Assembly: GCF_004152845.1 (NCBI RefSeq)
Contig: NZ_SEON01000008.1
Location: 124,001 to 188,000 of the forward strand
Source: Sphingobium fuliginis
GTDB lineage: Bacteria > Pseudomonadota > Alphaproteobacteria > Sphingomonadales > Sphingomonadaceae
Direction of reading: 5' to 3'
DNA length: 64,000 nucleotides
The notes beneath the pieces are model-generated. The model was not told the DNA's origin. It worked only from the letters and a program-made list of their open reading frames with translations, and did no database searches. Below are positions 1 to 64,000 of this stretch, one piece after another. Position 1 is the stretch's first letter. Each line of letters starts with the position of its first letter. A program made the translations under genes and the position numbers.

Positions 1-428
1 TGCGGCGGCTCGGAGAAATTCATTGGTCGCAGCGGACTCGAACTCAGAAACCAGGACAGGGCAACCATGAAGCCGGCTTGTTGGGTTTCGGCGGCTCGCG
101 TCGGATCGAATAGGGTGCGTCGCATGAACGCCAAGAAGAACATCTCGCTGCCCTTGCCCTTTTTCCCGCCGCCGCGCGCATCGGTAGTCAAACGCAACTT
201 GTCCTCAATCTCTTCGACCAGACCGATCCGCCGTGCTTCGGCAAGCGTGTTGCTGAACAATGTCGTGGTTGACTCGCCATCATCATCGCCGCCGCGGCCG
301 CTGAGCGACGGCGGCGTTGCCCAGGCCTCGATCCGGTCTTTGACTTCGCCATTCTCGCTGTCGAACAAGGCCGCGTAGATCGCGAACAATCGGCTTGGAA
401 CAGCTTGGGCAGTTGTAACTATACTCAT
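1..428 (-). CDS. Partial dpd-island gene (DpdG candidate), cut by window edge
   Basis: An open frame starts at the ATG at 428 and runs without a stop to base 1, so at least 142 codons are present and the 3' end lies outside the window. It begins MSIVTTAQAVPSRLF and contains a Gly/Lys stretch (RGGGKKGKG) near residue 90. Its ATG overlaps the stop of the DpdF-like helicase gene (ATGA), which makes translational coupling very likely. In known dpd clusters a gene of unknown function, DpdG, follows the helicases and is tied to restriction; I assign it by position only. I recognise no enzymatic motif in the visible part. Confidence 0.7.
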   Translation of the reverse strand, partial: MSIVTTAQAVPSRLFAIYAALFDSENGEVKDRIEAWATPPSLSGRGGDDDGESTTTLFSNTLAEARRIGLVEEIEDKLRLTTDARGGGKKGKGSEMFFLAFMRRTLFDPTRAAETQQAGFMVALSWFLSSSPLRPMNFSEPP

Positions 429-2920
429 TGCGCTACTCTTGCATTAAACTCGTCGAGCGTCAGCGTTCGACCACCAAATACATCTTTCAACCTGCGTCCA
501 TCCGGAGCCGGCTGGTCGATCGGTGCCAGGAAGATACGGGGATTGTCGGCGCGCGGCGCAAGGTTCTGCGGCTCCAGTATTTGCTTGTCACCGACCATTA
601 CAAGTTCGGGACCGCGCGGCAGGCGCGACAACGCAAGCGACGATAGATCACTGACGAAGAATGCGCACTTTTCCGCGAATTTGAGCACTCGACCCATGTC
701 GAACGGTTGCGGGCCCATCGTGATCAGTTTGGCGAGACGCGCTTGTGCCAAACGTTGCAGTGTGTCGCCGAGACGGCGCGACGCATTGCGGGCCAGGTCG
801 CCTGGATCGTAGCTAACCAGCAGCCGGAGATCGCGGTCGAGAAGGTTCGCGACTAGCGGATGAAGGTCCTCGGTCCAGGGTCCCCGCGGCTCGCCGACCG
901 CCACGCTATTGAGGCGGCACGTGTCGTCAGAACGGCATCGACTGCATCGGCTGCAGGTTCGTCCGACCCTGTTCGCGCCATAGAGCTCCTCAAGGATCGC
1001 GGCCGGACAGCGATCGTCGCGCAGATACTCGCGCATGAGGTCGAGATTACGCTTGGCGGCAAGCCAACCGACCTGGCGCACGGGTTCGACACGCGACCGC
1101 CAGAGCTCCAAGTCGAGATGGTGGTCGTCGATGATCTCGATCTCGAGCCAGTCCCCCTCCTGTTCGATCCGTGGATAGGGTGTGCCGAGTAACCGCAAAA
1201 TGCCGGCACGCGCCATCAGGGCGACGGTGCGCAAGTTCCAGTCGGTATTGGCATCGCCGAACATGTCAATGTCGTGTTCATCAGTGCCGGGCCGGCCATC
1301 AATCCGCACGGCAAAGCGCCCGTTACCAAGACTGGTCTTGCGGGCGAACATCGTGGACCAGCGATGGTAGCCGCGATCGATGCTGATGACCTGCTGGGCG
1401 TTGATGCGTTCGGCGATCGCCATGTCCTTGCCTGTCGGAACGATCAGTGAAAGCGCGGCCTTGCCGTCACGTCCGCCGCGCCCGACCTCTTGATAGAAGC
1501 GATCGAGCGTCTCGGGGACACAGGCATGGATCACGCTGCGGGCATGGCCATAATCGATGCCAAGCCCAAACGCCGAGGTTCCGACGACGATATCAAGTGC
1601 GCCGTCGCGCCATTGGGCGACAATCTCTTCGCGCTCGGCGCGGCCGGTTTTGCCGTGAAGCTTGCGCACCCGGCGAAATCCCGCCTCGATTAGTCGCGCA
1701 TACCAGGCGTTGGCGGCTGCAACTTCGGTGACATAAAGTACCGCCGGCCGGGGCACGTGATGAAGCGCCTCGAGAACCTGGGCAACGCGGTTGGCCTCGT
1801 TGGTTGACGGCGCGATCCAATAGTCCGGTTCGGGCCGCAGCTGGACCGCCGCAAGGCTTTCGAAATTGCTTTCAGCGCCGAACAGCGAGCGCAAGGTTTC
1901 GAGCGAGGAATCGGTAAGCGTCGCCGACAACATGATGGTGCGCAGCGCTTGGCCGGGGGGAGCCGCTGACAGCAGTTCGCGCCGCAGGCCGCTCAATTCC
2001 TGGAACTCGGTCCGGAAGCCCGTGCCCCATTGGTCGACGAGATGAGCTTCGTCGATCACCAGCGCGCGCAGCAGGCCGGCTTCTGCCGCGCGGCGCAAGG
2101 GATCGCGCAGACGATTGCACGCTGCCTCGGGCGACACAAAGCACAGGCCCTGGGTGCCGTCGGCGATCCGCTCGGCAATGATATTGTTTTGGACGTCGTT
2201 GCCGCCCTGGAACGCGAGCGGTGGCGATAGACCGCAAACATCGACCGCTTCGCGTTCGTGATTGACCCCGAGCGCGACAGTCGGAACAATCACCAGGGTG
2301 ACGCCGCGGTTTTCCGCTTGATCGGCCCCGACAAAGCCGACCGTCTGGATCAACTGGAAGATCATGCTCTTGCCCTCGCCGGTGGGCAAAGCAACGACGA
2401 GGCTACCGCCGGCGGGGGTCGAGAGTGCGGCACGCACGGCGGCGCGCTGCCCGCGGCTACGATAGGAGGTCCGCCCAACAGCGGCGAGCAATGGATCCCC
2501 TTGGCAGTCGGCGCTATTGAACTCGCGGCGCGTTGTCTCAGAAGCGGCAAAAGCATCGACGCTGTCGCTAATGCCGGAGAGCCATGTCGGTTTCCAAGGC
2601 TGGAGCGTTACCAAACGCGCTTCACCGGTGGCGGTGCTGCGCAGTCCAACGGCATCCCATCCGGCAAACCCGTCGAAGCGCAGGTGCGACACGGGCACCG
2701 CAGGCGACACCATCGCGCCTCGTCGAACATGCTCGTGGCTCATTGCCTGACGGAGCAGGACTGCCAGATCGAGACCACTCGCCTGGCGAGCAGGGTCGAC
2801 CAGCGCTTTGCGCAACCGTTCGATCGCAGGTGACCGGGCTCGCCAGTCTGCCCCGCTATCGGTGCGGTCGAGCAAATGGCCCAGTGCTACAAAGGCATCA
2901 TGGCCATCCCGGTCAGCCAT
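425..2920 (-). CDS. dpdF: DpdF-like RecQ-type DNA helicase
   Basis: This 831-residue superfamily 2 helicase has a Walker A motif (ALPTGEGKSM), a DEAH box (VIDEAHLVDQWG), motif III (MLSATL) and a RecQ-like motif VI (QEVGRGGRDG). A C-terminal cysteine cluster (GRTCSRCSRCRSDDTC) probably binds zinc, as in RecQ proteins. I chose the ATG at 2920, which overlaps the DpdE stop by 8 nt; an ATG 31 codons upstream would overlap far more and adds a low-complexity tail. In dpd islands this helicase is thought to act with DpdE and neighbours in restricting DNA that lacks the deazaguanine mark. The family is clear; the restriction role is inferred from context. Confidence 0.85.
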   Translation of the reverse strand: MADRDGHDAFVALGHLLDRTDSGADWRARSPAIERLRKALVDPARQASGLDLAVLLRQAMSHEHVRRGAMVSPAVPVSHLRFDGFAGWDAVGLRSTATGEARLVTLQPWKPTWLSGISDSVDAFAASETTRREFNSADCQGDPLLAAVGRTSYRSRGQRAAVRAALSTPAGGSLVVALPTGEGKSMIFQLIQTVGFVGADQAENRGVTLVIVPTVALGVNHEREAVDVCGLSPPLAFQGGNDVQNNIIAERIADGTQGLCFVSPEAACNRLRDPLRRAAEAGLLRALVIDEAHLVDQWGTGFRTEFQELSGLRRELLSAAPPGQALRTIMLSATLTDSSLETLRSLFGAESNFESLAAVQLRPEPDYWIAPSTNEANRVAQVLEALHHVPRPAVLYVTEVAAANAWYARLIEAGFRRVRKLHGKTGRAEREEIVAQWRDGALDIVVGTSAFGLGIDYGHARSVIHACVPETLDRFYQEVGRGGRDGKAALSLIVPTGKDMAIAERINAQQVISIDRGYHRWSTMFARKTSLGNGRFAVRIDGRPGTDEHDIDMFGDANTDWNLRTVALMARAGILRLLGTPYPRIEQEGDWLEIEIIDDHHLDLELWRSRVEPVRQVGWLAAKRNLDLMREYLRDDRCPAAILEELYGANRVGRTCSRCSRCRSDDTCRLNSVAVGEPRGPWTEDLHPLVANLLDRDLRLLVSYDPGDLARNASRRLGDTLQRLAQARLAKLITMGPQPFDMGRVLKFAEKCAFFVSDLSSLALSRLPRGPELVMVGDKQILEPQNLAPRADNPRIFLAPIDQPAPDGRRLKDVFGGRTLTLDEFNARVAQ

Positions 2921-5900
2921 GAACGGTCCTGGTGATTGCCGGACCGAGGATGAAACATCCCATGGCGTCGAGCCGGATCGTGGGGGATTCGATGCTGGGT
3001 AGGATCGATTCAATTAGCGCGATATCCTCGCGGGCCATCGTATCACCGGCCGATTGGCGGCGCTGGAGGCGGTTCCGGCGTCGCTGCAGGTCGCTTGCGG
3101 CAAGGGTCGTGGCCGCGGTGATCGCGTCAAGTACCGCGGGTTGCTCGGATAGGGTTTGCCGTGCACCGTCCCGCACGCGGCGGCATACCACTGGGAACAC
3201 AGAGGGATCGATGTAGTCGGCGAGGATGTGCGGCCGACTCCCTAGATTGATGTCGGCGCTCGGGCCTTTCCCATGGCTGTTATAGGGTTTGGACAGCACG
3301 GCGAGCAGGGCAGGATCGGTGACCGCCTCGCCATTGATGTCGAGGAACAAGGTCTGCTCGCTTTGCGCGAAATAGCGCTGTGCGCGGCGTGACGCGGCAA
3401 GCTCGGCGCGTGACGGCGCGAGCAGATCGGCCATGTCGAGACTGGGCTCGATCGTAAAGCAGAGCTTGAACCCGATCCACGCATCGCCCTGCCAGTCTGA
3501 AACGGGGCGATAAGTAACAAAGGCGGTCCCGCGATCGTCCCAGCGGGTGAATCGCGTCAGCACGTCGATAAGCGGCGTGCCCGGACGCAGCAAAGTTACA
3601 GCGGTGCGTCGTGTCGCGATCCGGCGTTTCCAACTCAGCGGCTGGCTATCGTCCAGTTCGAGTTGCTGCTGCCACGGCAAGCGCGGGATCAAGGTCTCTT
3701 TGGTGATGGCGAGTTTGAACGGATCTTCTACCGGCCAGGCGAAGGGCCGCTTCTTGAGTTGTAGCGTGCCAATCAGCCATTGGTCGACGCCGGCTTCGAG
3801 GGCCGCCTCATCGGCTTCGGCGTCGTCTAACGCCTGGATGAAGGTCTCGACGGGTTCCTCCGCGAGCGCGATCCGATCAAGCGCATATTGTTCGTCCTGC
3901 GACTTGCGTTCGTCGGCGATCTGGCTGCGGATTTCCTCGGCCAACGAGACCAATGCATGGGGTCCGGTCAACAGTAGCGCATGGAGTGCGCGGGTCTCGA
4001 AATCCTCAAGGAGGAACTGCACATCGCTTATCGAGCGGTGGAAGATCGAAAGACCATCAGCAAGCAAGGTTTGCCACGCGGCAAAGGGGCTTTCGTCTTC
4101 GTCCGAGGGCAGCAGGATCCGGTGACGGATGATCCCCTGCCGTCGGCCATAGCGATCGAGACGGCCGATACGTTGTTCGATCCGAGCAGCGCTCATCGGG
4201 AGATCGAGATGCACGATCGCGTCGGCGAAGCTGAGGTTGAGGCCCTCTTCGGCCGAACGATCAACGATGAGAACGGCTGTATCGGGCGTTTGCGCGAACG
4301 CCCCGAGGCCGTCTTCGTCATCCTCCCCTGCTTTGCCGCCTTCGACGAGCAGCAGACACGGCGTGTCATTGAGCCCGTTTTCGAGGGCTTCGTGAAACGC
4401 GACCGCCAGCGCAGTCGTGGTCGCGAACACCACGATTTTGGGATGATCGACGTCGGTCCGCAGCGTCTTGATCAGTCGCCGCACGCTTTCGACCATGGTC
4501 TCGATGCGATCGGCATCGTCATACTCCTCTGCCTGGTCGCGCAGCGCATTGAGGATTTCGGCTTCGCCGGCAAAGATCGGCGTGGCGGCTGCCAGCCAGG
4601 CACGAAACGCGTCGGCACCTTCGGACAACGCGCCCAGCAGGTCACGGTAGCGCGTTGAGAGCAGTGGCGCCCCGTCACCGCCATCGACCAGTGAATCGAC
4701 GGCGGCCGATCGCCAATCCTCGAGCGTGCCGAGCAGCACCGCCAGGTCGTCGCTCGGATCGCCTTCGGTGCGCACGTGGGACATGGCGCCGCCATCGGGG
4801 CCGCGCGGTCGAAACTCCCATCCCTGGGCATCAGCCCGGCGTGAACGGATCAGGCGCTGGTGAATGCGATAGCTGTCGGCGACGTGCTCTTTGAGCGCGC
4901 CGCACAGGTCGACAAGTCGGTCGGGAGCTTCTCGCGTCGCAGCAATCATCTGTGGCGCCAGGTCCTGGACGACGGGATCGTCGGGAAAGCTGCGGACAAG
5001 CTCGGCACCGCGCTGGCGCAGAACGATCCCGGAAGCGTCGGGATCTAGACTGAGCAGCAAGCGGCCGATCGCACGGCGCTGCTCGAGTTTCAGGCGGAAT
5101 CCGTCGAGGTCGTCGAGCGGATGGGTCAGCGGATCGAGCAGGTTGAGCAGCGCTAACAACCGGGCCTCTTCCCCCAGCGGCGGCGTGGCGGACAGCAGCA
5201 GCAGCACTGGCACATCGCGGGCGAGTTCACGCAGCCGTGCCGCCGAAGCAGCCAGCGGGCCATCGTCAAGTCCGACCAGGTGATGCGCTTCATCGATTAC
5301 CAGAACATCGGGTGTCCGCGAGATCTGCGCGATATCGGCATGCGAGCAGCATTCGAAGGGTTCGCCGAACTGATCGAGGCGGAGCTTATCGGAAAGTTCA
5401 TGCCGCCACTGCTCACATAGCGCCGACGGGGTAGCGATGAGCACTTCCGTATCGGGATTGTCGATAAGATGCTGTCGGATGATCAGGCCGGCCTCGATCG
5501 TTTTGCCAAGCCCTACCTCATCAGCTAGCAGATAACGCTGCACAGGGTCGCTTAAGACACGGCGAACGGCAGCAACTTGGTGTGGTACGAAGTCGATCCC
5601 GGCTGACAGCAGTGCGGTCAGGCCTTGTGCAGCGCTGGTCAACCCGCGCAGCGGCGTCAACGCCGCTTGGCGCCGGTCGTGAAGAAACTGGCTTTCAGCG
5701 CCGCCCGCCGCCAGCATCTCAGCTGGATCTTCGGGGGCATTCCATGGGCGGACGAACAAATCGAGTTCACTGAAATCATCCTGCTTTCCGTTGGGAAAGC
5801 GGATTTCATAGGTGACGAGCCCGTTTTCATGCTGGAGATAATCCCTGACGCGACCAACCCGCATGTGATCGCCATCAAGGACATAGGCTCGGGTTTGCGG

Positions 5901-6047
5901 ACTTAGGTAAGCACGTCCTATCTCAGAAGCATAGCATTCGATCGTTTCTCTTCGATTGAGCGAGTAGAAAACAGAGATGGAGCAGCAACCATCAGTCGCC
6001 GCTTCTAATTTCCCGACACCCTTGTGCCCAGGTAGCCCTACTAACAT
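2913..6047 (-). CDS. dpdE: DpdE-like SNF2-family helicase
   Basis: This protein of about 1044 residues is a SNF2/HepA-type DNA translocase. It has Walker A (ADEVGLGKTIEAG), a DEAH box (VIDEAHHLVGLD), motif III (LLLSATPP) and motif VI (EQRIGRLDRYGRRQ). DpdE is required for the restriction-like phenotype of the Salmonella dpd island. The start is uncertain: the ATG at 6047 has no well-spaced Shine-Dalgarno, and the recognisable protein begins near residue 44, so a shorter product (for example from the ATG at 5864) is possible. A 100-nt gap separates it from queC, the only real gap in this operon; its stop overlaps the dpdF start. Confidence 0.85.
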   Translation of the reverse strand: MLVGLPGHKGVGKLEAATDGCCSISVFYSLNRRETIECYASEIGRAYLSPQTRAYVLDGDHMRVGRVRDYLQHENGLVTYEIRFPNGKQDDFSELDLFVRPWNAPEDPAEMLAAGGAESQFLHDRRQAALTPLRGLTSAAQGLTALLSAGIDFVPHQVAAVRRVLSDPVQRYLLADEVGLGKTIEAGLIIRQHLIDNPDTEVLIATPSALCEQWRHELSDKLRLDQFGEPFECCSHADIAQISRTPDVLVIDEAHHLVGLDDGPLAASAARLRELARDVPVLLLLSATPPLGEEARLLALLNLLDPLTHPLDDLDGFRLKLEQRRAIGRLLLSLDPDASGIVLRQRGAELVRSFPDDPVVQDLAPQMIAATREAPDRLVDLCGALKEHVADSYRIHQRLIRSRRADAQGWEFRPRGPDGGAMSHVRTEGDPSDDLAVLLGTLEDWRSAAVDSLVDGGDGAPLLSTRYRDLLGALSEGADAFRAWLAAATPIFAGEAEILNALRDQAEEYDDADRIETMVESVRRLIKTLRTDVDHPKIVVFATTTALAVAFHEALENGLNDTPCLLLVEGGKAGEDDEDGLGAFAQTPDTAVLIVDRSAEEGLNLSFADAIVHLDLPMSAARIEQRIGRLDRYGRRQGIIRHRILLPSDEDESPFAAWQTLLADGLSIFHRSISDVQFLLEDFETRALHALLLTGPHALVSLAEEIRSQIADERKSQDEQYALDRIALAEEPVETFIQALDDAEADEAALEAGVDQWLIGTLQLKKRPFAWPVEDPFKLAITKETLIPRLPWQQQLELDDSQPLSWKRRIATRRTAVTLLRPGTPLIDVLTRFTRWDDRGTAFVTYRPVSDWQGDAWIGFKLCFTIEPSLDMADLLAPSRAELAASRRAQRYFAQSEQTLFLDINGEAVTDPALLAVLSKPYNSHGKGPSADINLGSRPHILADYIDPSVFPVVCRRVRDGARQTLSEQPAVLDAITAATTLAASDLQRRRNRLQRRQSAGDTMAREDIALIESILPSIESPTIRLDAMGCFILGPAITRTVHG

Positions 6048-6147
6048 CCCCTGAAACAGATTAGATCCCCCGTGAGCGAATCCCCCTTATCGCTCTCGAG
6101 GTTACTCTAATAAGGTCGCACTGGCTGCCAAGCTCAAATCTGCCGTC

Positions 6148-6861
6148 CTAAGTGTCCAATCTGGCGGAAAATTCCTGCCAACCAGCCCGCCGTAATTCGC
6201 AAGCCGGGCAGTGGCCGCAGCCCGCACCCCACTCATGCGTCGTTCCCCGATCGCCGAGATAGCAGGTGTGCGATTCTACACGCACAAGATTGACCAAGTC
6301 CGGTCCACCCAGCGCGTGGGCAAGCGACCAAGTCGCCGCCTTGTCGATCCACATGAGCGGCGTATGAAGCACGAAACGCTGTTCCATGCCCAGGTTGAGA
6401 GCCACTTGGAGAGCCTTGATCGTATCATCGCGGCAATCCGGATACCCAGAGTAGTCGGTTTCGCAGACCCCTGTGACGATGTGCTTGATGCCGCGGCGAT
6501 ATGCGACCGCAGCCGCAAATGTAAGGAACAGCAGGTTTCGGCCAGGAACGAAGGTGTTCGGCAGACCGCTCGCTGCCATTGCAATCTCGACGCCGGTCGT
6601 GAGTGAAGTGTCGCTGATCTGCCCAAGCGCAGCGAGTGCGATCATGTGATCGGTCCCGAGCTTGGTTCGCCAGTCAGCCTGTAGCTCCATCATACCCGCG
6701 CGCAACCGGTCTCGGACTTCGAGTTCGACACGGTGGCGCTGGCCGTAGTCAAAGCCGATTGTTTCGACGTGGTTGAAGCGGTCGAGGGCCCAAGCCAAAC
6801 ACGTAGCGCTGTCCTGCCCGCCGGAGAACAAGACCAGTGCGCTGCCGTCTGCACTGCTCAT
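6148..6861 (-). CDS. queC: 7-cyano-7-deazaguanine (preQ0) synthase QueC
   Basis: QueC converts 7-carboxy-7-deazaguanine to preQ0 using ATP and ammonia. The 237-residue protein has the N-terminal PP-loop ([11 protein letters not shown], near residue 13) and the C-terminal zinc-binding cysteines ([11 protein letters not shown]). Its length matches the family. The ATG at 6861 overlaps the queD stop by 4 nt. It sits inside the dpd operon with queD and queE, so it probably supplies preQ0 for DNA as well as for tRNA queuosine. No folE was seen in the window, so the first pathway step must come from elsewhere or from the left of the window. Confidence 0.95.
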
Positions 6862-7232
6862 GCTACCACCTCCTCACCCCAGTAGGAACATGCCTCCCCG
6901 CTGCTGTCGCGATAGACAGTGACCTTGTGGAGGTTGCCGATCACCGGCGACAGTCGATTCCAGATCCACCGGCTAAGATTCTCCATGGTCGCCGGACCAA
7001 GGTCGTTGATCTCGTCCAGGAAGCGATGATCAAGAGCGTCGCGTGCGCCCTCCATCGTCCGCTGAAGTAGGCCCAGGTCCACGACCATGCCTGTCGTCGG
7101 GTCGGGCAGCCCCCTTACAAACACCTCCGCCCGATAGCTGTGGCCATGGATCCGCCGGCTGGTCTCGGTCTCGATCACGCGGTCGAGCGTATGGGCCGCG
7201 TCGAAGCGAAACTGCTTGCTCAGTTCGAACAT
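6858..7232 (-). CDS. queD: 6-carboxytetrahydropterin synthase QueD
   Basis: QueD makes 6-carboxy-5,6,7,8-tetrahydropterin, the second step of preQ0 synthesis. The 124-residue protein has the three zinc histidines expected of the fold (H14 in FDAAH; H29 and H31 in RIHGHSY). The position four residues before the HGH motif, which is the catalytic cysteine in E. coli QueD, is Ser25 here. A cysteine is present near the C terminus (GEACSYWG). Variants with Ser at this place may be a QueD subfamily, so function is likely but not certain. I chose the ATG at 7232, which overlaps the queE stop by one base (TGATG). Confidence 0.9.
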
Positions 7233-7864
7233 CAGCGAATTCCGATCATCTTGTGAGACTGGATGGAGAGGCGCCATTGTGGGTTTTCGGTGCAGAAGCC
7301 GATGGCGGCTTCGAGGTTGGCCGATGCCATCGGTGAATCCATGGGCTGAAGAAAAAAATGCTCGAATTCGAGGCCAGCAAAGTGCTCGGGCCTCGCCTCG
7401 GCCTGAGGATAAACCAGCTTCAGCTCATGACCCGTCCGCAGAACAAGTTCAGCCCGCCCTTTTGGGCTGACACAAATCCAATCGATCCCTTCGGGCGCGG
7501 GTTGCGTGCCGTTGGTCTCGACGCCGATCTGGAAACTACGCCCATGAAGCGCGGCAACGAGGGCGTCATCGACCTGCAAAAGAGGTTCCCCACCCGTCAA
7601 CACGACATACCGCCTGTGAGCGGGGCCAGCCCACTCTCGTTCGATTGCTGCCGCAAGCGCCTCCGCGTCAGCAAATCGCCCGCCGCCCATCCCGTCCATT
7701 CCGACGAAGTCAGTGTCGCAGAAATTGCAAGCGGCACCCGCCCGGTCCTCTTTGCGTCCCGACCAAAGGTTGCAGCCAGCGAAGCGGCAGAAGACCGCCG
7801 CGCGGCCGGACTGCGCCCCCTCCCCTTGAAGCGTTTTGAATATCTCCTTGACGGCGTAGGCCAT
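7232..7864 (-). CDS. queE: 7-carboxy-7-deazaguanine synthase QueE (radical SAM)
   Basis: QueE is the radical SAM enzyme that contracts carboxytetrahydropterin to 7-carboxy-7-deazaguanine. The 210-residue protein has the N-terminal substrate motif (FKTLQGEG), a cluster-binding motif with an expanded spacing (CRFAGCNLWSG followed by CNFCDTDF, the first cluster Cys and the CxxC pair being 14 residues apart), and the VVLTGGEPLLQ motif. The expanded CX14CX2C spacing is known in proteobacterial QueE proteins. The ATG at 7864 overlaps the preceding stop by one base; a TTG one codon upstream is also possible. It is co-transcribed with queD and queC. Confidence 0.95.
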   Translation of the reverse strand: MAYAVKEIFKTLQGEGAQSGRAAVFCRFAGCNLWSGRKEDRAGAACNFCDTDFVGMDGMGGGRFADAEALAAAIEREWAGPAHRRYVVLTGGEPLLQVDDALVAALHGRSFQIGVETNGTQPAPEGIDWICVSPKGRAELVLRTGHELKLVYPQAEARPEHFAGLEFEHFFLQPMDSPMASANLEAAIGFCTENPQWRLSIQSHKMIGIR

Positions 7865-8967
7865 CAAGCTCCCTCCGCTTGTTCGAACAGAGGTGTGGGG
7901 GCGATGCGCGCGCGCTTCCGTAGGTCCGCTTTCACGATCGAAACGAGATAGTGCTTCAGCAACGCGATATCGCGATTGACGTTCTGCAAGCTATTCCAAC
8001 GGCGAATCTCGCCGCCGATCTCCCACTCGCCGCCGGTCCAGGCCGTTCGTCCCTTCAGGCACTCGAGACCTTCACGGAAATCCTCCACCGACTTTGCGTC
8101 CATGCGAGCGGCAAGCACTTCCATAACATCGCCCATCGCCTGGATGCCCGCCCCATGGAGAAGGCGCGAGGTAGCGGGCTTCTGCCCGTGCCACGCTTCG
8201 GGGAACACCTTCTTCACGGCCTCGAAGAAGTTCGAGACCAGCCGAACACACCGATCGCGACCGCGTGGCGTGTCGATGAGTTCGCGCATCACCCCATTGG
8301 TCAGCGATTCCATGATAATCTTTTGCACGACGGTGTCGGCGATAATGCCGTCCGGCTGGGTATGCTGCTTGATGTAGCCCTGCAGCGCTGTGTGCTCAAA
8401 GTTCAGACGAGCAGTTAAGTCGGCGGCAACCGACCTGCGGCTCAGCCGCGGGGGCAGATCATTGACCGACGGCAGGAGCTCGTAAATGAGCGACTTCGGC
8501 AACGGTTTGGTGTTGTTTATCAGAACGAACTGCCGCCGGAGTTCAGCTTCGTCGCGGCAAATAAGGGCCGAGACGAAGACCTGGAAATCCCGATCGACCT
8601 CCGACAGAGCGGTGAGACGTTGCTGGCCGTCAACCACAAGGCCGGGGACACCTTGGCTCATGTCGATCGTCAGGCGTACCGTCCCGTTCCCGAGGTCCTC
8701 GACCTTCGTTTGTTCGGTGAAAGCCACCACGATGGGGTTTGGGAGCACCGCGTCAGGCTTTTCGAGATAGTCCCGGATTTCACGGATATGCGCCGCGACC
8801 TGCGGCCGCTGGAAGCCGCTCAGTTCACCCTGGGCATCGCGACCGATACGATCGATCAATGCAAAGCGCAAGACGTCAGCCGCTCGGGCCGCGAACGTCA
8901 GCACGGTGTGCTCGCTGCTTTGCTTTGCCTGGACTGCGAAGAAGGAAAGAGAGTCAGTCGACGGCAC
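7864..8967 (-). CDS. Second DpdB/DndB-like DGQHR-domain protein
   Basis: This 367-residue protein has the DGQHR family signature (VVDGQQRLTAL, near residue 110) that ParB/DndB-like proteins share. A second family region (ADVLRFALIDR, then LSGFQRPQV) lies in the N-terminal part. It starts with GTG at 8967, overlapping the dpdA stop by 14 nt, and ends one base into queE. It is a paralogue of the gene at 10240-11361 on the other side of dpdA: both share the DGQQR core, the FVLINNTKPLP/FILVNKSKKLP stretch and a C-terminal ARMDAK/FRADGIA region. DpdB assists DpdA in placing preQ0 in DNA; what a second copy adds is unknown. Confidence 0.85.
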   Translation of the reverse strand: MPSTDSLSFFAVQAKQSSEHTVLTFAARAADVLRFALIDRIGRDAQGELSGFQRPQVAAHIREIRDYLEKPDAVLPNPIVVAFTEQTKVEDLGNGTVRLTIDMSQGVPGLVVDGQQRLTALSEVDRDFQVFVSALICRDEAELRRQFVLINNTKPLPKSLIYELLPSVNDLPPRLSRRSVAADLTARLNFEHTALQGYIKQHTQPDGIIADTVVQKIIMESLTNGVMRELIDTPRGRDRCVRLVSNFFEAVKKVFPEAWHGQKPATSRLLHGAGIQAMGDVMEVLAARMDAKSVEDFREGLECLKGRTAWTGGEWEIGGEIRRWNSLQNVNRDIALLKHYLVSIVKADLRKRARIAPTPLFEQAEGA

Positions 8968-10243
8968 GCTTTAGATCCAATCGTTCAATGTGGTCCTGAT
9001 AGACAGCGAGGTTATGGATTCCCCGCCGCTTGTTGCGGTTGCTACCGCGGAAGATGATCACGTCGATCGCAGCGTCCCGACAGATCTTGCAGGAGCATTG
9101 CTTCCACGGCTGCTCGGCGAGGGTCGCGCGGTAACGCTGGGCAAGCCGTGTTAACGATACGCTGCCCTTGCAGTCCTCGTAGGGCTTCTCCTCTACGAGA
9201 GGAGCGCTGTAGACGAGGACATTGTGCAACGTGTCTTCGAGTTCCGCTTCGCCCCGGTCGAAAGCCCGCAACGAGTCCAGCGCCAGAGCCTCGAGGCGAA
9301 TGAGTTCTTCCGCCCGGAACATGCCCTTCTTCACGCCCCGCTGTAATTTTGGATTCTCGATCGCCTGCGGCACCCGGATCGAAGTGAAGTAGCGCAGGCC
9401 CAGGCCCTCGCCGGGCAGATAATAGTTTTGCTTGGCGTCCTTGAAAGCACGTATCAACGGAGAAGTTGTATCGAAACTGGCAATATCATAGCCGTGGAAG
9501 CTATCGATATCGTCCGCCTTCGCGAAGCCTAGGATATGCAGGCGGGTGGCCGAAGGCACGGCTGCTCGAATTGCCTCTAGGCAGAGTTTGATCTCCGGCG
9601 ATTTGAGCGGCACCATGCCACCTAGCGCTAGGTAATCGTAGCCCATTGCGACAAGGCGCCTAGCTGCTTCTGCCATGCTTCCAGGAGACCATCCCTGAAT
9701 CACGCCAAGCGGGGTGAAGCCAGCATCGATTGCCCTCGCCTCGCGAAAGAAGGCATCCGCGTTCTCAAGGGTGATATCGAACCGGGTCTTGGCATGATCG
9801 GAGCCACCCTCGCGCGCCTTCCCGGCCGGATCGAAATCGAAAATGATATGGTCGACGGAGCAGCCGTGCGTGAAGCCGCACTCATCATAAAACTCAACCA
9901 TTTCAGCCGGCGAATAGGGTGGTCGCTCTTCCTGAACATAGGTGAATGCGCCGCAGTCACCGAATATATCGAGATGGGCAAACTCTGGCTTATCTAGGCG
10001 CAAAAATTTCCGAACGCCGACCAGATGAAAACGCCGAGCCTGGCTCGCTGTGTACTTCCCCTTCACGCGATGATCGCCCACGATGCCACGGGACACGAGA
10101 ACCCCGTCATATGGCGCATAACCCAGGATCTCATGGGGATATGCGTCATCCCAATAGGGTTGACGCTCGGCTGGGCTACGGTCGGCGATAAAGTCGAACG
10201 CTGGGTCAACATAGTCCAGGCTGTCGGCGAAGATAAACTTCAT
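8954..10243 (-). CDS. dpdA: DNA transglycosylase DpdA (TGT-like)
   Basis: DpdA is a homologue of tRNA-guanine transglycosylase that exchanges guanine in DNA for preQ0. The 429-residue protein has a TGT-like active-site region (FGDCGAFTY near residue 95, corresponding to the base-binding Asp/Gly loop), an LGGMVPLK strand, a second conserved Asp (ASFDTTSPL, near residue 260, candidate nucleophile), and a C-terminal zinc site (CSCKIC with a following His). The C-terminal part is family-specific and lacks the tRNA-binding extension of other TGTs. Its ATG at 10243 overlaps the dpdB stop (ATGA). The two flanking DGQHR genes and the preQ0 genes downstream identify the island. Confidence 0.93.
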   Translation of the reverse strand: MKFIFADSLDYVDPAFDFIADRSPAERQPYWDDAYPHEILGYAPYDGVLVSRGIVGDHRVKGKYTASQARRFHLVGVRKFLRLDKPEFAHLDIFGDCGAFTYVQEERPPYSPAEMVEFYDECGFTHGCSVDHIIFDFDPAGKAREGGSDHAKTRFDITLENADAFFREARAIDAGFTPLGVIQGWSPGSMAEAARRLVAMGYDYLALGGMVPLKSPEIKLCLEAIRAAVPSATRLHILGFAKADDIDSFHGYDIASFDTTSPLIRAFKDAKQNYYLPGEGLGLRYFTSIRVPQAIENPKLQRGVKKGMFRAEELIRLEALALDSLRAFDRGEAELEDTLHNVLVYSAPLVEEKPYEDCKGSVSLTRLAQRYRATLAEQPWKQCSCKICRDAAIDVIIFRGSNRNKRRGIHNLAVYQDHIERLDLKRAVD

Positions 10244-11361
10244 GCCGGCATCCTCGCCAATTCCCGCTCCATCCGGATGAGATGCTCGCTCAGTTTGTTG
10301 ATATGCTGCGGTGTGGACTGCAATTCATTCCACGCAAGGCCGAGGCCCTCCCAGCGCCCTGCAGTCCAGCGGCATTGCGGCGCAAGGCGCCCGAGGATGT
10401 CCCGCACAACGGACGCCTTGTCAGCAATGCCGTCGGCGCGAAACATGATCATGTCCATCAAGGCCCCCATTGCCCTGATTCCCACGGAGTGCATGAGACG
10501 ACTCTCTTTTGGTGGCTTACCCCATGCATCGGGGAAGGTGTCCCGAACCGCCGTCCAGAACGTGATAAGCGTTTCGTACATGGCGGTTGTGTCGTTGCCG
10601 TCACCATTCTGCTTGAACTGGCCCAAAGCGCCGGCGGTCGTGCGCAGGCTTGCCTTCATCGCCTCGATCAGAGCGTTATCGCTCACGATCCCTGTGCCAT
10701 TCTTGGGATCGGATTCCCGCTTGATGAGGCCATGGAACGGCGACTTCGGATCGCTGTTCAACGCATTGCAGAGCTCGCTCGGGAGTTGGCGTGCCGCGAG
10801 ATTTCTGGGAAGCTGAACCGAGACCTCTGGCAGCAATTCGTCGATGAGGCCCGTGGGCAGTTTCTTCGACTTATTGACGAGGATGAACTGCTCTCGTTGC
10901 GTGGCAACCTCATCCGAGACGAAGCCGATAACCGGCACGGCAATCTGCCGGTTCTTGGCCGCAGCCAGAGCAAGCGAGCGCTGTTGCCCATCGACAATCC
11001 AGGCCGCCCTGCTTCCCTCGGGATAAAGGGGGATGCTGAGTGTGCCAGCGTCGCCAACTTCGCACATGTTCCCCGGCGCACGACCACGCGCTGACGCGAA
11101 ATCGACTTCTCGCGAAAGGGCTAGGATGATGGCGTTGGGGAACAGGACCGGGCCGCTGTCGAGGAAGCTCGTGATTTCCTTGACGTGCTCGCGGATCTCG
11201 CGGCGTTGAAACCCCTTTAACTCCTGATCTTCTCGACGAACACGGCTGATATCCGCGATGCGGTCTATATCGGCGCCATAGAGGAAGAACGCGAAGATGC
11301 CCGTACCCTGACCCTGCTCCGCCTTCACGGCTCGAACTTTGAGATATTCGCGGGCAGTCAT
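10240..11361 (-). CDS. dpdB: DpdB-like DGQHR-domain protein
   Basis: This 373-residue protein carries the DGQHR/ParB-like signature (WIVDGQQRSLAL, near residue 126) with upstream REDQELKGFQRREI. DpdB, a relative of the DndB regulator of DNA phosphorothioation, works with DpdA in preQ0 insertion in Salmonella, where dpdA and dpdB together suffice for the base swap. It overlaps the upstream candidate dpdC and the downstream dpdA by 4 nt each (ATGA), so the three are translationally coupled. I call this copy dpdB because it directly precedes dpdA, but the paralogue at 7864-8967 is an equally good candidate for that role. Confidence 0.85.
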   Translation of the reverse strand: MTAREYLKVRAVKAEQGQGTGIFAFFLYGADIDRIADISRVRREDQELKGFQRREIREHVKEITSFLDSGPVLFPNAIILALSREVDFASARGRAPGNMCEVGDAGTLSIPLYPEGSRAAWIVDGQQRSLALAAAKNRQIAVPVIGFVSDEVATQREQFILVNKSKKLPTGLIDELLPEVSVQLPRNLAARQLPSELCNALNSDPKSPFHGLIKRESDPKNGTGIVSDNALIEAMKASLRTTAGALGQFKQNGDGNDTTAMYETLITFWTAVRDTFPDAWGKPPKESRLMHSVGIRAMGALMDMIMFRADGIADKASVVRDILGRLAPQCRWTAGRWEGLGLAWNELQSTPQHINKLSEHLIRMERELARMPA

Positions 11362-12278
11362 GCTCGCTCACTCCGAATGATGCGAGCCAGGCCGGCATAG
11401 CGGCCTTGCTCGCATGCGACATTGAATTCACCCCGAAGTCGGCGAAGAGACATCCCCTTGGCGTCGTTCCAATGGGCCCGCAGGATTTCGAGGATCGCAG
11501 TATCTTCCAGGCGCAAGCGCGCTGGACGTTCGGGTTTTCGCCAAGAGGCGACGGCATTCCGCACCTCGCGCGCATGCTCCGCCAGCGAACGGGTGTCGTT
11601 CGGCAATAAAATTACGTCCGCGAAATGCCGCGCGGCGCGGCTAGAGAAGTCGCTTATTGTGCCGGGGATCGAACTGTCTGGGCCGTCCAATCTCTCATCG
11701 TAAGGCATTACTGACGCGCGAAGGCCTGGGTTTATCCGGTCTAACGGAGCGCGCGTAAACAACCGGACGCGATCGCGAACCGCTTCGGGTAACGCCAACA
11801 TGTCGTCCGCGATCATCTCGATATAGGCGTCCGAGAGAGCCGCAAGAATAAGGCCCTTGGTATCTCGCAGAGCCTCAGGAAGGCTCGTCCCGAACGGCGA
11901 GACCTTGCTGAGCGCAGACCACCACTGTGGTGAGGAAAACGCCCCGCGCACTCTCGATGCTACACTATCGGCCGAGCCAGGTGCGATCGTGCAAGCATAG
12001 GGAGGCACCTTCGTCGCGGCGTCCACCAATCCAAGGCCAGCCGAAACGATAAGCAGACGCGCATCGAGCACGCCAGCGACACTCCGAGCCTCTTGGAAGC
12101 CTCTTCCGCCGTAGATCGCGGCAGGCAAATAGCACTCTTCCGCCGCCGCCAGTCGCTTTGCCCATTGCCCGACCACTTCCGGAAGCGATGCTGATTCCAG
12201 CGCACACACGCGGAGGTCGGGAGCGACCTCTTTTCGTTTCCGGTTCGTACAAGTGGTGATGATCACGGCCACAGCCAC
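11358..12278 (-). CDS. YaaA/DUF6884-like protein, DpdC candidate
   Basis: This is the first gene of the island: a 306-residue protein starting at a GTG (12278) with AAGGAGA seven bases upstream. The N-terminal half has ITTCTNRKR, a YGGRGFQEAR motif and VSAGLGLVD followed by PPYACTI, a pattern I associate with DUF6884 and the related YaaA/DUF328 fold. The C-terminal half has no motif I recognise. In Salmonella, DpdC converts preQ0 in DNA to the amido form. This gene is the only one here with the right position for that step, so the link to DpdC is an inference. It overlaps dpdB by 4 nt. Confidence 0.6.
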   Translation of the reverse strand: MAVAVIITTCTNRKRKEVAPDLRVCALESASLPEVVGQWAKRLAAAEECYLPAAIYGGRGFQEARSVAGVLDARLLIVSAGLGLVDAATKVPPYACTIAPGSADSVASRVRGAFSSPQWWSALSKVSPFGTSLPEALRDTKGLILAALSDAYIEMIADDMLALPEAVRDRVRLFTRAPLDRINPGLRASVMPYDERLDGPDSSIPGTISDFSSRAARHFADVILLPNDTRSLAEHAREVRNAVASWRKPERPARLRLEDTAILEILRAHWNDAKGMSLRRLRGEFNVACEQGRYAGLARIIRSERA

Positions 12279-12510
12279 GCGCGTCTCCTTCGCATTTATC
12301 GCTATATCAGCGAGGAGATCTTTTCCACATTTAATTCACCAGTCACTGCCGAATAAATGGCAATAAATGATGAACCTGCGGGGCAAATGAATATCTGTTT
12401 ATGGCCCTACATGGCCACAAAGGCGAGCATATAAGGTCGTTGCACCCGGTTAGGCGATGCCGTTTATGCGGCACGCCGCGCTGCGCATTGCCAGGCTCGG
12501 TGCTTCTCGA
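12279..12510. promoter_or_regulatory. Intergenic region before the dpd island with tandem AATAAATG repeats
   Basis: This AT-rich stretch of 232 bases separates the dpd operon from the T4SS operon and must hold the dpd promoter. AATAAATG occurs twice, at 12352-12359 and 12362-12369, exactly one helical turn apart. A palindromic TATCGCTATA-like element lies near 12299. These could be operator half-sites. No clear -35/-10 pair was assigned. Confidence 0.35.
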
Positions 12511-13395
12511 TCAGCGGCCGCGCGATCGTTGCAGCGGCGGCCGTTCCTTGCCTACGTCCTGCCGCTTGCGGCCGGATGGCTCAACTGTCCGGACGGATGT
12601 GTCCCGCACTTTCGCGGCCTGAAACTGCCGCCCCGCCTGCAGATGCGTTTGTACCTTGTCGTTCGCGACCTTCATGACCCTGGCGACCGCTTCCGGATTG
12701 TCGAACAGCGCCGTGCGCACCACTGCCTCGATCACACGGAGCTGGCTCTGGGCCGCGCGCGAATTCTTCTCACGGGCTTGTGCTGAAGACGGTCGCCTCA
12801 ATCCTTCCGGCGCCTGACGGCGGCTGCGATCGGGTTCGCGCGAGGCCGGCGCAGTGACGGTGGGCGCGATGCTGTTGCGGCTAGCCTCGCGCCGGATGCG
12901 GTCCAGCTCCTGCAAATCCCGTTCGCTCGGCCGATATCCCCGTACTTCCAAACCCTGGCGACCGGCTTCGAGCCACGCGGCCCTTCGGAACGTCTCGCTG
13001 CCCGTGACATGAACGTGCGACCACCCGCGGTAGCGAGCGATGGCAACGAGATCGCGCACGACCTCCTCACTTTCGCTCGAGGTGACAAGACGCCGTCCTT
13101 GGTCCCGAAATGCAGGCTCCTTCGCCTGGGCCGTCGTGAAGTAAGCCGGTTCCCCCGACCATTTGCCGGTCGACGAAAAGTAGCGCTTTTGCAGGGGCTC
13201 CGGTATGTCGCCGGCAGAAATTGATCGTGGCTGAACCCCCGCCCGCTCCTTGCCTTTGTTAGAGGTGCCGGGATCCTTGGGAATGTCGTCACGCGTGTCT
13301 TTCCCAGAACGCGGTACGGACTGACCTTCACCAATCGAAATGGCATTGGCGCGCTTCCTGGCGCCCCGCGAATTCTCGGGCTTCTCAGCGGACAT
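12511..13395 (-). CDS. Stand-alone LPD7-domain protein (relaxase C-terminal type)
   Basis: This 294-residue protein contains the LPD7 domain usually found at the C terminus of conjugative relaxases (KRYFSSTGKWSG, YFTTAQAKEPAFRDQG, VTSSESEEVVRDLVAIA, then the WSHVHVTGS segment). The N terminus is basic and has no relaxase catalytic Tyr/His motif. I chose the ATG at 13395 because it follows AGGAAAGGA and overlaps the virD4 stop by 11 nt; longer starts add an Arg-rich shadow. As the last gene of the T4SS operon it probably helps DNA processing or relaxase recruitment. It may be a split-off relaxase domain; the relaxase itself is not in the window. Confidence 0.75.
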   Translation of the reverse strand: MSAEKPENSRGARKRANAISIGEGQSVPRSGKDTRDDIPKDPGTSNKGKERAGVQPRSISAGDIPEPLQKRYFSSTGKWSGEPAYFTTAQAKEPAFRDQGRRLVTSSESEEVVRDLVAIARYRGWSHVHVTGSETFRRAAWLEAGRQGLEVRGYRPSERDLQELDRIRREASRNSIAPTVTAPASREPDRSRRQAPEGLRRPSSAQAREKNSRAAQSQLRVIEAVVRTALFDNPEAVARVMKVANDKVQTHLQAGRQFQAAKVRDTSVRTVEPSGRKRQDVGKERPPLQRSRGR

Positions 13396-15349
13396 GAGCT
13401 GTCCTTTCCTGGATAATGGATGTGGATGGCTGCCCGACCGGTGGCAAAAGTGCCCGCTCGACCATCGCCGACACGAAGGCGATCGCGGCGGCCTCGTCGC
13501 CCGGGGGCGGCAGGTCGGCCAGGTCGCCCAGAACCAGCATGTCATCCGTGATCTTGGCCGCACCTGCCAGCTCGGCGTCGGTCATTTCCCGCATCGCAAT
13601 TTCCTCCTGTATGGTCCCGCCCGAGCTTGTCACCGGTTGCTGTGGGGCGCCGCTCAGACCGGATGTGCCAGCGCCCCACAGCGCTGAAGCCGACGTAGGT
13701 GGGGAAAGCATTGCCGCGATTGGACGGGCGGACAGCACAGGCGGAGCAACCACCCGTCGCGTGAAGCGTGGCATCCGGTAGTAGGCGATCTTGCGCCCTC
13801 GAATTGGTGGGATGCCGGCGCGAAGGAGCAGGAGTTCGTTCTTCGGCAGCTGCATGAGCTCTTGTGGCAGCAGGAGCGCGCGGCGCTGATCAGATTCCGA
13901 GATGCTCCGGTTCGCCAGCAGCCCGTGGATGGTACGGCTGCGGGATTTCACGTTCATCGTGAAAAAACCGAGCCGTTCGGAAAGTTCGTTCGCGACCTTT
14001 AGCTCCTTGGGCGTGAAGACCACCTCAAGGCCGCAATTGGCGATGATCTCGTCGGTGACATCGGGACCATAGATTGCGCGAAGCTGGGATCGGCTCTGAA
14101 TGACCGGGACCAGGCGTAGGCCATAGCCGGCGACATAGGAGAAGCCGCTCGCAATCACCGAGGCTTTGCCGAGCCTGGCGAACTCGTCGAGCAGGACCAG
14201 GACCGGGACATTGGTCGCGCCCTCAGGAAGATCGCGGGTGTTGAGATCCACGAGTTGCTGTAGGAACAGGCTGTAGATCGGCGCGATGCGGTCGATATTG
14301 TCGGGCGACACGCCAAGGTAAATCGACATACGCCGACGCCGCACCTCGCGCAGGTCGAAGTCGCTTTCCGAGGTGGCGGCATCCACCATGGGGTTGAGCC
14401 AGAGATTGAGCCGCGCGGTGATGGTCTGCTTGATCCCGGAAAAGGTGTTGTCCGAGGCCGAGGTGAAATCCTGGATCGCGGACACGCAGGCTTGGCTGAG
14501 GCGCTGGCCCACCCTGCGGGCTTCCTGAAGCGTTGCGGGAAGGTCGCTCTTGGGATCCCCGCTCGTGAGGCGGCGGTATATCTCGCCGATGGTGAAGGGC
14601 AGGCCCGGGTTGGATGCGACCAGGGCGCCGACGCCGACAAAGGCCGCTCGCGCGGCCTCCGCCCAGAAGGGATCGGATCGCTCGGGCGCGGGGAAAAGCA
14701 TGCCCGCGATCTTCTGCAGCTCGTTGACGACCTCTATGTCATCAGTCCGTCTGATGTGCGCCAGGGGGTTGTACCGCGCCGTCCGCCCCTCCGCGTCGAG
14801 CGGATCGAACAGATGCACGGCCTGGCCGGCCCGTGCACGATACCCCGCGCTTGCGCCCCAGTTCTCCCGTTTCACGTCGAGCACGACCACCGAATCTGGC
14901 CAGGTCAGCAGATTGGGAATGACGACGCCCACGCCCTTGCCCGCTCGTGTGGGTGCCTCGAGCAGAACATGCTCGCTCCCGCCGAATATCAGGAAACGTC
15001 CAGCCTTGCGGCCGACAACGATGCCGGACGCGGCGCGAAGGCCCTCCCGCCGGATCTCGCCTTCGCGCGCAAACCGGGCGGTGCCGTGCAATGCCGGCCC
15101 GCGGCGCAGAATCCCAATCGCGAGGAGCCCGACCACAACTGCGCCCGCCAGCGCCCCGCGCTTTAGCCAAAGAATAAGCAGTGGGTCCGCCCGATAGTAC
15201 CACAGCCATGCGGGCAAGGCCGTGAGGTCGGTGTGAGAGCCGATCTGGCCCAGCCCAAAGAGGGCAACCAGCACGGCGATGGCGCAGCACAATAAGGTGC
15301 CGCCGGCAACGGACAGGCCGATCATCCAGAAGCTACGCTGCACCGGCAT
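13385..15349 (-). CDS. virD4: Type IV secretion coupling protein VirD4/TraG
   Basis: VirD4 is the inner-membrane ATPase that couples the relaxosome to the secretion channel. The 654-residue protein has two N-terminal membrane segments (about residues 8-30 and 55-80), a Walker A motif (EAPTRAGKGVGV) and a Walker B (VPVLVLLDEFARLG). The HGTARFA motif after the membrane region is typical of the family. The chosen ATG (15349) overlaps virB11 by 17 nt. The C-terminal tail is Pro/Ser-rich and ends in an acidic segment. Its place next to virB11 completes the channel set. Confidence 0.93.
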   Translation of the reverse strand: MPVQRSFWMIGLSVAGGTLLCCAIAVLVALFGLGQIGSHTDLTALPAWLWYYRADPLLILWLKRGALAGAVVVGLLAIGILRRGPALHGTARFAREGEIRREGLRAASGIVVGRKAGRFLIFGGSEHVLLEAPTRAGKGVGVVIPNLLTWPDSVVVLDVKRENWGASAGYRARAGQAVHLFDPLDAEGRTARYNPLAHIRRTDDIEVVNELQKIAGMLFPAPERSDPFWAEAARAAFVGVGALVASNPGLPFTIGEIYRRLTSGDPKSDLPATLQEARRVGQRLSQACVSAIQDFTSASDNTFSGIKQTITARLNLWLNPMVDAATSESDFDLREVRRRRMSIYLGVSPDNIDRIAPIYSLFLQQLVDLNTRDLPEGATNVPVLVLLDEFARLGKASVIASGFSYVAGYGLRLVPVIQSRSQLRAIYGPDVTDEIIANCGLEVVFTPKELKVANELSERLGFFTMNVKSRSRTIHGLLANRSISESDQRRALLLPQELMQLPKNELLLLRAGIPPIRGRKIAYYRMPRFTRRVVAPPVLSARPIAAMLSPPTSASALWGAGTSGLSGAPQQPVTSSGGTIQEEIAMREMTDAELAGAAKITDDMLVLGDLADLPPPGDEAAAIAFVSAMVERALLPPVGQPSTSIIQERTAHVR

Positions 15350-16337
15350 CGCCCACCTTCGGGTTGAAGTAGACCTCTTCGACCTCGAAGCGGCCGCCAT
15401 GGCGCCGGGTCTGGACGACCACATCGATGAGCATTCGCAAAAGTCCGCGGATATCATCGCGCGCGAGATCTCGGCCGCCCTCGGATTCCTTGACCAGTAG
15501 CGTCAGCTGCTCGAAGGCACCCGCCGCAGAGCCGGCATGCACCGTGGTGATCGACCCAGGGTGCCCCGAATTGACATTGCGCAGGTAGAAGAACGCGGTG
15601 CCGTCGCGCAGCTCCTGCAGCAGGATCCGATCCGGGCGCATGCGCAGCGCGCTCTCGAGAAGTTGCTTGGGACCGACCTTTGCAAGGCCCTGCCCCTCGC
15701 TCGAATAGACCATATGAACGACATTGCGATGGGGCACGATGAGTTCGCGTGTGTCCTCGATCGTAAGCAGTCGCTCGTCGGGCGGGATGAGCTGGATGAG
15801 CGCTTTCGCCAAGGTCGTCTTGCCGGACCCGGTTGCACCGCTGACCAGGATATTCTTGCGCGCGGCGACCGCGACCTTGAAGAAGGCCGGCCAGTCGCCC
15901 GCATCGCGAAGTGCCACCAACTCGGCGTCGGTTTCGGTAAGGCCCCGGGCGCTCGCGCGCGTCGTGTCAAAGAGGCCAGCGCGTGCGAGCTGGTCGATCG
16001 GCAGGGTTACGGTCGAGGGCTTGCGTATCGTAAAGGACGGGCAGCCGCTCGGCGTCACCGACGGGATTACGATCTGGCAGCGCTCGCCGCCTGGGAGGAC
16101 GGTCGAACAGATCGGGGTCTGCCCATCGATGTCCTGGTGCGTGAAGCTTGCCGCGGCGACGGCGAGCGTTCCAAGCCACTCGCTGTCGAGTTCGGACAGC
16201 TCATGCCATCGCCACCCCTGCCGGTCCTCGATTCCCGCCTCGCCCGGACGGTTGATGACGAGCTCGGTCACATCATCTGGCTCCAGCAACGGAAGAAGCG
16301 GTTCGAGGTAGTGACGAAGGACGGCGGTGTCGCGCAT
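15333..16337 (-). CDS. virB11: T4SS ATPase VirB11
   Basis: This is the hexameric traffic ATPase of the conjugation channel. The 334-residue protein has Walker A (LVSGATGSGKTTLA), an Asp box (LLTIEDTRELIVP), Walker B (LRMRPDRILLQELRDG) and a His box (SGHPGSITTVHAGS). The length fits the family. It starts four bases after the virB10 stop and overlaps virD4 at its 3' end. Confidence 0.95.
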   Translation of the reverse strand: MRDTAVLRHYLEPLLPLLEPDDVTELVINRPGEAGIEDRQGWRWHELSELDSEWLGTLAVAAASFTHQDIDGQTPICSTVLPGGERCQIVIPSVTPSGCPSFTIRKPSTVTLPIDQLARAGLFDTTRASARGLTETDAELVALRDAGDWPAFFKVAVAARKNILVSGATGSGKTTLAKALIQLIPPDERLLTIEDTRELIVPHRNVVHMVYSSEGQGLAKVGPKQLLESALRMRPDRILLQELRDGTAFFYLRNVNSGHPGSITTVHAGSAAGAFEQLTLLVKESEGGRDLARDDIRGLLRMLIDVVVQTRRHGGRFEVEEVYFNPKVGDAGAA

Positions 16338-16340
16338 GGC

Positions 16341-17567
16341 TTACCGCCGCAGCTCTAGATTGTAGACATCGGCGAAGTTGAAGTCCTTGGCGACGAAGAT
16401 ACCGACCTCCTCGCCCTGGTTCTTTTTCAGCACCGGCCGGATATTGATGTTGTTCTGGAGCGCGATCGCGGCCCCTTCGCTCGGCGCACGCGTGACATTG
16501 TTGAAATTGCCGTTGCCGCTCGATGCGGCCTGCCCGGCAATATAGGCGGCGTCATCGACGAGCGAGAGCAGGAGCGCGCCGCCGAACCGTGCCCAAAAGA
16601 AGCTGTCGACTGCCCCAGCAAGCCCGGCGCGGCCGAGCGCGTCTGACCCAGGCGAGGCAAGGTCGATGCGGACGCCTTGTGGCGTCACCGCCCGGGTCCA
16701 AAGCACAAAGAGGCGGTTCTGACCCTGTTGGATACCTCCGCGATACTCGCCGAGCACGCGCGTGCCCTTTTCCATGAGCACGACCCGGCCATTCTCGGAG
16801 TAGACATCGCGCGGGATCATGCAGGACGTGTATCCAGGCTGCGCGGAATTGATGGCCGTCTGAAGGGTGCAGGGAATCAATGTCCCCGCAGTGATCAGAA
16901 AATTGCGATTGGGGAGCATCGAGGCTCGCGCTTCGCCTACGGCCGAACTTTGCCGCAGAAGATCCAGCGCATTGGGCGCCCCGCCCTCAGCGCTCCCTGG
17001 CGTTCCTGAATTTTCGGTCGGTTGCGCGCCCGAGGCCGCCGCCGGACCTTGCGAGGTCTCCCCACCGAGATCGCGCCCGCCATAGGCGATGAGTGTCGAC
17101 CGTCGCGCCCGGTCGGCGAGGTTGGGCCGGGCGCCCGTCCCTCCTGTCGGTCCTGGCGCCGCACCGGGCTGCATGGCAGGGACGATCTGACCGTCGGGGC
17201 CAGGAACCCCTGCTGCGGGATTGAGCACAGGTGCGTTGGGATCGCTCCCGCCTGCGCCCAGCGGTCTCGGCTGCGGAGCGACCGCCGCGTAATCGACGGT
17301 TTCCCGCGCCACGATATCGCGCCGCTCTTGGGCCGCCCCGCCCGGTGCAGTGAGGTCACGATTGGAGCCCTGTTGGCTCGTCCCGGAATTAACCCACAGG
17401 ATGCCCAGTACCATCGCCGTGCCGGCAAAGATGAGGGCGGTATTGCGCTTGGAAGGCGTCATCCCCCCGATCGGCTCGATACCGCGCTCGTGCAGGATCT
17501 CGTCTTTCTCCGGCGTGAGATCGGCGCTCGGCAGAAGGCGCGAAACGGAGGATGGATCTTCGGCCAT
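16341..17567 (-). CDS. virB10: T4SS core protein VirB10
   Basis: VirB10 spans the inner membrane, periplasm and outer-membrane core of the T4SS. The 408-residue protein has one membrane segment near residues 45-63 (ALIFAGTAMVLGILWV), a long Pro/Gly/Ala-rich periplasmic linker and a C-terminal TrbI-type barrel domain (LIPCTLQTAINS, TSCMIPRDVYSENGRVVLMEKGT). It follows virB9 with a 3-nt gap and precedes virB11 closely. Confidence 0.95.
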   Translation of the reverse strand: MAEDPSSVSRLLPSADLTPEKDEILHERGIEPIGGMTPSKRNTALIFAGTAMVLGILWVNSGTSQQGSNRDLTAPGGAAQERRDIVARETVDYAAVAPQPRPLGAGGSDPNAPVLNPAAGVPGPDGQIVPAMQPGAAPGPTGGTGARPNLADRARRSTLIAYGGRDLGGETSQGPAAASGAQPTENSGTPGSAEGGAPNALDLLRQSSAVGEARASMLPNRNFLITAGTLIPCTLQTAINSAQPGYTSCMIPRDVYSENGRVVLMEKGTRVLGEYRGGIQQGQNRLFVLWTRAVTPQGVRIDLASPGSDALGRAGLAGAVDSFFWARFGGALLLSLVDDAAYIAGQAASSGNGNFNNVTRAPSEGAAIALQNNINIRPVLKKNQGEEVGIFVAKDFNFADVYNLELRR

Positions 17568-17570
17568 GGC

Positions 17571-18428
17571 TCATTCCTGCGGATGTGTGATGGTGCGCTC
17601 GACATGGGGCGACCCGGTGTTCGTCCCATGATCGACCCCATAGGGTTCTGGCGCCTGATTATAGATGCACAGCACCTCGCCGCCTCGCCGAAGGCGCAGC
17701 TGACGCGCCACCAAATGGACGACGACGAATTCGTCGCGGACGTCGAAGGGGACCAGCGTCTCAGATCCGTCCGGTCGCACCAGATATATCGCCGGCACCT
17801 CGCGGTTCGCGGGGAAACGCAACACCGTGAACTGCCCGTTATCGGAGACCTCCGACGGCTGAAGCTCGCTGGAGCCCTGCACCTTGTAGTTCATGTTGCG
17901 AGGCCCTTCGACGACCGCATGATCGAGAGCGCCGCGAACGGCGCGGCCCTCTAGGGCAGCGGCCTGCATGGCAATCTGCGCGGCCCTGAGACGCGCGGCG
18001 CGGTCGGCGTCGTCCCTGGGATATCGGAACCGCACCTGAAAATAGGCTTGGCCGTTGCGGCCCGTGATCGGACCGCTGCGAGCGGTCAACTCGAACGCAT
18101 AGCTGCGCAATTCGCCTCCGCGCGACGTGGTGACGATGAGATTGGTCGGTCCGGCACGCTCACGCGGCTTGAGGAACAGGATGTGCCCGGCGACGGCGAC
18201 CTCCCAAGATACGGTGTCGCCCAGCGCGACGTGCTGGATCGTCTCATCGTCGCTCAGGACAATCTGCGTTGCGGTCCGGAACGTGCCGACGATCCGATAG
18301 ACCTCGGTCTCTTCATATTCGACGAACTTGACGCGCGGGTCGGACGGACCACCTCGCGGAACTTCGACCGCGTGCGCCGCCGTTACAGGCACCAGCGCGC
18401 AAATGATGGCGGCGGAGAGCGCCCTCAT
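17571..18428 (-). CDS. virB9: T4SS core protein VirB9
   Basis: VirB9 forms the outer ring of the core complex with VirB7 and VirB10. The 285-residue protein starts at the ATG 18428 behind a strong GGAGGTGA and has a cleavable signal peptide (ALSAAIICALVPVTAAHA). Family motifs include a beta-rich N-terminal domain and NMNYKVQG with FAVLRFP-type segments in the C-terminal domain. It overlaps virB8 by 4 nt. A longer frame to 18545 exists but would run deep into virB8 and lacks the signal peptide at its N terminus. Confidence 0.93.
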   Translation of the reverse strand: MRALSAAIICALVPVTAAHAVEVPRGGPSDPRVKFVEYEETEVYRIVGTFRTATQIVLSDDETIQHVALGDTVSWEVAVAGHILFLKPRERAGPTNLIVTTSRGGELRSYAFELTARSGPITGRNGQAYFQVRFRYPRDDADRAARLRAAQIAMQAAALEGRAVRGALDHAVVEGPRNMNYKVQGSSELQPSEVSDNGQFTVLRFPANREVPAIYLVRPDGSETLVPFDVRDEFVVVHLVARQLRLRRGGEVLCIYNQAPEPYGVDHGTNTGSPHVERTITHPQE

Positions 18429-19123
18429 CGGATCACCTCCGGATCGGCACGATAGTTTTCGACCTGGAATCCCAGCGGGTTCCGGTAGCGATCGCCTTCC
18501 GCCATGGGCGCGTTGGCGTAGGCGAACGTGATTGTGGCGATCCAATCGCTGTTCTGAACGTCGGTCTCGGTCTGGACCGTCCGCGTGAACCGCACATTGG
18601 CGACGCGATCATTGATGAAGGCGATGTTGCGCACGCGCGCTTGCACGACCGCATTCTTGCCCCAGACATTTTGGGGACTTGCACCATTGTTGCTGCTATA
18701 GAAACGCGCCCAGCGCTGCTGTTCAGTCGGTTGCGAGAGGATCGTCACGAACCGAAAATTTTCTTCGGCCGCTGCCGGGATCCAGCTTTCGCGGGTTCTC
18801 ACATACTGGGCGAGGAAGTATTTGGTGACCGCCTCATCGTAGCGCATCGGCCGCTGGGTGAGCGCGGTCTGGACATCTACTGCGCCGGTGGTCTGGTTGA
18901 CGCGAATAACATAGGGGACGACAGTCTTGAGAGGCGTCAGAGCCACAACTGCAAAGATCGATGCTGCGGCCAGGAGTGAGGCGATGGCCGCGATGCTCCA
19001 AGCGATGCGGGTCGAGCGCAGCGCGTTCCGGATCCTGTCCTGATCCCAGCTTCGTGCGTCCCGGAAATAGCGCTGCAGCCCCGACGCCGGCACCGCCTCC
19101 GAGCGGTCATCAGCAGCTCGCAT
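18425..19123 (-). CDS. virB8: T4SS inner-membrane protein VirB8
   Basis: VirB8 is a bitopic assembly factor of the T4SS inner-membrane platform. The 232-residue protein has an N-terminal cytoplasmic stretch, one membrane helix at about residues 40-62 (SIAAIASLLAAASIFAVVAL) and a periplasmic NTF2-like domain ending with NPLGFQV. It overlaps the virB7 gene by 14 nt at its start and virB9 by 4 nt at its end. Confidence 0.94.
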   Translation of the reverse strand: MRAADDRSEAVPASGLQRYFRDARSWDQDRIRNALRSTRIAWSIAAIASLLAAASIFAVVALTPLKTVVPYVIRVNQTTGAVDVQTALTQRPMRYDEAVTKYFLAQYVRTRESWIPAAAEENFRFVTILSQPTEQQRWARFYSSNNGASPQNVWGKNAVVQARVRNIAFINDRVANVRFTRTVQTETDVQNSDWIATITFAYANAPMAEGDRYRNPLGFQVENYRADPEVIR

Positions 19124-19451
19124 AGTGCGGTCCCCTTGGTGCGAACGAGATCTTGTCGTCCGAGGTAGACGGCGACGGCACGGCGGGCGGCGGGGGCGGA
19201 TCGCCGTCTCGTGGGTGGGACAGGGGTGGTATGGGCGGCGCAGCTCTTGGTGCCGTGGTGGCAGGCACTGGCGAGCCAGGCAGGACGCTTCCGTAGATGT
19301 TCACGTCTCGCAGGCGATGACCATTGCAAACCGCGAGCTTCTTGGGTCCGGAAGCACAGCCCGCGACGCCGAGCACAGCTAAGCCACCGACCAGGCAAGC
19401 GACGCTGCGGCGGAAGCTCGAGGCGGAAATTCGCGGAAAAAGGAAAGTCAT
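19110..19451 (-). CDS. virB7: VirB7-type outer-membrane lipoprotein
   Basis: This 113-residue lipoprotein has a lipobox (LAVLGVAGC, Cys near residue 32) after a hydrophobic signal segment, followed by a second Cys (KLAVCNGHRLRDVNIYGS) and a Pro-rich tail. The position between virB6 and virB8 and the small size match VirB7, which stabilises VirB9. It is longer than classical VirB7 (about 50 residues), the extra length being the Pro-rich tail. Confidence 0.8.
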   Translation of the reverse strand: MTFLFPRISASSFRRSVACLVGGLAVLGVAGCASGPKKLAVCNGHRLRDVNIYGSVLPGSPVPATTAPRAAPPIPPLSHPRDGDPPPPPAVPSPSTSDDKISFAPRGPHYASC

Positions 19452-19463
19452 GATGATGCCTCA

Positions 19464-20408
19464 CTACGCCGCTTCGATGGTGCCGCCGCGACGAGCGGCG
19501 CGCTCCAAGTTGCGGCTGTTGCGCATGACGCGACGCTGTCGGAAGGGAGATGCCATTGTGCCCCAGGCCGTTCCGGCGAAAGCGCCCACACCTGCAGCGG
19601 CGCCCCCGGCTATTCCCGTCGCGATGGCGGGCGCTTGGAAGAAGAAGATAGTTCCTAGAAAGAGGTAAACTGCGAACAGAACCGCACCGATCGTCACATC
19701 GGCCTTTGATTCAGCAGCGGCGATTGCGATGGTGCCCAGATCCGAGATGAGCGTCGTGATCGCAATGATAACGCCCATGAGGACGATGTAGTTGAAGGCT
19801 TGACCCAGCCATCCATGGAAGAAGCGACGCGTCGGCTCAAACAATGAGAGCGCTATGAAGATCGGACCCAACGCAATGATGATTGCGAGGGCAATTTTTG
19901 CGAAAATGGTAATTGCGAAGCCGATTGCAGCTGACAAGCCAGCCAACGCATAGATTCCAACGGCTAGCGCGATTAGCACCAAGCGCATCGGGTTTATCTC
20001 GATGTATGTAGCGGCCTTAGCGCGGATTATGAGAACTATACTATCCGCTTGATTGAAATAGTCGTCGAACGCAGCGCCGACGCTTGTGATCGTCCTACCG
20101 GAAAGCGCTTGAGAAAGAGCATCCGGCATCCCATGGAAGAGCGGCGTCGTGATCCAATCGGAATAGGCGACCGTCGTCGCAGCAACATACAGCAGACAGA
20201 GCTTCACCATCCGATAGAAAAGCTCGCCCCAAGGTTCGCTGATGATACCCCGCATCACCATGTAGCCGAACAGGGCAATGTAGATGACCAGCCCGACCGC
20301 AAGTGGGCCGCGAACAACCTCAACGACATTTTGGAGACGCTCGTTCAGGAACAGGTCGAGCTGATTGTCGACCTGCAGATAGAAATCATTGAAGAGAGTA
20401 GAAGCCAT
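19464..20408 (-). CDS. virB6: T4SS polytopic membrane protein VirB6/TrbL
   Basis: VirB6 is the multi-spanning inner-membrane channel component. The 314-residue protein has at least five hydrophobic helices between residues 30 and 270 and the family-type cytoplasmic tail rich in Arg. I chose the ATG at 20408; a TTG at 20429 overlaps the EexN-like stop (TTGA) and would add seven residues. Neither has a strong Shine-Dalgarno. Confidence 0.9.
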   Translation of the reverse strand: MASTLFNDFYLQVDNQLDLFLNERLQNVVEVVRGPLAVGLVIYIALFGYMVMRGIISEPWGELFYRMVKLCLLYVAATTVAYSDWITTPLFHGMPDALSQALSGRTITSVGAAFDDYFNQADSIVLIIRAKAATYIEINPMRLVLIALAVGIYALAGLSAAIGFAITIFAKIALAIIIALGPIFIALSLFEPTRRFFHGWLGQAFNYIVLMGVIIAITTLISDLGTIAIAAAESKADVTIGAVLFAVYLFLGTIFFFQAPAIATGIAGGAAAGVGAFAGTAWGTMASPFRQRRVMRNSRNLERAARRGGTIEAA

Positions 20409-20425
20409 CGAGAATTCGCCAGACG

Positions 20426-20632
20426 TCAAAGAGACCGTTTGAGGTCATCAAGATCTTTTACATCTTGCGCATTTGTGCACTCTCGGGAGCTCAGATGGGT
20501 GCCGTTCGCGCAGTTCCGGAGGGTTTCGTTCCTCAGGTTAGTATCACGGCGATACTCATCCTTCCCGGTCGGCTGTTTGCAACCCACTAATGCGGACGCC
20601 AAAATAGCGCTGGCGACGATCGTGCGGAGCAT
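20426..20632 (-). CDS. EexN-like entry-exclusion lipoprotein
   Basis: This 68-residue lipoprotein has a lipobox (ASALVGC, Cys near residue 18) and a C-terminal part with paired cysteines (LRNCANGTH, SRECTNA), the pattern of EexN/TrbK-like proteins. In conjugative plasmids these sit between virB5 and virB6, as here, and reduce redundant entry of the same plasmid. The ATG at 20632 overlaps the virB5 stop (TGATG); a GTG one codon upstream is possible. Confidence 0.7.
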   Translation of the reverse strand: MLRTIVASAILASALVGCKQPTGKDEYRRDTNLRNETLRNCANGTHLSSRECTNAQDVKDLDDLKRSL

Positions 20633-21348
20633 CACTCGCCACCCAAACTTGTCGTCAGGTCGGCCAGGTCCTGTTCGTCGTCACGTTGAATCCGAAGCCG
20701 ACGTTGCGACTCTTGCCGCATCCGCAGCGCCTGCAATTGCAAGGCGTCGTTCTGGATATGGGCATTCTCGACCCCTACCCTCGCCTGGATATCCATGACC
20801 TGCTTGGCGTCCGAAGCCGTATCCAGCGAGGTTCTCAGTTCTTCGAGCCCGGCGGTACGCTGGGCCGACACGCCATAGGCCGCCTCCGCGATCGCGGCAT
20901 CGCGCGCTGCGAGGTCGCCGTTCCGCAAGAGGTTGTCGCGGGAAGCGCGCTCATACGCCGACGCACCTGGTCGCAATTCCGGCAAAGCGATACGGTTGGC
21001 GTCCCGGATACGGGTCGCGGAGCTCCCGAGCGAGCCCAGGCTGGCATTGTCCGACGACATCAGCCGGCTGATGTCACGGGCCTCCCGCGGCAGAAGGTGG
21101 CGCATGGCATCGGTGGAAAGAGATGATGCGATGCCGTTGACGTCGGTGACCTGGTTGAAGCTGCCATAGAGCTGCTTCGCTTCTGCGATCTGCTCCTTCC
21201 CCTGATCGATCATCGACAGGGTGTTCTTCACCGTGGCCAGCGCCTGCAGATAACCGGAGCTGTCGTAGACGGGGATGCCTTGCGCGACTGCAGGCCCCGC
21301 CATTCCTAGGGCGATGGCGCCAAGTGCTGCGTATATGCCCTTACCCAT
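20632..21348 (-). CDS. virB5: T4SS minor pilin VirB5/TrbJ
   Basis: VirB5 is the secreted minor pilus component. The 238-residue protein has a signal peptide (YAALGAIALGMAGPAVAQ) and a mostly helical, Gln/Ala-rich mature part with long heptad-like stretches, as usual for the family. It begins three bases after the virB4 3' end in the operon order and is one base into the EexN-like gene at its stop. Confidence 0.88.
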   Translation of the reverse strand: MGKGIYAALGAIALGMAGPAVAQGIPVYDSSGYLQALATVKNTLSMIDQGKEQIAEAKQLYGSFNQVTDVNGIASSLSTDAMRHLLPREARDISRLMSSDNASLGSLGSSATRIRDANRIALPELRPGASAYERASRDNLLRNGDLAARDAAIAEAAYGVSAQRTAGLEELRTSLDTASDAKQVMDIQARVGVENAHIQNDALQLQALRMRQESQRRLRIQRDDEQDLADLTTSLGGE

Positions 21349-21351
21349 AGC

Positions 21352-23763
21352 TCATCCTTTCCTGGCCGATGCAGACCGACGCTGCTGGTGAAAAAGAGGC
21401 AGCCATTTCGCCGGGTCGTCGCCGACATCAGCGCGAATGGCATCGAGGAGCGTCACGGTTTCCGTGGTGCCCGAGAGCACCGCGAGCTCGTCGGTGAGGC
21501 CGCCCAGGTCCAGTTCCACCACGATCGAGTCATGACCCTGCTTGATGAGGAAGCGGCGAGATTCGGGGTTCAGGTCGTGACGGATGAGCTTGAATTCCGC
21601 CTGGGTCAGGCCCAGCCCGTCGATATAATCCGTTTCACGCCCATAGGGGTTGGGCAGCAGGATCTTGGTCGCGACCTGCTCCATGATACTGTGTGAGATA
21701 TCCGAGCGCAGCGCATCGGCCGGGCTCTGCGTGCCGAAAACCAAGAAGGCGTTCTGCTTGCGGTAGGTCTTCAGGCCATCCTGGGCAAAGGCGCGGAAAG
21801 CGTCATCACCCAGCGCCTTCCAGAACTCATCGATGTCGATCACCAGTCGGCGGCCATCCAGAAGGCCGTCGATGCGATGGAACATGTACATCATGATCGG
21901 CGTGCGAACTTCCGGATTGTCGAGGAAGTCGGTCATGTCGAAGCCGAGGAACGGCGCATCGAGCGACAAAGCATCGATCTCGTTGTCGAACACCCAACCC
22001 AGCGATCCGCCCCGCGACCATTTCTCAAGTCGAGCGCCGATGCCTTCCGGGTCGCGCTGGCCGAGCAGCTGGCGCAGGGCCAGAATGGATCGGTTCTCCG
22101 GTGCGAGCCGCCCGAGCGACGCCAAGCCTTCGTCGATCATGCGCTCCTGGGTGACGCCCAGCGGGCCGCCCGGCGGCGTCACCAGCTGCCGGATCAGACG
22201 ACCGAGAAAGACGAGGTTGCGCGGTCCATATTCGAGCGCCCGCAGCGGCGCGAAGCCGGTTGGCTCCCCGTTCTTCAGCGTCAGATAGATCCCGCCAACA
22301 GACCGCACGTAGATCTCGGCGCCGCGATCCTTGTCGATGAAGATCTGCTGCGCGCCCGTCTTCTCGAGCTGCGCCATCAGGAAGTTCTGAACGACCGTTT
22401 TGCCCGCGCCCGAGGGACCGATAATGAGCGTGTGGCCGAGATCCCCGACATGGAAGTTGAAATAGTAGGGCGATTGCGCGGCCGTTTTCATCAGCGCGAT
22501 CGCCGGACCCCAATGATTTCCGCTCGGCCGGCCCGCGGGATAGGTATGAAAAGGCGCCAATGCGGCGAAATTCCGCGATGTGATTGCCGCCGGCCGCGCC
22601 CGCCACGCGAAATTTCCGGGAAGCTGAGCCCAGAAGGCCGCCTCGAGCGCCGGCCCTTCCCTCGCTGATACCAGGCCAGCATCCGCGAGCGCGGCCCGCG
22701 CGGCCGACAGATTATCGGCGAGTCGCCTCTGGCTCTCGGCAAACACCCCAAGCGAGAAGTGATGTTCGCCAAGGACGAACCGATTGCTTTGAAGATCGTC
22801 GGCGGCGTCTTCAAGGTCGAGCGCCTGGCTTGCTGCCGCGTCCTCGGTCGAAGCCATCTGGTTCTGCCGGCGCCGCAGCCTTTCGGCCGCGCGCGCCTTC
22901 CCCATGAAGGTGAAGGATTGCGACACGACGAACGAGAAATCCTGGCCGAGCAGAGCGTTCATCTGACCGGGACGGGTGAGCGCGGGATATTCCCGGATGC
23001 CGAAAATGCCCAGCCAGCGGCTCGCATCATGGGCGCGGATCTCGACCGTCTCGCGTCCGAAGATCACCCGCTCGCCGTAGAGTGCGGATCCAAGATGGCC
23101 TCGGACCAGCGGCACCTTGGCCTTTGCGCCCATCATGACCTGCTCGAGCACTTCGAGCGGCCTGGAGAATAGGAGGCCATTTTGCTCATAGAGGCCGAGC
23201 CGCGCGGGGCTGCACCGCCGGAGGAGCTTTTCGATATCGCGCGCCTTCTCCTCGAAGCGGGCCAGTTCGTCGGGGTCGACCTCCTCATCGGCCGCCCTGG
23301 CTTTGGCGATGCGCTTGAGGAGAAGCCCGGTCCGATCGGCCGAGCCGACCGCCGGTCGCATGATCAGCGTCAGATAATGCTCGTTGACGAACATGCGCTT
23401 GGCAGTCACCCGCGCGCGATATTTTTCGTCCAGATCGGCCGCGAAGTCCGAGCGGAATTGGCCTTCGGGATAGTCATCGACCGGGCGGCGAACGATGTGG
23501 GTCCAGAGCGCGAGCCGATCGTCGGCAATGTTGCGCCAGGTGCCGTTGAGCTTCTCGTGCCAGTCATTGAGGTGGATCGGATCCGCGGTCTCGAACGCAA
23601 GCCCTTCAAGGCGGAACATCATCATGAGGTCGCCGCTATCGAGCGCGATCACCTCCGATGTCACGTGGCGCGCATAGGGCAGATAGCGACCCGGCTCGGC
23701 CTCTTGCCGCAATATGCGCCACGGCGTCTTGCGCGGCGGGAGCTGGGCAGCCGCGCTAGCCAC
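21352..23763 (-). CDS. virB4: T4SS ATPase VirB4
   Basis: VirB4 is the largest T4SS ATPase and powers pilus assembly and transfer. The protein of about 803 residues has Walker A (LIIGPSGAGKTVVQNF) near residue 445, Walker B (RLVIDIDEFWKAL) and the C-terminal motif (VFGTQSPADAL). I chose the GTG at 23763, which overlaps the virB3 stop by 8 nt; a TTG two codons upstream is an alternative. The next ATG is about 49 codons inside and would remove conserved N-terminal sequence. Confidence 0.94.
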   Translation of the reverse strand: MASAAAQLPPRKTPWRILRQEAEPGRYLPYARHVTSEVIALDSGDLMMMFRLEGLAFETADPIHLNDWHEKLNGTWRNIADDRLALWTHIVRRPVDDYPEGQFRSDFAADLDEKYRARVTAKRMFVNEHYLTLIMRPAVGSADRTGLLLKRIAKARAADEEVDPDELARFEEKARDIEKLLRRCSPARLGLYEQNGLLFSRPLEVLEQVMMGAKAKVPLVRGHLGSALYGERVIFGRETVEIRAHDASRWLGIFGIREYPALTRPGQMNALLGQDFSFVVSQSFTFMGKARAAERLRRRQNQMASTEDAAASQALDLEDAADDLQSNRFVLGEHHFSLGVFAESQRRLADNLSAARAALADAGLVSAREGPALEAAFWAQLPGNFAWRARPAAITSRNFAALAPFHTYPAGRPSGNHWGPAIALMKTAAQSPYYFNFHVGDLGHTLIIGPSGAGKTVVQNFLMAQLEKTGAQQIFIDKDRGAEIYVRSVGGIYLTLKNGEPTGFAPLRALEYGPRNLVFLGRLIRQLVTPPGGPLGVTQERMIDEGLASLGRLAPENRSILALRQLLGQRDPEGIGARLEKWSRGGSLGWVFDNEIDALSLDAPFLGFDMTDFLDNPEVRTPIMMYMFHRIDGLLDGRRLVIDIDEFWKALGDDAFRAFAQDGLKTYRKQNAFLVFGTQSPADALRSDISHSIMEQVATKILLPNPYGRETDYIDGLGLTQAEFKLIRHDLNPESRRFLIKQGHDSIVVELDLGGLTDELAVLSGTTETVTLLDAIRADVGDDPAKWLPLFHQQRRSASARKG

Positions 23764-24106
23764 GCGCAAAGCCCTTGCGTTTCAGCCCCGCGACCGGGAG
23801 CGGCGAATAGGAACTGCCGCCCCACCAGACGCGGTTCCGGCTTCGCGCCTTGGTCATGGTCCAGAGCCACAGCAGCCGGAAGGCGTTGGCATCGTGCCGC
23901 ACGATGAGCCGTGCGACGGCGAGACAGGCGCCTCCGATGGCGCCGGCATAGAGCGGGTTGCCGCTGACGATCAAAGTGAGACAGGCGGCAAGCGCGATCG
24001 GCAACGAGGCTTCGAGCGGCACGCCGAGCCACATCGTCGGGCGCGTGACCGCCAGAAACAACGTCTCCTCGCGCAGCCGCTCGTCCAGGGCGGCGCTCTC
24101 CTTCAC
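23756..24106 (-). CDS. virB3: T4SS inner-membrane protein VirB3
   Basis: This 116-residue protein has the short VirB3 pattern: LFLAVTRPTMWLGVP before the first membrane helix, then two hydrophobic helices at about residues 28-65. The start is inferred as the GTG at 24106, which overlaps the virB2 stop (GTGA); the protein then begins VKESAALDERL. The C terminus is basic and faces VirB4, with which VirB3 interacts. Confidence 0.88.
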   Translation of the reverse strand: MKESAALDERLREETLFLAVTRPTMWLGVPLEASLPIALAACLTLIVSGNPLYAGAIGGACLAVARLIVRHDANAFRLLWLWTMTKARSRNRVWWGGSSYSPLPVAGLKRKGFARG

Positions 24107-24441
24107 GCGCCACCCGTGATGGTGTCGACGATCCACTGCGCACTGAAGACGATGAAGATGCCAACGATGACCGTCACCAGAAGGCCGAGGCTGGCGCGCC
24201 CGGTGAAAAACATGAACCCGACGATCACGACCGCGATCACCGCGATGGTCTTGGCGAAAGTCCCGGTGAGCCAGGTCTTGATGTTCTCCGCCATCGACGT
24301 GATGCCGTCAGCCCCCTGCGCGTGCGCAGGATCGCTCAGCAGCATCGAGACAAGCAGCGCCAATGCCATCACGCCGATGACGCGCAGAAGAAGTCGCGCC
24401 CATTGGCGCCGTCCGCCCTGATGGGCGGTGATTGCTGTCAT
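24103..24441 (-). CDS. virB2: Major pilin VirB2
   Basis: VirB2 is the main conjugative pilus subunit. The 112-residue prepilin has a long signal region with AHA before the mature part (LLSDPAHAQGADG) and two membrane helices (about residues 58-80 and 84-106). The ATG at 24441 follows AGGACA; a longer frame to 24522 overlaps virB1 too far. It is translationally coupled to virB1 and virB3 by 4-nt overlaps. Confidence 0.9.
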   Translation of the reverse strand: MTAITAHQGGRRQWARLLLRVIGVMALALLVSMLLSDPAHAQGADGITSMAENIKTWLTGTFAKTIAVIAVVIVGFMFFTGRASLGLLVTVIVGIFIVFSAQWIVDTITGGA

Positions 24442-25103
24442 GGATGCTGTCCTTTCTGAGATGCGGCCCCGTCGCCAAACACCATGAGCGAGGCCTGGCT
24501 CGCCCTCGCCGCTGTGTTCCACCCGGCTGCGGCCGGTGGCGAAACAGGGGTGTCGGGTGGCGGAGCGAAGGCCGGAGCCGCTGGGGCAACGACCGAGTTT
24601 CTGGTCGCCGGCGCCGTACTCCGGATCAACGGAATGACGGCTGACGCACTGGCATAGACCCTGGCGACATAGCCGTTGCGAAAGCCGCGCCGCCGGTCGC
24701 CGGTATTGTACAGCGAAAGGGCGGTCGCGATCGCGTGATCGCGGCTCGGGGCAAGGCGCGCGACCGCCTGGTAGTTGGTCGCGATGACGCGGGCGGCGGC
24801 GGCCAAATTGGAGCAGGGTTCGAACGCATTTTCGACCGAAAGCCCCAGCCAGCCGAGATTGGCGCTGTTAATCTGTCCCAGGCCGAGATCGATGTTGTAG
24901 CCTCGACCAATCAGGCTGCGCGCCGCAGCGATTGCCTGCGCCTTGGTCGCGGGCTTTGGCGCGCGCACGCCGGGACTATTGACCCCGATTGCGAGACTGT
25001 TGAACCGGCTCTCCGTGTGGACGATCGAAATGAGCGTCTCAGGCGCCACCGTCGGTGCGCAAGCTCCTGCAAGCGAAAGAAGGGTGGCGACATCGAGGAT
25101 CAT
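24438..25103 (-). CDS. virB1: Lytic transglycosylase VirB1
   Basis: VirB1 cuts peptidoglycan to make room for the channel. The 221-residue protein has the lysozyme-like SLT fold with the catalytic Glu in HTESRFNSLAIGVNS, the GLGQINSANLGWLG motif and the SLYNTGDRRRGF motif. The C-terminal tail is Pro-rich. No clear signal peptide precedes the domain, so export may use the hydrophobic N terminus (LATLLSLAGACA-like). The ATG overlaps the TrbM-like stop. Confidence 0.92.
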   Translation of the reverse strand: MILDVATLLSLAGACAPTVAPETLISIVHTESRFNSLAIGVNSPGVRAPKPATKAQAIAAARSLIGRGYNIDLGLGQINSANLGWLGLSVENAFEPCSNLAAAARVIATNYQAVARLAPSRDHAIATALSLYNTGDRRRGFRNGYVARVYASASAVIPLIRSTAPATRNSVVAPAAPAFAPPPDTPVSPPAAAGWNTAARASQASLMVFGDGAASQKGQHP

Positions 25104-25438
25104 CGGCGGCCGCCGTCCAAACGCTCGATGCCGGCCAGCGAGAAGGTCTGGCTGCGGCCGTCGTTGAACGTGATGACCACCCGGCGGCGAGTTGTGGAAT
25201 CGCGATCATAGACCTTCGTGCGGGCGACGCCGCCGCTACAGCCGGGAAAGGCGCCGCCGGTGGCCAAGCGTTGCCATAGCTTGGTCATCGGCGACACGCA
25301 TTGCGCGTATTGGGTCGCGCCACCGGGATTGGAAAGACACAGGAGAACCTGGCAGCCCAGGTCATTCGCCGCTGCCGGTGCGCTTGGAAGGGCTGTGGCG
25401 AGGGCGAGCATCGCCATGCCGAATATTGCACGTTGCAT
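25100..25438 (-). CDS. TrbM/KikA-like conjugal transfer protein
   Basis: This 112-residue exported protein has a signal peptide (MAMLALATALPSAPAAA) and the TrbM-type cysteine motif (CQVLLCLSNPGG, AQCVSPM, FPGCSG). TrbM/KikA family members are small periplasmic conjugation proteins. As the first gene of the T4SS operon it marks its promoter side; its ATG follows GGGGGAAGA. The family call rests on the CxxxLCLS pattern and the context. Confidence 0.75.
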   Translation of the reverse strand: MQRAIFGMAMLALATALPSAPAAANDLGCQVLLCLSNPGGATQYAQCVSPMTKLWQRLATGGAFPGCSGGVARTKVYDRDSTTRRRVVITFNDGRSQTFSLAGIERLDGGRR

Positions 25439-25501
25439 CGGGTCTTCCCCCGCGAGAGACAGCTCCCGCGTCGGGAAATGCCGTCAGCTATCCGTTGGAT
25501 T

Positions 25502-26434
25502 TCACCTCTCTTTTGTTCCGACCGCGCTCGATTTCGGCAATCCCCCTAGCCGGGGGGGGAGTTGATCGGTTTGCTGCCGCAGGAATTCGGACAGAGCGCC
25601 TTCCTGGTCGGGCCGGAGAGCATCGATTGCGGCGAGATGGTCTGGCGGATCGCCGCCGAGCAGGATGGACGGGCACTGCCCGTCATAATTGCCGAGATTG
25701 GGGCGGTGCTGCTGGTAGCCGACCAGCGCGGCAAGCTCGGGATAGAATGCGCTGGCCACCTCGGGCGGATAGGTCAGCCACTGGTTCTCATAGGGCTTCA
25801 GCCAGCCGAGGCAGTAGCTGACGATGATGCCTCGGCGCACCGCGTTTGAACGATTCGCGCCGGCGCCATGGAGGGTCGATCCCAGGAATATGATCGCCGA
25901 TCCCGGATCCGCTTCGATGGCGACCGGCTCCGCGCCGTCGTCGCCCTGCCCCCCATTGTGGCTCCCCGGCCAGACCAGCGTCGCCCCATTTTCGGCCTTG
26001 AACGGCGAAATCGGCCACATGACGTTGACGAGATATTCGAGCTCGCCGGTCGGACCGCGCCACATGTCCTGATCCCGGTGCGGAAATTGCGCTGGCGCCC
26101 CCGGGTGCAGCTCGAGCGCTTGCGTGAGGTTGAGCTGGACCGTGTCGCACCAGGGCTCGAGGATAGCGTGGACGAGGCGCATGACGGCAGGGTTTTGGAC
26201 AAGACTTTCAACCGTCGGCGCGCGCTTCAGCAGGCCACCGAAGCGTTTTGTCCGAGGGCCGTAGAATCCGCCCTGGCAGAAAGGCGTGGCGGCAAAACGC
26301 GGATGGAGGGATCGATTGATCTCCTCGATGCGTGACCGAGACTCGACATCCCGCAGGATGCAGAAGCCGTGCTGCCGCAGATTTTCGTCGGCTTTGGTCG
26401 CGGCGGAGACGCCGCGCCGTGCGATCGTGGCCAT
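25502..26434 (-). CDS. Phytanoyl-CoA dioxygenase (PhyH) family protein
   Basis: This 310-residue protein is an Fe(II)/2-oxoglutarate dioxygenase of the PhyH type. It has the metal facial triad in FPHRDQDMWRG (His, Asp) and STLHGAGANRS (distal His), with the 2-oxoglutarate Arg region in NAVRRGIIVSY. The ATG at 26434 follows GAGGAGGG and lies 11 bases after the luxI stop, so the two are co-expressed. PhyH next to luxI recurs in Sphingomonadales quorum cassettes; its substrate is unknown, and a fatty-acyl or signal-modifying role is a guess. Confidence 0.85.
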   Translation of the reverse strand: MATIARRGVSAATKADENLRQHGFCILRDVESRSRIEEINRSLHPRFAATPFCQGGFYGPRTKRFGGLLKRAPTVESLVQNPAVMRLVHAILEPWCDTVQLNLTQALELHPGAPAQFPHRDQDMWRGPTGELEYLVNVMWPISPFKAENGATLVWPGSHNGGQGDDGAEPVAIEADPGSAIIFLGSTLHGAGANRSNAVRRGIIVSYCLGWLKPYENQWLTYPPEVASAFYPELAALVGYQQHRPNLGNYDGQCPSILLGGDPPDHLAAIDALRPDQEGALSEFLRQQTDQLPPRLGGLPKSSAVGTKER

Positions 26435-26445
26435 GATCGCCCTCC

Positions 26446-27057
26446 TCATGCTGCGGCGGGAAGATCGGCAAGGCCGACAGGGCGGAAAATGCCGCTCGCG
26501 CGCAGCTGCTCGCGCGTTCGGTCGTCCACATCGATTTGCAAGGCGACGAGACTTCGCCCTTGCTCGGACGTGGGAAGACCCAATGGTCGGCAAGTCCAGC
26601 CGAAACCCAGGATCTGCTGGAACCACGGCCACTCGGCGACCCCGGTGAAGCTGTGGATCTGGTTGGCGAGGGCATATTCGACGAGCGCGGTGACCAGCTG
26701 ATTGCGCAGCTCGAGACGCTCCCGGGCGCGCAATTTTCGCGCAAGGCAAAAGCGGGTGATTTCCAGGATAGCACTGCCGCGCGGCGGCGCTTCCTCGCAA
26801 AGATCCGGGAAGATCGTGCCGAGAATATGCTCGTGCGTGGTCGGCAGAAGCCGTGCGGAGGCCCGGTGTTCCCCGTCGTCCCCGGTAACAACGATGTAGA
26901 CGGCGCGATCATTGTCGAACTGATCGATCTCGTAGCGACCGGCGATGACCGGAACGTCCCAGCGAAGAAGATCGACGAAGACCCGCTTGCGCTCCTCGAA
27001 CATGGAGCGAAACAGGCGGTGTTCCATGGCTTGCGAAAAGCCGGTCCCGATGTGCAT
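26446..27057 (-). CDS. Acyl-homoserine-lactone synthase (LuxI family)
   Basis: This 203-residue protein makes an acyl-homoserine-lactone signal from SAM and acyl-ACP. Family residues are visible: R and F/W in EERKRVFVDLLRWDVP, two Asp in YEIDQFDNDRA, R in HRASARLLPTT and the E..RF in ILEITRFCLA. It starts at ATG 27057 behind AAAGGAGG. Two luxR genes lie upstream in the same direction and phyH downstream. The gene directly borders the conjugation operon, suggesting density control of transfer. Confidence 0.93.
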   Translation of the reverse strand: MHIGTGFSQAMEHRLFRSMFEERKRVFVDLLRWDVPVIAGRYEIDQFDNDRAVYIVVTGDDGEHRASARLLPTTHEHILGTIFPDLCEEAPPRGSAILEITRFCLARKLRARERLELRNQLVTALVEYALANQIHSFTGVAEWPWFQQILGFGWTCRPLGLPTSEQGRSLVALQIDVDDRTREQLRASGIFRPVGLADLPAAA

Positions 27058-27113
27058 GACAGCCTCCTTTTGGTGAGGCCTGTCAGTCGATCAGAGGCGG
27101 CTTTTTTGCGTTA

Positions 27114-27129
27114 TCCCCAGTTCTGGGGA
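27114..27129. promoter_or_regulatory. Candidate lux-box upstream of luxI
   Basis: A TCCCCAG-TT-CTGGGGA dyad lies between the luxR stop and luxI, 56 bases before the luxI ATG. A short inverted repeat at this place fits a LuxR operator. It lacks a T-run on the minus strand, so it does not look like a terminator for the upstream luxR. Confidence 0.4.
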
Positions 27130-27131
27130 GA

Positions 27132-27878
27132 TCATCGGCCGAACACATCGGCAAAGCTGATTTGCCCTTCGAACAAGGCGCGAATGGCGAGGAGGGTGCG
27201 CTTGGTGACGCCATAGCGGTCGCGCGCATCCTTCACATGCTGGATCACCGTTTCCTGGCCGATGCCGAGGATCTGGCTGATCTCCCAATCGGTCTTGCCC
27301 CGCGCGACCAGCGCCACGCATTCGGCCTGCCTTTCGGTCAGGCTCGGGCATTCGGATTGCGGCGCGTGGATCCGGGAAATCTTGCGTGCCGCTTCGAACG
27401 CGAAGCTGCCGACGAGCTGCACGAACGGCAGCTGCCGATGGTCGAGCATCTCGCCCGCCGCCATCGCGAAGGAACAGGATCCATTGAGCTCGCCAGGAAT
27501 ATGGGCCGGAACGGTGAAGCCGTCGCCCAGCCCGGCCTCGTAGGCTTCTGCCAGGATCGAGCGATCGGCGGCCGTCAGAGAGATGATCGACTGAACCGCC
27601 GACCAGGCAAAGCCCACATTGGTGCGATGGCTGGCGCGGTGGATCGGGTCGCTCGCATAGAGGCGTCTCGCCTGGAAGCGCTCCACCCAGTCTTGCGGAT
27701 AGTCGACGATGTGGACCGAGCGAACCGCAGGCTTCAGGTCGACATGATGGACCAGGGCATAGTGCCGAAAGCCCATGGCCTTCGTGATTTCGGCCATCAG
27801 GTCAGACAAGGCCGTAGCGTCCTTGATCGCGCCAGCGACAGCGCAGAAATCCTGAACTTGCCCAAGCCCGATCATCAT
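27132..27878 (-). CDS. LuxR-family quorum regulator (promoter-proximal to luxI)
   Basis: This 248-residue protein has an N-terminal autoinducer-binding domain (YALVHHVDL, DYPQDWVERFQARRLYASDP with the Trp/Tyr/Asp of the ligand pocket) and a C-terminal GerE-type HTH (LTERQAECVALVARGKTDWE, then HVKDARDRYGV). The start is one of two adjacent ATGs at 27878 and 27875. It follows the other luxR by 14 bases and precedes luxI, so the two regulators are likely co-transcribed. Confidence 0.9.
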   Translation of the reverse strand: MMIGLGQVQDFCAVAGAIKDATALSDLMAEITKAMGFRHYALVHHVDLKPAVRSVHIVDYPQDWVERFQARRLYASDPIHRASHRTNVGFAWSAVQSIISLTAADRSILAEAYEAGLGDGFTVPAHIPGELNGSCSFAMAAGEMLDHRQLPFVQLVGSFAFEAARKISRIHAPQSECPSLTERQAECVALVARGKTDWEISQILGIGQETVIQHVKDARDRYGVTKRTLLAIRALFEGQISFADVFGR

Positions 27879-27891
27879 ATGGCCGGCGAGA

Positions 27892-28653
27892 TCAGAGCAG
27901 CGCTTCCATGTTGAGATGACCATCGCGAACCGCGCGCAGCACCAGCTGCGTGCGTCGTCGCACGCCATAACGCCTGCGGGCCGATTCAACATATTCGTGC
28001 ACGGTATCGCGGCTGAGGCCGAGGATCTGGCCGATCTCCCAGTCGCTTTTGCCTTGCGCGACGAGCGCGATGCATTCGACCTGGCGAGGACTGAGAGGGA
28101 CGCAGGCCAATGGCCCTGCCCTTTCGCCAAGCAGCTCGCGCGCCCGATCATAAGCGACCGAGCCGAGCAGACGGGCGGTCAGAACCTCTTCTGCACTCAG
28201 CGGCTCGTCGCGTGATCGGGCCGCAGTGAAGATCGCCTCGGGCTCGCCCGGGGTCCGGATCGGCAAACTGTAGCCCGATGCAAGGTCATGATCCCGGGCG
28301 CGGTCAAGGATGCCTCGCTGGCGCGGCGTGAGCTCCAGCACGTCGCCGACACGGTCCCAGGCCAGTCCAGAGGGCGTACGTGCGCAGGCCGCATGGATGG
28401 GATCTTCGAGATAATGGCGCTCTTCGAGCACTTCCTCGAGCCAGGCCGACGGATAGGTTGTGAGGAACAGGCTTTGCTCGTCGCCGCGCCGAAGGTCGAT
28501 ATTGTGAAGCAGCGTGAACCAGCGGAAGCCAAGATCGCGCACGGCGGCATCGATCGTGCCATGCAGATCGCCAAGGGTTTCAGCACGCTGACAGTCCGTC
28601 GCAAAGCGCGTGAGATCATCAAGGCGGCCGCAGTCTTTTATCCTGTTCGCCAT
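27892..28653 (-). CDS. Second LuxR-family quorum regulator
   Basis: This 253-residue protein is a paralogue of the next gene. It has the autoinducer-binding domain (FTLLHNIDLR, YPSAWLEEVLEERHYLEDP) and a GerE HTH (LSPRQVECIALVAQGKSDWE, then YVESARRRYGVRRRTQL). I chose the ATG at 28653; a GTG at 28695 would add 14 residues. It heads the quorum cassette and is divergent from the plasmid-type protein at 28875. Two LuxR proteins for one LuxI suggests heterodimers or a promoter-specific split, which is not resolvable here. Confidence 0.88.
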   Translation of the reverse strand: MANRIKDCGRLDDLTRFATDCQRAETLGDLHGTIDAAVRDLGFRWFTLLHNIDLRRGDEQSLFLTTYPSAWLEEVLEERHYLEDPIHAACARTPSGLAWDRVGDVLELTPRQRGILDRARDHDLASGYSLPIRTPGEPEAIFTAARSRDEPLSAEEVLTARLLGSVAYDRARELLGERAGPLACVPLSPRQVECIALVAQGKSDWEIGQILGLSRDTVHEYVESARRRYGVRRRTQLVLRAVRDGHLNMEALL

Positions 28654-28769
28654 AGGCGACGGAAGCTCGTTCGCGAGGAGACGGCTCGTCCACACCTAAG
28701 CGGCGAGCGCCATGATTATCAGGATGAGTTGAGAACGATTCGCAACAATCTACGATTAGAATGGATCGC

Positions 28770-28803
28770 CTATGACACTTTATCCGCCGGCAAAGTGTCA
28801 TAG
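28770..28803. repeat. Perfect 12-10-12 inverted repeat in the divergent intergenic region
   Basis: CTATGACACTTT at 28770-28781 is repeated as AAAGTGTCATAG at 28792-28803 around a 10-base GC-rich spacer. The repeat centre is about 90 bases before the start at 28875 and 135 bases before the luxR start. It may be an operator for either gene, or a plasmid control site. Read as RNA it would be a strong hairpin, but there is no T-run. Confidence 0.6.
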
Positions 28804-28874
28804 CTGACAACCCGTCTGTGGCCGCCGATTTGGGATTCACATTGATCCTGCTTTGTGCTTGATTCCATCATGTT

Positions 28875-29444
28875 ATGTTTCATGCAGGCAAGCCTCTTGA
28901 ACCCTCCATTGGCTGTGATGTCGCGGCCGTGCTCGAGACGCTGGCGACCGTATCGAGCCGGCCCCGTTATGCCTTCATGCTGCTCAACCTGATCGCCCAG
29001 GTGGCGGGGCCAGATGGAAGCGCCGGTCCCTGGGTCAGGCGGAACGATGGGCTCGTTTCCCTGCGCGATTGGCTATGCGACGCATTGACCCCGATGGCCC
29101 AGCGTGGTCCGCGCAGCATTACGCTGGCCGAGCGGGTCGAGAGCGACCTCGCTAGAAACGGACTGCTCCCCGGCGATCCGGAGAAAAGGCGCGGCGTGAT
29201 CGCGGAGGAAATGCGGGCACGCATTCGCACAGCCGGCAAGAGTAATCTCAGTCGCGCCGTTTCCGAACTGGTGAATGCAGGCCTGCTCCGCCGACATTAT
29301 CAGGGCTATCGCGTCGACCATCGGAACCGTGGCGGCCAGCGCCACGCCGTCTATACCTTGATCGGCGATGCTCTGCGTCTAGTGCCGGGCATCAGCTCCA
29401 CACCGAATCTGCCCGTGCAAGGCGAACTTGCCCTCCCAAGATGA
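28875..29444 (+). CDS. Hypothetical protein with winged-helix-like C terminus
   Basis: I do not recognise a named family. The 189-residue protein has a helical N-terminal half and a C-terminal part (SNLSRAVSELVNAGLLRRH, then RGGQRHAVYTL) that reads like a winged-helix DNA-binding domain with a beta wing. It is divergent from the luxR pair and next to a perfect palindrome, so it could be a local regulator or plasmid maintenance protein. Its 3' end overlaps the tail of the gene on the other strand by 66 bases. Confidence 0.65.
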   Translation: MFHAGKPLEPSIGCDVAAVLETLATVSSRPRYAFMLLNLIAQVAGPDGSAGPWVRRNDGLVSLRDWLCDALTPMAQRGPRSITLAERVESDLARNGLLPGDPEKRRGVIAEEMRARIRTAGKSNLSRAVSELVNAGLLRRHYQGYRVDHRNRGGQRHAVYTLIGDALRLVPGISSTPNLPVQGELALPR

Positions 29445-30233
29445 TTGCGCAGTCGAACCGGGATTGCTGCAGTAGTGTGCTGTGAGGTCGGGTAACGATG
29501 TCCGAATAATAAGGCCAGTCAGAACGTCAGCATTGACCTTGCCGGCAATTACATCAGCCATTCCCGTCAAGGATCGCCATGGCCTTCTTCGACGCGAATG
29601 GATTGTCAGATTCGGAATGAAGCCGGGCACGCGAGCCATATAATCGCGGTAAACCTCGCCGAAGTTGGCTAGCGCCTCCTTTTCCTCATGCCGAGCCAGC
29701 CGAATATACATCACGACGAGCACCGGAAACATAGCAAGGGTCAAAAGGGTCGGCCATTGTAGCAAAAAGCCGAGCATGACGAGAATGAAGCCGACATATT
29801 GCGGGTGCCGGATCCGGGCATAAATCCCAGTAAGGGCCAATTGGTGTTTGCGCTGACTCAAGTGAAGGGCCGTCCATGCAACCGAGATCAGCCAGTAACC
29901 CACGCCGATCAGCACAAAGCTGGCGATGTGGAATGGACCGTAATGGGGATTAACTCGCCAGCCGAACATCATCTCCAGGAGATGTCCAGCATCGTGGCTC
30001 CACCAGTCGACAGCGGGGAAATACGACTGGAGCCACCCCGAAAGCACGAAGATCGTGAGCGGGAAGCCATACATTTCCGCGAAGAGCGCTATGATGAAAG
30101 CGCTGAACGCCCCCAAACTGCGCCAGTCTCGTTTAGTTGCCGGCTTGAAGAAGCTGAACGCAAAGAGGATGAAAACGGCGGCGTTAACCAGCGCGAGCCC
30201 CCACAGACCATAGCCATAGTCGGCGTGCGTCAT
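29379..30233 (-). CDS. Membrane isoprenylcysteine/phospholipid methyltransferase-like protein, C-terminal extension suspect
   Basis: The first 210 or so residues form a multi-helix membrane protein of the ICMT/PEMT type, with the conserved TGIYARIRHPQYVGF and ARHEEKEALANFGEVYRDYM motifs that bind SAM and the headgroup. The family usually ends shortly after YMARVPGFIPNL. Here about 70 more residues follow (from roughly 29590 to 29379) that look unlike the family and overlap a convergent gene. I infer that the natural 3' end was lost at a recombination junction. The gene overlaps the DUF2933 gene by 4 nt. Confidence 0.75.
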   Translation of the reverse strand: MTHADYGYGLWGLALVNAAVFILFAFSFFKPATKRDWRSLGAFSAFIIALFAEMYGFPLTIFVLSGWLQSYFPAVDWWSHDAGHLLEMMFGWRVNPHYGPFHIASFVLIGVGYWLISVAWTALHLSQRKHQLALTGIYARIRHPQYVGFILVMLGFLLQWPTLLTLAMFPVLVVMYIRLARHEEKEALANFGEVYRDYMARVPGFIPNLTIHSRRRRPWRSLTGMADVIAGKVNADVLTGLIIRTSLPDLTAHYCSNPGSTAQSSWEGKFALHGQIRCGADARH

Positions 30234-30493
30234 CGCGACTCTCCTTCGATGCGGCCGTTGGGATTGGCCGGTAAGCCGGCGGGTGCCTGACCGGGCTCAT
30301 GGCCATGCTGATGCCCACCATGGCCGCGGTGCATGAACAGGTGCATGAGCGGGCAGGCGAGCAGGATGAGATAGGGCAGCACACCCAGGAAGTGCGCGGT
30401 ATGCTCGGTGAGGAGGAAGAAGCTAGCGACGAGCAGGAAGCCGATCAGAACGATCTTGCCGCGCTTGCGCATGCGATGGTCATGTTCGCCCAT
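30230..30493 (-). CDS. DUF2933-domain small membrane protein
   Basis: This 87-residue protein has two membrane helices (about residues 13-29 and 33-52) and a His-rich C terminus (HRGHGGHQHGHEPG). The LLTEHTAHFLGVLPYLILLACPLMHLF core (shown by its start and end) is typical of DUF2933 proteins, which occur beside copper and other metal-resistance genes. The His tail suggests metal contact. It is translationally coupled to the methyltransferase-like gene downstream. Confidence 0.8.
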   Translation of the reverse strand: MGEHDHRMRKRGKIVLIGFLLVASFFLLTEHTAHFLGVLPYLILLACPLMHLFMHRGHGGHQHGHEPGQAPAGLPANPNGRIEGESR

Positions 30494-30745
30494 ATGCCGT
30501 CCTCTTCTGGTCAACGTCCGGGCAGCATAGGCTCGAGTCCAAGGAGCAAGGTATAAGTAGAGACCGAAGTCCCCCGGGCATCGCGCAGGCATGGGTAAGG
30601 CGATCGATGGGATCGGCCATCGGCGTTCGGGCGACGCAGCTGTCGGGGAGCAGCAGTCGTGCTGCGGATTTTGCGTATAGGCGTGCGGCGTCCGCGAACC
30701 AATGCTGCGCTCACGAACATAATCGTGAGAGGCAGGCCCGCGTCC

Positions 30746-32194
30746 ATGCAAAAGAGAAAGAAACGGCACCATTCCCGCGTGACCATCTTCGAGCGTGAAG
30801 CAAGGATCGATCTGGCCAAGCGCCCGGCCGATGGTCTCGGCGTTGCCTTTCTCGGCGCATCGGGAACGGTCACAGGGTCGCGTTATCTGGTGGACGATGG
30901 TGAAACTCAGATCGTGGTCGATTCCGGCCTGTTTCAGGGACCCAGGGATCTGCGCCGCCTTAATTGGGCATCGATCCCACCCGAAGTCGCGGATGTCGGC
31001 CAGGTGCTGCTGACCCACGCCCATCTCGATCACTCGGGCGCACTACCGCGCATGGCGCGCCTGGGCTGGGACGGGACCGTCCTTGCCACGCGGGCGACCG
31101 CGGCCCTGTGCGAGCTCCTTCTTCCCGACAGCGGCCATCTGCAGGAAAAGGATGCGGAGTTCGCCAACCAGCACGGCTTCTCCAGGCACCAGCCGGCGCT
31201 GCCCCTCTACACCCAGGCCGACGCGCGTCTGGCATTGCAGCTCTTCCGCCCGATCGAGTTCGGAGCGTGGCATGCAGTCACGGACGGCATCAGGGTGCGC
31301 TACCATCGCGCCGGCCACATCCTCGGCGCGGCGTCGATCGAGATCGACTGGAAGGGGCGGACAATCCTCTTCTCAGGCGATATCGGCCGTTACGGCGATG
31401 CGGTGATGAAGGATCCCGAGCCGCCCGCGCGCGCCGACTATGTCCTAGTGGAATCGACCTATGGCGATCGGCGCCACGAGCAGGTCGATCCGACAAAGAC
31501 GCTTGGAGATCATGTCGAGCGATGCGTCGAGAGAGGCGGGACGGTGGTGATCCCGGCCTTCGCCGTGGGACGGGTTCAGTCGCTTCTCTATCATTTCTCG
31601 CGTCTGCGCGCGCAGGGACGCCTCCGCGACATCCCGATCTTCCTCGACAGCCCGATGGCGATCAACGCGAGCGGGCTGATGTGCGATTTCATGGACGAGC
31701 ATCGCCTGGCTCGCGCCGAGTGCGAAGCGGCGTGCAGCGTCGCGCACTATGTGCGCGAAGTGGAGGAATCCAAGGAACTCACCGCCAACCCCACCCCCAA
31801 GGTCATCATCTCGGCCAGTGGAATGGCAACGGGCGGCCGCGTGCTCCACCATCTCAAGCGCTTCGCGCCGGATGGGAAGAACCTCATCCTCTTCTCGGGC
31901 TTCCAGGCGGCGGGCACCCGCGGCGCCGCCATGATCGGCGGCGCCCGGACGATCAAGATCCACGGCGAGTATATCCCGGTCGAAGCCGAGGTCGCCAACC
32001 TGACGATGCTCTCGGCGCATGCCGACAGCGACGAACTCATGCGCTGGCTCGGGTCGCTGCACGAGGCCCCGCGCCACGTCTATGTCACCCATGGCGAGCC
32101 GACCGGCGCCCAGGTCCTGGCGAAGCGTGTCTCGGAGGAACTGGGTTGGGCATGCAGCGTACCGGCGCTGGGTAGCTGGGGCATGCTCGCGTGA
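30746..32194 (+). CDS. MBL-fold beta-CASP RNA nuclease
   Basis: This 482-residue protein belongs to the metallo-beta-lactamase/beta-CASP/RMMBL nucleases. It has the HAHLDHSG zinc motif, a conserved YHRAGHILGAAS, FSGDIGRYGD, ESTYGDR and the C-terminal SAHADSDEL and YVTHGEP motifs. Members process RNA as endo- or 5'-exonucleases. I chose the ATG at 30746; a GTG at 30659 is in frame and would add 29 basic residues. Its stop overlaps the phosphorylase start (GTGA). Coupling to phosphorylase and PRPP synthetase suggests RNA-derived nucleotide salvage. Confidence 0.88.
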   Translation: MQKRKKRHHSRVTIFEREARIDLAKRPADGLGVAFLGASGTVTGSRYLVDDGETQIVVDSGLFQGPRDLRRLNWASIPPEVADVGQVLLTHAHLDHSGALPRMARLGWDGTVLATRATAALCELLLPDSGHLQEKDAEFANQHGFSRHQPALPLYTQADARLALQLFRPIEFGAWHAVTDGIRVRYHRAGHILGAASIEIDWKGRTILFSGDIGRYGDAVMKDPEPPARADYVLVESTYGDRRHEQVDPTKTLGDHVERCVERGGTVVIPAFAVGRVQSLLYHFSRLRAQGRLRDIPIFLDSPMAINASGLMCDFMDEHRLARAECEAACSVAHYVREVEESKELTANPTPKVIISASGMATGGRVLHHLKRFAPDGKNLILFSGFQAAGTRGAAMIGGARTIKIHGEYIPVEAEVANLTMLSAHADSDELMRWLGSLHEAPRHVYVTHGEPTGAQVLAKRVSEELGWACSVPALGSWGMLA

Positions 32195-33729
32195 AGCCCG
32201 GGATCATCGAGGACGCCGAAGCAGAGCCTGTCGCGACGACGCTGCGGGCACGCCGCATCGGCCTGTCGGCTGCCGGAAGCGATCTGATCGCGGTCATGCG
32301 CCACGACTGTCCCGTCTGCCGCTCGGAAGGTCTTGCGTCCCGCGCGCAGGTCGCGCTGCGCGCCGGCGGGCGGGAAATCGTCGTCTCGCTGCTGCACAGC
32401 TCCGCGGAGACTCCAGCGCCCGGCGAGATCGGCCTCTCCGAATCCGCATGGCAGCGGCTCGGCGTCAGCGATGGCGATCCGGTCGAGATCGCGCACGCCC
32501 AGCCTCTCGCCTCGCTCGCCGAAGTGCGTCGGCGCATCTATGGCAATCGTCTCAGTGACGGGGCTTTTTCAGCGATCATCACCGACATCGCCGAGCGACG
32601 CTATAGCGATGTCCATCTCTCGGCGTTCGTCACGGCCTGCTCAGCGGTCCCGCTCGATACGGACGAAACGATCAGCCTGACCAGGGCGATGGTCGATGTC
32701 GGCGAGCGATTGCAGTGGCCCGGAACGGTCATCGTCGACAAGCATAGCGTCGGTGGCTTGCCGGGCAATCGCACCACGCCGATCATCGTCTCGATCATGG
32801 CCGCGGAGGGCCTGATCATGCCCAAGACATCGTCGCGGGCGATCACCTCACCGGCCGGCACGGCGGACACGATGGAGGTGCTGGCACCTGTCGACCTCGA
32901 CGTTTCCGCAATCCGCAAGGTGGTCGAGCGCGAAGGCGGCTGCATCGCCTGGGGCGGCGCCGTCAACCTCAGCCCTGCCGACGATGTGATCATCGGCGTG
33001 GAACGGGTGCTCGATATCGATGCCGTCGGGCAGATGGTCGCCTCGGTGCTGTCCAAGAAAATCGCGGCCGGTGCGACCCATCTGGTCATCGACATCCCGG
33101 TCGGGCCGACCGCCAAGGTACGCGGCGCCGATGCCGCCGACACGCTCGAGCGGGCGCTGAGCTCTGTCGCCCAAGCCTTCGGGCTTCGCACGCGCGTGAT
33201 GCGCGGCCCCGGCGCCGAGCCGATCGGACGGGGCATCGGTCCGGCGCTCGAGGCGCAGGATATCCTTGCCGTGCTCCAGGGGCAGCCGGGCGCCGAGGAT
33301 CTCGCCCACCGGGCCTGCGAGCTGGCGGGAGGACTGCTTGAGCTCGCGGACGCAGCCCCGGCCCGCGAAGGTTATGCGCGTGCGCGGGCGTGCCTCGAAA
33401 GCGGCCGGGCCTGGGCCAAGTTCCAACGTATCTGCGAAGCGCAGGGCGGCATGCGGGCTCCACCGGTCGCCCGGTTCCAACAGGATATGATCGCTCCCTA
33501 TAGCGGCCGCCTGGTGAGTATCGACAATCGCAAGCTCGCGACGGTCGCGAAGCTTGCCGGCGCGCCGATGGCCAAGGCCGCCGGCGTCGCGCTGCAGTGT
33601 CGGCTGAACCAGATGGTGGATGCCGGGGCTCCCTTGTGTAGCATTCATGCCGAGAGCCCGGGCGAGCTCGACTATGCGGCGGCCTATGCGGTGAGCGACG
33701 GGCCGATCTTCGGGATTGAAGCGCTATGA
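32191..33729 (+). CDS. Thymidine/AMP phosphorylase-family protein
   Basis: This 512-residue protein is a pyrimidine phosphorylase-type enzyme with the long N-terminal domain seen in archaeal AMP phosphorylases. Motifs include DKHSVGGLPGNRTTP, KTSSRAITSPAGTADTME and the C-terminal ALQCRLNQMVDAG. It would release a base from a nucleoside or nucleotide with phosphate to give ribose 1-phosphate or ribose 1,5-bisphosphate. The GTG start overlaps the nuclease stop and its own stop overlaps the PRPP synthetase start, so the three products are made together. Confidence 0.88.
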   Translation: MKPGIIEDAEAEPVATTLRARRIGLSAAGSDLIAVMRHDCPVCRSEGLASRAQVALRAGGREIVVSLLHSSAETPAPGEIGLSESAWQRLGVSDGDPVEIAHAQPLASLAEVRRRIYGNRLSDGAFSAIITDIAERRYSDVHLSAFVTACSAVPLDTDETISLTRAMVDVGERLQWPGTVIVDKHSVGGLPGNRTTPIIVSIMAAEGLIMPKTSSRAITSPAGTADTMEVLAPVDLDVSAIRKVVEREGGCIAWGGAVNLSPADDVIIGVERVLDIDAVGQMVASVLSKKIAAGATHLVIDIPVGPTAKVRGADAADTLERALSSVAQAFGLRTRVMRGPGAEPIGRGIGPALEAQDILAVLQGQPGAEDLAHRACELAGGLLELADAAPAREGYARARACLESGRAWAKFQRICEAQGGMRAPPVARFQQDMIAPYSGRLVSIDNRKLATVAKLAGAPMAKAAGVALQCRLNQMVDAGAPLCSIHAESPGELDYAAAYAVSDGPIFGIEAL

Positions 33730-34634
33730 ACCGTCCCGTGCTGTTCGCGCTGTCTGGCAGCGAGGCCCTGGCACAGCCGCTATCCGCCGCGCTCGATGCA
33801 GAGGTCGGCACGATCGAGCATCGTCAGTTTCCTGACGGGGAAACCTATCTCAGGGTCGGAAACGACGTCAGCGACCGCGAGGTCATCCTGCTGTCCAGTC
33901 TCGATCATCCGGACGCCAAGCTGTTGCCGCTGCTGTTCGCAGCCGACACCGCGCGCGATCTTGGCGCTCGCAGGATCGGGCTCGTCGCCCCTTACCTCGC
34001 TTACATGCGCCAGGACATACGCTTCCATGCCGGCGAGGCGGTGACGTCGCGAACCTTTGCTGCGATCCTGTCTCGCCATCTCGACTGGCTGGTGACGGTC
34101 GATCCGCATCTCCATCGCTACCATGAATTGTCGGAAATCTACCGCATCCCAACCCAGGTTGTTCATGCCGCGCCGTTTTTGGCCTCGTGGATCAAGCGCA
34201 ATGTCGCTCGCCCGCTGATCATCGGTCCGGACCTGGAAAGCGAACAGTGGGTCTCGCAGGTGGCGGCCGATGCCGATGCTCCGTTTCTCGTGTGCGAGAA
34301 AATCCGATCCGGCGACCGTCACGTCACCATCTCGATTCCGAATGCCCCAGCGTTTCTCGATCGCCAGCCGGTGCTGGTCGACGATATCGCCTCATCCGGT
34401 CGGACCCTCACCGAGGCGGCGCGCCAACTGGTCGGCATGGGGTTCGCGCGACCGGATTGCGTGGTCGTGCATCCGCTTTTTGCCGGCGATGCAGCGCAGG
34501 TTCTGGGTGGGCTTGTCGAAAGGATCGTCAGCACGAACGCGGTTGCACATGCGTCGAATGATATAGACGTCATGCCAGCGATCGCGGAGGCCGTTCGCCA
34601 CCGGATTGAATGGCGTGCTGCGCGTCAGTTCTAA
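33726..34634 (+). CDS. Ribose-phosphate pyrophosphokinase-like protein
   Basis: This 302-residue protein resembles PRPP synthetase. It has the FPDGETYLRV N-terminal motif, YLAYMRQDIRF, the VTVDPHLHRYHEL metal site, and the PRPP loop (PVLVDDIASSGRTL). It is a second-type copy beside metal and stress genes, not the housekeeping context. Together with the upstream nuclease and phosphorylase it could recycle ribose phosphate into PRPP. The start overlaps the phosphorylase stop by 4 nt. Confidence 0.88.
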   Translation: MNRPVLFALSGSEALAQPLSAALDAEVGTIEHRQFPDGETYLRVGNDVSDREVILLSSLDHPDAKLLPLLFAADTARDLGARRIGLVAPYLAYMRQDIRFHAGEAVTSRTFAAILSRHLDWLVTVDPHLHRYHELSEIYRIPTQVVHAAPFLASWIKRNVARPLIIGPDLESEQWVSQVAADADAPFLVCEKIRSGDRHVTISIPNAPAFLDRQPVLVDDIASSGRTLTEAARQLVGMGFARPDCVVVHPLFAGDAAQVLGGLVERIVSTNAVAHASNDIDVMPAIAEAVRHRIEWRAARQF

Positions 34635-34756
34635 GACGGAAATGAACGCCCGGCAAACGCTGTGCGCGTCCTCATCCATTGACCCTAAACGAGTCCGAAC
34701 CAATCTCCTGAGATCTCCCTTTCGGAGAAAATCGCGGCAGGGAAGGAGGATATGTC

Positions 34757-34944
34757 GTGTCGCACACACGCTCGTTCATCGATCCCCTCGACGTTGCTGG
34801 GCACCTGAAGCTTGAGCCCGAAGTAAAGCGCGCCACCCTGCTATCCTGGGCGTCCGATCGCGCAGCCGTCAAGGGCCAACCCGCCCCCCTCGCCCGCCGG
34901 GCGCCAGTAACCCGCTGCCGGTCGACGATGTGATGGAAGCGTAG
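34757..34944 (+). pseudogene. Frameshifted small sphingomonad-type ORF
   Basis: A GTG at 34757 follows GGAAGGAGGA and opens a frame SHTRSFIDPLDVAGHLKLE... that stops at 34933 (58 codons). After about 34895 the same-family ending (ASNPLPVDDVMEA) is readable only in the next forward frame, which stops at 34944. This points to a frameshift near the Pro/Arg-rich stretch. I recall similar 65-75-residue proteins of unknown function in sphingomonads, so the call rests on memory and the frame switch. Confidence 0.5.
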
Positions 34945-35108
34945 CGATGGCTCGATCGCGCCGAGGGCGGCGCGGGCAACTCGCATGCATCGTCCGGAGC
35001 AGAGACCCGGCAATGAGCCGCAGCGACCGCGGCATTGGTGTGAGCGGAGTAGCCGAACCCTCACAGTTTCGCTGTCCTTCGCCGTTTTGCCTCGCCAAAT
35101 TTTTACTC

Positions 35109-35128
35109 TTGACCTGGGACCATAGTCC
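35109..35128 (+). promoter_or_regulatory. MerR-type operator-like site upstream of orphan fixJ
   Basis: TTGACC at 35109-35114 is followed by the imperfect dyad GGACCATAGTCC (35117-35128). The spacing between the -35 and the dyad centre equals that of the MerR promoter at 63801-63832. No good -10 is present at 19-20 bases, so the site may be weak or decayed. Confidence 0.35.
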
Positions 35129-35196
35129 AACGTGCAGAGAAGTATCCCTTGAAGCGCTGCCCTCGCGGCACTGCGTATTGATCGATCTCGGGGGCT

Positions 35197-35832
35197 ATGG
35201 GGAACAAGCGCGTCGTGCATATCGTCGATGACGAAGAGACAATACGAAAAGCACTAAGTTTCACGTTGCGGACCGCAGGGTTTGCCGTAGAAGCCTACGC
35301 TTCGGGGCCGGAGTTTCTGTTGAGCGCAGAGGACGCCGAGAAAGGCTGCGTGGTTCTCGACATGCACATGCCCGACATGGACGGCCTGCAGGTTCAGGCG
35401 GAGCTGACGCGACGCGGTATCGACATGCCCGTCGTGGTGCTGACGGGCAATGGCGATCCTACGCTCGCCGTACAGGCGATGAAGGCGGGCGCTGCCGACT
35501 TTCTCGCCAAACCGGTCGAGAAGGCCGCATTGCTCGGCGCGATCGACCGCGGCTTCAGCTGGCTTGAGAGTATAGCCCGTCGTGCCTCCGAACAGGCCGA
35601 CGCTCTTTCGAAAGCCGCGAGACTGACGCAGCGCGAACGGGCCGTTCTGAGAGGAATTTCGCGAGGCTATCCAAATAGCCTTATCGCAGATGAACTCGGC
35701 GTCACGTCGCGCACGGTCGAGCTGCATCGGGCCAGTCTGATGATCAAACTCAACGCGCAAAGCCTGCCCGACCTGTTGCGGATCGCTTTCGCCGTCGACC
35801 TGCACGAATCGACCGAAAACGGGCACCCCTAA
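35197..35832 (+). CDS. FixJ-family response regulator, orphan
   Basis: This 211-residue protein has a receiver domain with phospho-acceptor Asp55 (VVLDMHMPDMDG), the VLTGNGD and FLAKPVEK motifs, and a C-terminal LuxR/GerE HTH (LTQRERAVLRGISRGYPN, then SRTVELHRASLM). No kinase is adjacent. It is a close relative of the FixJ at 46999, and the heme FixL at 45474 is a plausible partner. It is convergent with the cueR gene. Confidence 0.88.
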   Translation: MGNKRVVHIVDDEETIRKALSFTLRTAGFAVEAYASGPEFLLSAEDAEKGCVVLDMHMPDMDGLQVQAELTRRGIDMPVVVLTGNGDPTLAVQAMKAGAADFLAKPVEKAALLGAIDRGFSWLESIARRASEQADALSKAARLTQRERAVLRGISRGYPNSLIADELGVTSRTVELHRASLMIKLNAQSLPDLLRIAFAVDLHESTENGHP

Positions 35833-35858
35833 AATTCTCGGCCGTGCGATGCCGGATG

Positions 35859-36257
35859 CTATGCGGATCGGGCCGCGGCCAGTTCGGCGATGATCGGACA
35901 ATCCGGCCGCTCGTCGCCTTGGCAGCGCTCAGCCAGGTCGATTAGCGTGTCGCGCAGCGCCGTCAACGCCTCGGCTTTGCGCTGAAACTCATCGGCGCGG
36001 GCAAGGGCAAGCCGCTTCACCTCCGCGCTGGCACGGCCGGTATTGGCCCAAAGGCTGAGCAACGTGCGGATCTCCTCGATCGGGAAGCCGAGATCGCGGG
36101 CATTGGCGATAAACCGGAGGCGATGGAGGTCGCGCTCGCCATAGTCACGATAGCCAGCACCCCGACGCGCCGGCGCCGGGATGAGGCCGATCTTTTCATA
36201 ATGGCGGATCATCCGCTCAGAGACGCCGCTCTGCCGTGACGTCTCGCCGATGTTCAC
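35859..36257 (-). CDS. cueR: Cu(I)-responsive MerR-family regulator CueR
   Basis: This 132-residue protein has a MerR winged helix ([20 protein letters not shown]), a long dimer helix and the C-terminal metal loop CQGDERPDC, with the two cysteines spaced as in CueR for linear Cu(I) binding. It lies downstream of the copper ATPase gene and overlaps it by 4 nt (ATGA), so both come from the same 19-bp-spacer promoter, giving self-regulation. Confidence 0.9.
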
Positions 36258-38611
36258 AGTGCTTTCCGGTTGAGGCGCAGCGCGTTGGTGACCACGCTCA
36301 CCGAAGAGAGCGCCATCGCCGCCGCCGCGATAATGGGCGAGAGCAGAATACCGAACAGCGGATAGAGCGCACCCGCCGCTACGGGCACGCCCGCGACATT
36401 GTAGATGAAGGCGAAGACGAGATTCTGGCGGATGTTCGACATGGTCGCTTGGCTGAGCCGCCGCGCCCGGACGATGCCAGTCAGGTCGCCCTTGAGCAGC
36501 GTGACGCCAGCGCTCTCGATCGCGACGTCGGTGCCGGAACCCATGGCGATGCCGACGTCGGCGGCGGCCAACGCGGGGGCGTCGTTGACACCGTCGCCGG
36601 CCATGGCGACGACCCGCCCCTCGCGCTTGAACCTGGCGACCACGGCGCTCTTCTGATCGGGCAGCACCTCGGCTTCGACCTCGTCGATGCCCAGGCGTCG
36701 GGCGACCGCTTCCGCGGTCGTGCGGTTGTCGCCGGTCAGCATGACCACGCGAATGCCCTCCGCCTTGAGCGCGGCGAGCGCTTCTGGTGTCGTGGCCTTC
36801 ACCGGATCGGCGATCGCGAAGGCGCCGCCGACTGTGCCGTCGACCCCGATGAAGATCGCGGTGGCGCCATCCCGGCGCAGCGCGTCGGCCTGGCTGGCGA
36901 GCGCATCGGTCGCAACCCCTTCGTCGGCAAGGAACTGCGCATTGCCGAGGACGATGCGCCGCCCTTCGACCGTGCCGAGCGCGCCGCGCCCGGTCGGCGA
37001 GTCGAAGTCGATGACGTCGCTCGTGACGATGCCGCGATCCTTCGCGGCCTCGACGATTGCCAACGCGAGCGGATGCTCGGACGCCCGCTCGACCGAGGCG
37101 GCAAGACGCAGCAGCTCGGCTTCGTCGAAGCCGGGCGCCGGCACGACCTGGGTGACGGCAGGCCGGCCTTCGGTCAGCGTGCCTGTCTTGTCGACGACGA
37201 GAGTGTCGACCTTCTCCATATGCTCGAGTGCTTCGGCATTTTTGATGAGGACACCGAGCCCGGCGCCGCGGCCGACCCCGACCATGATCGACATCGGCGT
37301 TGCCAGCCCCAGTGCGCAGGGACAGGCGATGATCAGCACGGCGACCGCCGCCACCAGCCCATAGGCGAAGCGCGGCTCGGGACCCCAGATGCCCCAGGCG
37401 ATGAACGCGACGGCCGCGACCGCGATGACCACGGGCACAAACCAGCCCGACACCTGATCGGCCATGCGCTGGATCGGCGCGCGCGAGCGCTGCGCCTCAG
37501 CGACCATCTGGACGATGCGTGCGAGCATGGTATCGCGGCCGACCTTGTCGGCGACGATCACCAGCGCACCGGTCTGGTTGAGCGTGCCGCCGATCACTGT
37601 GTCGGCCTTTGCCTTGGTGACGGGCATGGATTCGCCGGTGACCATCGACTCGTCGAGCGAGGAGCGGCCGTCCTCGACTACGCCGTCGACCGGCACCTTC
37701 TCGCCCGGCCGCACCCGCAGGCGGTCGCCCACCGCAACCAGATCAAGGCTGATTTCCTCTTCGTTCCCATCAGAACCGATCCGGCGCGCGGTCTTTGGTG
37801 CAAGGTTGAGCAGCGCCTTGATCGCGCCCGAGGTGCGTTCCCGCGCGCGCAGTTCGAGCATCTGGCCGAGCAGCACGAGGACGGTGATCACCGCAGCCGC
37901 CTCGAAATAGACGGCAACCATGCCGTCCTCGCCGCGGAAGGCCGGCGGGAACAGCTGAGGCGCGAGCGTCGCGATGACGCTGTAGATCCAGGCGACCCCG
38001 GTCCCCATCGCGATCAGGGTGAACATGTTGAAGTTGCGGGTCTTGAGCGAGGCCCAGCCACGCTCGAAGAACGGCCAGCCCGCCCACAGCACGACGGGTG
38101 TCGCCAGCACGAACTGGATCCATACCGAGATAGACATCGGCACGAGGCGATGGATCGCGGGAAAGACATGCGCGCCCATCTCGAGGATCAGCACCGGGAG
38201 AGCCAGCACGAGGCCGACCCAGAAGCGCCGCGTGAAATCGACTAGCTCGTGGCTGGGGCCGCTGTCGGCGGTCACGGTCGCGGGTTCGAGCGCCATGCCG
38301 CAGATCGGACAGGACCCGGGATGGTCCTGGCGGATCTCGGGATGCATCGGGCAGGTCCAGATCGTGCCTTCGGGCGCCGCGACCGGCGGCGTCGGCGGGC
38401 CGAGATAGCGCTCGGGATCGGCGATGAATTTGGTCCGGCAGCCCGCGCTGCAGAAATGATAGCTTTCACCGCTATGCTCGGCGTGATGCGCCGTGGTCGC
38501 CGGGTCGACGGTCATGCCGCAGACCGGGTCCTTGACGCCGGTCGCCGCTTTAGCGGTGCCGTGGCCGCCGCAGCAACCGCCGCCATGCGCCGCTCCATGT
38601 GTCTCGTTCAT
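36254..38611 (-). CDS. copA: Copper-exporting P1B-type ATPase
   Basis: This 785-residue pump exports Cu(I). From the N terminus it has a His/Cys start, a YHS-type domain ([12 protein letters not shown] to FCSAGC), a heavy-metal binding domain ([20 protein letters not shown]), eight membrane segments, the CPC motif ([13 protein letters not shown]), the phosphorylated Asp (DKTGTL), the SEHPLA motif and [10 protein letters not shown]. There is no classical HMA domain with CxxC near the start. The ATG at 38611 follows AAAGGAG; a longer frame to 38827 lies beyond the promoter and is rejected. cueR follows directly. Confidence 0.95.
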
Positions 38612-38636
38612 CGCCTCGCTCCTTTCGACGCCTGAC

Positions 38637-38667
38637 GATCTAGGGTCTGACACCGTGTCAGGGTCAA
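38637..38667 (-). promoter_or_regulatory. CueR-type promoter of copA-cueR
   Basis: On the minus strand the -35 is TTGACC (38662-38667) and the -10 is TAGATC (38637-38642), with a 19-base spacer holding the perfect dyad CTGACAC-C-GTGTCAG (38647-38661). The long spacer with central palindrome is the hallmark of MerR-family activators. The copA ATG is 26 bases downstream of the -10. Confidence 0.8.
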
Positions 38668-38678
38668 TACGTAATCGC

Positions 38679-38969
38679 CTAAGTGGCCAAATCGGCGGGC
38701 CCGTTCGCTTGGCCGCCATCAGGCCGGGGAGCACGCCGTCGGCATTGGGCTGGGTATCGTCGATGCCATCGAGCCGCTGCACGGTCAGGCGGAAGGCGAG
38801 CCGCATGAGACCCGTGCTGGCGGCCATAATCGGCGATTACCAGGCGCCAATCCGGGCGCAGCATGGCAAGCATGGCGGCACGCCACCGCTTCTCCCGCGC
38901 CCACAGGCGGATCGCGCGATCATAGTCTTTCGTCGATCCAGTCCCGCGCGGCGGGGTGTACGATTGCAT
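38679..38969 (-). other. Possible small ORF of unknown nature, 96 codons
   Basis: The minus frame from 38969 reads MQSYTPPRGTGSTKDYDRA and continues with REKRWRAAMLAMLRPDWRL before turning Arg-rich. I do not recognise it. It could be a small gene or the remains of one; the stretch 38612-39005 otherwise holds only the copA promoter. Confidence 0.25.
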
Positions 38970-39005
38970 TGGCTTCTCCCAACGCGAGGCGTTCGAAACG
39001 ATAAA

Positions 39006-39950
39006 CTACATCGACATGGGTGGCGACAGTGTCCCCAGCCAGGCGACCAGCCCGAGAATGACGATCGCAAGACCGCCTTCGACGACGAGGCTCGCGCGCA
39101 GCAGCGCCTGCGCCCGTGGCGCGTCCTCTTCCTCGATCGCCTGCGCAAGTGCCGGGGTCAGGCGATAACGGTTGAGCGCGGCCAGGCCCAGCATGCCGGC
39201 GAAGAGCAGCAGCTTGGCGATGAGCAGCAGGCCGTAGGTCGACTGCCCGAGAGACGCGATGTTGCCCGGGCCGACCAGGAACCAGCCGTTCACCGTCCCG
39301 GTCAGGATCAGCAGGGCGACGATGATCGTGCCGACGAAGGAGAAGCCCCGCAGCGCTTCCTCGGCGAGCATGACCCGGTCCATGTCTTCAGTGGCGAGAT
39401 CATCGGTTGCGAGCCTGGTAAGAACCAGCGCAAGGAATGCGGCAAGCGCGCCGACCCAGGCGCCCGCGGCGAGCAGATGGATGAGATCGGCCCCCAGTTG
39501 CAGCCAGCCCGCCTCGCCTTCGCCGGCCGCGCCATGCCCGCTCCAGGCGAGGGTCGCGAGTGCGACCGCGCCTGCCAGAGTGGAGGCGATGAAGGCAGGA
39601 CGGGATTGCCGGCGATAGAAGGGGATGGAGAGCAGAAGAACGAGGAGCGCGACGAGGCGCGCCTTCAGCGCCGTTCCCATGGACGTGCCGTTGAACAGCT
39701 CTGCGACCATGGAAAGATCAGGCTGGGTGAGCGGCAGCCCGGTCATGGCCGCTGCCTGCAACGCGAACCCCAGCGCCGACAGCAGGAGGGCGAGACAGGC
39801 GAGACCGGCCACCATTGCTACCATCGGCAGATGCCGCTGTACCATCCGGCCGCCGCCGGGCGCATAGAGCGCGAACAGCGGCAGGCCGAACAACAGGCCG
39901 AGATCGACGTAGAGCGCCCAGCGGACGGCGACGAGTGCCACGTCGTTCAT
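39006..39950 (-). CDS. copD: Copper-resistance membrane protein CopD
   Basis: CopD is an inner-membrane protein implicated in copper uptake with CopC. The 314-residue protein has eight or so membrane helices with family features (WSGHGAAGEGEAGWLQ, DLIHLLAAGAWVGALAAF, GTVNGWFLVGP). It follows copC by 4 bases on the same strand, so the two form an operon driven from the divergent copC/anti-sigma region. Confidence 0.92.
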   Translation of the reverse strand: MNDVALVAVRWALYVDLGLLFGLPLFALYAPGGGRMVQRHLPMVAMVAGLACLALLLSALGFALQAAAMTGLPLTQPDLSMVAELFNGTSMGTALKARLVALLVLLLSIPFYRRQSRPAFIASTLAGAVALATLAWSGHGAAGEGEAGWLQLGADLIHLLAAGAWVGALAAFLALVLTRLATDDLATEDMDRVMLAEEALRGFSFVGTIIVALLILTGTVNGWFLVGPGNIASLGQSTYGLLLIAKLLLFAGMLGLAALNRYRLTPALAQAIEEEDAPRAQALLRASLVVEGGLAIVILGLVAWLGTLSPPMSM

Positions 39951-39954
39951 GGCG

Positions 39955-40332
39955 TCACTTGACGGTAAAGGCGAGATTGCCCTGGATGCGGTGCGTGTCG
40001 GTCGAGACGACGTGCCAGGCGACCTGATAGCTGCCCGCCATGAGCGGCTTGGCGAGCGTCAGCACGAGCGTCTTGTCGCCTTCGACGGACGTCTTGAAGC
40101 CGGTTACCGCCATGCGGTGGTTGGGCATGCCGGGCATGCCGGTCATCACGATCTCGGCGCCCGACAGCTTCGGCATCAGACCTTCACTGAAGGTGAGCGT
40201 TATACGCGACGGCGCCGAGACGCTGGCGTTCGCGGCGGGCGTCGAGGACACAAGCTTGGGATGCGCGTAGGCCGGAGCAGAAACACTCAGGCCGACGGCG
40301 GCGATAACTGCGAGAGGCGAAAAGAAACGCAT
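39955..40332 (-). CDS. copC: Periplasmic copper-binding protein CopC
   Basis: This 125-residue protein has a signal peptide ending in APAYA and starts the mature chain with HPKLVSSTP, the N-terminal His ligand of CopC. The central Met-rich stretch (MTGMPGMPNHRM) and the DTHRIQGNLAF end are typical, giving Cu(II) and Cu(I) sites. It is followed by copD. A motif shared with two other local promoters lies 31-57 bases upstream. Confidence 0.93.
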   Translation of the reverse strand: MRFFSPLAVIAAVGLSVSAPAYAHPKLVSSTPAANASVSAPSRITLTFSEGLMPKLSGAEIVMTGMPGMPNHRMAVTGFKTSVEGDKTLVLTLAKPLMAGSYQVAWHVVSTDTHRIQGNLAFTVK

Positions 40333-40362
40333 TGGAACATTCTCCTGTAGATCCCATGAGAC

Positions 40363-40389
40363 AATACGCAGCCCGAGCCCCCACCCCTC
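40363..40389 (-). promoter_or_regulatory. Shared ECF-like promoter motif before copC
   Basis: On the minus strand GAGGGG (40384-40389) is followed after 13 bases by TGCGTATT (40363-40370). The same arrangement precedes the anti-sigma gene and copA at 41808. The spacing is what an ECF sigma -35/-10 pair would show. Confidence 0.55.
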
Positions 40390-40414
40390 GCAATTATTCT
40401 TTTCAATCTACAGC

Positions 40415-40441
40415 AAGGGTTCCTGGACCATCGTGCGTATT
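40415..40441 (+). promoter_or_regulatory. Shared ECF-like promoter motif before the anti-sigma operon
   Basis: AAGGGT (40415-40420) is followed after 13 bases by TGCGTATT (40434-40441), 24 bases before the ATG at 40466. It matches the copC and copA motifs, so the sigma operon may control itself. Confidence 0.55.
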
Positions 40442-40465
40442 GATGGATGAAGACGGAGAAGCACC

Positions 40466-40738
40466 ATGGATGAACTTGACCACCTGCTCTCGCGGTTGCG
40501 CGATGCGCCTCTCGATCCCAGGCTCGGCGGCCTGGAAAGCCGGGTCATGGCGGAAATAGCGCGCATCCGGGCCATACCAAGCCTTGGCGCTATGACGTTC
40601 GGCATCGCGGCCGCAACCGCGCTGTTCATCGGAATTGCCGGCTCGGCAGTTTCGACACGGTCTGCTGATGCCAAACCGCTATCGCCCTTCGATGCTCGGC
40701 TCGCGCTTGCGCCCTCGACGCTGCTGAGCTCGCAGTGA
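40466..40738 (+). CDS. CnrY-like candidate anti-sigma membrane protein
   Basis: This 90-residue protein has a cytoplasmic N-terminal helix region (MDELDHLLSRLRDAPLDPRL), one membrane helix at about residues 42-60 and a short outer tail. The layout and position before a CnrX-like sensor and an ECF sigma gene match CnrY-type anti-sigma factors. I see no direct sequence signature for CnrY, so the call depends on context. Confidence 0.6.
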   Translation: MDELDHLLSRLRDAPLDPRLGGLESRVMAEIARIRAIPSLGAMTFGIAAATALFIGIAGSAVSTRSADAKPLSPFDARLALAPSTLLSSQ

Positions 40739-41178
40739 TGCGCGACCGCCGCCGGCTCCTGCTCCTCGTCCTGGTGACCTTCGCCGCGGCGATCGCTGGC
40801 GTTGTCATTGGCCGCGTCTATGTGGTTCCAGTGCGCCCGGTCGAAAATGAGCTGCACGAGCTGCTCCATCGCGATCTGAAGCTGAATTCAGCGCAACACA
40901 GCCGACTCGAGACAATCGAGAAGAACTACGCGATCCGGCGTCAAGCGCTGGAGGCCGAATTGCGCGCCGACAATGCGCGTCTCGCGGAAGCGATCGAAGC
41001 GGAGCATGGCTATGGCCCGCAAGTCGCAACTGCGGTGGATCGCTCGCACCAGGCCATGGGCGCGCTGCAGAAAGAAACACTTGAGCATATCTTCGCGATG
41101 CGGGCCGTGCTGCGCCCGGATCAGACGGACAAATTCGACGACGCCGTGGTGAAAGCGCTGACGGCCAAATCCGAATGA
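40738..41178 (+). CDS. CnrX/Spy-like periplasmic metal sensor
   Basis: This 146-residue protein has an N-terminal membrane anchor (LLLLVLVTFAAAIAGVVIG) and a helical periplasmic part with an ELHELLHRDLKLNSAQ hook and an AMRAVLRPDQTDKF end, as in CnrX/NccX and Spy/CpxP relatives. The ATG at 40738 overlaps the preceding stop by one base. In CnrYXH systems this protein senses metal and frees the sigma factor from the anti-sigma protein. Confidence 0.8.
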   Translation: MRDRRRLLLLVLVTFAAAIAGVVIGRVYVVPVRPVENELHELLHRDLKLNSAQHSRLETIEKNYAIRRQALEAELRADNARLAEAIEAEHGYGPQVATAVDRSHQAMGALQKETLEHIFAMRAVLRPDQTDKFDDAVVKALTAKSE

Positions 41179-41741
41179 CCGCGTGCCTCCCCGACTGCTC
41201 GGACGGGGAGCTCGCGGCTCTGGCGCTTGGAGGCCGGCAAGCGGCCTATGGCGAGCTGGTCCGCCGGCATCAAGGTTGGGTTCACCGGCTCGTGCGCAGC
41301 CATGTCGGATCTATGGATGAGGCATTGGATGTCACCCAGGCGAGCTTCGTCGCGGCCTTTGCCGCACTCAACCGCTATGACGTAACCCGACCCTTCCAGG
41401 TCTGGATGTCCCGGATTGTCATCAACAAATGCCATGACTGGCGGCGTCGGCGAGCGGTTCGAAATTTCTTTGCCCTAGCCCTACCGCTCGGCGAGGCGGA
41501 CGGCGTCGCCGACGACGCACCGCTGCCCGATCAGGCGATCGGGGCCGAACAGCAGCTCGCGCAAGCAATGAAAGCGATTGCTGCCCTGCCGTCTTCCCTC
41601 AAGGACACGCTTATTTTGCGTACGATCGACGAGAAATCGGAAGCTGAAACCGCCGAAATTCTCGGGATCAGCCAGAAGGCGGTCGAAACGCGCCTCTATC
41701 GAGCTAGGGCACGCCTTTCGGAAATATTAAAGAAAGTTTGA
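41175..41741 (+). CDS. ECF RNA polymerase sigma factor (CnrH-like)
   Basis: This 188-residue protein has a sigma region 2 (YGELVRRHQGWVHRLVRS, AFAALNRYD) and region 4 (LKDTLILRTIDEKSEAETAEI). It overlaps the sensor gene by 4 nt and forms an anti-sigma/sensor/sigma operon. The copper genes on both sides share a promoter-like motif that this sigma factor could recognise. The metal sensed is probably copper, by context. Confidence 0.88.
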   Translation: MTACLPDCSDGELAALALGGRQAAYGELVRRHQGWVHRLVRSHVGSMDEALDVTQASFVAAFAALNRYDVTRPFQVWMSRIVINKCHDWRRRRAVRNFFALALPLGEADGVADDAPLPDQAIGAEQQLAQAMKAIAALPSSLKDTLILRTIDEKSEAETAEILGISQKAVETRLYRARARLSEILKKV

Positions 41742-41766
41742 GGGGGATGAGGCCATGCTGCGTATT
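41740..41766 (+). promoter_or_regulatory. Shared ECF-like promoter motif before copAB
   Basis: GAGGGG (41740-41745) is followed after 13 bases by TGCGTATT (41759-41766). It overlaps the sigma gene stop and lies 42 bases before the copA ATG at 41808. Confidence 0.55.
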
Positions 41767-41807
41767 CCCAATAGGTACGCCCTCTTTCTTAAAGCTGAGA
41801 CAACCGA

Positions 41808-43733
41808 ATGATTTCTGCTCTCGACCGCCGCCAGTTCCTCCGCGGCGCGGCCCTCGCCGGCGGCGGCGCAGCATTGTCAGCCTGGCTGCCGGCCTGGGCG
41901 CAGACGATCTCGCCGGGGATGCGACCGACGCTGCCGACCGTGTCGGGCGAAGACATTACGCTCACCATCGCCCGGCAGTCGATGACCATCGACGGGCGCA
42001 AGTTCCGGGCAATCGGCCTCAACGGCACGGTCCCCGCCCCGCTGATCCGGCTGCGCGAGGGCCAGCGCGTGCGGCTCAACGTCATCAATCAGCTGGAGGA
42101 GGACAGCTCGATCCACTGGCACGGGCTGATCCTGCCGGCCAATATGGACGGTGTGCCGGGCGTGTCTTTTCCGGGCATCAAGCCGGGCTCGAACTACCTC
42201 TACCAGTTCTCCGTCGTGCAAAGCGGCACCTACTGGTACCACAGCCATTCAGGCCTGCAGGAACAGGAAGGCCATTACGGCCCGATCATCATCGATCCCG
42301 CCGGTGCCGATCCGGTCGCCTATGACCGCGAGCATGTCATCGTGCTCGCCGATCACAGCGCGCTCTCGCCGCAGGCGATCTTCCGGCGCCTCAAGGTCAA
42401 CCCCGGCCATTTCAATTTCCAGCGCCAGACCCTGGCCGGGCTCCTGTCGGGCAAGGATCAGCCGCTCAAGGACCGGCTCGACTGGGGCCAGATGCGGATG
42501 GACCCGGCCGACATCTCCGATGTGACCGGATCCACCTACACCTATCTCGTCAACGGCCATGGTCCGATGGACAACTGGACCGCGCTCTTCACCCCGGGCG
42601 AACGGGTGCGGCTGCGGGTCATCAATGCGTCGGCGATGACCACCTTCAACGTCCGCATCCCCGGCCTGCCGCTGACCATCGTCCAGGCCGACGGGCAGAA
42701 TGTGGTGCCGGTCACCGTCGACGAGTTCCAGGTTGGTGTTGCCGAGACCTACGACGTCGTTGTCAGCCCAGGCGATGACAAGGCCTACACCCTTGTCGGC
42801 GAGGCGATCGACCGCTCGGGCATGGCGCGTGCCACGCTCGCGCCGCGCGCCGGCATGGCCGGCGAGGTTCCCCCCTTACGCAAACGGCCGCTCGCCGACA
42901 TGAAGGACATGGGCATGGACATGTCCTCGATGCCGGGCATGGAAGGCATGGACATGTCGGGCGGCGCTATGCGGGGCGTCGATCCGACGGCCGAGAAGAA
43001 CGCGTCCGCGCGCCTCGCGACCGGCGCGGCGGCAGCGATGGCGACCATGGACAATAGCGCCATGGCAGGCATGGATCATTCGGGGATGGATCATTCCGCG
43101 ATGAGCGGGATGGACCACGGCGCGATGGGCGCCGATGGCCAGATGGCGGGCATGGACCATGGCGGGCACGCGATGGGGTCGATGAAGATGCGAGACTTCT
43201 CGAACGCGCCGCAGGTGAAGCGCGACCCGAGCGTCCAGACCATCTCGCCGATGCCCGTCGACCGCACCGGCGAGCCCGGCCAGGGCCTCGCCGACGTCGG
43301 CCACAAGGTGCTTGTCTACAGGGACCTGATGGCGCTCGATCGCAATCCGGACGTGCGCGCGCCGAGCCGCAGCATCGACATTCACCTCACCGGCAACATG
43401 GAGCGGTTCATGTGGTCGTTCGACGGCGAAAAAATGTCGGACCATCACGAGCCGATCCCCTTCATCGAAGGCGAGCGGGTGCGCGTCAATCTCATCAACG
43501 ACACGATGATGGGGCATCCGATCCATATTCACGGGCATTTTTTCGAGCTGGTGACGGGGCATGGCGATCATGCGCCGCGCAAGCATACGGTGATCGTCCA
43601 GCCCGGCGGCAAGGTGACCTGGGACTTCACCGCCGACGCGGTCGGCGACTGGGCCTTCCACTGTCATCTCCTCTACCACATGCATGCAGGGATGATGCGG
43701 GTCGTGAGCGTCCGTCCGAAGGGAGACGCGTAA
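41808..43733 (+). CDS. copA: Multicopper oxidase CopA (periplasmic copper resistance)
   Basis: This 641-residue Tat-exported oxidase (RRQFLRGAALAGGGA, AWAQ cleavage) probably oxidises Cu(I). Copper ligands sit in SIHWHG, TYWYHSHSG, HPIHIHGHFF and HCHLLYHMHAGMM. A Met/His-rich insert of about 90 residues (near residues 365-455) has repeated GMDHS and GMDM units that likely bind Cu(I). It shares its stop with the copB start (TAATG). A second, shorter copy lies at 52541-54247 on the other strand. The gene symbol follows the plasmid CopABCD naming, not the ATPase. Confidence 0.95.
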   Translation: MISALDRRQFLRGAALAGGGAALSAWLPAWAQTISPGMRPTLPTVSGEDITLTIARQSMTIDGRKFRAIGLNGTVPAPLIRLREGQRVRLNVINQLEEDSSIHWHGLILPANMDGVPGVSFPGIKPGSNYLYQFSVVQSGTYWYHSHSGLQEQEGHYGPIIIDPAGADPVAYDREHVIVLADHSALSPQAIFRRLKVNPGHFNFQRQTLAGLLSGKDQPLKDRLDWGQMRMDPADISDVTGSTYTYLVNGHGPMDNWTALFTPGERVRLRVINASAMTTFNVRIPGLPLTIVQADGQNVVPVTVDEFQVGVAETYDVVVSPGDDKAYTLVGEAIDRSGMARATLAPRAGMAGEVPPLRKRPLADMKDMGMDMSSMPGMEGMDMSGGAMRGVDPTAEKNASARLATGAAAAMATMDNSAMAGMDHSGMDHSAMSGMDHGAMGADGQMAGMDHGGHAMGSMKMRDFSNAPQVKRDPSVQTISPMPVDRTGEPGQGLADVGHKVLVYRDLMALDRNPDVRAPSRSIDIHLTGNMERFMWSFDGEKMSDHHEPIPFIEGERVRVNLINDTMMGHPIHIHGHFFELVTGHGDHAPRKHTVIVQPGGKVTWDFTADAVGDWAFHCHLLYHMHAGMMRVVSVRPKGDA

Positions 43734-44851
43734 TGACCCGCATCCTCACGCCGCTGGTGAGCGCGATCGCCCTTTTCGCTGCCGCGCCCGCCTTTGCCCA
43801 GGATCATTCGATGCACGGCATGCCCGGCATGGCGCCGCCGGGCGAAGTGGCGCCGGCGCAGGAGAAGAAGAAGGACAAGGCCGCCGCCAGGCCGCGCGCT
43901 CAGACACCAGCGCCGGACGCCACCTCGGCGATGGACCATTCGCAGCACCAGGCCAGTCCTGCGCCGCAGGGAGATGCGGCCGGTCAGCCGCAACCCGCGT
44001 CTCCCGCGATGCCGGAGATGCCGGGTATGGACCATTCGCAGCATGGCCAGACAACGATGCCGGGAATGCCCGCCATGCCCGGCATGCAAATGACCGGCAC
44101 GGCGCTTCCGGCCGGCAATGCGCCCCCGCCGCCTCCCCCAAGCGACCACTTCGCCGATCGTGATTTTCCCGGCGGCGAGATGGCGCGCTCGCGCGACATC
44201 ATGATGAAGGATAGCGGCGGCAACAATTTCGGGCAAATGCTGCTCAACCTGTTCGAGTATCAGGCGCATAGCGGCCGCGATGGCTATCGCTGGGATGGCG
44301 AAGGCTTTTACGGCGGCGACATCAACCGGCTCTGGCTCAAGAGCGAGGGCGAAGGCGAGTTCGGCCGCGGCATCGACAGCGCCGAGGTGCAGGTGCTCTA
44401 CAGCCGGGCCATCGACCCCTATTTCAATCTTCAGGGCGGTATCCGCCAGGACTTCGGCCGCGGGCCCGACCGCACCTACGCGACGATCGGCGTCGAGGGC
44501 CTGGCTCCTGGCATGTTCGAGGTCGAAGGCGCGCTGTTCCTCTCGACCAAGGGCGATGTTCTGGGCCGGGTCGAGGGCTATTACGACCAGCGCATCACCC
44601 AGCGCCTGATCCTCCAGCCGCGCGCCGAGGTCAATTTCGCCGCACAGGATATTCCGGAGAACGACATCGGTTCGGGGCTGGTCAACATAGAGCTCGGCGC
44701 GCGCCTGCGCTACGAATTCAGCCGCCAGTTCGCGCCTTACATCGGCGTTTCCTATCTGCGCAAAGCCGGAGACACGGCGCGGCTGTCGAGGCTTGCGGGC
44801 GAGGACGTCCATGCCACCAGCTTCGTCGCCGGCGTTCGCTTCTGGTTTTAG
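43733..44851 (+). CDS. copB: Outer-membrane copper-resistance protein CopB
   Basis: This 372-residue protein has a signal peptide (ALFAAAPAFAQ), a Met/His/Pro-rich N-terminal region with repeated GMPGM and MDHSQH units, and a C-terminal beta-barrel domain (FEYQAHSGRDGYRWDGEGFYGG to an aromatic final residue, FWF) as in CopB. The ATG overlaps the copA stop by one base. CopB is thought to bind or pass copper at the outer membrane. Confidence 0.93.
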   Translation: MTRILTPLVSAIALFAAAPAFAQDHSMHGMPGMAPPGEVAPAQEKKKDKAAARPRAQTPAPDATSAMDHSQHQASPAPQGDAAGQPQPASPAMPEMPGMDHSQHGQTTMPGMPAMPGMQMTGTALPAGNAPPPPPPSDHFADRDFPGGEMARSRDIMMKDSGGNNFGQMLLNLFEYQAHSGRDGYRWDGEGFYGGDINRLWLKSEGEGEFGRGIDSAEVQVLYSRAIDPYFNLQGGIRQDFGRGPDRTYATIGVEGLAPGMFEVEGALFLSTKGDVLGRVEGYYDQRITQRLILQPRAEVNFAAQDIPENDIGSGLVNIELGARLRYEFSRQFAPYIGVSYLRKAGDTARLSRLAGEDVHATSFVAGVRFWF

Positions 44852-44941
44852 CATCAGGACGGCTGATGGCGGGGGCGAACAAGAGAGCGGGGCGTTACAC
44901 TCATACCCAGGTCGGCCGGCGCCGAGCGAAGGAGATACGCC

Positions 44942-45415
44942 ATGGACCATTCGTCCCACATGAACACCCGGAAGATGGGCGCCTATTGGAGCCTTGCCGT
45001 TCAGACCGTCATCAGCGGCGTCATCATGTATCTGGTGATGTTCGTCATGATCGACGGGCTCGACAGCTTCTACAACAACCTCAACATGCTCTACATGACG
45101 CTGATGATGGTCGCGCCGATGGTGGTGCTGATGATCCTCGCCATGCGGCACATGTTCGCGTCGAAGGCCGCCAACATCGCGCTGATCGCCGCGTCGCTGG
45201 TCGCCTTCTTCGGCAGCTTTGCACTCATCCGCACCCAGACCACGATCGGCGACACGGCCTTTCTGCGCTCGATGATCCCGCACCATTCCGGGGCGATCCT
45301 GATGTGCCAGGAAGCAAAGCTCAGCGATCCGGAAGTCATCCGGCTTTGCGAATCGATCAAGCGCTCGCAGCGGCAGGAAATCGACGAGATGAAGGCCATA
45401 CTCGCGCGGCGCTGA
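44942..45415 (+). CDS. DUF305 membrane protein
   Basis: This 157-residue protein has four short membrane-associated segments and a DUF305 core (FLRSMIPHHSGAILMCQEAKL, IKRSQRQEIDEM) with paired His and Met that could bind metal. The ATG at 44942 follows GAAGGAGAT. DUF305 proteins are common in copper-resistance clusters. It lies 90 bases downstream of copB and may be in the same transcript. Confidence 0.9.
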   Translation: MDHSSHMNTRKMGAYWSLAVQTVISGVIMYLVMFVMIDGLDSFYNNLNMLYMTLMMVAPMVVLMILAMRHMFASKAANIALIAASLVAFFGSFALIRTQTTIGDTAFLRSMIPHHSGAILMCQEAKLSDPEVIRLCESIKRSQRQEIDEMKAILARR

Positions 45416-45473
45416 GTGGCACGGTCGGGCTACGCCCGGATACGTGCGCCCGGCCAGGTATGTGAGCCGGCCG

Positions 45474-47009
45474 ATGGTCGACACGAGGCGCGGGGCGGAC
45501 GAGATTGCCAGGGAGGTGGCGCGGCTTGCGCCGCTGTTCCTGCGACAGGCTGGCGGCCACGTCCTGACGCTGCTCGATCCTTCCGGGATGGTGCTGAGCT
45601 ATAATGAAGAAGGCGAGCGTGCCGAATGCTGGCCGCTCGATCGCGTCCTGGGACAGCCCCACGACCTGTTCTACCCGCCCGACGAGATTGCGGCGGGGCG
45701 TCCAGGCGCAGACCTGGCGGCCGCCCTTCACGAGGGCACGCTGGAGCGCGAAGCGTGGCGGGTCTGCGAGAACGGCGCGGAATATCTGGCGCGCCTGACG
45801 ATCACCGCACTGTTCGAAGGCGACACACATCGCGGCTTCGCCTGCATCAGCCGCGATGTCACCGACGAGGCGGCGGTCCGCGCATCGATCGAGACCCGCG
45901 AGCAGCATCTGCAATCGATTCTGGCGACGGTGCCGGATGCGATGATCATCATCGACGAGACCGGCGCCATCACGTCGTTCAGCGCAGCGGCACAACGCCT
46001 GTTCGGCTACAGCGAAGCCGAGCTCGTCGGCCGCAACGTCTCCTGCCTTATGCCCCAGCCCGATCGCGACCGTCACGACGAATATCTCGCGCATTATCTG
46101 CAGACCGGCGAGCGCCGGATCATCGGCCTCGGTCGCGTCGTGGTCGGCCAGCGCCGCGACGGCTCAACCTTCCCGATGCAGCTGTCGGTCGGCGAGGCCG
46201 GTGAAGACGGGCAGCGGTTGTTCACCGGCTTTATCCGGGATCTCACCGCCAAGGAGCAGGATGAGCTCAGGCTCAAGGAACTGCAGGCAGAGCTGGTCCA
46301 TGTCTCTCGGCTGAGCGCGATGGGCACGATGGCCTCGACGCTCGCGCATGAGCTCAACCAGCCGCTTGCCGCGGTCGCGCTCTATCTCGAGACGATCCGC
46401 GACATGCTCGACGAGCGGGACGACGAACCCTTCGTGTCGCTACGGTCGGTGATGGATGATGCGGCACAGGAAACGCTGCGGGCCGGCCATATCGTCCGGC
46501 GCCTGCGCGATTTCGTCGCCCGCGGCGAGGTCGACAAGAGCCTCCACGAGCTGCCGCAGGTCATCGCCGAGGCGAGCCAGCTCGCGCTGGTCGGTGCACG
46601 CGAGCGCGGCATCCGCAGCTTCTTTGCGGTCGATCCCGCCGCGACGCTGGTCCTCGTCGACAGGGTGCAGATCCAGCAGGTGCTGGTCAACCTGATGCGC
46701 AATGCCATCGAGGCGATGGCGGAGTGTCCGGTTCGCGACCTCAAGGTGGCGACCAGGTTGCGCCCTGACGGGCTGATCGAGGTGACCGTGGAGGATACCG
46801 GTCCCGGCATCGCGGACGGAATCCGCGAGCAGCTCTTCACGGCGTTCAACTCGACAAAGGCCGACGGCATGGGCCTCGGCCTCTCGATCTGCCGGACCAT
46901 CATCGAAGCGCATGGCGGCCGTATCTGGATGGAGCGCCCCGACCGCGGCGGCACCCGCTTTCATTTTACCTTGATCCATGCGCGGGCGGAGGAGGAACAT
47001 GGGGGATAG
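45474..47009 (+). CDS. fixL: FixL-like heme PAS sensor histidine kinase
   Basis: This 511-residue kinase has an N-terminal PAS-like region, then a PAS domain with the FixL heme pattern: His201 (RHDEYLAHY) for heme ligation and Arg221 (GLGR) 20 residues later, as in Bradyrhizobium FixL His200/Arg220. The kinase part has the phospho-His292 (AHELNQPLAAV), an N box and GMGLGLS. No membrane helix is seen, so it is soluble. The start may be ATG 45474 or GTG 45444. It overlaps fixJ by 11 bases. It should sense oxygen and phosphorylate FixJ. Confidence 0.9.
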   Translation: MVDTRRGADEIAREVARLAPLFLRQAGGHVLTLLDPSGMVLSYNEEGERAECWPLDRVLGQPHDLFYPPDEIAAGRPGADLAAALHEGTLEREAWRVCENGAEYLARLTITALFEGDTHRGFACISRDVTDEAAVRASIETREQHLQSILATVPDAMIIIDETGAITSFSAAAQRLFGYSEAELVGRNVSCLMPQPDRDRHDEYLAHYLQTGERRIIGLGRVVVGQRRDGSTFPMQLSVGEAGEDGQRLFTGFIRDLTAKEQDELRLKELQAELVHVSRLSAMGTMASTLAHELNQPLAAVALYLETIRDMLDERDDEPFVSLRSVMDDAAQETLRAGHIVRRLRDFVARGEVDKSLHELPQVIAEASQLALVGARERGIRSFFAVDPAATLVLVDRVQIQQVLVNLMRNAIEAMAECPVRDLKVATRLRPDGLIEVTVEDTGPGIADGIREQLFTAFNSTKADGMGLGLSICRTIIEAHGGRIWMERPDRGGTRFHFTLIHARAEEEHGG

Positions 47010-47622
47010 ACGCGTCATCCATCTGGTCGACGACGAGGAGAGCATCCGCAAGGCGGCGAGCTTTGCGCTCAAGACCGCGGGCTACGACGTCGTGACCTAT
47101 GCCTCGGGCGTGGAGTTTCTCAAGGAGGCGAAGTCGGCGGCCGTCGGCTGCGTCATCCTTGACGTGCGCATGCCCGAGATGGACGGTCTCGAGGTTCAGG
47201 CCGCCATGGCAGCACGCGGGGTCAACATGCCGGTCATCGTCCTGACCGGCCATGGCGACGTGTCGGTTGCGGTGCAGGCCATGAAAGGCGGCGCGGTCGA
47301 CTTTCTCGAGAAGCCCTTCGAGAAAGCGGCCCTGCTCGGCGCCGTCAGCCGCGCGTTCGCGCGTCTCGACGATGTCGACTTTCGCACTCTGGAAACCTCT
47401 GAAGCCGGCGTGCGGGTCGCTGCACTGACGCCCCGGGAGCGTGAAGTGCTGGAAGGGCTGGCGAACGGCCTGCCCAATAAGACGATCGCCTATGACCTGG
47501 GCTGTTCATCGCGAACGGTCGAGGTCCATCGCGCGAGCCTGATGGCCAAGCTCGAGGTCCGCAATTTGTCCGAAGCCCTGCGGATCGCCTTTGCCGCGGG
47601 CATGGGCCGCAAGCCGAAGTGA
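46999..47622 (+). CDS. fixJ: FixJ-family response regulator
   Basis: This 207-residue regulator has a receiver with phospho-acceptor Asp55 (VILDVRMPEMDG), LTGHGDVSVAVQAMKGGA and FLEKPFEK, and a C-terminal GerE HTH (LTPREREVLEGLANGLPN, SRTVEVHRASLM). The ATG at 46999 follows GGAGGA. It is coupled to fixL and likely activates genes under low oxygen. The orphan regulator at 35197 is its paralogue. Confidence 0.92.
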   Translation: MGDRRVIHLVDDEESIRKAASFALKTAGYDVVTYASGVEFLKEAKSAAVGCVILDVRMPEMDGLEVQAAMAARGVNMPVIVLTGHGDVSVAVQAMKGGAVDFLEKPFEKAALLGAVSRAFARLDDVDFRTLETSEAGVRVAALTPREREVLEGLANGLPNKTIAYDLGCSSRTVEVHRASLMAKLEVRNLSEALRIAFAAGMGRKPK

Positions 47623-47658
47623 CTGCGACCTCTACGTAGCGACGGGACGAGGCGCGAT

Positions 47659-48111
47659 ATGCGATCGATGGTGCAATCGTCACACGGGTGTCCGCTTCTC
47701 GCAATGCCATCGGTCCGTTCCACTCAGCATGATGGCAGATACACCATCCTCGTCTCCGACGACGATCCCGGCGTGCGGCGTGGCCTCCAGCTGCTGCTGA
47801 GATCGCGCGGCTATGCCGTGTGGGGATATACGACCGGCCACGCGCTGTTGGCCGACCCCCGCGCGAAGGAGGCAGACTGCGTCATCCTCGACTATCGCAT
47901 GCCCGACATCGACGGATTCGCGATGCTGCGTCACCTTCGCGAGATCGGATGGTCGGGACGCGCCATCATGATCTCAGGCTTTCACGACACGCTGCTGGCC
48001 TGGCGGGCCGCCGAGGCGGGCTTCGATCACGTTCTCGCAAAGCCTTTGATCGGCAGGGCTTTGCTCGATGCGTTGGACCGGCACCGCGCCGAGGTTCTGC
48101 GAAAGCATTGA
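47659..48111 (+). CDS. Single-domain response regulator (receiver only)
   Basis: This protein of up to 150 residues has a receiver domain (LVSDDDPGVRRG, VILDYRMPDIDGF, MISGFHDTL, VLAKPLIGRALL) and no output domain. It may compete for phosphate from the FixL kinase or act like FixK/FixT-type modulators. The start is uncertain: ATG at 47659, 47668 or 47704 are in frame, and the domain itself begins at about residue 26. It lies 36 bases after fixJ. Confidence 0.82.
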   Translation: MRSMVQSSHGCPLLAMPSVRSTQHDGRYTILVSDDDPGVRRGLQLLLRSRGYAVWGYTTGHALLADPRAKEADCVILDYRMPDIDGFAMLRHLREIGWSGRAIMISGFHDTLLAWRAAEAGFDHVLAKPLIGRALLDALDRHRAEVLRKH

Positions 48112-48173
48112 GTTATGGCGGCCGGCCCCCGGCAGCCTCAGCCCGGCGCGATGTGGAAAGCCGATCTGCGCCG

Positions 48174-48569
48174 TCAAAGCCAGTGGCTACGTTTGAACCG
48201 GATGTAGAGCCCAATGCAGACCGCAGCGATGACGCCGAGGATGACGAAATATCCCCATTGCGTCTTCAGTTCGGGCATATTCTCGAAATTCATGCCGTAG
48301 ATTCCGGCAATCGCGGTAGGCACCGCGAGGATCGCGGCCCAGGCGGCAAGCTGACGCGTGATCGCACCCTGGCGCTGCTGTTCGAGCAGGTGACTCGCCT
48401 CGAACACCGAGATCAGGATGTCGCGGATGCCGGTGATGGCGCTCTCAACCCTGAGCATGTGATCGAGCAAATCACGGAAATAGGGTTTCCTTCTCACGAT
48501 CTGGCTTTTGAGCCATTCGAGCATGGAATCTTTTGCCATCATGGGCGTCGTCGTCGCTCTCGGCAGCAT
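48174..48569 (-). pseudogene. Truncated CorA-type magnesium transporter
   Basis: The visible 131 residues hold the C-terminal part of CorA: the long helix (RDLLDHMLRVESAITGIRDI), the first membrane helix, the GMNFENMPEL loop with the GMN selectivity motif, the second helix and a basic end. Intact CorA has roughly 300 or more residues, so the N-terminal cytoplasmic domain is missing. Homology appears to begin near KPYFRDLLDH, about 27 codons in. It lies at a recombination-rich junction with a toxin-antitoxin pair and an integrase stump. Confidence 0.8.
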
Positions 48570-48889
48570 CGTCTACCGGGCCAGCATCCGCCGGTCATCA
48601 ACGTAGGGGTCACGACGGTGGAGCGAGCGGTCGGCTCTTCAAGCCCAACGCGATCGGCTCATTTCTCGCTCACCAGTCGTGAACTAACGGCAAATTTGTC
48701 AGAATTTGAGGGTGAAAGTGATTTATGGCCCTCATTTTTGTTTCAAGCAGCGCCTGCCGAATGCATCTCTGCGATTGATGTCTTCTGCAAAAGCTTGTTG
48801 GCATCGGATGCTCGCTGATCACACCTAACCCGTAATCGTGCCTCTGGCTGACATACCCGACAAACGTATAAGCTCGCCATGCGCGGGCG
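48570..48889. other. 320-base stretch with no identified gene
   Basis: I see no convincing coding frame, RNA gene or repeat here. It joins the corA fragment to the toxin-antitoxin pair and is more AT-rich than its flanks. Confidence 0.5.
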
Positions 48890-49171
48890 TCACCAACCCA
48901 ATTCCGCGTGCGATCCCAAGCGCACAAGCTGCAAGGTGTCGTCATCGGGCTTGCGGTAAATCAGCACGAGGTCGGGCTTTATGTGGCAATCGCGATGGTC
49001 GCGCCAGTCGCCGGTCAGCGCATGGTCGCGGTGGCGCGGTTCAAGCGGCTCGTCGGATGCCATCGCCTCGATGATCGGGATCAGGTCAGCGTCCAGCGTC
49101 TTGGCGTGCTGCCCCTTCTTCTCCCGCTTGTAGTCGCGCTTGAACCGCCCGAAGCGTTCAATCGTCCGCAT
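48890..49171 (-). CDS. yafQ: YafQ-like mRNA interferase toxin
   Basis: This 93-residue RelE-superfamily toxin has FKRDYKREKKG at the N terminus, LEPRHRDHALTGDWRDHRDCHI with the family His residues in the middle, and PDLVLIYRK at the C-terminal strand. YafQ cuts mRNA on the ribosome. It follows the antitoxin gene and overlaps it by 14 nt, the usual order for dinJ-yafQ. Confidence 0.88.
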   Translation of the reverse strand: MRTIERFGRFKRDYKREKKGQHAKTLDADLIPIIEAMASDEPLEPRHRDHALTGDWRDHRDCHIKPDLVLIYRKPDDDTLQLVRLGSHAELGW

Positions 49172-49421
49172 TGAGGTCGGCCATCAGGTCGACCACCGTG
49201 GCGAACCGCTTGCCCTTTCCCTCGCGCGCTTCCTTCATGGCCTCGATCGTCTCGGCATTGGGCACCAGCGGTTCAAACGGCAAGGCCTTGTCGCGGGCAA
49301 CGCGGGTCAGCATCAGGCGCACGGCATCGGAGACGGTCAGCCCCATAGCAGCCAGCACGGTCGCGGCTTCCTCCTTCACCGCTCCGTCGATCCGGGTCTG
49401 CACAAGAGCGTTTGCGGCCAT
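49158..49421 (-). CDS. dinJ: DinJ/RelB-family antitoxin
   Basis: This 87-residue protein has an N-terminal ribbon-helix-helix domain (ALVQTRIDGAVKEEA, MGLTVSDAVRLMLTRVA) and a C-terminal part that would wrap the toxin. The ATG at 49421 follows AAGGAAAT. It is expected to repress its own operon with YafQ. Confidence 0.88.
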   Translation of the reverse strand: MAANALVQTRIDGAVKEEAATVLAAMGLTVSDAVRLMLTRVARDKALPFEPLVPNAETIEAMKEAREGKGKRFATVVDLMADLNADD

Positions 49422-49472
49422 GTCGATTTCCTTTCTGCATGACGATGTAATGCAAGCGAACGCAAAGTGCAA

Positions 49473-49544
49473 TCAGGCAAAGCCCCGGCTATCGACATGG
49501 CGACCGGGCTTCGCGTTTTTCACCTTCAATGCTGTGAGTGCCAT
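49473..49544 (-). pseudogene. N-terminal stump of a tyrosine integrase
   Basis: An ATG at 49544 opens MALTALKVKNAKPGRHVDSR, the usual beginning of phage/island integrases with the DUF4102 N-terminal arm. The frame stops after 23 codons. The rest of the gene is absent, and the toxin-antitoxin pair follows directly. It marks an old integration or recombination edge. Confidence 0.65.
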
Positions 49545-49805
49545 CGGTTCGGGGCCCTGATCGGGAATGTTGGGGCCGTTCTCACACTTTCGGTGGGCAA
49601 ACGGTCCCACAATCGTTCCCACATTTTGGGCCAAATTCAGGCAAATCAGGGAGACGACCGCGAACAACTTACAAGACAAATCGTTGATTTTTCAGTGTAG
49701 GTAGGGGTAGGGACGCCATCAGCTCGCTTGACACAAGGTTCTACACTCGACAGCGGGGTCCTCTACCACCGGGCAATTCTGCAGGATGCTGCAAACCGCG
49801 CGATA

Positions 49806-50243
49806 TCAATGGCGGGCGAAAATTCGCTGACCGGCGCTGCCGAAGGCCACCACCGTATAGGGTTGGCGGGCAGCGCCTGCCACTTCCATGCCCTCCGAAC
49901 CGATCGGCATCCCCGCAACCGCAATGCCTTTGACGCCCGCAGGACGGGTCGCCAGCAAGCGCTTGACGTCGGATATCGGGACATGGCCCTCGATCATATA
50001 GCCATCGACGATCGCGCTGTGGCAAGATGCCAGCGTCCGGGGCATGCCGGCCTTGCGCTGAAGCTCGCTGCGCGACGCATCGTCACGCATGACGACCTTG
50101 CGTCCCAGCTTCGCGCGCACGGCCTGCGCCCACTTCTCGCAACATCCACATCCCGGATCCCGGTGGACGACGATATCAATGGCCGCAAGCGCTACGCCGG
50201 GCATGGCGAGGAACAGCAAGGCGACGAATAGGCGGGTCTTCAT
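49806..50243 (-). CDS. DUF411 metal-binding periplasmic protein
   Basis: This 145-residue protein has a signal peptide (LFLAMPGVALA) and the DUF411 site DPGCGCCEKW with adjacent Cys, then a conserved MPRTLASCHSA with a third Cys. DUF411 proteins are associated with copper/silver resistance. It is the last gene of the minus-strand operon that begins at 56845. Confidence 0.9.
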   Translation of the reverse strand: MKTRLFVALLFLAMPGVALAAIDIVVHRDPGCGCCEKWAQAVRAKLGRKVVMRDDASRSELQRKAGMPRTLASCHSAIVDGYMIEGHVPISDVKRLLATRPAGVKGIAVAGMPIGSEGMEVAGAARQPYTVVAFGSAGQRIFARH

Positions 50244-50322
50244 GAAATGACTCCCGGAAGAACGATAAGCATGGGGCAGAGGCCCCTTCTTTTCTATACG
50301 CATCAATGCGCCCCTCCCCTCA

Positions 50323-51564
50323 TCACGCAGATGATTTTACGATGGCGGGCGGCCTCCAGGCTAGCGGCAGGGACACAAGCAGCGCTAGCGATAGACCACC
50401 AATCCCCCACAGAACGAGCGGCTGCGCCCCGGGAGCGACGATGGCTATCGCCAGCGGCGCGAGCGCCTGCCCGATGCTGGCGGCGGAATGCTGGAAACCG
50501 AGCTTCACGCCTGAAGGAGCCCCGCCGCCGCTGATCCAGAAGCTGGTGACCAATCGAAGGGTTGCCGAGCTCCAGCCGGCAGCAACGATGATCCCACTGA
50601 GCTCGGCCATACTCGCGGCGACAGGAAACATGAAAAGTGCCACAGCCAGCAGGCCCAGCGTCAATCCGGCAAGCCGCCTCGGCACAGTGACCAGCCAATC
50701 CAGCTTTGCATGGAAGATCTGTGCCGCCAGCATGCCCAATCCGCAGAGACTGAGCATCCAGGCGATCTCTTCGCGGCTCAGCGAAATGGCGCTCCGCGTC
50801 ACCAGGAGATTGACATGCATCGCCGCCAGCCCGCCGCCCGCGACGATCGTGATAAAAAGCAGGATCAACGTCGCGCCGAGCGTAGGCGCGGGCAGGTCTC
50901 CGCCATCGATGCAAGGTGCACACCAGCGCGGCAGACGCACGGCGCAAAGCGCCGCCCCGACGGCACCGATGCCGAGAGCGAGGATCATGAGGGGAGCGCG
51001 GGGCAGGATCGCGGCCGAGACCTCCGCCACCAGCGGACCGGCGAGATCGCCCAGAAACACGAAGGCGGTCAGCCAGGTGAAGCGGCGCGCCTGGTCCGCG
51101 CGCCCGCTTGCGGCAAAGCTCGCGCAGAGCAAGCCCAACGGTATGATGGCGGCCGACGCCATCCCCGCCACCAGACGCAATGCATAAAGCTCAGGCAACC
51201 CGACGAGGCCGATCGGCGCGGTCACCAGCGCGAGGATGACCAGCGCTGCGCGCAACATCGCCCGATAGTCGACCCGGTCCGCGATCCAGCCCCAGAGCGG
51301 CGCCGCCAGCAAGGCTGCCAGGGGATGGACCGCAGTCAGGCTCGCGACGTGAAAATCATGAGCGCTTGACGATAGCGCGCCACGAGCCGGGTCGACCAGT
51401 GCCGGAAGGAAGGCGAGAATGGCCGTCTGTCCCGCCGACGCCGCAGCCGCCGCGAGCAACAAGACGAAAAAGGAGGCCGGCCAGCGACCGTTGGCTTGCG
51501 ATCCAGCCTTGTCACGCGGCGCGTTCGCGGTCGATCCCTCGAGTGGCCATCCGCGGATCACCAC
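50323..51564 (-). CDS. Major facilitator superfamily transporter
   Basis: This 413-residue protein has about twelve hydrophobic helices and the MFS loop 2-3 motif (GWIADRVDYRAML). It starts with GTG at 51564, overlapping the copB stop by 7 nt. The substrate is unknown. In a copper operon a metal or chelate is possible, but the sequence does not show it. Confidence 0.85.
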   Translation of the reverse strand: MVIRGWPLEGSTANAPRDKAGSQANGRWPASFFVLLLAAAAASAGQTAILAFLPALVDPARGALSSSAHDFHVASLTAVHPLAALLAAPLWGWIADRVDYRAMLRAALVILALVTAPIGLVGLPELYALRLVAGMASAAIIPLGLLCASFAASGRADQARRFTWLTAFVFLGDLAGPLVAEVSAAILPRAPLMILALGIGAVGAALCAVRLPRWCAPCIDGGDLPAPTLGATLILLFITIVAGGGLAAMHVNLLVTRSAISLSREEIAWMLSLCGLGMLAAQIFHAKLDWLVTVPRRLAGLTLGLLAVALFMFPVAASMAELSGIIVAAGWSSATLRLVTSFWISGGGAPSGVKLGFQHSAASIGQALAPLAIAIVAPGAQPLVLWGIGGLSLALLVSLPLAWRPPAIVKSSA

Positions 51565-52544
51565 CAGGCGCGCAAGCCGATCACCAGCCTGTGTTCGGAA
51601 GGCCCTTCCCTGCGCAGGCGACGGAAATCGGCCGTGCCGTCAAATGCGCGCTCCCAGACGAAGCCGATATAGGGCGCGAACTTGCGCGACACCTCGTAGC
51701 GCAACCGTCCGCTCAGCTCGACATTGCTGAAGCCGCTGCCGAGCTGCCGATCGCTCGACCGCTTCGAATAGATATTGGTTTCCACCTGCGGCGTAAGGAT
51801 CAACCGATTGGTGAACAGGACCTCATAGGAGGCCTTGGCGCGCGCCGCGAGACGCCCATCGGTTCCTACATAGCCGGTGAGCTGGACGTCGAACCAATAG
51901 GGCGCCAGTCCCTCGACGCCGGCGGCGAGCCAGGTGGTCGCACCCTTGCCGAGATCCTGCCTGACCCCGAGCAGCGTGCCCCAGAACGGGTTCTTGCTGT
52001 GCCACCACAGCGCCTCGACGCTGCTCTCCGGATCGAGACGTTGGTCGCGGGAGTTCTTGAGCCCCTGGCTGCGCAGCCAGAGCTTGTCATTGTCCTGACC
52101 CTTGGTGACGAGCACGGTCCAGCCCACGCCCTGACCCTCGTTGCCGCTGGTGAACTCGAGCTCATCCACAAGTATCTTGGGGATCGAGAGCTTGTCGGCC
52201 ATCTCATAGCCCGGCAGCGTCGAGTTGCGATAGCCGTCGGCATAATCGTCCGAGTTGCGCGCGTCCGGCGGGGCCTTGCCACCCTGCATCGAGCCCATGT
52301 CCATCGTGGCGCCGTTACCGGACGCCTTCGTGTCGGTCATATCCATGCCCGGCATGTCCATGCCCGCATGCTCCTGAGAGCCTTGCGCGGAAGGTGAGTT
52401 TGGATCGGGAGTGGCCGTTTGGGCAGGGGTGGCGGCGGGCGACGGGGGCAAGGCATCCTGCGCGAGGGCGGGAGCCGTGATCGCCGGCGCCAGGAAGAGG
52501 GCAACGCCAAGAGCAATGCCGCGCGAGGGGATAATCCGGATCAT
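51558..52544 (-). CDS. copB: Second CopB-like outer-membrane copper protein
   Basis: This 328-residue protein has a signal peptide (APAITAPALAQ), a short Met-rich stretch (HAGMDMPGMDM, TMDMGSM) and the CopB barrel (LVDELEFTSG, VEGLAPYWFDVQL, ending in LRAWW). It overlaps copA upstream by 4 nt. Compared with the copy at 43733, the Met-rich region is shorter, so the two are diverged paralogues. Confidence 0.92.
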   Translation of the reverse strand: MIRIIPSRGIALGVALFLAPAITAPALAQDALPPSPAATPAQTATPDPNSPSAQGSQEHAGMDMPGMDMTDTKASGNGATMDMGSMQGGKAPPDARNSDDYADGYRNSTLPGYEMADKLSIPKILVDELEFTSGNEGQGVGWTVLVTKGQDNDKLWLRSQGLKNSRDQRLDPESSVEALWWHSKNPFWGTLLGVRQDLGKGATTWLAAGVEGLAPYWFDVQLTGYVGTDGRLAARAKASYEVLFTNRLILTPQVETNIYSKRSSDRQLGSGFSNVELSGRLRYEVSRKFAPYIGFVWERAFDGTADFRRLRREGPSEHRLVIGLRAWW

Positions 52545-54247
52545 GCGACCACCACCTCCCGGAACATGCCGGCCGCCATGTGATAGAGCAGATGGCAGTG
52601 GAAGGCCCATCGGCCCATGGCGTCGGCGGTGACGCGGAAGCTCACCCGCTGGGCGGGCTGGACCACGACCGTATGCTTGCGGACCTGGAAGGCGCCGTCC
52701 GGGCCTTCGACATCGCTCCACATGCCGTGCAGATGCATCGGATGCGCCATCATCGTGTCGTTGACGAAGGTGACGCGCAGCCGCTCGTTCGGCTTGAAAT
52801 GCAGCGGCCGGGAATCGTTGAGCTTGATGCCGTCGAGCGACCAGATGAACCGTTCCATATTGCCCGTCAGATGCAGCTCGATGTCGCGCTCGGGCTCGCG
52901 CGGGTCGGGATCGCCGCCCGGCGTGCGCAGATCGGCCAGCGTCAGCACGCGCCAGCCGCGCCCGCGCAGCCCGGCGCCGGGATCGTCCAGATTGGTGCGG
53001 GGATAGTCGACGCGCATGTCGGTATTGGCGCCATATTCGGTGCGGGCGTGCTGTGCCCTGGCCGGCATCTCGGTCATGCCGTGCCCGGCATGCGCGTCGC
53101 CTCCCATTGCGCCCATCGTCGCCATCGCGCCCATCATGTCGACCGGCTCGAGCCAGGTCCGGGCATCGAGCGGCGGCACGGCTGCCGCCATGCCCGGAGC
53201 CGGTGCGATCGTGCCGCGGGCATAGCCGCTCCGATCGATCGCCTGCGCGAAGATGGTGCGGGCGCCGCCCTCGGGCATGGTGAACTCGACGTCATAGGTC
53301 TCGCCCGGGCCGATCCGGAATTCCTCGACCGTGACCGGCTCGACCGGCTGCCCGTCGGCCGATACGACCGTCAGCTCGACCCCCGGGATCCGCACGTCGA
53401 AGAACGTCGCCGTCCCCGCGCCGACGAAGCGCAGGCGCACGCGTTCGCCGGGCGCGGCGATACCGGTCCAGTTGCCGGCGGGCGGCGCGCCGTTCATCAG
53501 ATAGGTGTAGGTCGCGGCAGAGACATCGCTGTAGTCGGTCGGGTTCATCCGCGAGCTGTTCCACATCCGCCGCCGCTCGAGCGCCTTCCCAAGGCCCATG
53601 GCGCCGACATCCTTGAGGAAGTCGCCGGCTGTCGGCTGCGCAAAATTATAGTAGCTGCTCTGCTTCTTGAGATTGAGGAAGATCTGCAGCGGCGGCTCGT
53701 CCGACCAGTCGCTGAGCACGATGCAATAGTCGCGATCGGGCGCCCGCGCCGCCGGCGCCTGTTTCGGCTCCACGATGATCGCTCCATAGAGTCCCGTCTG
53801 CTCGGCGAGCGTGTGAGCGTGATACCAGTAGGTTCCGCTCTGGCGGACCTCGAAGCGATAGGTGAAGGTCTCGCCCGGCGCGATGCCGGCAAAGCTGATG
53901 CCGGGCACGCCGTCCATCTCCGCCGGCACGATGATGCCGTGCCAATGGATGCTCGACATCTCCTTGAGGCCGTTGCGCACACGGAGCGTGACCGTGTCGC
54001 CTTCGCGCAGGCGCAGGACCGGCGCGGGCACGCTGCCGTTCACGGCGGTCGCGATACGGCGTTTGCCGGTGAAGTTGACTGGCAGCTCGGCGATCTCGAG
54101 GTCGAACTCGGTCCCGCTAAGCTCGGCGGGCGAGACTGGGGCGGATCGCGCGAGAAGCGCCGGGGCGAAGCCGGCAACCGCGCCGCCGATCGCCAGCCCC
54201 TGGACGAAACGGCGCCGTGCGATCGGCCGGATATGTAAGGGAGACAT
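52541..54247 (-). CDS. copA: Second multicopper oxidase CopA
   Basis: This 568-residue oxidase has a Tat-like signal (ARRRFVQGLAIGGAVAG) and the four copper-ligand motifs SIHWHG, TYWYHAHT, HPMHLHG and HCHLLYHMAAGMF. The Met/His-rich insert is much shorter than in the copy at 41808 (only MMGAMATMGAMGGDAHAGHG). The ATG at 54247 follows the ADH gene by 25 bases, so it is transcribed with the ALDH and ADH genes. Confidence 0.94.
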   Translation of the reverse strand: MSPLHIRPIARRRFVQGLAIGGAVAGFAPALLARSAPVSPAELSGTEFDLEIAELPVNFTGKRRIATAVNGSVPAPVLRLREGDTVTLRVRNGLKEMSSIHWHGIIVPAEMDGVPGISFAGIAPGETFTYRFEVRQSGTYWYHAHTLAEQTGLYGAIIVEPKQAPAARAPDRDYCIVLSDWSDEPPLQIFLNLKKQSSYYNFAQPTAGDFLKDVGAMGLGKALERRRMWNSSRMNPTDYSDVSAATYTYLMNGAPPAGNWTGIAAPGERVRLRFVGAGTATFFDVRIPGVELTVVSADGQPVEPVTVEEFRIGPGETYDVEFTMPEGGARTIFAQAIDRSGYARGTIAPAPGMAAAVPPLDARTWLEPVDMMGAMATMGAMGGDAHAGHGMTEMPARAQHARTEYGANTDMRVDYPRTNLDDPGAGLRGRGWRVLTLADLRTPGGDPDPREPERDIELHLTGNMERFIWSLDGIKLNDSRPLHFKPNERLRVTFVNDTMMAHPMHLHGMWSDVEGPDGAFQVRKHTVVVQPAQRVSFRVTADAMGRWAFHCHLLYHMAAGMFREVVVA

Positions 54248-54272
54248 GAACTGTACTTTCGCGAAGTCGGGT

Positions 54273-55298
54273 TCAGGCGAGGTCGAGGACGATCCGGCCC
54301 TCGATGTCGCCATGGTGCATGCGGGAGAAGACGTCGTTGATGTTCTCCAGCTTGTCTGCATGGACCGTGGCCTTGACCTTGCCGTCGCCGGCGAACGCCA
54401 GTGCCTCGAGCAGATCGAGCCGCGTGCCGACGATCGAGCCTCGCACGGTAATGCCGTTCAGCACGGTGTCGAAGATCGACAGCGGGAAGTCGCCCGGCGG
54501 CAGACCATTGAGCGCGACCGTGCCGCCGCGCCGGACCATGCCGAGCGCCTGCTGGAACGCCTTGGGCGAAACGGCGGTGACGAGCGCTCCGTGCGCGCCG
54601 CCTATCGCCTTCTTGAGCGCTGCCGAAGGGTCCTCGCTGTGCGCGTTGACCGTCAGTGTGGCGCCAAGGCGTGTAGCGAGGTCGAGCTTGCTATCGTCGA
54701 TGTCGACCGCGGCCACATTGAGACCCATGGCACGGGCATATTGCACCGCCATGTGGCCGAGCCCGCCGATCCCTGAGACGACCACCCACTCGCCGGGTCG
54801 GGCCTCGGTGGCCTTCAATCCCTTGTAGACGGTGACGCCCGCGCAGAGGATCGGCGCAATGTCGAGGAAGTCGACATTGTCGGGAAGGTGACCAACATAG
54901 TTGGGATCGGCGAGGACATATTCGGCAAAGCTGCCATTGACCGAATAGCCGGTGTTCTGCTGTTCGTGGCAAAGCGTCTCCCAGCCACCCAGGCAATGCA
55001 CGCAATGCCCGCAGGCGGTGTAGAGCCAGGGCACGCCGACCCGGTCGCCTTCCTTCACATGGGTGACGCCCGCACCGACGGCGGCGACATGCCCGACGCC
55101 TTCATGGCCAGGAATGAAGGGCGGGTTGGGTTTGACCGGCCAGTCCCCTTCTGCCGCGTGCAGGTCGGTATGGCACACGCCGGTTGCCGCAATCTTGACC
55201 AGGATCTGCCCGGGGCCGACCGTCGGGATCGGCGCGTCCTCGATGACCAGGGGCTTGCCGAATTCGCGGACGACCGCCGCCTTCATGGTTTTCGCCAT
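54273..55298 (-). CDS. adhP: Zinc-dependent alcohol dehydrogenase (AdhP type)
   Basis: This 341-residue MDR enzyme has the catalytic zinc site ([20 protein letters not shown]), the structural four-Cys lobe ([15 protein letters not shown]) and the NAD site ([13 protein letters not shown]). It likely oxidises primary alcohols or reduces aldehydes. It lies between an aldehyde dehydrogenase and copA in one operon, which links aldehyde handling to metal stress here. Confidence 0.93.
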
Positions 55299-55324
55299 GT
55301 CCGTTTCTCCTTTTGAGCGAGGGG

Positions 55325-56845
55325 TCAGAACAGGCCGAGCGCGTGCTCGTCATAGGAGACGAGCAGGTTCTTGGTCTGCTGATAATGGTCGAGCATCATC
55401 CGGTGATTTTCACGCCCGAAGCCCGACGCCTTGTATCCGCCGAAGGCGGCATGGGCGGGGTACTGGTGATAGCAGTTGGTCCAGACCCGCCCGGCCTCGA
55501 TCGCGCGGCCCAGACGGTAGGCGGTGTTGCCGCTCCGGGTCCAGACGCCCGCGCCAAGACCGTAGGCGGTGTCGTTGGCAAGTGCGATCGCCTCCTCGAC
55601 CGTCTTGAAGGTGGTGACCGCCAGGACGGGACCGAAGATCTCCTCCTGGAAGATGCGCATGTGGTTCTGACCCACGAACACGGTCGGCTGTACGAAATAG
55701 CCCTGGTCGAGCGCACCGCCCGGCAGCGCCTTGGCGCCACCGACCAGACACTGCGCGCCCTCGGCCTTGCCGATATCGATATAGCCCAGGATCTTGTGGA
55801 GCTGGTCCTCCGACGCCTGCGCGCCGACCTGGACCGAGGGGTCGAGCGGATCGCCCTGGCGGATCGCGGCGACGCGCGCCACGGCGCGCTCGATGAAGCG
55901 ATCGAAGATCGACTCATGGATCAGCGCGCGCGACGGGCAGGTGCAGACCTCGCCCTTGTTGAACGCGAACAGCGTGAAGCCTTCGAGCGCCTTGTCGAAG
56001 AAGGCATCGTCCTCGTCGAGCACGTCCGCCATGAAGATGTTGGGCGACTTGCCGCCAAGCTCCATCGTCTGGGGGATCAGATGGTCGGCGGCCGCATGCA
56101 TGATCTGCTTGCCGGTGACGGTCTCGCCGGTGAACGAGACCTTGGCGATGCGCGGATTGGCGGCGATCGCCTGGCCGACGGTCCGTCCCGGGCCGGTGAC
56201 GACATTGAGCACGCCGGGCGGCAGGATGTCGGCGGTGAGCTCGGCGAACATCAGCAAGGTGAGCGGCGTCTGGGATGCGGGCTTGATGACGGTGCAGTTG
56301 CCCGCCGCCAGCGCCGGGGCGATCTTCCACGCCGCCATCAGCAGCGGGAAGTTCCACGGGATGATCTGGCCGACGACGCCAAGCGGCTCGCGAAAATGAT
56401 AGGCGATGGTGTCGGCATCGATCGTCGAGATCCCGCCTTCCTCGGCCCGGATGCAGCCGGCGAAATAGCGGAAATGGTCGATCGCGAGCGGAACGTCGGC
56501 AGCGCGCGTCTCGCGGATCGGCTTGCCGTTGTCGATCGTCTCGGCAAGCGCCAGCAACTCCATATTATCCTCGAGCCGGTCGGCGACGCGATTGAGAATC
56601 CTGGCGCGGTCGGCGGGCGAGATCCTTGCCCATTGATCCTTGGCGGCGTGCGCCGCATCGAGCGCGCGCTCGACATCTTCCGGCGTCGACAGCGCAAACT
56701 CGGCGATCTGGGCGCCATTGATCGGGCTCGTGTCCGCGAAATACTCGCCGCTCGCTGGAGCGCTCCATCGACCACCGATGAAATTATCATAGCGGTGTCG
56801 GAAGGACGCCGCAGCATTGATGGTCCCGATCGCCTTCTCGAACAT
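55325..56845 (-). CDS. NAD-dependent aldehyde dehydrogenase
   Basis: This 506-residue enzyme has the ALDH motifs [33 protein letters not shown] (catalytic Glu) and GEVCTCPSR (catalytic Cys in the CTC motif). It matches the ExaC/AldB-type acetaldehyde dehydrogenases. The ATG follows GGAG at eight-base spacing. It heads the copper operon ending with DUF411, so its promoter in 56846-57000 probably drives all six genes. Confidence 0.94.
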
Positions 56846-57224
56846 CGCCTGTCTCCATCTTTACCGATGCCTGATGAAGTAGGCCTTCTGATGAGACGGC
56901 CTATAAGTAAGTTCCGCAGACAAAAATCAGGCAGAGTTTTTACGAAGCGCCAGGCTGGACACGCAAAAGAAGCCGATGATTTTCTCATCAGCTCATAGAT
57001 TATCTCGTCGCCTAAGCAGGCAATGGCTCTCGCCATTCAATCGCGGCGCAGAGGTCACTGAAGTTGATCCGGCCATGCTTGGTCGGACCTCTTAATCGTA
57101 AGCGCGGACCCGCAGCTCGGTGCCAACTCCTGGAGCTTTACGCATCGCGGGCTCCTCTCTCTCGCGGTGGACGCCTGCTTCTCGTTATGAAATCCTAGAA
57201 ACTTGGAACACCTCTTGAAGAACA
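56846..57224. promoter_or_regulatory. Intergenic region upstream of the ALDH-cop operon
   Basis: About 380 bases without a clear gene. TAGGCC at 56880-56885 and GGCCTA at 56898-56903 form an inverted repeat 35-58 bases before the ALDH ATG, a possible operator. A minus-strand frame from 57036 reads about 60 codons before running into ALDH out of frame and shows no family. Confidence 0.4.
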
Positions 57225-57251
57225 GGCCCGCCGCGGGGGCAGCGGCGGGCC
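57225..57251 (-). terminator. Intrinsic terminator-like hairpin after the Met-rich gene
   Basis: GGCCCGCCGC (57225-57234) and GCGGCGGGCC (57242-57251) form a perfect 10-bp stem with a 7-base loop. On the minus strand it is followed by TGTTCTTC, a modest T-rich stretch. It lies 37 bases after the stop at 57288 and probably ends the long minus-strand copper transcript. Confidence 0.6.
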
Positions 57252-57287
57252 CTCAGCCCCAGGGGTCTGTTCTCGGGGCTGGAAACC

Positions 57288-57689
57288 TCACATGTCGCTC
57301 ATCGGCTTGTCGGCCATAGGCGTGGCCGGTTTCTTCTTGGCGGCCGGCTTTGCCTTTTTCATCGGCATCTTGCAGCAACCGCTCTTGGGCTTGCCAGCCT
57401 TGCTCGAACCGCTCCCCTGCGACGAGCCACCAGACATTCCGGCCATGCCCGCAGCGCCCTGCTGGCCTTGCGGCTTCTGCATGCCGGCTTGGTGATCCTG
57501 CATCATTTGGTCGTGCATCTGCTGCCCTCCATGATCCATCCCCTGCTGATGGGCATGGGCGGTGGATGGCTTCGGCTGCGCAGGGGCGTGCTGGGGCGCG
57601 GCGGGTGCCGATTGCGCCAGACCCGCGCCAGCGAAGTTCAGGGTCGCCAGGCAGCCGATCGCGCCGACTAGAAGTTTCGTCTTTCGCAT
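57288..57689 (-). CDS. Met/His/Gln-rich exported protein, putative copper binder
   Basis: This 133-residue protein has a signal peptide (LLVGAIGCLATLNFAGAGLAQ) and a low-complexity mature part rich in Met, His, Gln and Gly (MDHGGQQMHDQMMQDH), then a C-terminal SGCCKMPMKKAKP tail with a Cys pair and Lys/Ala/Pro repeats. I do not recognise a family. The composition and neighbours suggest periplasmic copper binding. The ATG at 57689 follows GGAGA. Confidence 0.65.
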   Translation of the reverse strand: MRKTKLLVGAIGCLATLNFAGAGLAQSAPAAPQHAPAQPKPSTAHAHQQGMDHGGQQMHDQMMQDHQAGMQKPQGQQGAAGMAGMSGGSSQGSGSSKAGKPKSGCCKMPMKKAKPAAKKKPATPMADKPMSDM

Positions 57690-58022
57690 TGTGGTTCTCC
57701 GCATGATGAGTCCTTGCCCGATCGCCGTTTGCGACCGCGACCATACCGACCCCTCATGCGGGCTTGGCCCTTTGGTCTGAATACGTAAGTTACGAATCCG
57801 CACTGGATCAGGACTGGCAGGCCCGCGATCTTGCGGGCGAAACCATGGTCCAAGGGTCCAGCGGATTCATGACTGCATCGCATTAAAGCTCGTGCAGACC
57901 TTTATTCTGAAACGCAATTGGCCCGCCGGGGAAACGGCGGACCAACGTTGCGGCCCGGTCAAACGATACCAACGCCTTGTATGGTGAGGCTTTGATCAAC
58001 CGACCTCTGATGGGCTTTTGGT
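57690..58022. other. 333-base intergenic stretch
   Basis: It holds the terminator-like hairpin at 57918-57945, a GCCCGC/GCGGGC hairpin at 57821-57838 and a partial copy of the GGACCATGG operator near 57845. No gene was found. Confidence 0.5.
57918..57945 (-). terminator. Terminator-like hairpin after the gene at 58023
   Basis: TTGGCCCGCCG (57918-57928) pairs with CGGCGGACCAA (57935-57945) with a single G-T wobble. On the minus strand it is followed by TTGCGTTTCAG. It lies about 78 bases beyond the stop. Confidence 0.45.
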
Positions 58023-58313
58023 TCAGCACCCCCCGCCCGACCGATGCGACATGTCAGAAGCCCCCTCCTGGCTCCCCGATTCCCGCATGGCCATCCGGTG
58101 GCCTCGCATCATCTCACCGTGCATCTGGTCCTTGCCGTGCCGCATGCCCTCCATATGGGCCGTGCCGGACTGAGCCGGCGCAGGCTTGGCCTTGAGCGTC
58201 TCCTCGAGATCCGGCATGTCCGACGGCATGCCATCGGCGAGAACAGGCCCGGCACCGAGGGCAAGGAGGCCGAGGGCTGCGAGCGAAGTGATAACTACCG
58301 TTTTCTTGCGCAC
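58023..58313 (-). CDS. Small Met/His-rich exported protein
   Basis: This 96-residue protein starts with GTG at 58313 behind GAAGGAA. It has a signal peptide (VVITSLAALGLLALGAGPVLA) and a Met/His-rich mature part (MEGMRHGKDQMHGEMMRGHRM) ending in SGGGC. No family is recognised. It is likely a periplasmic metal-binding protein of the adjacent copper module. A longer ATG frame to 58508 would bury the signal peptide and is rejected. Confidence 0.65.
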   Translation of the reverse strand: MRKKTVVITSLAALGLLALGAGPVLADGMPSDMPDLEETLKAKPAPAQSGTAHMEGMRHGKDQMHGEMMRGHRMAMRESGSQEGASDMSHRSGGGC

Positions 58314-58444
58314 TATCGATTCCTTCAAGTCTGGTTTCCGTTCGACCGGCTTCAGATCCGGTCGTTTCTCGCTCCTCCGGGAGCTTGCCCTTGAGATGGT
58401 ATCGGTCCTGACCCGGCAGTATACGTAATATGCGAAGCGGGTGG

Positions 58445-58882
58445 TCAGCCGGTCATGTCCGCCATCATTCGGCAGCTCGCCGCGCATTTCTTGCAGGTGG
58501 CCGAGCAACGCGCGATCCGCTGGTCCTCGCTATGACGCCCGCATTCCTCGGCGCAGCGCTCGCAAGCATCGGCGCAGGCGCGGCACAGGATGCGGTGCAG
58601 AGCCGATTCCCGCAGCATCGAGTTGGCTGTCGCCTGGCACAGTTCCGCACAGTCGTTCAGCATGGCGATCAACGACGCGCTCGCCAGCGCGCTGCTTTGC
58701 TTCGTCAGCCAGGCGGCGGTTTCGAGGCACATGCGGTGTGAAGCCAGGCAATCGTCGATGCAGTCCGTCATCGACATCGCCATCCCTTCCATTCGATGCT
58801 GCTGCCCCGCCGCCGGCGCAGCCAGCGTTCCGGCGGCGGCAAGGCCGGCGCCCGCCATCAGCAATTCGCGTCTCTCGATCAT
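58445..58882 (-). CDS. Four-helix-bundle Cys-rich copper storage-type protein
   Basis: This 145-residue protein has an RR-containing signal (ERRELLMAGAGLAAAG), Met/His (HRMEGMAMSM) and a helical Cys-rich core with repeated CxxxC units (DCIDDCLASHRMC, DCAELC, CRACADACERCAEEC, CSATCKKCAASC). This is the pattern of DUF326/Csp copper storage proteins that bind many Cu(I) ions inside a helix bundle. The Tat-like signal suggests export while folded. Two adjacent ATGs (58885, 58882) are possible; the second has better spacing from GGAGG. Confidence 0.88.
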   Translation of the reverse strand: MIERRELLMAGAGLAAAGTLAAPAAGQQHRMEGMAMSMTDCIDDCLASHRMCLETAAWLTKQSSALASASLIAMLNDCAELCQATANSMLRESALHRILCRACADACERCAEECGRHSEDQRIARCSATCKKCAASCRMMADMTG

Positions 58883-58899
58883 CATGCACCCTCCATCGG

Positions 58900-59343
58900 C
58901 TATCCCTTGCGCGGTGTGCCGCATCCGGCGGCCTCAGCCGTCGCCGGCGACCCATCCGACGCCGCACGCGCCTTCTCCCGCGCCATCCGGGTTTCCTCCC
59001 AAGGCCAGTGACCGTTGATCTCGACCCCGAGCGAGATGCTCAGGAAGGTCCGCACCAGCACAAGCCCGGCCAGCACGATGAGATCGTCGAGCGTCGGGTT
59101 GATCACCAGCGACTTGACGATGTCGCCGGCGACCAGAAATTCCAGGCCGAGCAGGATGCTGCGGCCGAGCGCCGAGCGGAACGTGCTATAGGCCTCGGTT
59201 CGGTCGCCCGCCCTCGCCCGCCGCGCAAACAGAAAGGTTGCGAGCCCCGCGCCGACCAGGATGGTCAGCGTGCCCGCCAGTTCCAGGCCGATCACGGCGA
59301 GCCGGAAGAAGGCGCTCAGCCAGTCGGCCTCAATGGTGATCAT
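58900..59343 (-). CDS. DUF1622 membrane protein
   Basis: This 147-residue protein has three membrane helices (about residues 12-38, 60-78 and 86-104) and the DUF1622 pattern (FRSALGRSILLGLEFLVAGD, DLIVLAGLVLVRTFLSISL). The role is unknown. It overlaps the cytochrome gene by 14 nt and precedes the copper-storage gene by 17 bases, so it is part of the same operon. Confidence 0.87.
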   Translation of the reverse strand: MITIEADWLSAFFRLAVIGLELAGTLTILVGAGLATFLFARRARAGDRTEAYSTFRSALGRSILLGLEFLVAGDIVKSLVINPTLDDLIVLAGLVLVRTFLSISLGVEINGHWPWEETRMAREKARAASDGSPATAEAAGCGTPRKG

Positions 59344-60052
59344 ACCAGCCTCGCTTGCGGATATTGTTGAAGCTGTCGGTGGCGTGACAGGCATAGCATT
59401 GGTCGACGCGCGCCTTCGATCCGGCTGCGCGCTGCGAGACCATGCTGAAATGCTCCATGAAGTGACTGGGCGGCGCCTTATGGCACTCGGCGCACTGCGT
59501 CGAATTGACCGATGGATGGCGGTAATTGGCGATCTTCCAGCTGTCGGTCTTGTGGCAGCTCGCGCAGTCGGTGCCGAACAGGCCCTGGTGCGGATCGCGG
59601 AACGCATGGCAGCTCGCGCAATTGAGCGCGGTCTCGGGGGTCAGGCTTCGAGTGTTTGTCGACATGCCCGCCAAAGGCTGCCGCCACTTCGCCATGTCGA
59701 GCAACGCGGCGTGATCCATGCGGATGATGCCGCGCTCTCCCTCATGTTCGACGTGGCAGGAGGTGCACTGCGTCGCTTTCGCGTGGAACTGCGTCGACTG
59801 CTTCGTCCCGAAATCGGTGCCCGCATGGCAGGTGAGACAGGTCCGGGTTTCGACGCCCTTGCCCGGCGTGTGGCAGGCCGTGCATTGGCCGGCAAAGGAC
59901 TGGTGCGCGCTCGAGAGCGGGCCGGGCGAGACGAGCTGCGCCACCAGGCCGGCATCCCTCGGCGCGTCCGATCGCATCCGGATCGCGACCGCGGCGACCA
60001 TCACCAGCAGGGCTGCGATGAAGACGGCGTAGGAAAGACGCTGCCAGCTCAT
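59330..60052 (-). CDS. Seven-heme c-type cytochrome
   Basis: This 240-residue protein has an N-terminal membrane anchor (YAVFIAALLVMVAAVAI) and seven CxxCH heme sites: CTACH, CLTCH, CTSCH, CASCH twice, CAECH and CYACH. Several His elsewhere can be distal ligands (HVEHEGE, YRHPSVN, FMEHFSM). It resembles NapC/NrfH or cytochrome c3-type multihaem proteins, but I cannot place it in a named family. It overlaps the cytochrome b-like gene by 4 nt and probably receives electrons from it. Confidence 0.88.
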   Translation of the reverse strand: MSWQRLSYAVFIAALLVMVAAVAIRMRSDAPRDAGLVAQLVSPGPLSSAHQSFAGQCTACHTPGKGVETRTCLTCHAGTDFGTKQSTQFHAKATQCTSCHVEHEGERGIIRMDHAALLDMAKWRQPLAGMSTNTRSLTPETALNCASCHAFRDPHQGLFGTDCASCHKTDSWKIANYRHPSVNSTQCAECHKAPPSHFMEHFSMVSQRAAGSKARVDQCYACHATDSFNNIRKRGWYDHH

Positions 60053-60777
60053 AGCCAGCGCAGCCCGTAATAGATCGCCGCGCCGACGTGGAGCGCGAGC
60101 AGCGCGAAGATGAGACAGCCCAGCAGGATGTGCAGGAACCGCCACCGCGCGAACAGGGTGTTGGTTGCCTCTTCGGCACGGATCGCGAATTCGGTATCGG
60201 CCAGCGCTGCGGCGATCCCCGCCTTGTCCTGGGGGCGCTGGCCCGCGGACGCATCCCCGGCGACGAACAGATAGCGCTTCCAGCCCGACAGCGGCGGGGC
60301 TGCGGTATCGGCCTGCGTCGGCGCCGCCGGCTCCTCGAGGAAGGCGGCGCGAAGCGAGGCCAGTTCTGACCTGCGTCCGCGCAGCGCCCGACCAAGCTGG
60401 GCAAGCAGGTAGCGGCCGATGAAGCCGGTGATGACCGTCATCAGCAGGAGGACGGTCAGAAGCAGGCCGACCGGGCTTTCGAGCTTGTGCGCGGCGTGGA
60501 CCAGACCCAGGATCGGCGCCAGCACGCCGGCATAGATGTGGATGGCGAGCAGGGTTGGCTTGCTGACGACCCGGGAGAGCGCCTTGTCGACCCAGGCGAT
60601 GTGCTTGGCCGCGACATAAGGAAGCGTCAGCAGCATCAGCACGAGCGCTGCGATCCCGATGATCCCGCCGGCCAGGCTACCCGGAAAGCGGGGCGACACA
60701 TGCACGAGATAGCCGAACGGGAACAGCAGCAGGAACGCGACCAGCAGGCCCACGGCAATGTCGCTGCGTTCGCGCAT
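60049..60777 (-). CDS. Cytochrome b-like membrane electron-transfer protein
   Basis: This 242-residue protein has about six membrane helices, several with His pairs suited to heme b (LLAIHIYAGVLAPILGLVHAAHKLE, RWRFLHILLGCLIF with HVGAAIYYG). A soluble loop lies at residues 125-190. The start shares a base with the upstream stop. It sits between a flavin/2Fe-2S reductase and a multihaem cytochrome and would pass electrons across the membrane. Confidence 0.8.
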   Translation of the reverse strand: MRERSDIAVGLLVAFLLLFPFGYLVHVSPRFPGSLAGGIIGIAALVLMLLTLPYVAAKHIAWVDKALSRVVSKPTLLAIHIYAGVLAPILGLVHAAHKLESPVGLLLTVLLLMTVITGFIGRYLLAQLGRALRGRRSELASLRAAFLEEPAAPTQADTAAPPLSGWKRYLFVAGDASAGQRPQDKAGIAAALADTEFAIRAEEATNTLFARWRFLHILLGCLIFALLALHVGAAIYYGLRWL

Positions 60778-62693
60778 CAGGCTTCGACCACGAGCGGCGT
60801 GCCCGTCCCCTTCGCCTGGCACGCGAGCACATAGCCTTGCGCCTTGTCGGCGGGCGCAAGGCCGGATTCGACCTCCATCGTCACTTCGCCCTGCAGCAGC
60901 TTGACCACGCAGGCGCCGCATGTGCCCGCACGGCATGCATAGGGGATCTCGACGCCCGCGCCCTCGGCCGCCTCCAGCACGGTCTCGTCCGCGGGCAAGG
61001 CCGCCGACACCCCCGACACGGAGAAGGTCACCGTGCTCGGCGCCACCTCGGCGCTCGGGGCCGGCTTATCCGCTGGCGGGGGCGCGGGCTTGACCTCGAG
61101 ATCCTCGTGGTCGGCCGGCAGCGAGGCCGGACCGAACGCCTCGGTGTGCAGCTGCGCGTCGGGGACGCCGAGTTCCGCCAGCACGCCGCGCATCGCGCCC
61201 ATCATCGCCGGCGGGCCGCACATATGGATGCGCCGGCTCGCGATCTCCGGCACCGCGGCCAGGATCATCTCGCGCGTGATCGGCCCTTCGGGGCCCATCC
61301 AGACGGTGCCGGGCGCGCGCTGCATCGCGGCGACGACATGGAGGTTGGGAAAACGGCGTTCGAGCCGCTCGAGCTCGTCGCGGAACACGAATTCCTCGGT
61401 CGACCGTGCGCCGTAGAAGAAGAAGATATCACCCTTCCACGCGGTGTCGGTGAGATAGCGCAGCACCGACATCATCGGGGTGATGCCGACCCCGCCCGCG
61501 ATCAGCACGATGCTCTGGGCATCCGTTCCCGTGAAGGTGAAGGCGCCGAACGGTCCGCTGACCTTCAGCAGATCGTCGGCGACGACCTTGTCGTGCAGGT
61601 ATCGCGAGACCACGCCCTGCTCCTCGCGCTTGACCGTCAGTTCGACATAGGCCCGCTGGGTCGGCGAAGAGGCGATCGTGTAGGAACGGCGCGCGGTCTT
61701 GCCCGCTTCGGGCTCTACCTCGACCTGCAGGAACTGGCCCGGCAGGAAGTCGAACGGCAGCCGGTCGGCGGTCGGGTCCGCGAGCCGGAAGGTCAGCACG
61801 CTCGGCGTCTCTCGCACGATCTGGACCACGCGCAGCTGCCCCGCCCAGCTTTTGGGCTTGCGCAGCGACGCCCCAGCGGGTGCGGCCGCATTGCTCGGCG
61901 CGAGCCCGGCGCTGTCGGCAACGGGTGCAGGCGCGGGCGCAACCCTGGTAGCGGGAGGGGCAGCCTTCGGCTCCGGCTTTGCTGGAACCTTGGCGGTGGC
62001 GACACCGCCGGCGATCGCCCCGATCCGCCGCAGGCGGAAGATCTGCAGCGCGATAAGCGTGGCGCTCACCAGCCCCAGGAACAGCATGAGAAGGAGGTGC
62101 GAGGGCGAGATGCCGAACCAGTGATCGGCATGGCCGGGCGCGGCCTGGTCGATGTCGAGCTGATCGCGCAGCCAGGCAAGCCCGACCTCCCGGGGCGGCT
62201 GCAAGCCCCCGATCGCGCCCTGCGCGGCGGTGCCGGAGCGGAACAGGTCGGTTCCCTCGCGCAGGCGCCGCGCCGCATCGAGCCGGGCCGAGACCGTGGT
62301 CGCACGCGCGCCGTCGGCCGAGGCGGCGTTGATCATCGCCAGACCCGTGCTTACCCGTTCGCCGGCCTGCGCAGCGACCCGCTGCCTTGCCGCTTCGTCA
62401 AGCGCGGGAAAGGCGAGCAGCTGCGAGATGAAGCCGGTCCGGCGCGATTCGTGGCCGTGCTCATTCTCCCCTTCCCCATTGATCATGCGATCCATCATGG
62501 GGTTCATCATCTTCGCCATGTCCGACGACCCCGGCTCTGCCGGTGCGGACATGCCCCCGCCGGCCGGCATGCCTGCGCCATGATGCGCGGCATGATCCTC
62601 GCCCTCCTGCGCGCCCGCGCTCGCGGACAGGCTGAGAGCGATTGCGCAGCCGAGGCTCAAGCGTCGAAGGCTGATCCGCCTGGACATCCTCAT
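60777..62693 (-). CDS. Exported/membrane ferredoxin reductase with C-terminal 2Fe-2S domain
   Basis: This 638-residue protein combines, in order: a signal peptide, a Met/His-rich segment (HAAHHGAGMPAGGGMSAP, MMNPMMDRM), a helical region to residue 190, one membrane helix (HLLLMLFLGLVSATLIALQIF), a Pro/Ala linker, an FAD/NAD(P)H reductase domain (RRSYTIASSP, LIAGGVGITPMMSVLRY, HMCGPPAMMGAMR) and a plant-type 2Fe-2S domain (CRAGTCGACVVK and a final LACQAK). The reductase is on the cytoplasmic side if the helix follows positive-inside rules. The fusion with a Met-rich periplasmic head is unusual. Confidence 0.88.
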   Translation of the reverse strand: MRMSRRISLRRLSLGCAIALSLSASAGAQEGEDHAAHHGAGMPAGGGMSAPAEPGSSDMAKMMNPMMDRMINGEGENEHGHESRRTGFISQLLAFPALDEAARQRVAAQAGERVSTGLAMINAASADGARATTVSARLDAARRLREGTDLFRSGTAAQGAIGGLQPPREVGLAWLRDQLDIDQAAPGHADHWFGISPSHLLLMLFLGLVSATLIALQIFRLRRIGAIAGGVATAKVPAKPEPKAAPPATRVAPAPAPVADSAGLAPSNAAAPAGASLRKPKSWAGQLRVVQIVRETPSVLTFRLADPTADRLPFDFLPGQFLQVEVEPEAGKTARRSYTIASSPTQRAYVELTVKREEQGVVSRYLHDKVVADDLLKVSGPFGAFTFTGTDAQSIVLIAGGVGITPMMSVLRYLTDTAWKGDIFFFYGARSTEEFVFRDELERLERRFPNLHVVAAMQRAPGTVWMGPEGPITREMILAAVPEIASRRIHMCGPPAMMGAMRGVLAELGVPDAQLHTEAFGPASLPADHEDLEVKPAPPPADKPAPSAEVAPSTVTFSVSGVSAALPADETVLEAAEGAGVEIPYACRAGTCGACVVKLLQGEVTMEVESGLAPADKAQGYVLACQAKGTGTPLVVEA

Positions 62694-62710
62694 CCCCTTA
62701 GTGTGCGAGC

Positions 62711-63031
62711 CTACATATCCTTCATCGGCATCGCCGCATTGCCCGGCGCGGGATCGGGTGCCGGCGCGGTCTGGTTGCCGGCCCCGGCGCGCATCGCGTC
62801 ATGGTCCATCGCCTGACGGTGATGCCGCTCCATCTCGGCCTGGTTGCTCATCGCGTCCATCGGCGCCGCGTCTGCAGCGTTGCCGCTGTCGGTCAGGACC
62901 GGGGTGGCGGCGACGCTGTTCGCCGCGGGCGGCACCGTCTGGTCGGCCTGGCGGTCGCAGCCCGAAAGCGCGAGCGCCAGCAACAGGCTTCCGCCGACAA
63001 GTGGAAGGGCTTTCTTCGCATGGTCGATCAT
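62711..63031 (-). CDS. Met-rich lipoprotein
   Basis: This 106-residue lipoprotein has a lipobox (LALALSGC) and an Ala/Met/His-rich mature part (MDAMSNQAEMERHHRQAMDH, MPMKDM end). No family is recognised. The ATG at 63031 follows AAGGAGC. It stands between two other exported proteins and likely handles metal in the periplasm. Confidence 0.65.
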   Translation of the reverse strand: MIDHAKKALPLVGGSLLLALALSGCDRQADQTVPPAANSVAATPVLTDSGNAADAAPMDAMSNQAEMERHHRQAMDHDAMRAGAGNQTAPAPDPAPGNAAMPMKDM

Positions 63032-63090
63032 GGCTTTGCTCCTTGGCTTGAAAACTGTGTCCGGGCGCCATCCCTGGCGTCCGGACCGGC

Positions 63091-63312
63091 TCATTGCGCG
63101 CTGCGCAGAATCCGGAGACACCGGTCGTGCGAGAGGTTCATCGGGTTGCGCCCCTGCCCCTTCATCTCGCCATGATCATGCGGCGTCTGGAGACCCATAT
63201 TGCCCTCCATCGCCCGGCAACTCTCGACCTGCGCCGAGGTCGGCCGCGTGGTCACACAGGCGCCTAGAAGCAGCGCCGGCGTGAGGACGGCGATCAAACG
63301 CATTTTCTTCAT
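63091..63312 (-). CDS. Small lipoprotein of unknown function
   Basis: This 73-residue lipoprotein has a lipobox (ALLLGACV), then a short mature part with two Cys (ESCRAMEGNM, HDRCLRI) and the His-rich TPHDHGEMKG. It is translationally coupled to the upstream merR gene (ATGA). Its place in a metal-regulated operon suggests a periplasmic metal role. Confidence 0.65.
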   Translation of the reverse strand: MKKMRLIAVLTPALLLGACVTTRPTSAQVESCRAMEGNMGLQTPHDHGEMKGQGRNPMNLSHDRCLRILRSAQ

Positions 63313-63788
63313 GACAAAACCCCTTTCGCTCGTGGTGATCGTTCGTCCTGCGCTGCCTGATGTTTCTTGTTATGCTGCTGGTCTTTCCGCCGCGCCGTCA
63401 GGAAGGCGAGGATCGGGCAATCGGAGACCGGCACTTCGCCCGGGCATTCGTCGGCGAGCATCCGCAGCATGTCGCGGATATCCGACAGGCGCTCGAGCCG
63501 GGCTTCGGCGTCCGCGATCTTGGCAAGCGTGATATCGAGCACGGCCTGGGCATGCGCGGTGTCCGACGCCCTGAGTGCCAGCAGCTGCCGGGCCTGTTCG
63601 AGTGTGAAACCAAGCTCCTGCGCCGAGCGGATGAAATTGACGCGCTCGAGGTCGGTCGCGTCGTAGAGCCTGTAGCCCGCTGCCGTGCGCGCGGGCTCGC
63701 GCAGCAGGCCCATCCGCTCATAATAGCGGATCGTATCCCGCCCCACGCCTGCGGCCGCGGCCAGTTCGCCGATCTTGAAATTGCCCAT
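63309..63788 (-). CDS. MerR-family heavy-metal regulator
   Basis: This 159-residue regulator has the MerR winged helix (FKIGELAAAAGVGRDTIRYY), the AGYRLYDATDLERVNFI segment and a C-terminal loop DECPGEVPVSDCPIL, in which two Cys are spaced as in Cu/Ag/Au or related sensors, followed by a Lys/Gln/His-rich tail. It is the first gene of the minus-strand operon and its own promoter carries a MerR-type dyad, so it probably autoregulates all genes to 57288. Confidence 0.88.
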   Translation of the reverse strand: MGNFKIGELAAAAGVGRDTIRYYERMGLLREPARTAAGYRLYDATDLERVNFIRSAQELGFTLEQARQLLALRASDTAHAQAVLDITLAKIADAEARLERLSDIRDMLRMLADECPGEVPVSDCPILAFLTARRKDQQHNKKHQAAQDERSPRAKGVLS

Positions 63789-63800
63789 GTCATCCGCTCG

Positions 63801-63832
63801 ATCATGCCGGTTGGACCATGGTCCAGGGTCAA
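63801..63832 (-). promoter_or_regulatory. MerR-type promoter upstream of merR
   Basis: On the minus strand the -35 is TTGACC (63827-63832) and the -10 is CATGAT (63801-63806), with a 20-base spacer centred on the perfect dyad TGGACCATGGTCCA (63812-63825). The long spacer and central palindrome are the MerR signature. Confidence 0.7.
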
Positions 63833-63928
63833 GCGGTTTCGCTTTGACCCCGAACGGTCTCCTCGTCGCCGGCGGCCCGCTGCCCCGACGCGTCGCAGGG
63901 CAGCCCGTGCCGCCGGGCCACCGGCTTG

Positions 63929-64000
63929 TCAGTTCTTGCGAAGCTCGACGATGTCGTGCCTGGCAGGCGTGCCGTCGGCGACGGACACGTGCGCGAAGTG
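63929..64000 (-). CDS. Partial 3' end of a minus-strand gene
   Basis: An open minus frame enters from the right edge and ends with TGA at 63929-63931. The last 23 residues read HFAHVSVADGTPARHDIVEL and RKN. The protein is not identifiable from this fragment. It is upstream of the merR promoter in the same direction. Confidence 0.55.
   Translation of the reverse strand, partial: HFAHVSVADGTPARHDIVELRKN

What the first reader, a model, noticed from the sequence alone, without database searches (positions are those of the whole stretch)
7864..11361. Two DpdB-like paralogues flank DpdA
Both 367- and 373-residue proteins have the DGQQR core and matching flanking motifs, with dpdA between them. 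Described dpd sets have one DpdB that may be dispensable. Two could give sequence choice, a heteromer with DpdA, or one modification regulator and one modification partner.
Basis: partly seen in the sequence, partly recalled or inferred. Interest (0 to 1): 0.65.

Follow-up and report, generated by a model that had tools for sequence, protein, structure and literature searches.

The report
Twin DpdB ATPases flanking DpdA
A bacterial DNA-marking defence system carries two anciently separated versions of its helper protein DpdB, one on each side of the base-exchange enzyme gene, and in its relatives the two are nearly always kept together, so each probably has its own job.

Summary
Both proteins are full-length DpdB (32% identity over 370 columns, both above NCBIfam's DpdB cut-off), with dpdA between them, in a full dpd cluster (A-K plus queC/D/E; dpdI weak). 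It is not a local oddity: of the 80 dpdA loci kept from a genome scan (best 80 of 190 matches), 76 have both copies intact around dpdA. Upstream and downstream copies form two clades (100/100 each; one downstream copy falls outside). The single DpdB of E. coli/Enterobacter lies outside both. Both copies keep the DGQQR, QR and FxxxN motifs (77 of 77 rows each) and are as constrained as dpdA. One copy is broken or missing in 3 of 80. Extra dpdB copies are counted in print (n=801, GATOR-GC); my searches found no description of the two-clade arrangement. I also found an array of AATAACTGC-type elements about 33 bp apart upstream of dpdC in most dual loci, not seen at three enterobacterial single-DpdB loci or three DpdB-less loci. 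Best reading: two non-redundant ParB-like NTPase subunits serving DpdA, probably as a heteromer. The main rival, that one copy is a DndB-like autorepressor, is not excluded.

The parts
11358..12278 (-). dpdC (GTG start), first gene of the operon
   Evidence: PDLC02815 E=5.8e-101
10240..11361 (-). dpdB-up, 373 aa, between dpdC and dpdA
   Evidence: NF041060 461.2 bits, cut-off 300; up clade of the trees
8954..10243 (-). dpdA, TGT-like base-exchange enzyme, 429 aa
   Evidence: NF041059 557.1 bits, cut-off 200
7864..8967 (-). dpdB-down, 367 aa, between dpdA and queE
   Evidence: NF041060 384.3 bits, cut-off 300; down clade of the trees
7232..7867 (-). queE
   Evidence: TIGR04508 346 bits, cut-off 240
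6858..7277 (-). queD
   Evidence: PF01242 105.5 bits; below the TIGR03367 cut-off (72.7 of 89.25)
6148..6861 (-). queC
   Evidence: TIGR00364 202.2 bits, cut-off 150.3
2913..6047 (-). dpdE, SNF2-like helicase
   Evidence: NF041062 939 bits, cut-off 500
425..3013 (-). dpdF, RecQ-like helicase
   Evidence: NF041063 817.6 bits, cut-off 550
12325..12337 (-). operator-like element nearest dpdC, 35 bp from the second one
   Evidence: matrix score 11.1, placed; the pair pattern, written from this site, occurs once in the genome
12360..12372 (-). second operator-like element
   Evidence: matrix score 9.6, placed
12350..12362 (-). weaker element overlapping the second
   Evidence: matrix score 5.8, placed

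Best explanation
The two genes encode two non-redundant ParB/Srx-fold NTPase subunits of the Dpd modification machine. Shown here: they are ancient paralogues in fixed positions, nearly always kept together in the loci sampled, both under strong purifying selection and both with the conserved DGQHR-family motifs intact. Inferred: they act together, most likely as a heteromer in place of a homodimer, with DpdB-down closer to DpdA and DpdB-up acting through DpdB-down. Both bind and hydrolyse NTP to let DpdA exchange a guanine in DNA for preQ0, after which DpdC converts it. Ancestrally one DpdB probably did this (the C-A-B order of enterobacteria); an up-type copy was gained between dpdC and dpdA and the downstream copy then diverged.
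For: Co-retention: 76 of 80 kept loci have both copies intact; 1 has a split downstream copy, 1 lacks the upstream copy (remnant of residues 260-370), 1 is rearranged with dpdA truncated and the downstream copy gone, 1 has neither. Two clades in a 64-row tree: up 26 of 26 rows at 100/100; a down clade at 100/100 with 26 of 27 rows in the downstream position; in a 93-row tree with distant outgroups up has 99 and the down clade 93. Motifs DGQQR, G.QR and FxxxN in 77 of 77 rows of each copy. Rates: slope against dpdA 0.97 (up) and 1.01 (down) over 38 loci, dpdC 1.96; dN/dS 0.03-0.08 (up) and 0.01-0.17 (down) in the 9 of 12 pairs where dS could be computed, some of them saturated and not independent. 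Partial correlation of tree distances over 38 loci: up-down 0.61, down-A 0.71, up-A -0.23, up-C 0.36, down-C -0.05, A-C 0.35; 5-95% of 200 two-thirds subsets: up-down 0.52-0.69, down-A 0.60-0.81. ParB fold of the down model: best Z 8.6; up model best Z 7.9. Overlapping genes C/B/A/B/queE. DpdB as the ATPase of dPreQ0 insertion: PMC12839542, passages.
Against: No binding, ATPase or modification data were found for a dual system. The rate correlation is exploratory and could reflect shared history; up and dpdA do not correlate once the others are held fixed. Complementary loss of conserved residues, expected if one ancestral job had been split, was looked for and not found (both-lost columns 5 against 2.9 expected, and 20 against 12.7). 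The array upstream of dpdC could mean that one copy is a repressor. L076 keeps dpdC, dpdA and the downstream copy after losing most of the upstream one. The 80 loci are the best matches to this DpdA, are partly close relatives, and a few come from the same genome. Foldseek gave no PDB match at E <= 0.001 for the up model, and Z near 8 can mean only a common arrangement (note).
Confidence: 0.5

Rival explanations
1. One copy is the modification ATPase and the other is a DndB-like, NTP-dependent autorepressor that binds the 33-bp-spaced array upstream of dpdC.
For: AATAACTGC-type elements upstream of dpdC: 81 of 114 held-out tests at p<=0.05 (6 splits of 38 loci), pairs 28-36 bp apart 45 against a shuffled mean of 1.15 and maximum of 4 in 20 shuffles; 63 of 88 dual loci against 34 of 4076 control tiles. 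Beyond dpdC, dpdB, dpdA and a que family, and apart from frames overlapping those genes, no family was in more than 13 of 38 loci (families not domain-searched). DndB binds palindromes in its own promoter (PMC4507180, passages) and is called an ATP-dependent repressor (PMC12704722, passages). Third DpdB copies are transcribed divergently from dpdC in L134 and L136, and a DpdB diverges from a dpdC-like gene in L184, with elements between them.
Against: Nothing shows that a DpdB binds the array; an unlinked host regulator, or one shorter than 80 aa or outside the fetched flanks, could. By the cited passage the DpdB family serves modification, so regulation is not its only job. The L181 dual locus and the 7 DpdB genes without dpdA scanned show no pair. 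25 of 88 dual loci show no pair at this threshold.
Confidence: 0.27
2. The copies are alternative specificity subunits: each homodimer pairs with DpdA and directs it to a different sequence context.
For: Two stable clades with many clade-specific fixed residues (30 columns above 90% in up and under 20% in down, and 30 the reverse).
Against: Both copies evolve at dpdA's rate, without the fast diversification that I would expect of specificity subunits. The near-fixed pairing in 76 of 80 loci fits joint action better than free choice. Not tested directly.
Confidence: 0.15
3. Plain redundancy or gene dosage: the second copy is a recent or dispensable duplicate.
For: Both belong to one family with the same motifs.
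Against: Separate clades, 32% identity, purifying selection on both, one copy broken or missing in only 3 of 80 loci.
Confidence: 0.05

Closest known systems
DpdB of the enterobacterial Dpd system (dpdC-dpdA-dpdB; S. Montevideo/E. coli type)
   Same: Same family (NF041060), same motifs, next to dpdA, in a dpd cluster
   Different: One copy, downstream of dpdA; its sequence lies outside both clades; no operator-like pair found upstream of its dpdC in the three loci scanned
Additional dpdB copies counted by GATOR-GC (PMC11888242)
   Same: More than one dpdB per island (n=801 additional copies)
   Different: A count only in the section read: no positions, clades or function given; its supplementary tables were not available to me
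DndB of phosphorothioate systems (PF14072)
   Same: DGQHR-domain family, ParB-like, sits in a DNA-modification operon
   Different: Different operon and chemistry; DndB represses its own operon, and its deletion raises phosphorothioate about two-fold (PMC4507180, passages)
ParB/KorB/Noc NTP-dependent DNA clamps
   Same: Shared NTPase fold (best Z 8.6); clamp behaviour of these is recalled, from no call
   Different: Sequence identity 10-17% in the structural alignments; clamp behaviour of DpdB is untested

Membership tests
DpdB (NCBIfam NF041060 / PADLOC PDLC02811) | Whole-protein score above the curated cut-off | tested here: met
   384.3 and 461.2 bits, cut-off 300
DpdB (NCBIfam NF041060 / PADLOC PDLC02811) | Encoded next to dpdA in a dpd cluster | tested here: met
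DpdB (NCBIfam NF041060 / PADLOC PDLC02811) | DGQ[H/Q]R, QR pair and FxxxN motifs (motif list from PMC4619093, passages) | tested here: met
   77 of 77 rows of each copy from the kept loci, L091 left out; all read DGQQR, none DGQHR
DpdB (NCBIfam NF041060 / PADLOC PDLC02811) | ATPase activity needed for preQ0 insertion | not testable with these tools
   biochemical; stated in PMC12839542, passages
DndB (PF14072) | Domain match above Pfam gathering score | tested here: met
   59.0 and 51.5 bits, cut-off 29.1
DndB (PF14072) | Located in a dnd phosphorothioation operon | tested here: not met
   the neighbours are dpdA, dpdC and que genes
DndB (PF14072) | Sequence-specific repressor of its own operon | tested here: inconclusive
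   operator-like array present, its reader unknown
ParB/sulfiredoxin fold | NTPase-domain fold | tested here: met
   down model: 7bm8 Z 8.6, rmsd 2.8, 99 residues, and the 20 best rows are ParB-like or sulfiredoxin; up model weaker: best VIA Z 7.9, Foldseek to 7bm8 prob 1.00 but E 0.026

The most novel reading that the evidence does not exclude
The two DpdBs form a heteromeric ParB-like NTP-switched DNA clamp that does both jobs: loaded with DpdA it drives base exchange, and through the 33-bp-spaced array, used like a parS/KorB operator, it senses and limits its own operon. A DNA-modification ATPase would then double as a clamp-type autorepressor, with the two copies supplying the asymmetry.
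Probability: 0.17. Interest if true: 0.72.

Novelty: new variant of a known kind. Interest (0 to 1): 0.5.

Why it matters
In my judgement what DpdB does is among the least understood steps of base-exchange DNA modification. A subtype in which two DpdBs have stayed distinct yet together over a long time turns that question into simple tests (single deletions, pull-down, gel shift on the array). It also warns against carrying results from the one-DpdB enterobacterial system straight over to the two-DpdB loci found here in alpha-, beta- and gammaproteobacteria.

Tried and rejected
Complementary loss of residues (subfunctionalisation): at first sight each copy keeps residues that the other lost, but a count with seven generic DpdBs gave no deficit of both-lost columns: of 82 columns invariant in 7 of 7, 56 were kept in both, 11 in down only, 10 in up only, 5 in neither (2.9 expected); of 123 conserved in at least 6 of 7, 20 were lost in both (12.7 expected). 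Rejected.

Pseudo-enzyme idea (one copy catalytically dead): not supported at motif level, the core residues are kept in both.

Genome samples gave few DpdBs. Class sample: none besides G000 of 385. Phylum sample: two besides G000 of 398, one dual (G664), one single (G732). A DpdA family search in 274 genomes of another class listed 132 with a match; only G732 scored above 40 bits, the rest (38.1 bits or less) I take for ordinary TGT. PDB sequence search with the DpdB profile gave only an apolipoprotein (E 0.0066, read as chance) and a DUF262 protein (E 0.3). A palindrome search upstream of dpdC gave no shared palindrome by eye in the loci printed; k-mers and a matrix did find an element. The first matrix drifted to a weak AT-rich motif and is not used for counts. 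DpdB scans of viral contigs gave one independent dual locus (L181) besides L139, and DpdBs without dpdA. BFVD search of the down model returned ParB-, DndB- and GmrSD-like viral proteins and added nothing on function.

Papers: searches for DpdB, dpd, dPreQ0, DGQHR, ParB/DndB, DpdC and 'two copies' were made; none of their listings points to a description of the two-copy arrangement, and the count in PMC11888242 is the only mention seen. Gedara 2023 and Thiaville 2016 are not held, so the statements on DpdB biochemistry come from passages of PMC12839542.

Full report
Observation. Two genes at 7864-8967 and 10240-11361, both on the - strand, flank dpdA at 8954-10243. The proteins align over their whole length, 32% identity over 370 columns, E = 1e-50, and both pass the curated DpdB cut-off. 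dpdC lies upstream and queE, queD, queC, dpdE and dpdF downstream. dpdG runs across the window's left edge and dpdH, a weak dpdI, dpdJ, dpdK and dpdD follow outside it. So this is a complete Dpd system with one additional dpdB. Neighbouring genes overlap by 4-14 nt from dpdC to queE (coordinates).

How common. A scan of the genome-contig collection with a DpdA profile gave 190 stretches that encode a relative, of which the best 80 were kept. The sample therefore leans towards DpdAs like this one, holds close relatives, and in a few cases two loci of one genome. In 76 of these 80 both DpdBs are intact and flank dpdA; L114 is counted although dpdC is not on its short contig. The four others: L076 has only a remnant of the upstream copy, L080 is rearranged with dpdA truncated and the downstream copy missing, L091 has the downstream copy split in two frames, and L104 (Acetobacter) has dpdC-dpdA without any dpdB. 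By record titles the hosts span Alpha-, Beta- and Gammaproteobacteria. Plasmid records of Azospirillum, Sinorhizobium, Agrobacterium, Skermanella and Caulobacter show the same order, as does an unverified faecal virome scaffold. In contrast 159 of 5,426 complete E. coli genomes hold the Enterobacter-type dpdA-dpdB stretch, and the one region read has a single dpdB, downstream of dpdA, as has the Enterobacter plasmid. Two further plasmid loci, Methylorubrum and another Acetobacter, have dpdC-dpdA and no dpdB.

Two lineages. In a 64-row tree without distant outgroups, all 26 upstream copies form one clade (100/100). The downstream copies form a second clade (100/100), with 26 of 27 downstream rows plus two third copies and two DpdBs from loci without dpdA in view. 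The exception is informative: dual locus L181 has an up-type copy upstream but a generic DpdB downstream, grouped with that of Nonomuraea. A 93-row tree with distant DGQHR proteins as outgroup gives the same two groups (up 99; down 93) and places the enterobacterial single DpdB with DpdBs lacking dpdA, beside the up clade at 83. The likely order is a single DpdB first, gain of the up-type copy between dpdC and dpdA, then divergence of the downstream copy; the rooting is not firm.

Neither copy decays. DGQQR, the QR pair and FxxxN are present in 77 of 77 rows of each copy (L091 left out). Distances of both copies scale with dpdA at 0.97 and 1.01, dpdC at 1.96, over 38 non-redundant loci. dN/dS is 0.03-0.08 for up and 0.01-0.17 for down in the 9 of 12 pairs with computable dS (dpdA 0.02-0.20, dpdC 0.08-0.39); several dS values exceed 1 and some pairs share a member. 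Predicted models are confident (mean pLDDT 87.7 for up, 92.8 for down). Roughly residues 13-170 of the down model match ParB and sulfiredoxin NTPase domains (Z up to 8.6); the up model does so more weakly (Z up to 7.9; no Foldseek PDB match at E <= 0.001). In the up model residues 41-51 are below pLDDT 50, while the down model has no such segment.

Do they work together? Partial correlations among tree distances of 38 loci give up-down 0.61, down-dpdA 0.71, up-dpdC 0.36, dpdA-dpdC 0.35, up-dpdA -0.23 and down-dpdC -0.05. The up-down link crosses the intervening dpdA gene, so it is not simple adjacency. This is a rate signal, not contact evidence. A test for complementary loss of ancestral residues was negative.

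An operator-like array. Upstream of dpdC in dual loci the 8-mer AATAACTG is the commonest: 22 copies in 16 of 38 loci, against at most 7 copies for any 8-mer in 30 approximate dinucleotide shuffles. A matrix trained on half of the loci finds the motif in held-out loci in 81 of 114 tests at p<=0.05 against dinucleotide shuffles (loci recur across six splits), and elements 28-36 bp apart occur 45 times against a shuffled mean of 1.15. A pair is found in 63 of 88 dual loci, which are the 38 training loci (one lacks nothing but is scored with the rest) and their closer relatives, a few fetched twice, and in 34 of 4,076 control tiles, which are mostly coding. It is found in 0 of 3 loci without DpdB and in 2 of 6 single-copy rows; those two are one rearranged locus fetched twice, and three of the other four are one enterobacterial lineage. 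In the window the elements are at 12325-12337 and 12360-12372; the pair pattern, written from this site, occurs once in the genome and its reversed control not at all. Upstream starts were set by the dpdC profile and are off in some loci (L134 shows its pair only on a wider scan). Among families shared by 8 or more of the 38 loci, none besides dpdC, dpdB, dpdA and a que family, and frames overlapping those genes, is in more than 13; they were not domain-searched and ORFs under 80 aa were not covered.

Interpretation. Two required, non-redundant DpdB subunits serving DpdA is the best-supported reading (0.5). A DndB-like repressor role for one copy is the main rival (0.27), because DndB does this in its own operon (PMC4507180, passages; PMC12704722, passages) and an array is there. 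The two need not exclude each other: the transcriptional repressor KorB is among the ParB-fold hits.

Prior art. The GATOR-GC preprint notes that dpdB has the most additional copies (n=801), from 2,335 unique windows (section 37 read). Searches listed no paper that I could see to describe two dpdB clades, the C-B-A-B order as a subtype, or the array. The library lacks most subscription papers, so this absence is weak evidence.

Noticed in passing
L134:4693-5775, L136:4716-5822 (-), L184:655-1758: A third DpdB, in the downstream clade, is transcribed divergently from dpdC in two Pseudomonas dual loci; in a viral-collection contig (L184) a DpdB of the same type diverges from a dpdC-like frame. 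Operator-like elements lie in the shared intergenic regions.
   Followed up: partly
L170:7995-9140, L171:7980-9086, L172:8001-9098, L185:5989-7119: DpdB genes with no dpdA within the fetched flanks (Euzebya, Nonomuraea, Variovorax, a viral-collection contig); in Variovorax a DUF6884-domain gene follows. L171 and L172, scored against NCBIfam, pass the DpdB cut-off.
   Followed up: partly
L033:5743-7149 (phage Mx4), L182:2779-4476, L183:1683-3356: Longer DpdBs without dpdA in view, in Myxococcus phage Mx4 and two viral-collection contigs; their open frames also score 26-28 bits with the DpdC profile, perhaps a fused DpdC-like part.
   Followed up: no
L031, L037, L104: dpdC-dpdA pairs with no dpdB and no que genes found by tblastn in the fetched stretch (Methylorubrum extorquens AM1 megaplasmid, two Acetobacter).
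   Followed up: partly
window 13385-25103: A type IV secretion/conjugation gene set (coupling protein, T2SSE-type ATPase, TrbI, VirB8, TrbL/VirB6, CagE/TrbE/VirB ATPase, SLT transglycosylase) lies just upstream of the dpd operon, so the cluster may sit on a conjugative element.
   Followed up: partly
window 12511-13563: LPD7-domain protein (PF18821, 75.8 bits) between the transfer genes and dpdC.
   Followed up: no
L027 (MT835580.1): An unverified 'Bacteriophage sp.' scaffold from human faecal samples carries dpdC-dpdB-dpdA-dpdB; it may be bacterial DNA.
   Followed up: no
queC of 36 dual loci: Tree distances of queC do not follow those of dpdB, dpdA or dpdC (raw correlations -0.08 to 0.10), as if the que genes were exchanged independently, or as if the profile caught other que copies.
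   Followed up: no
plasmid annotations, e.g. L034, L035, L038: The annotation writes the gene symbol as dbpB while naming the product DpdB, which could hide copies from a search by symbol.
   Followed up: no
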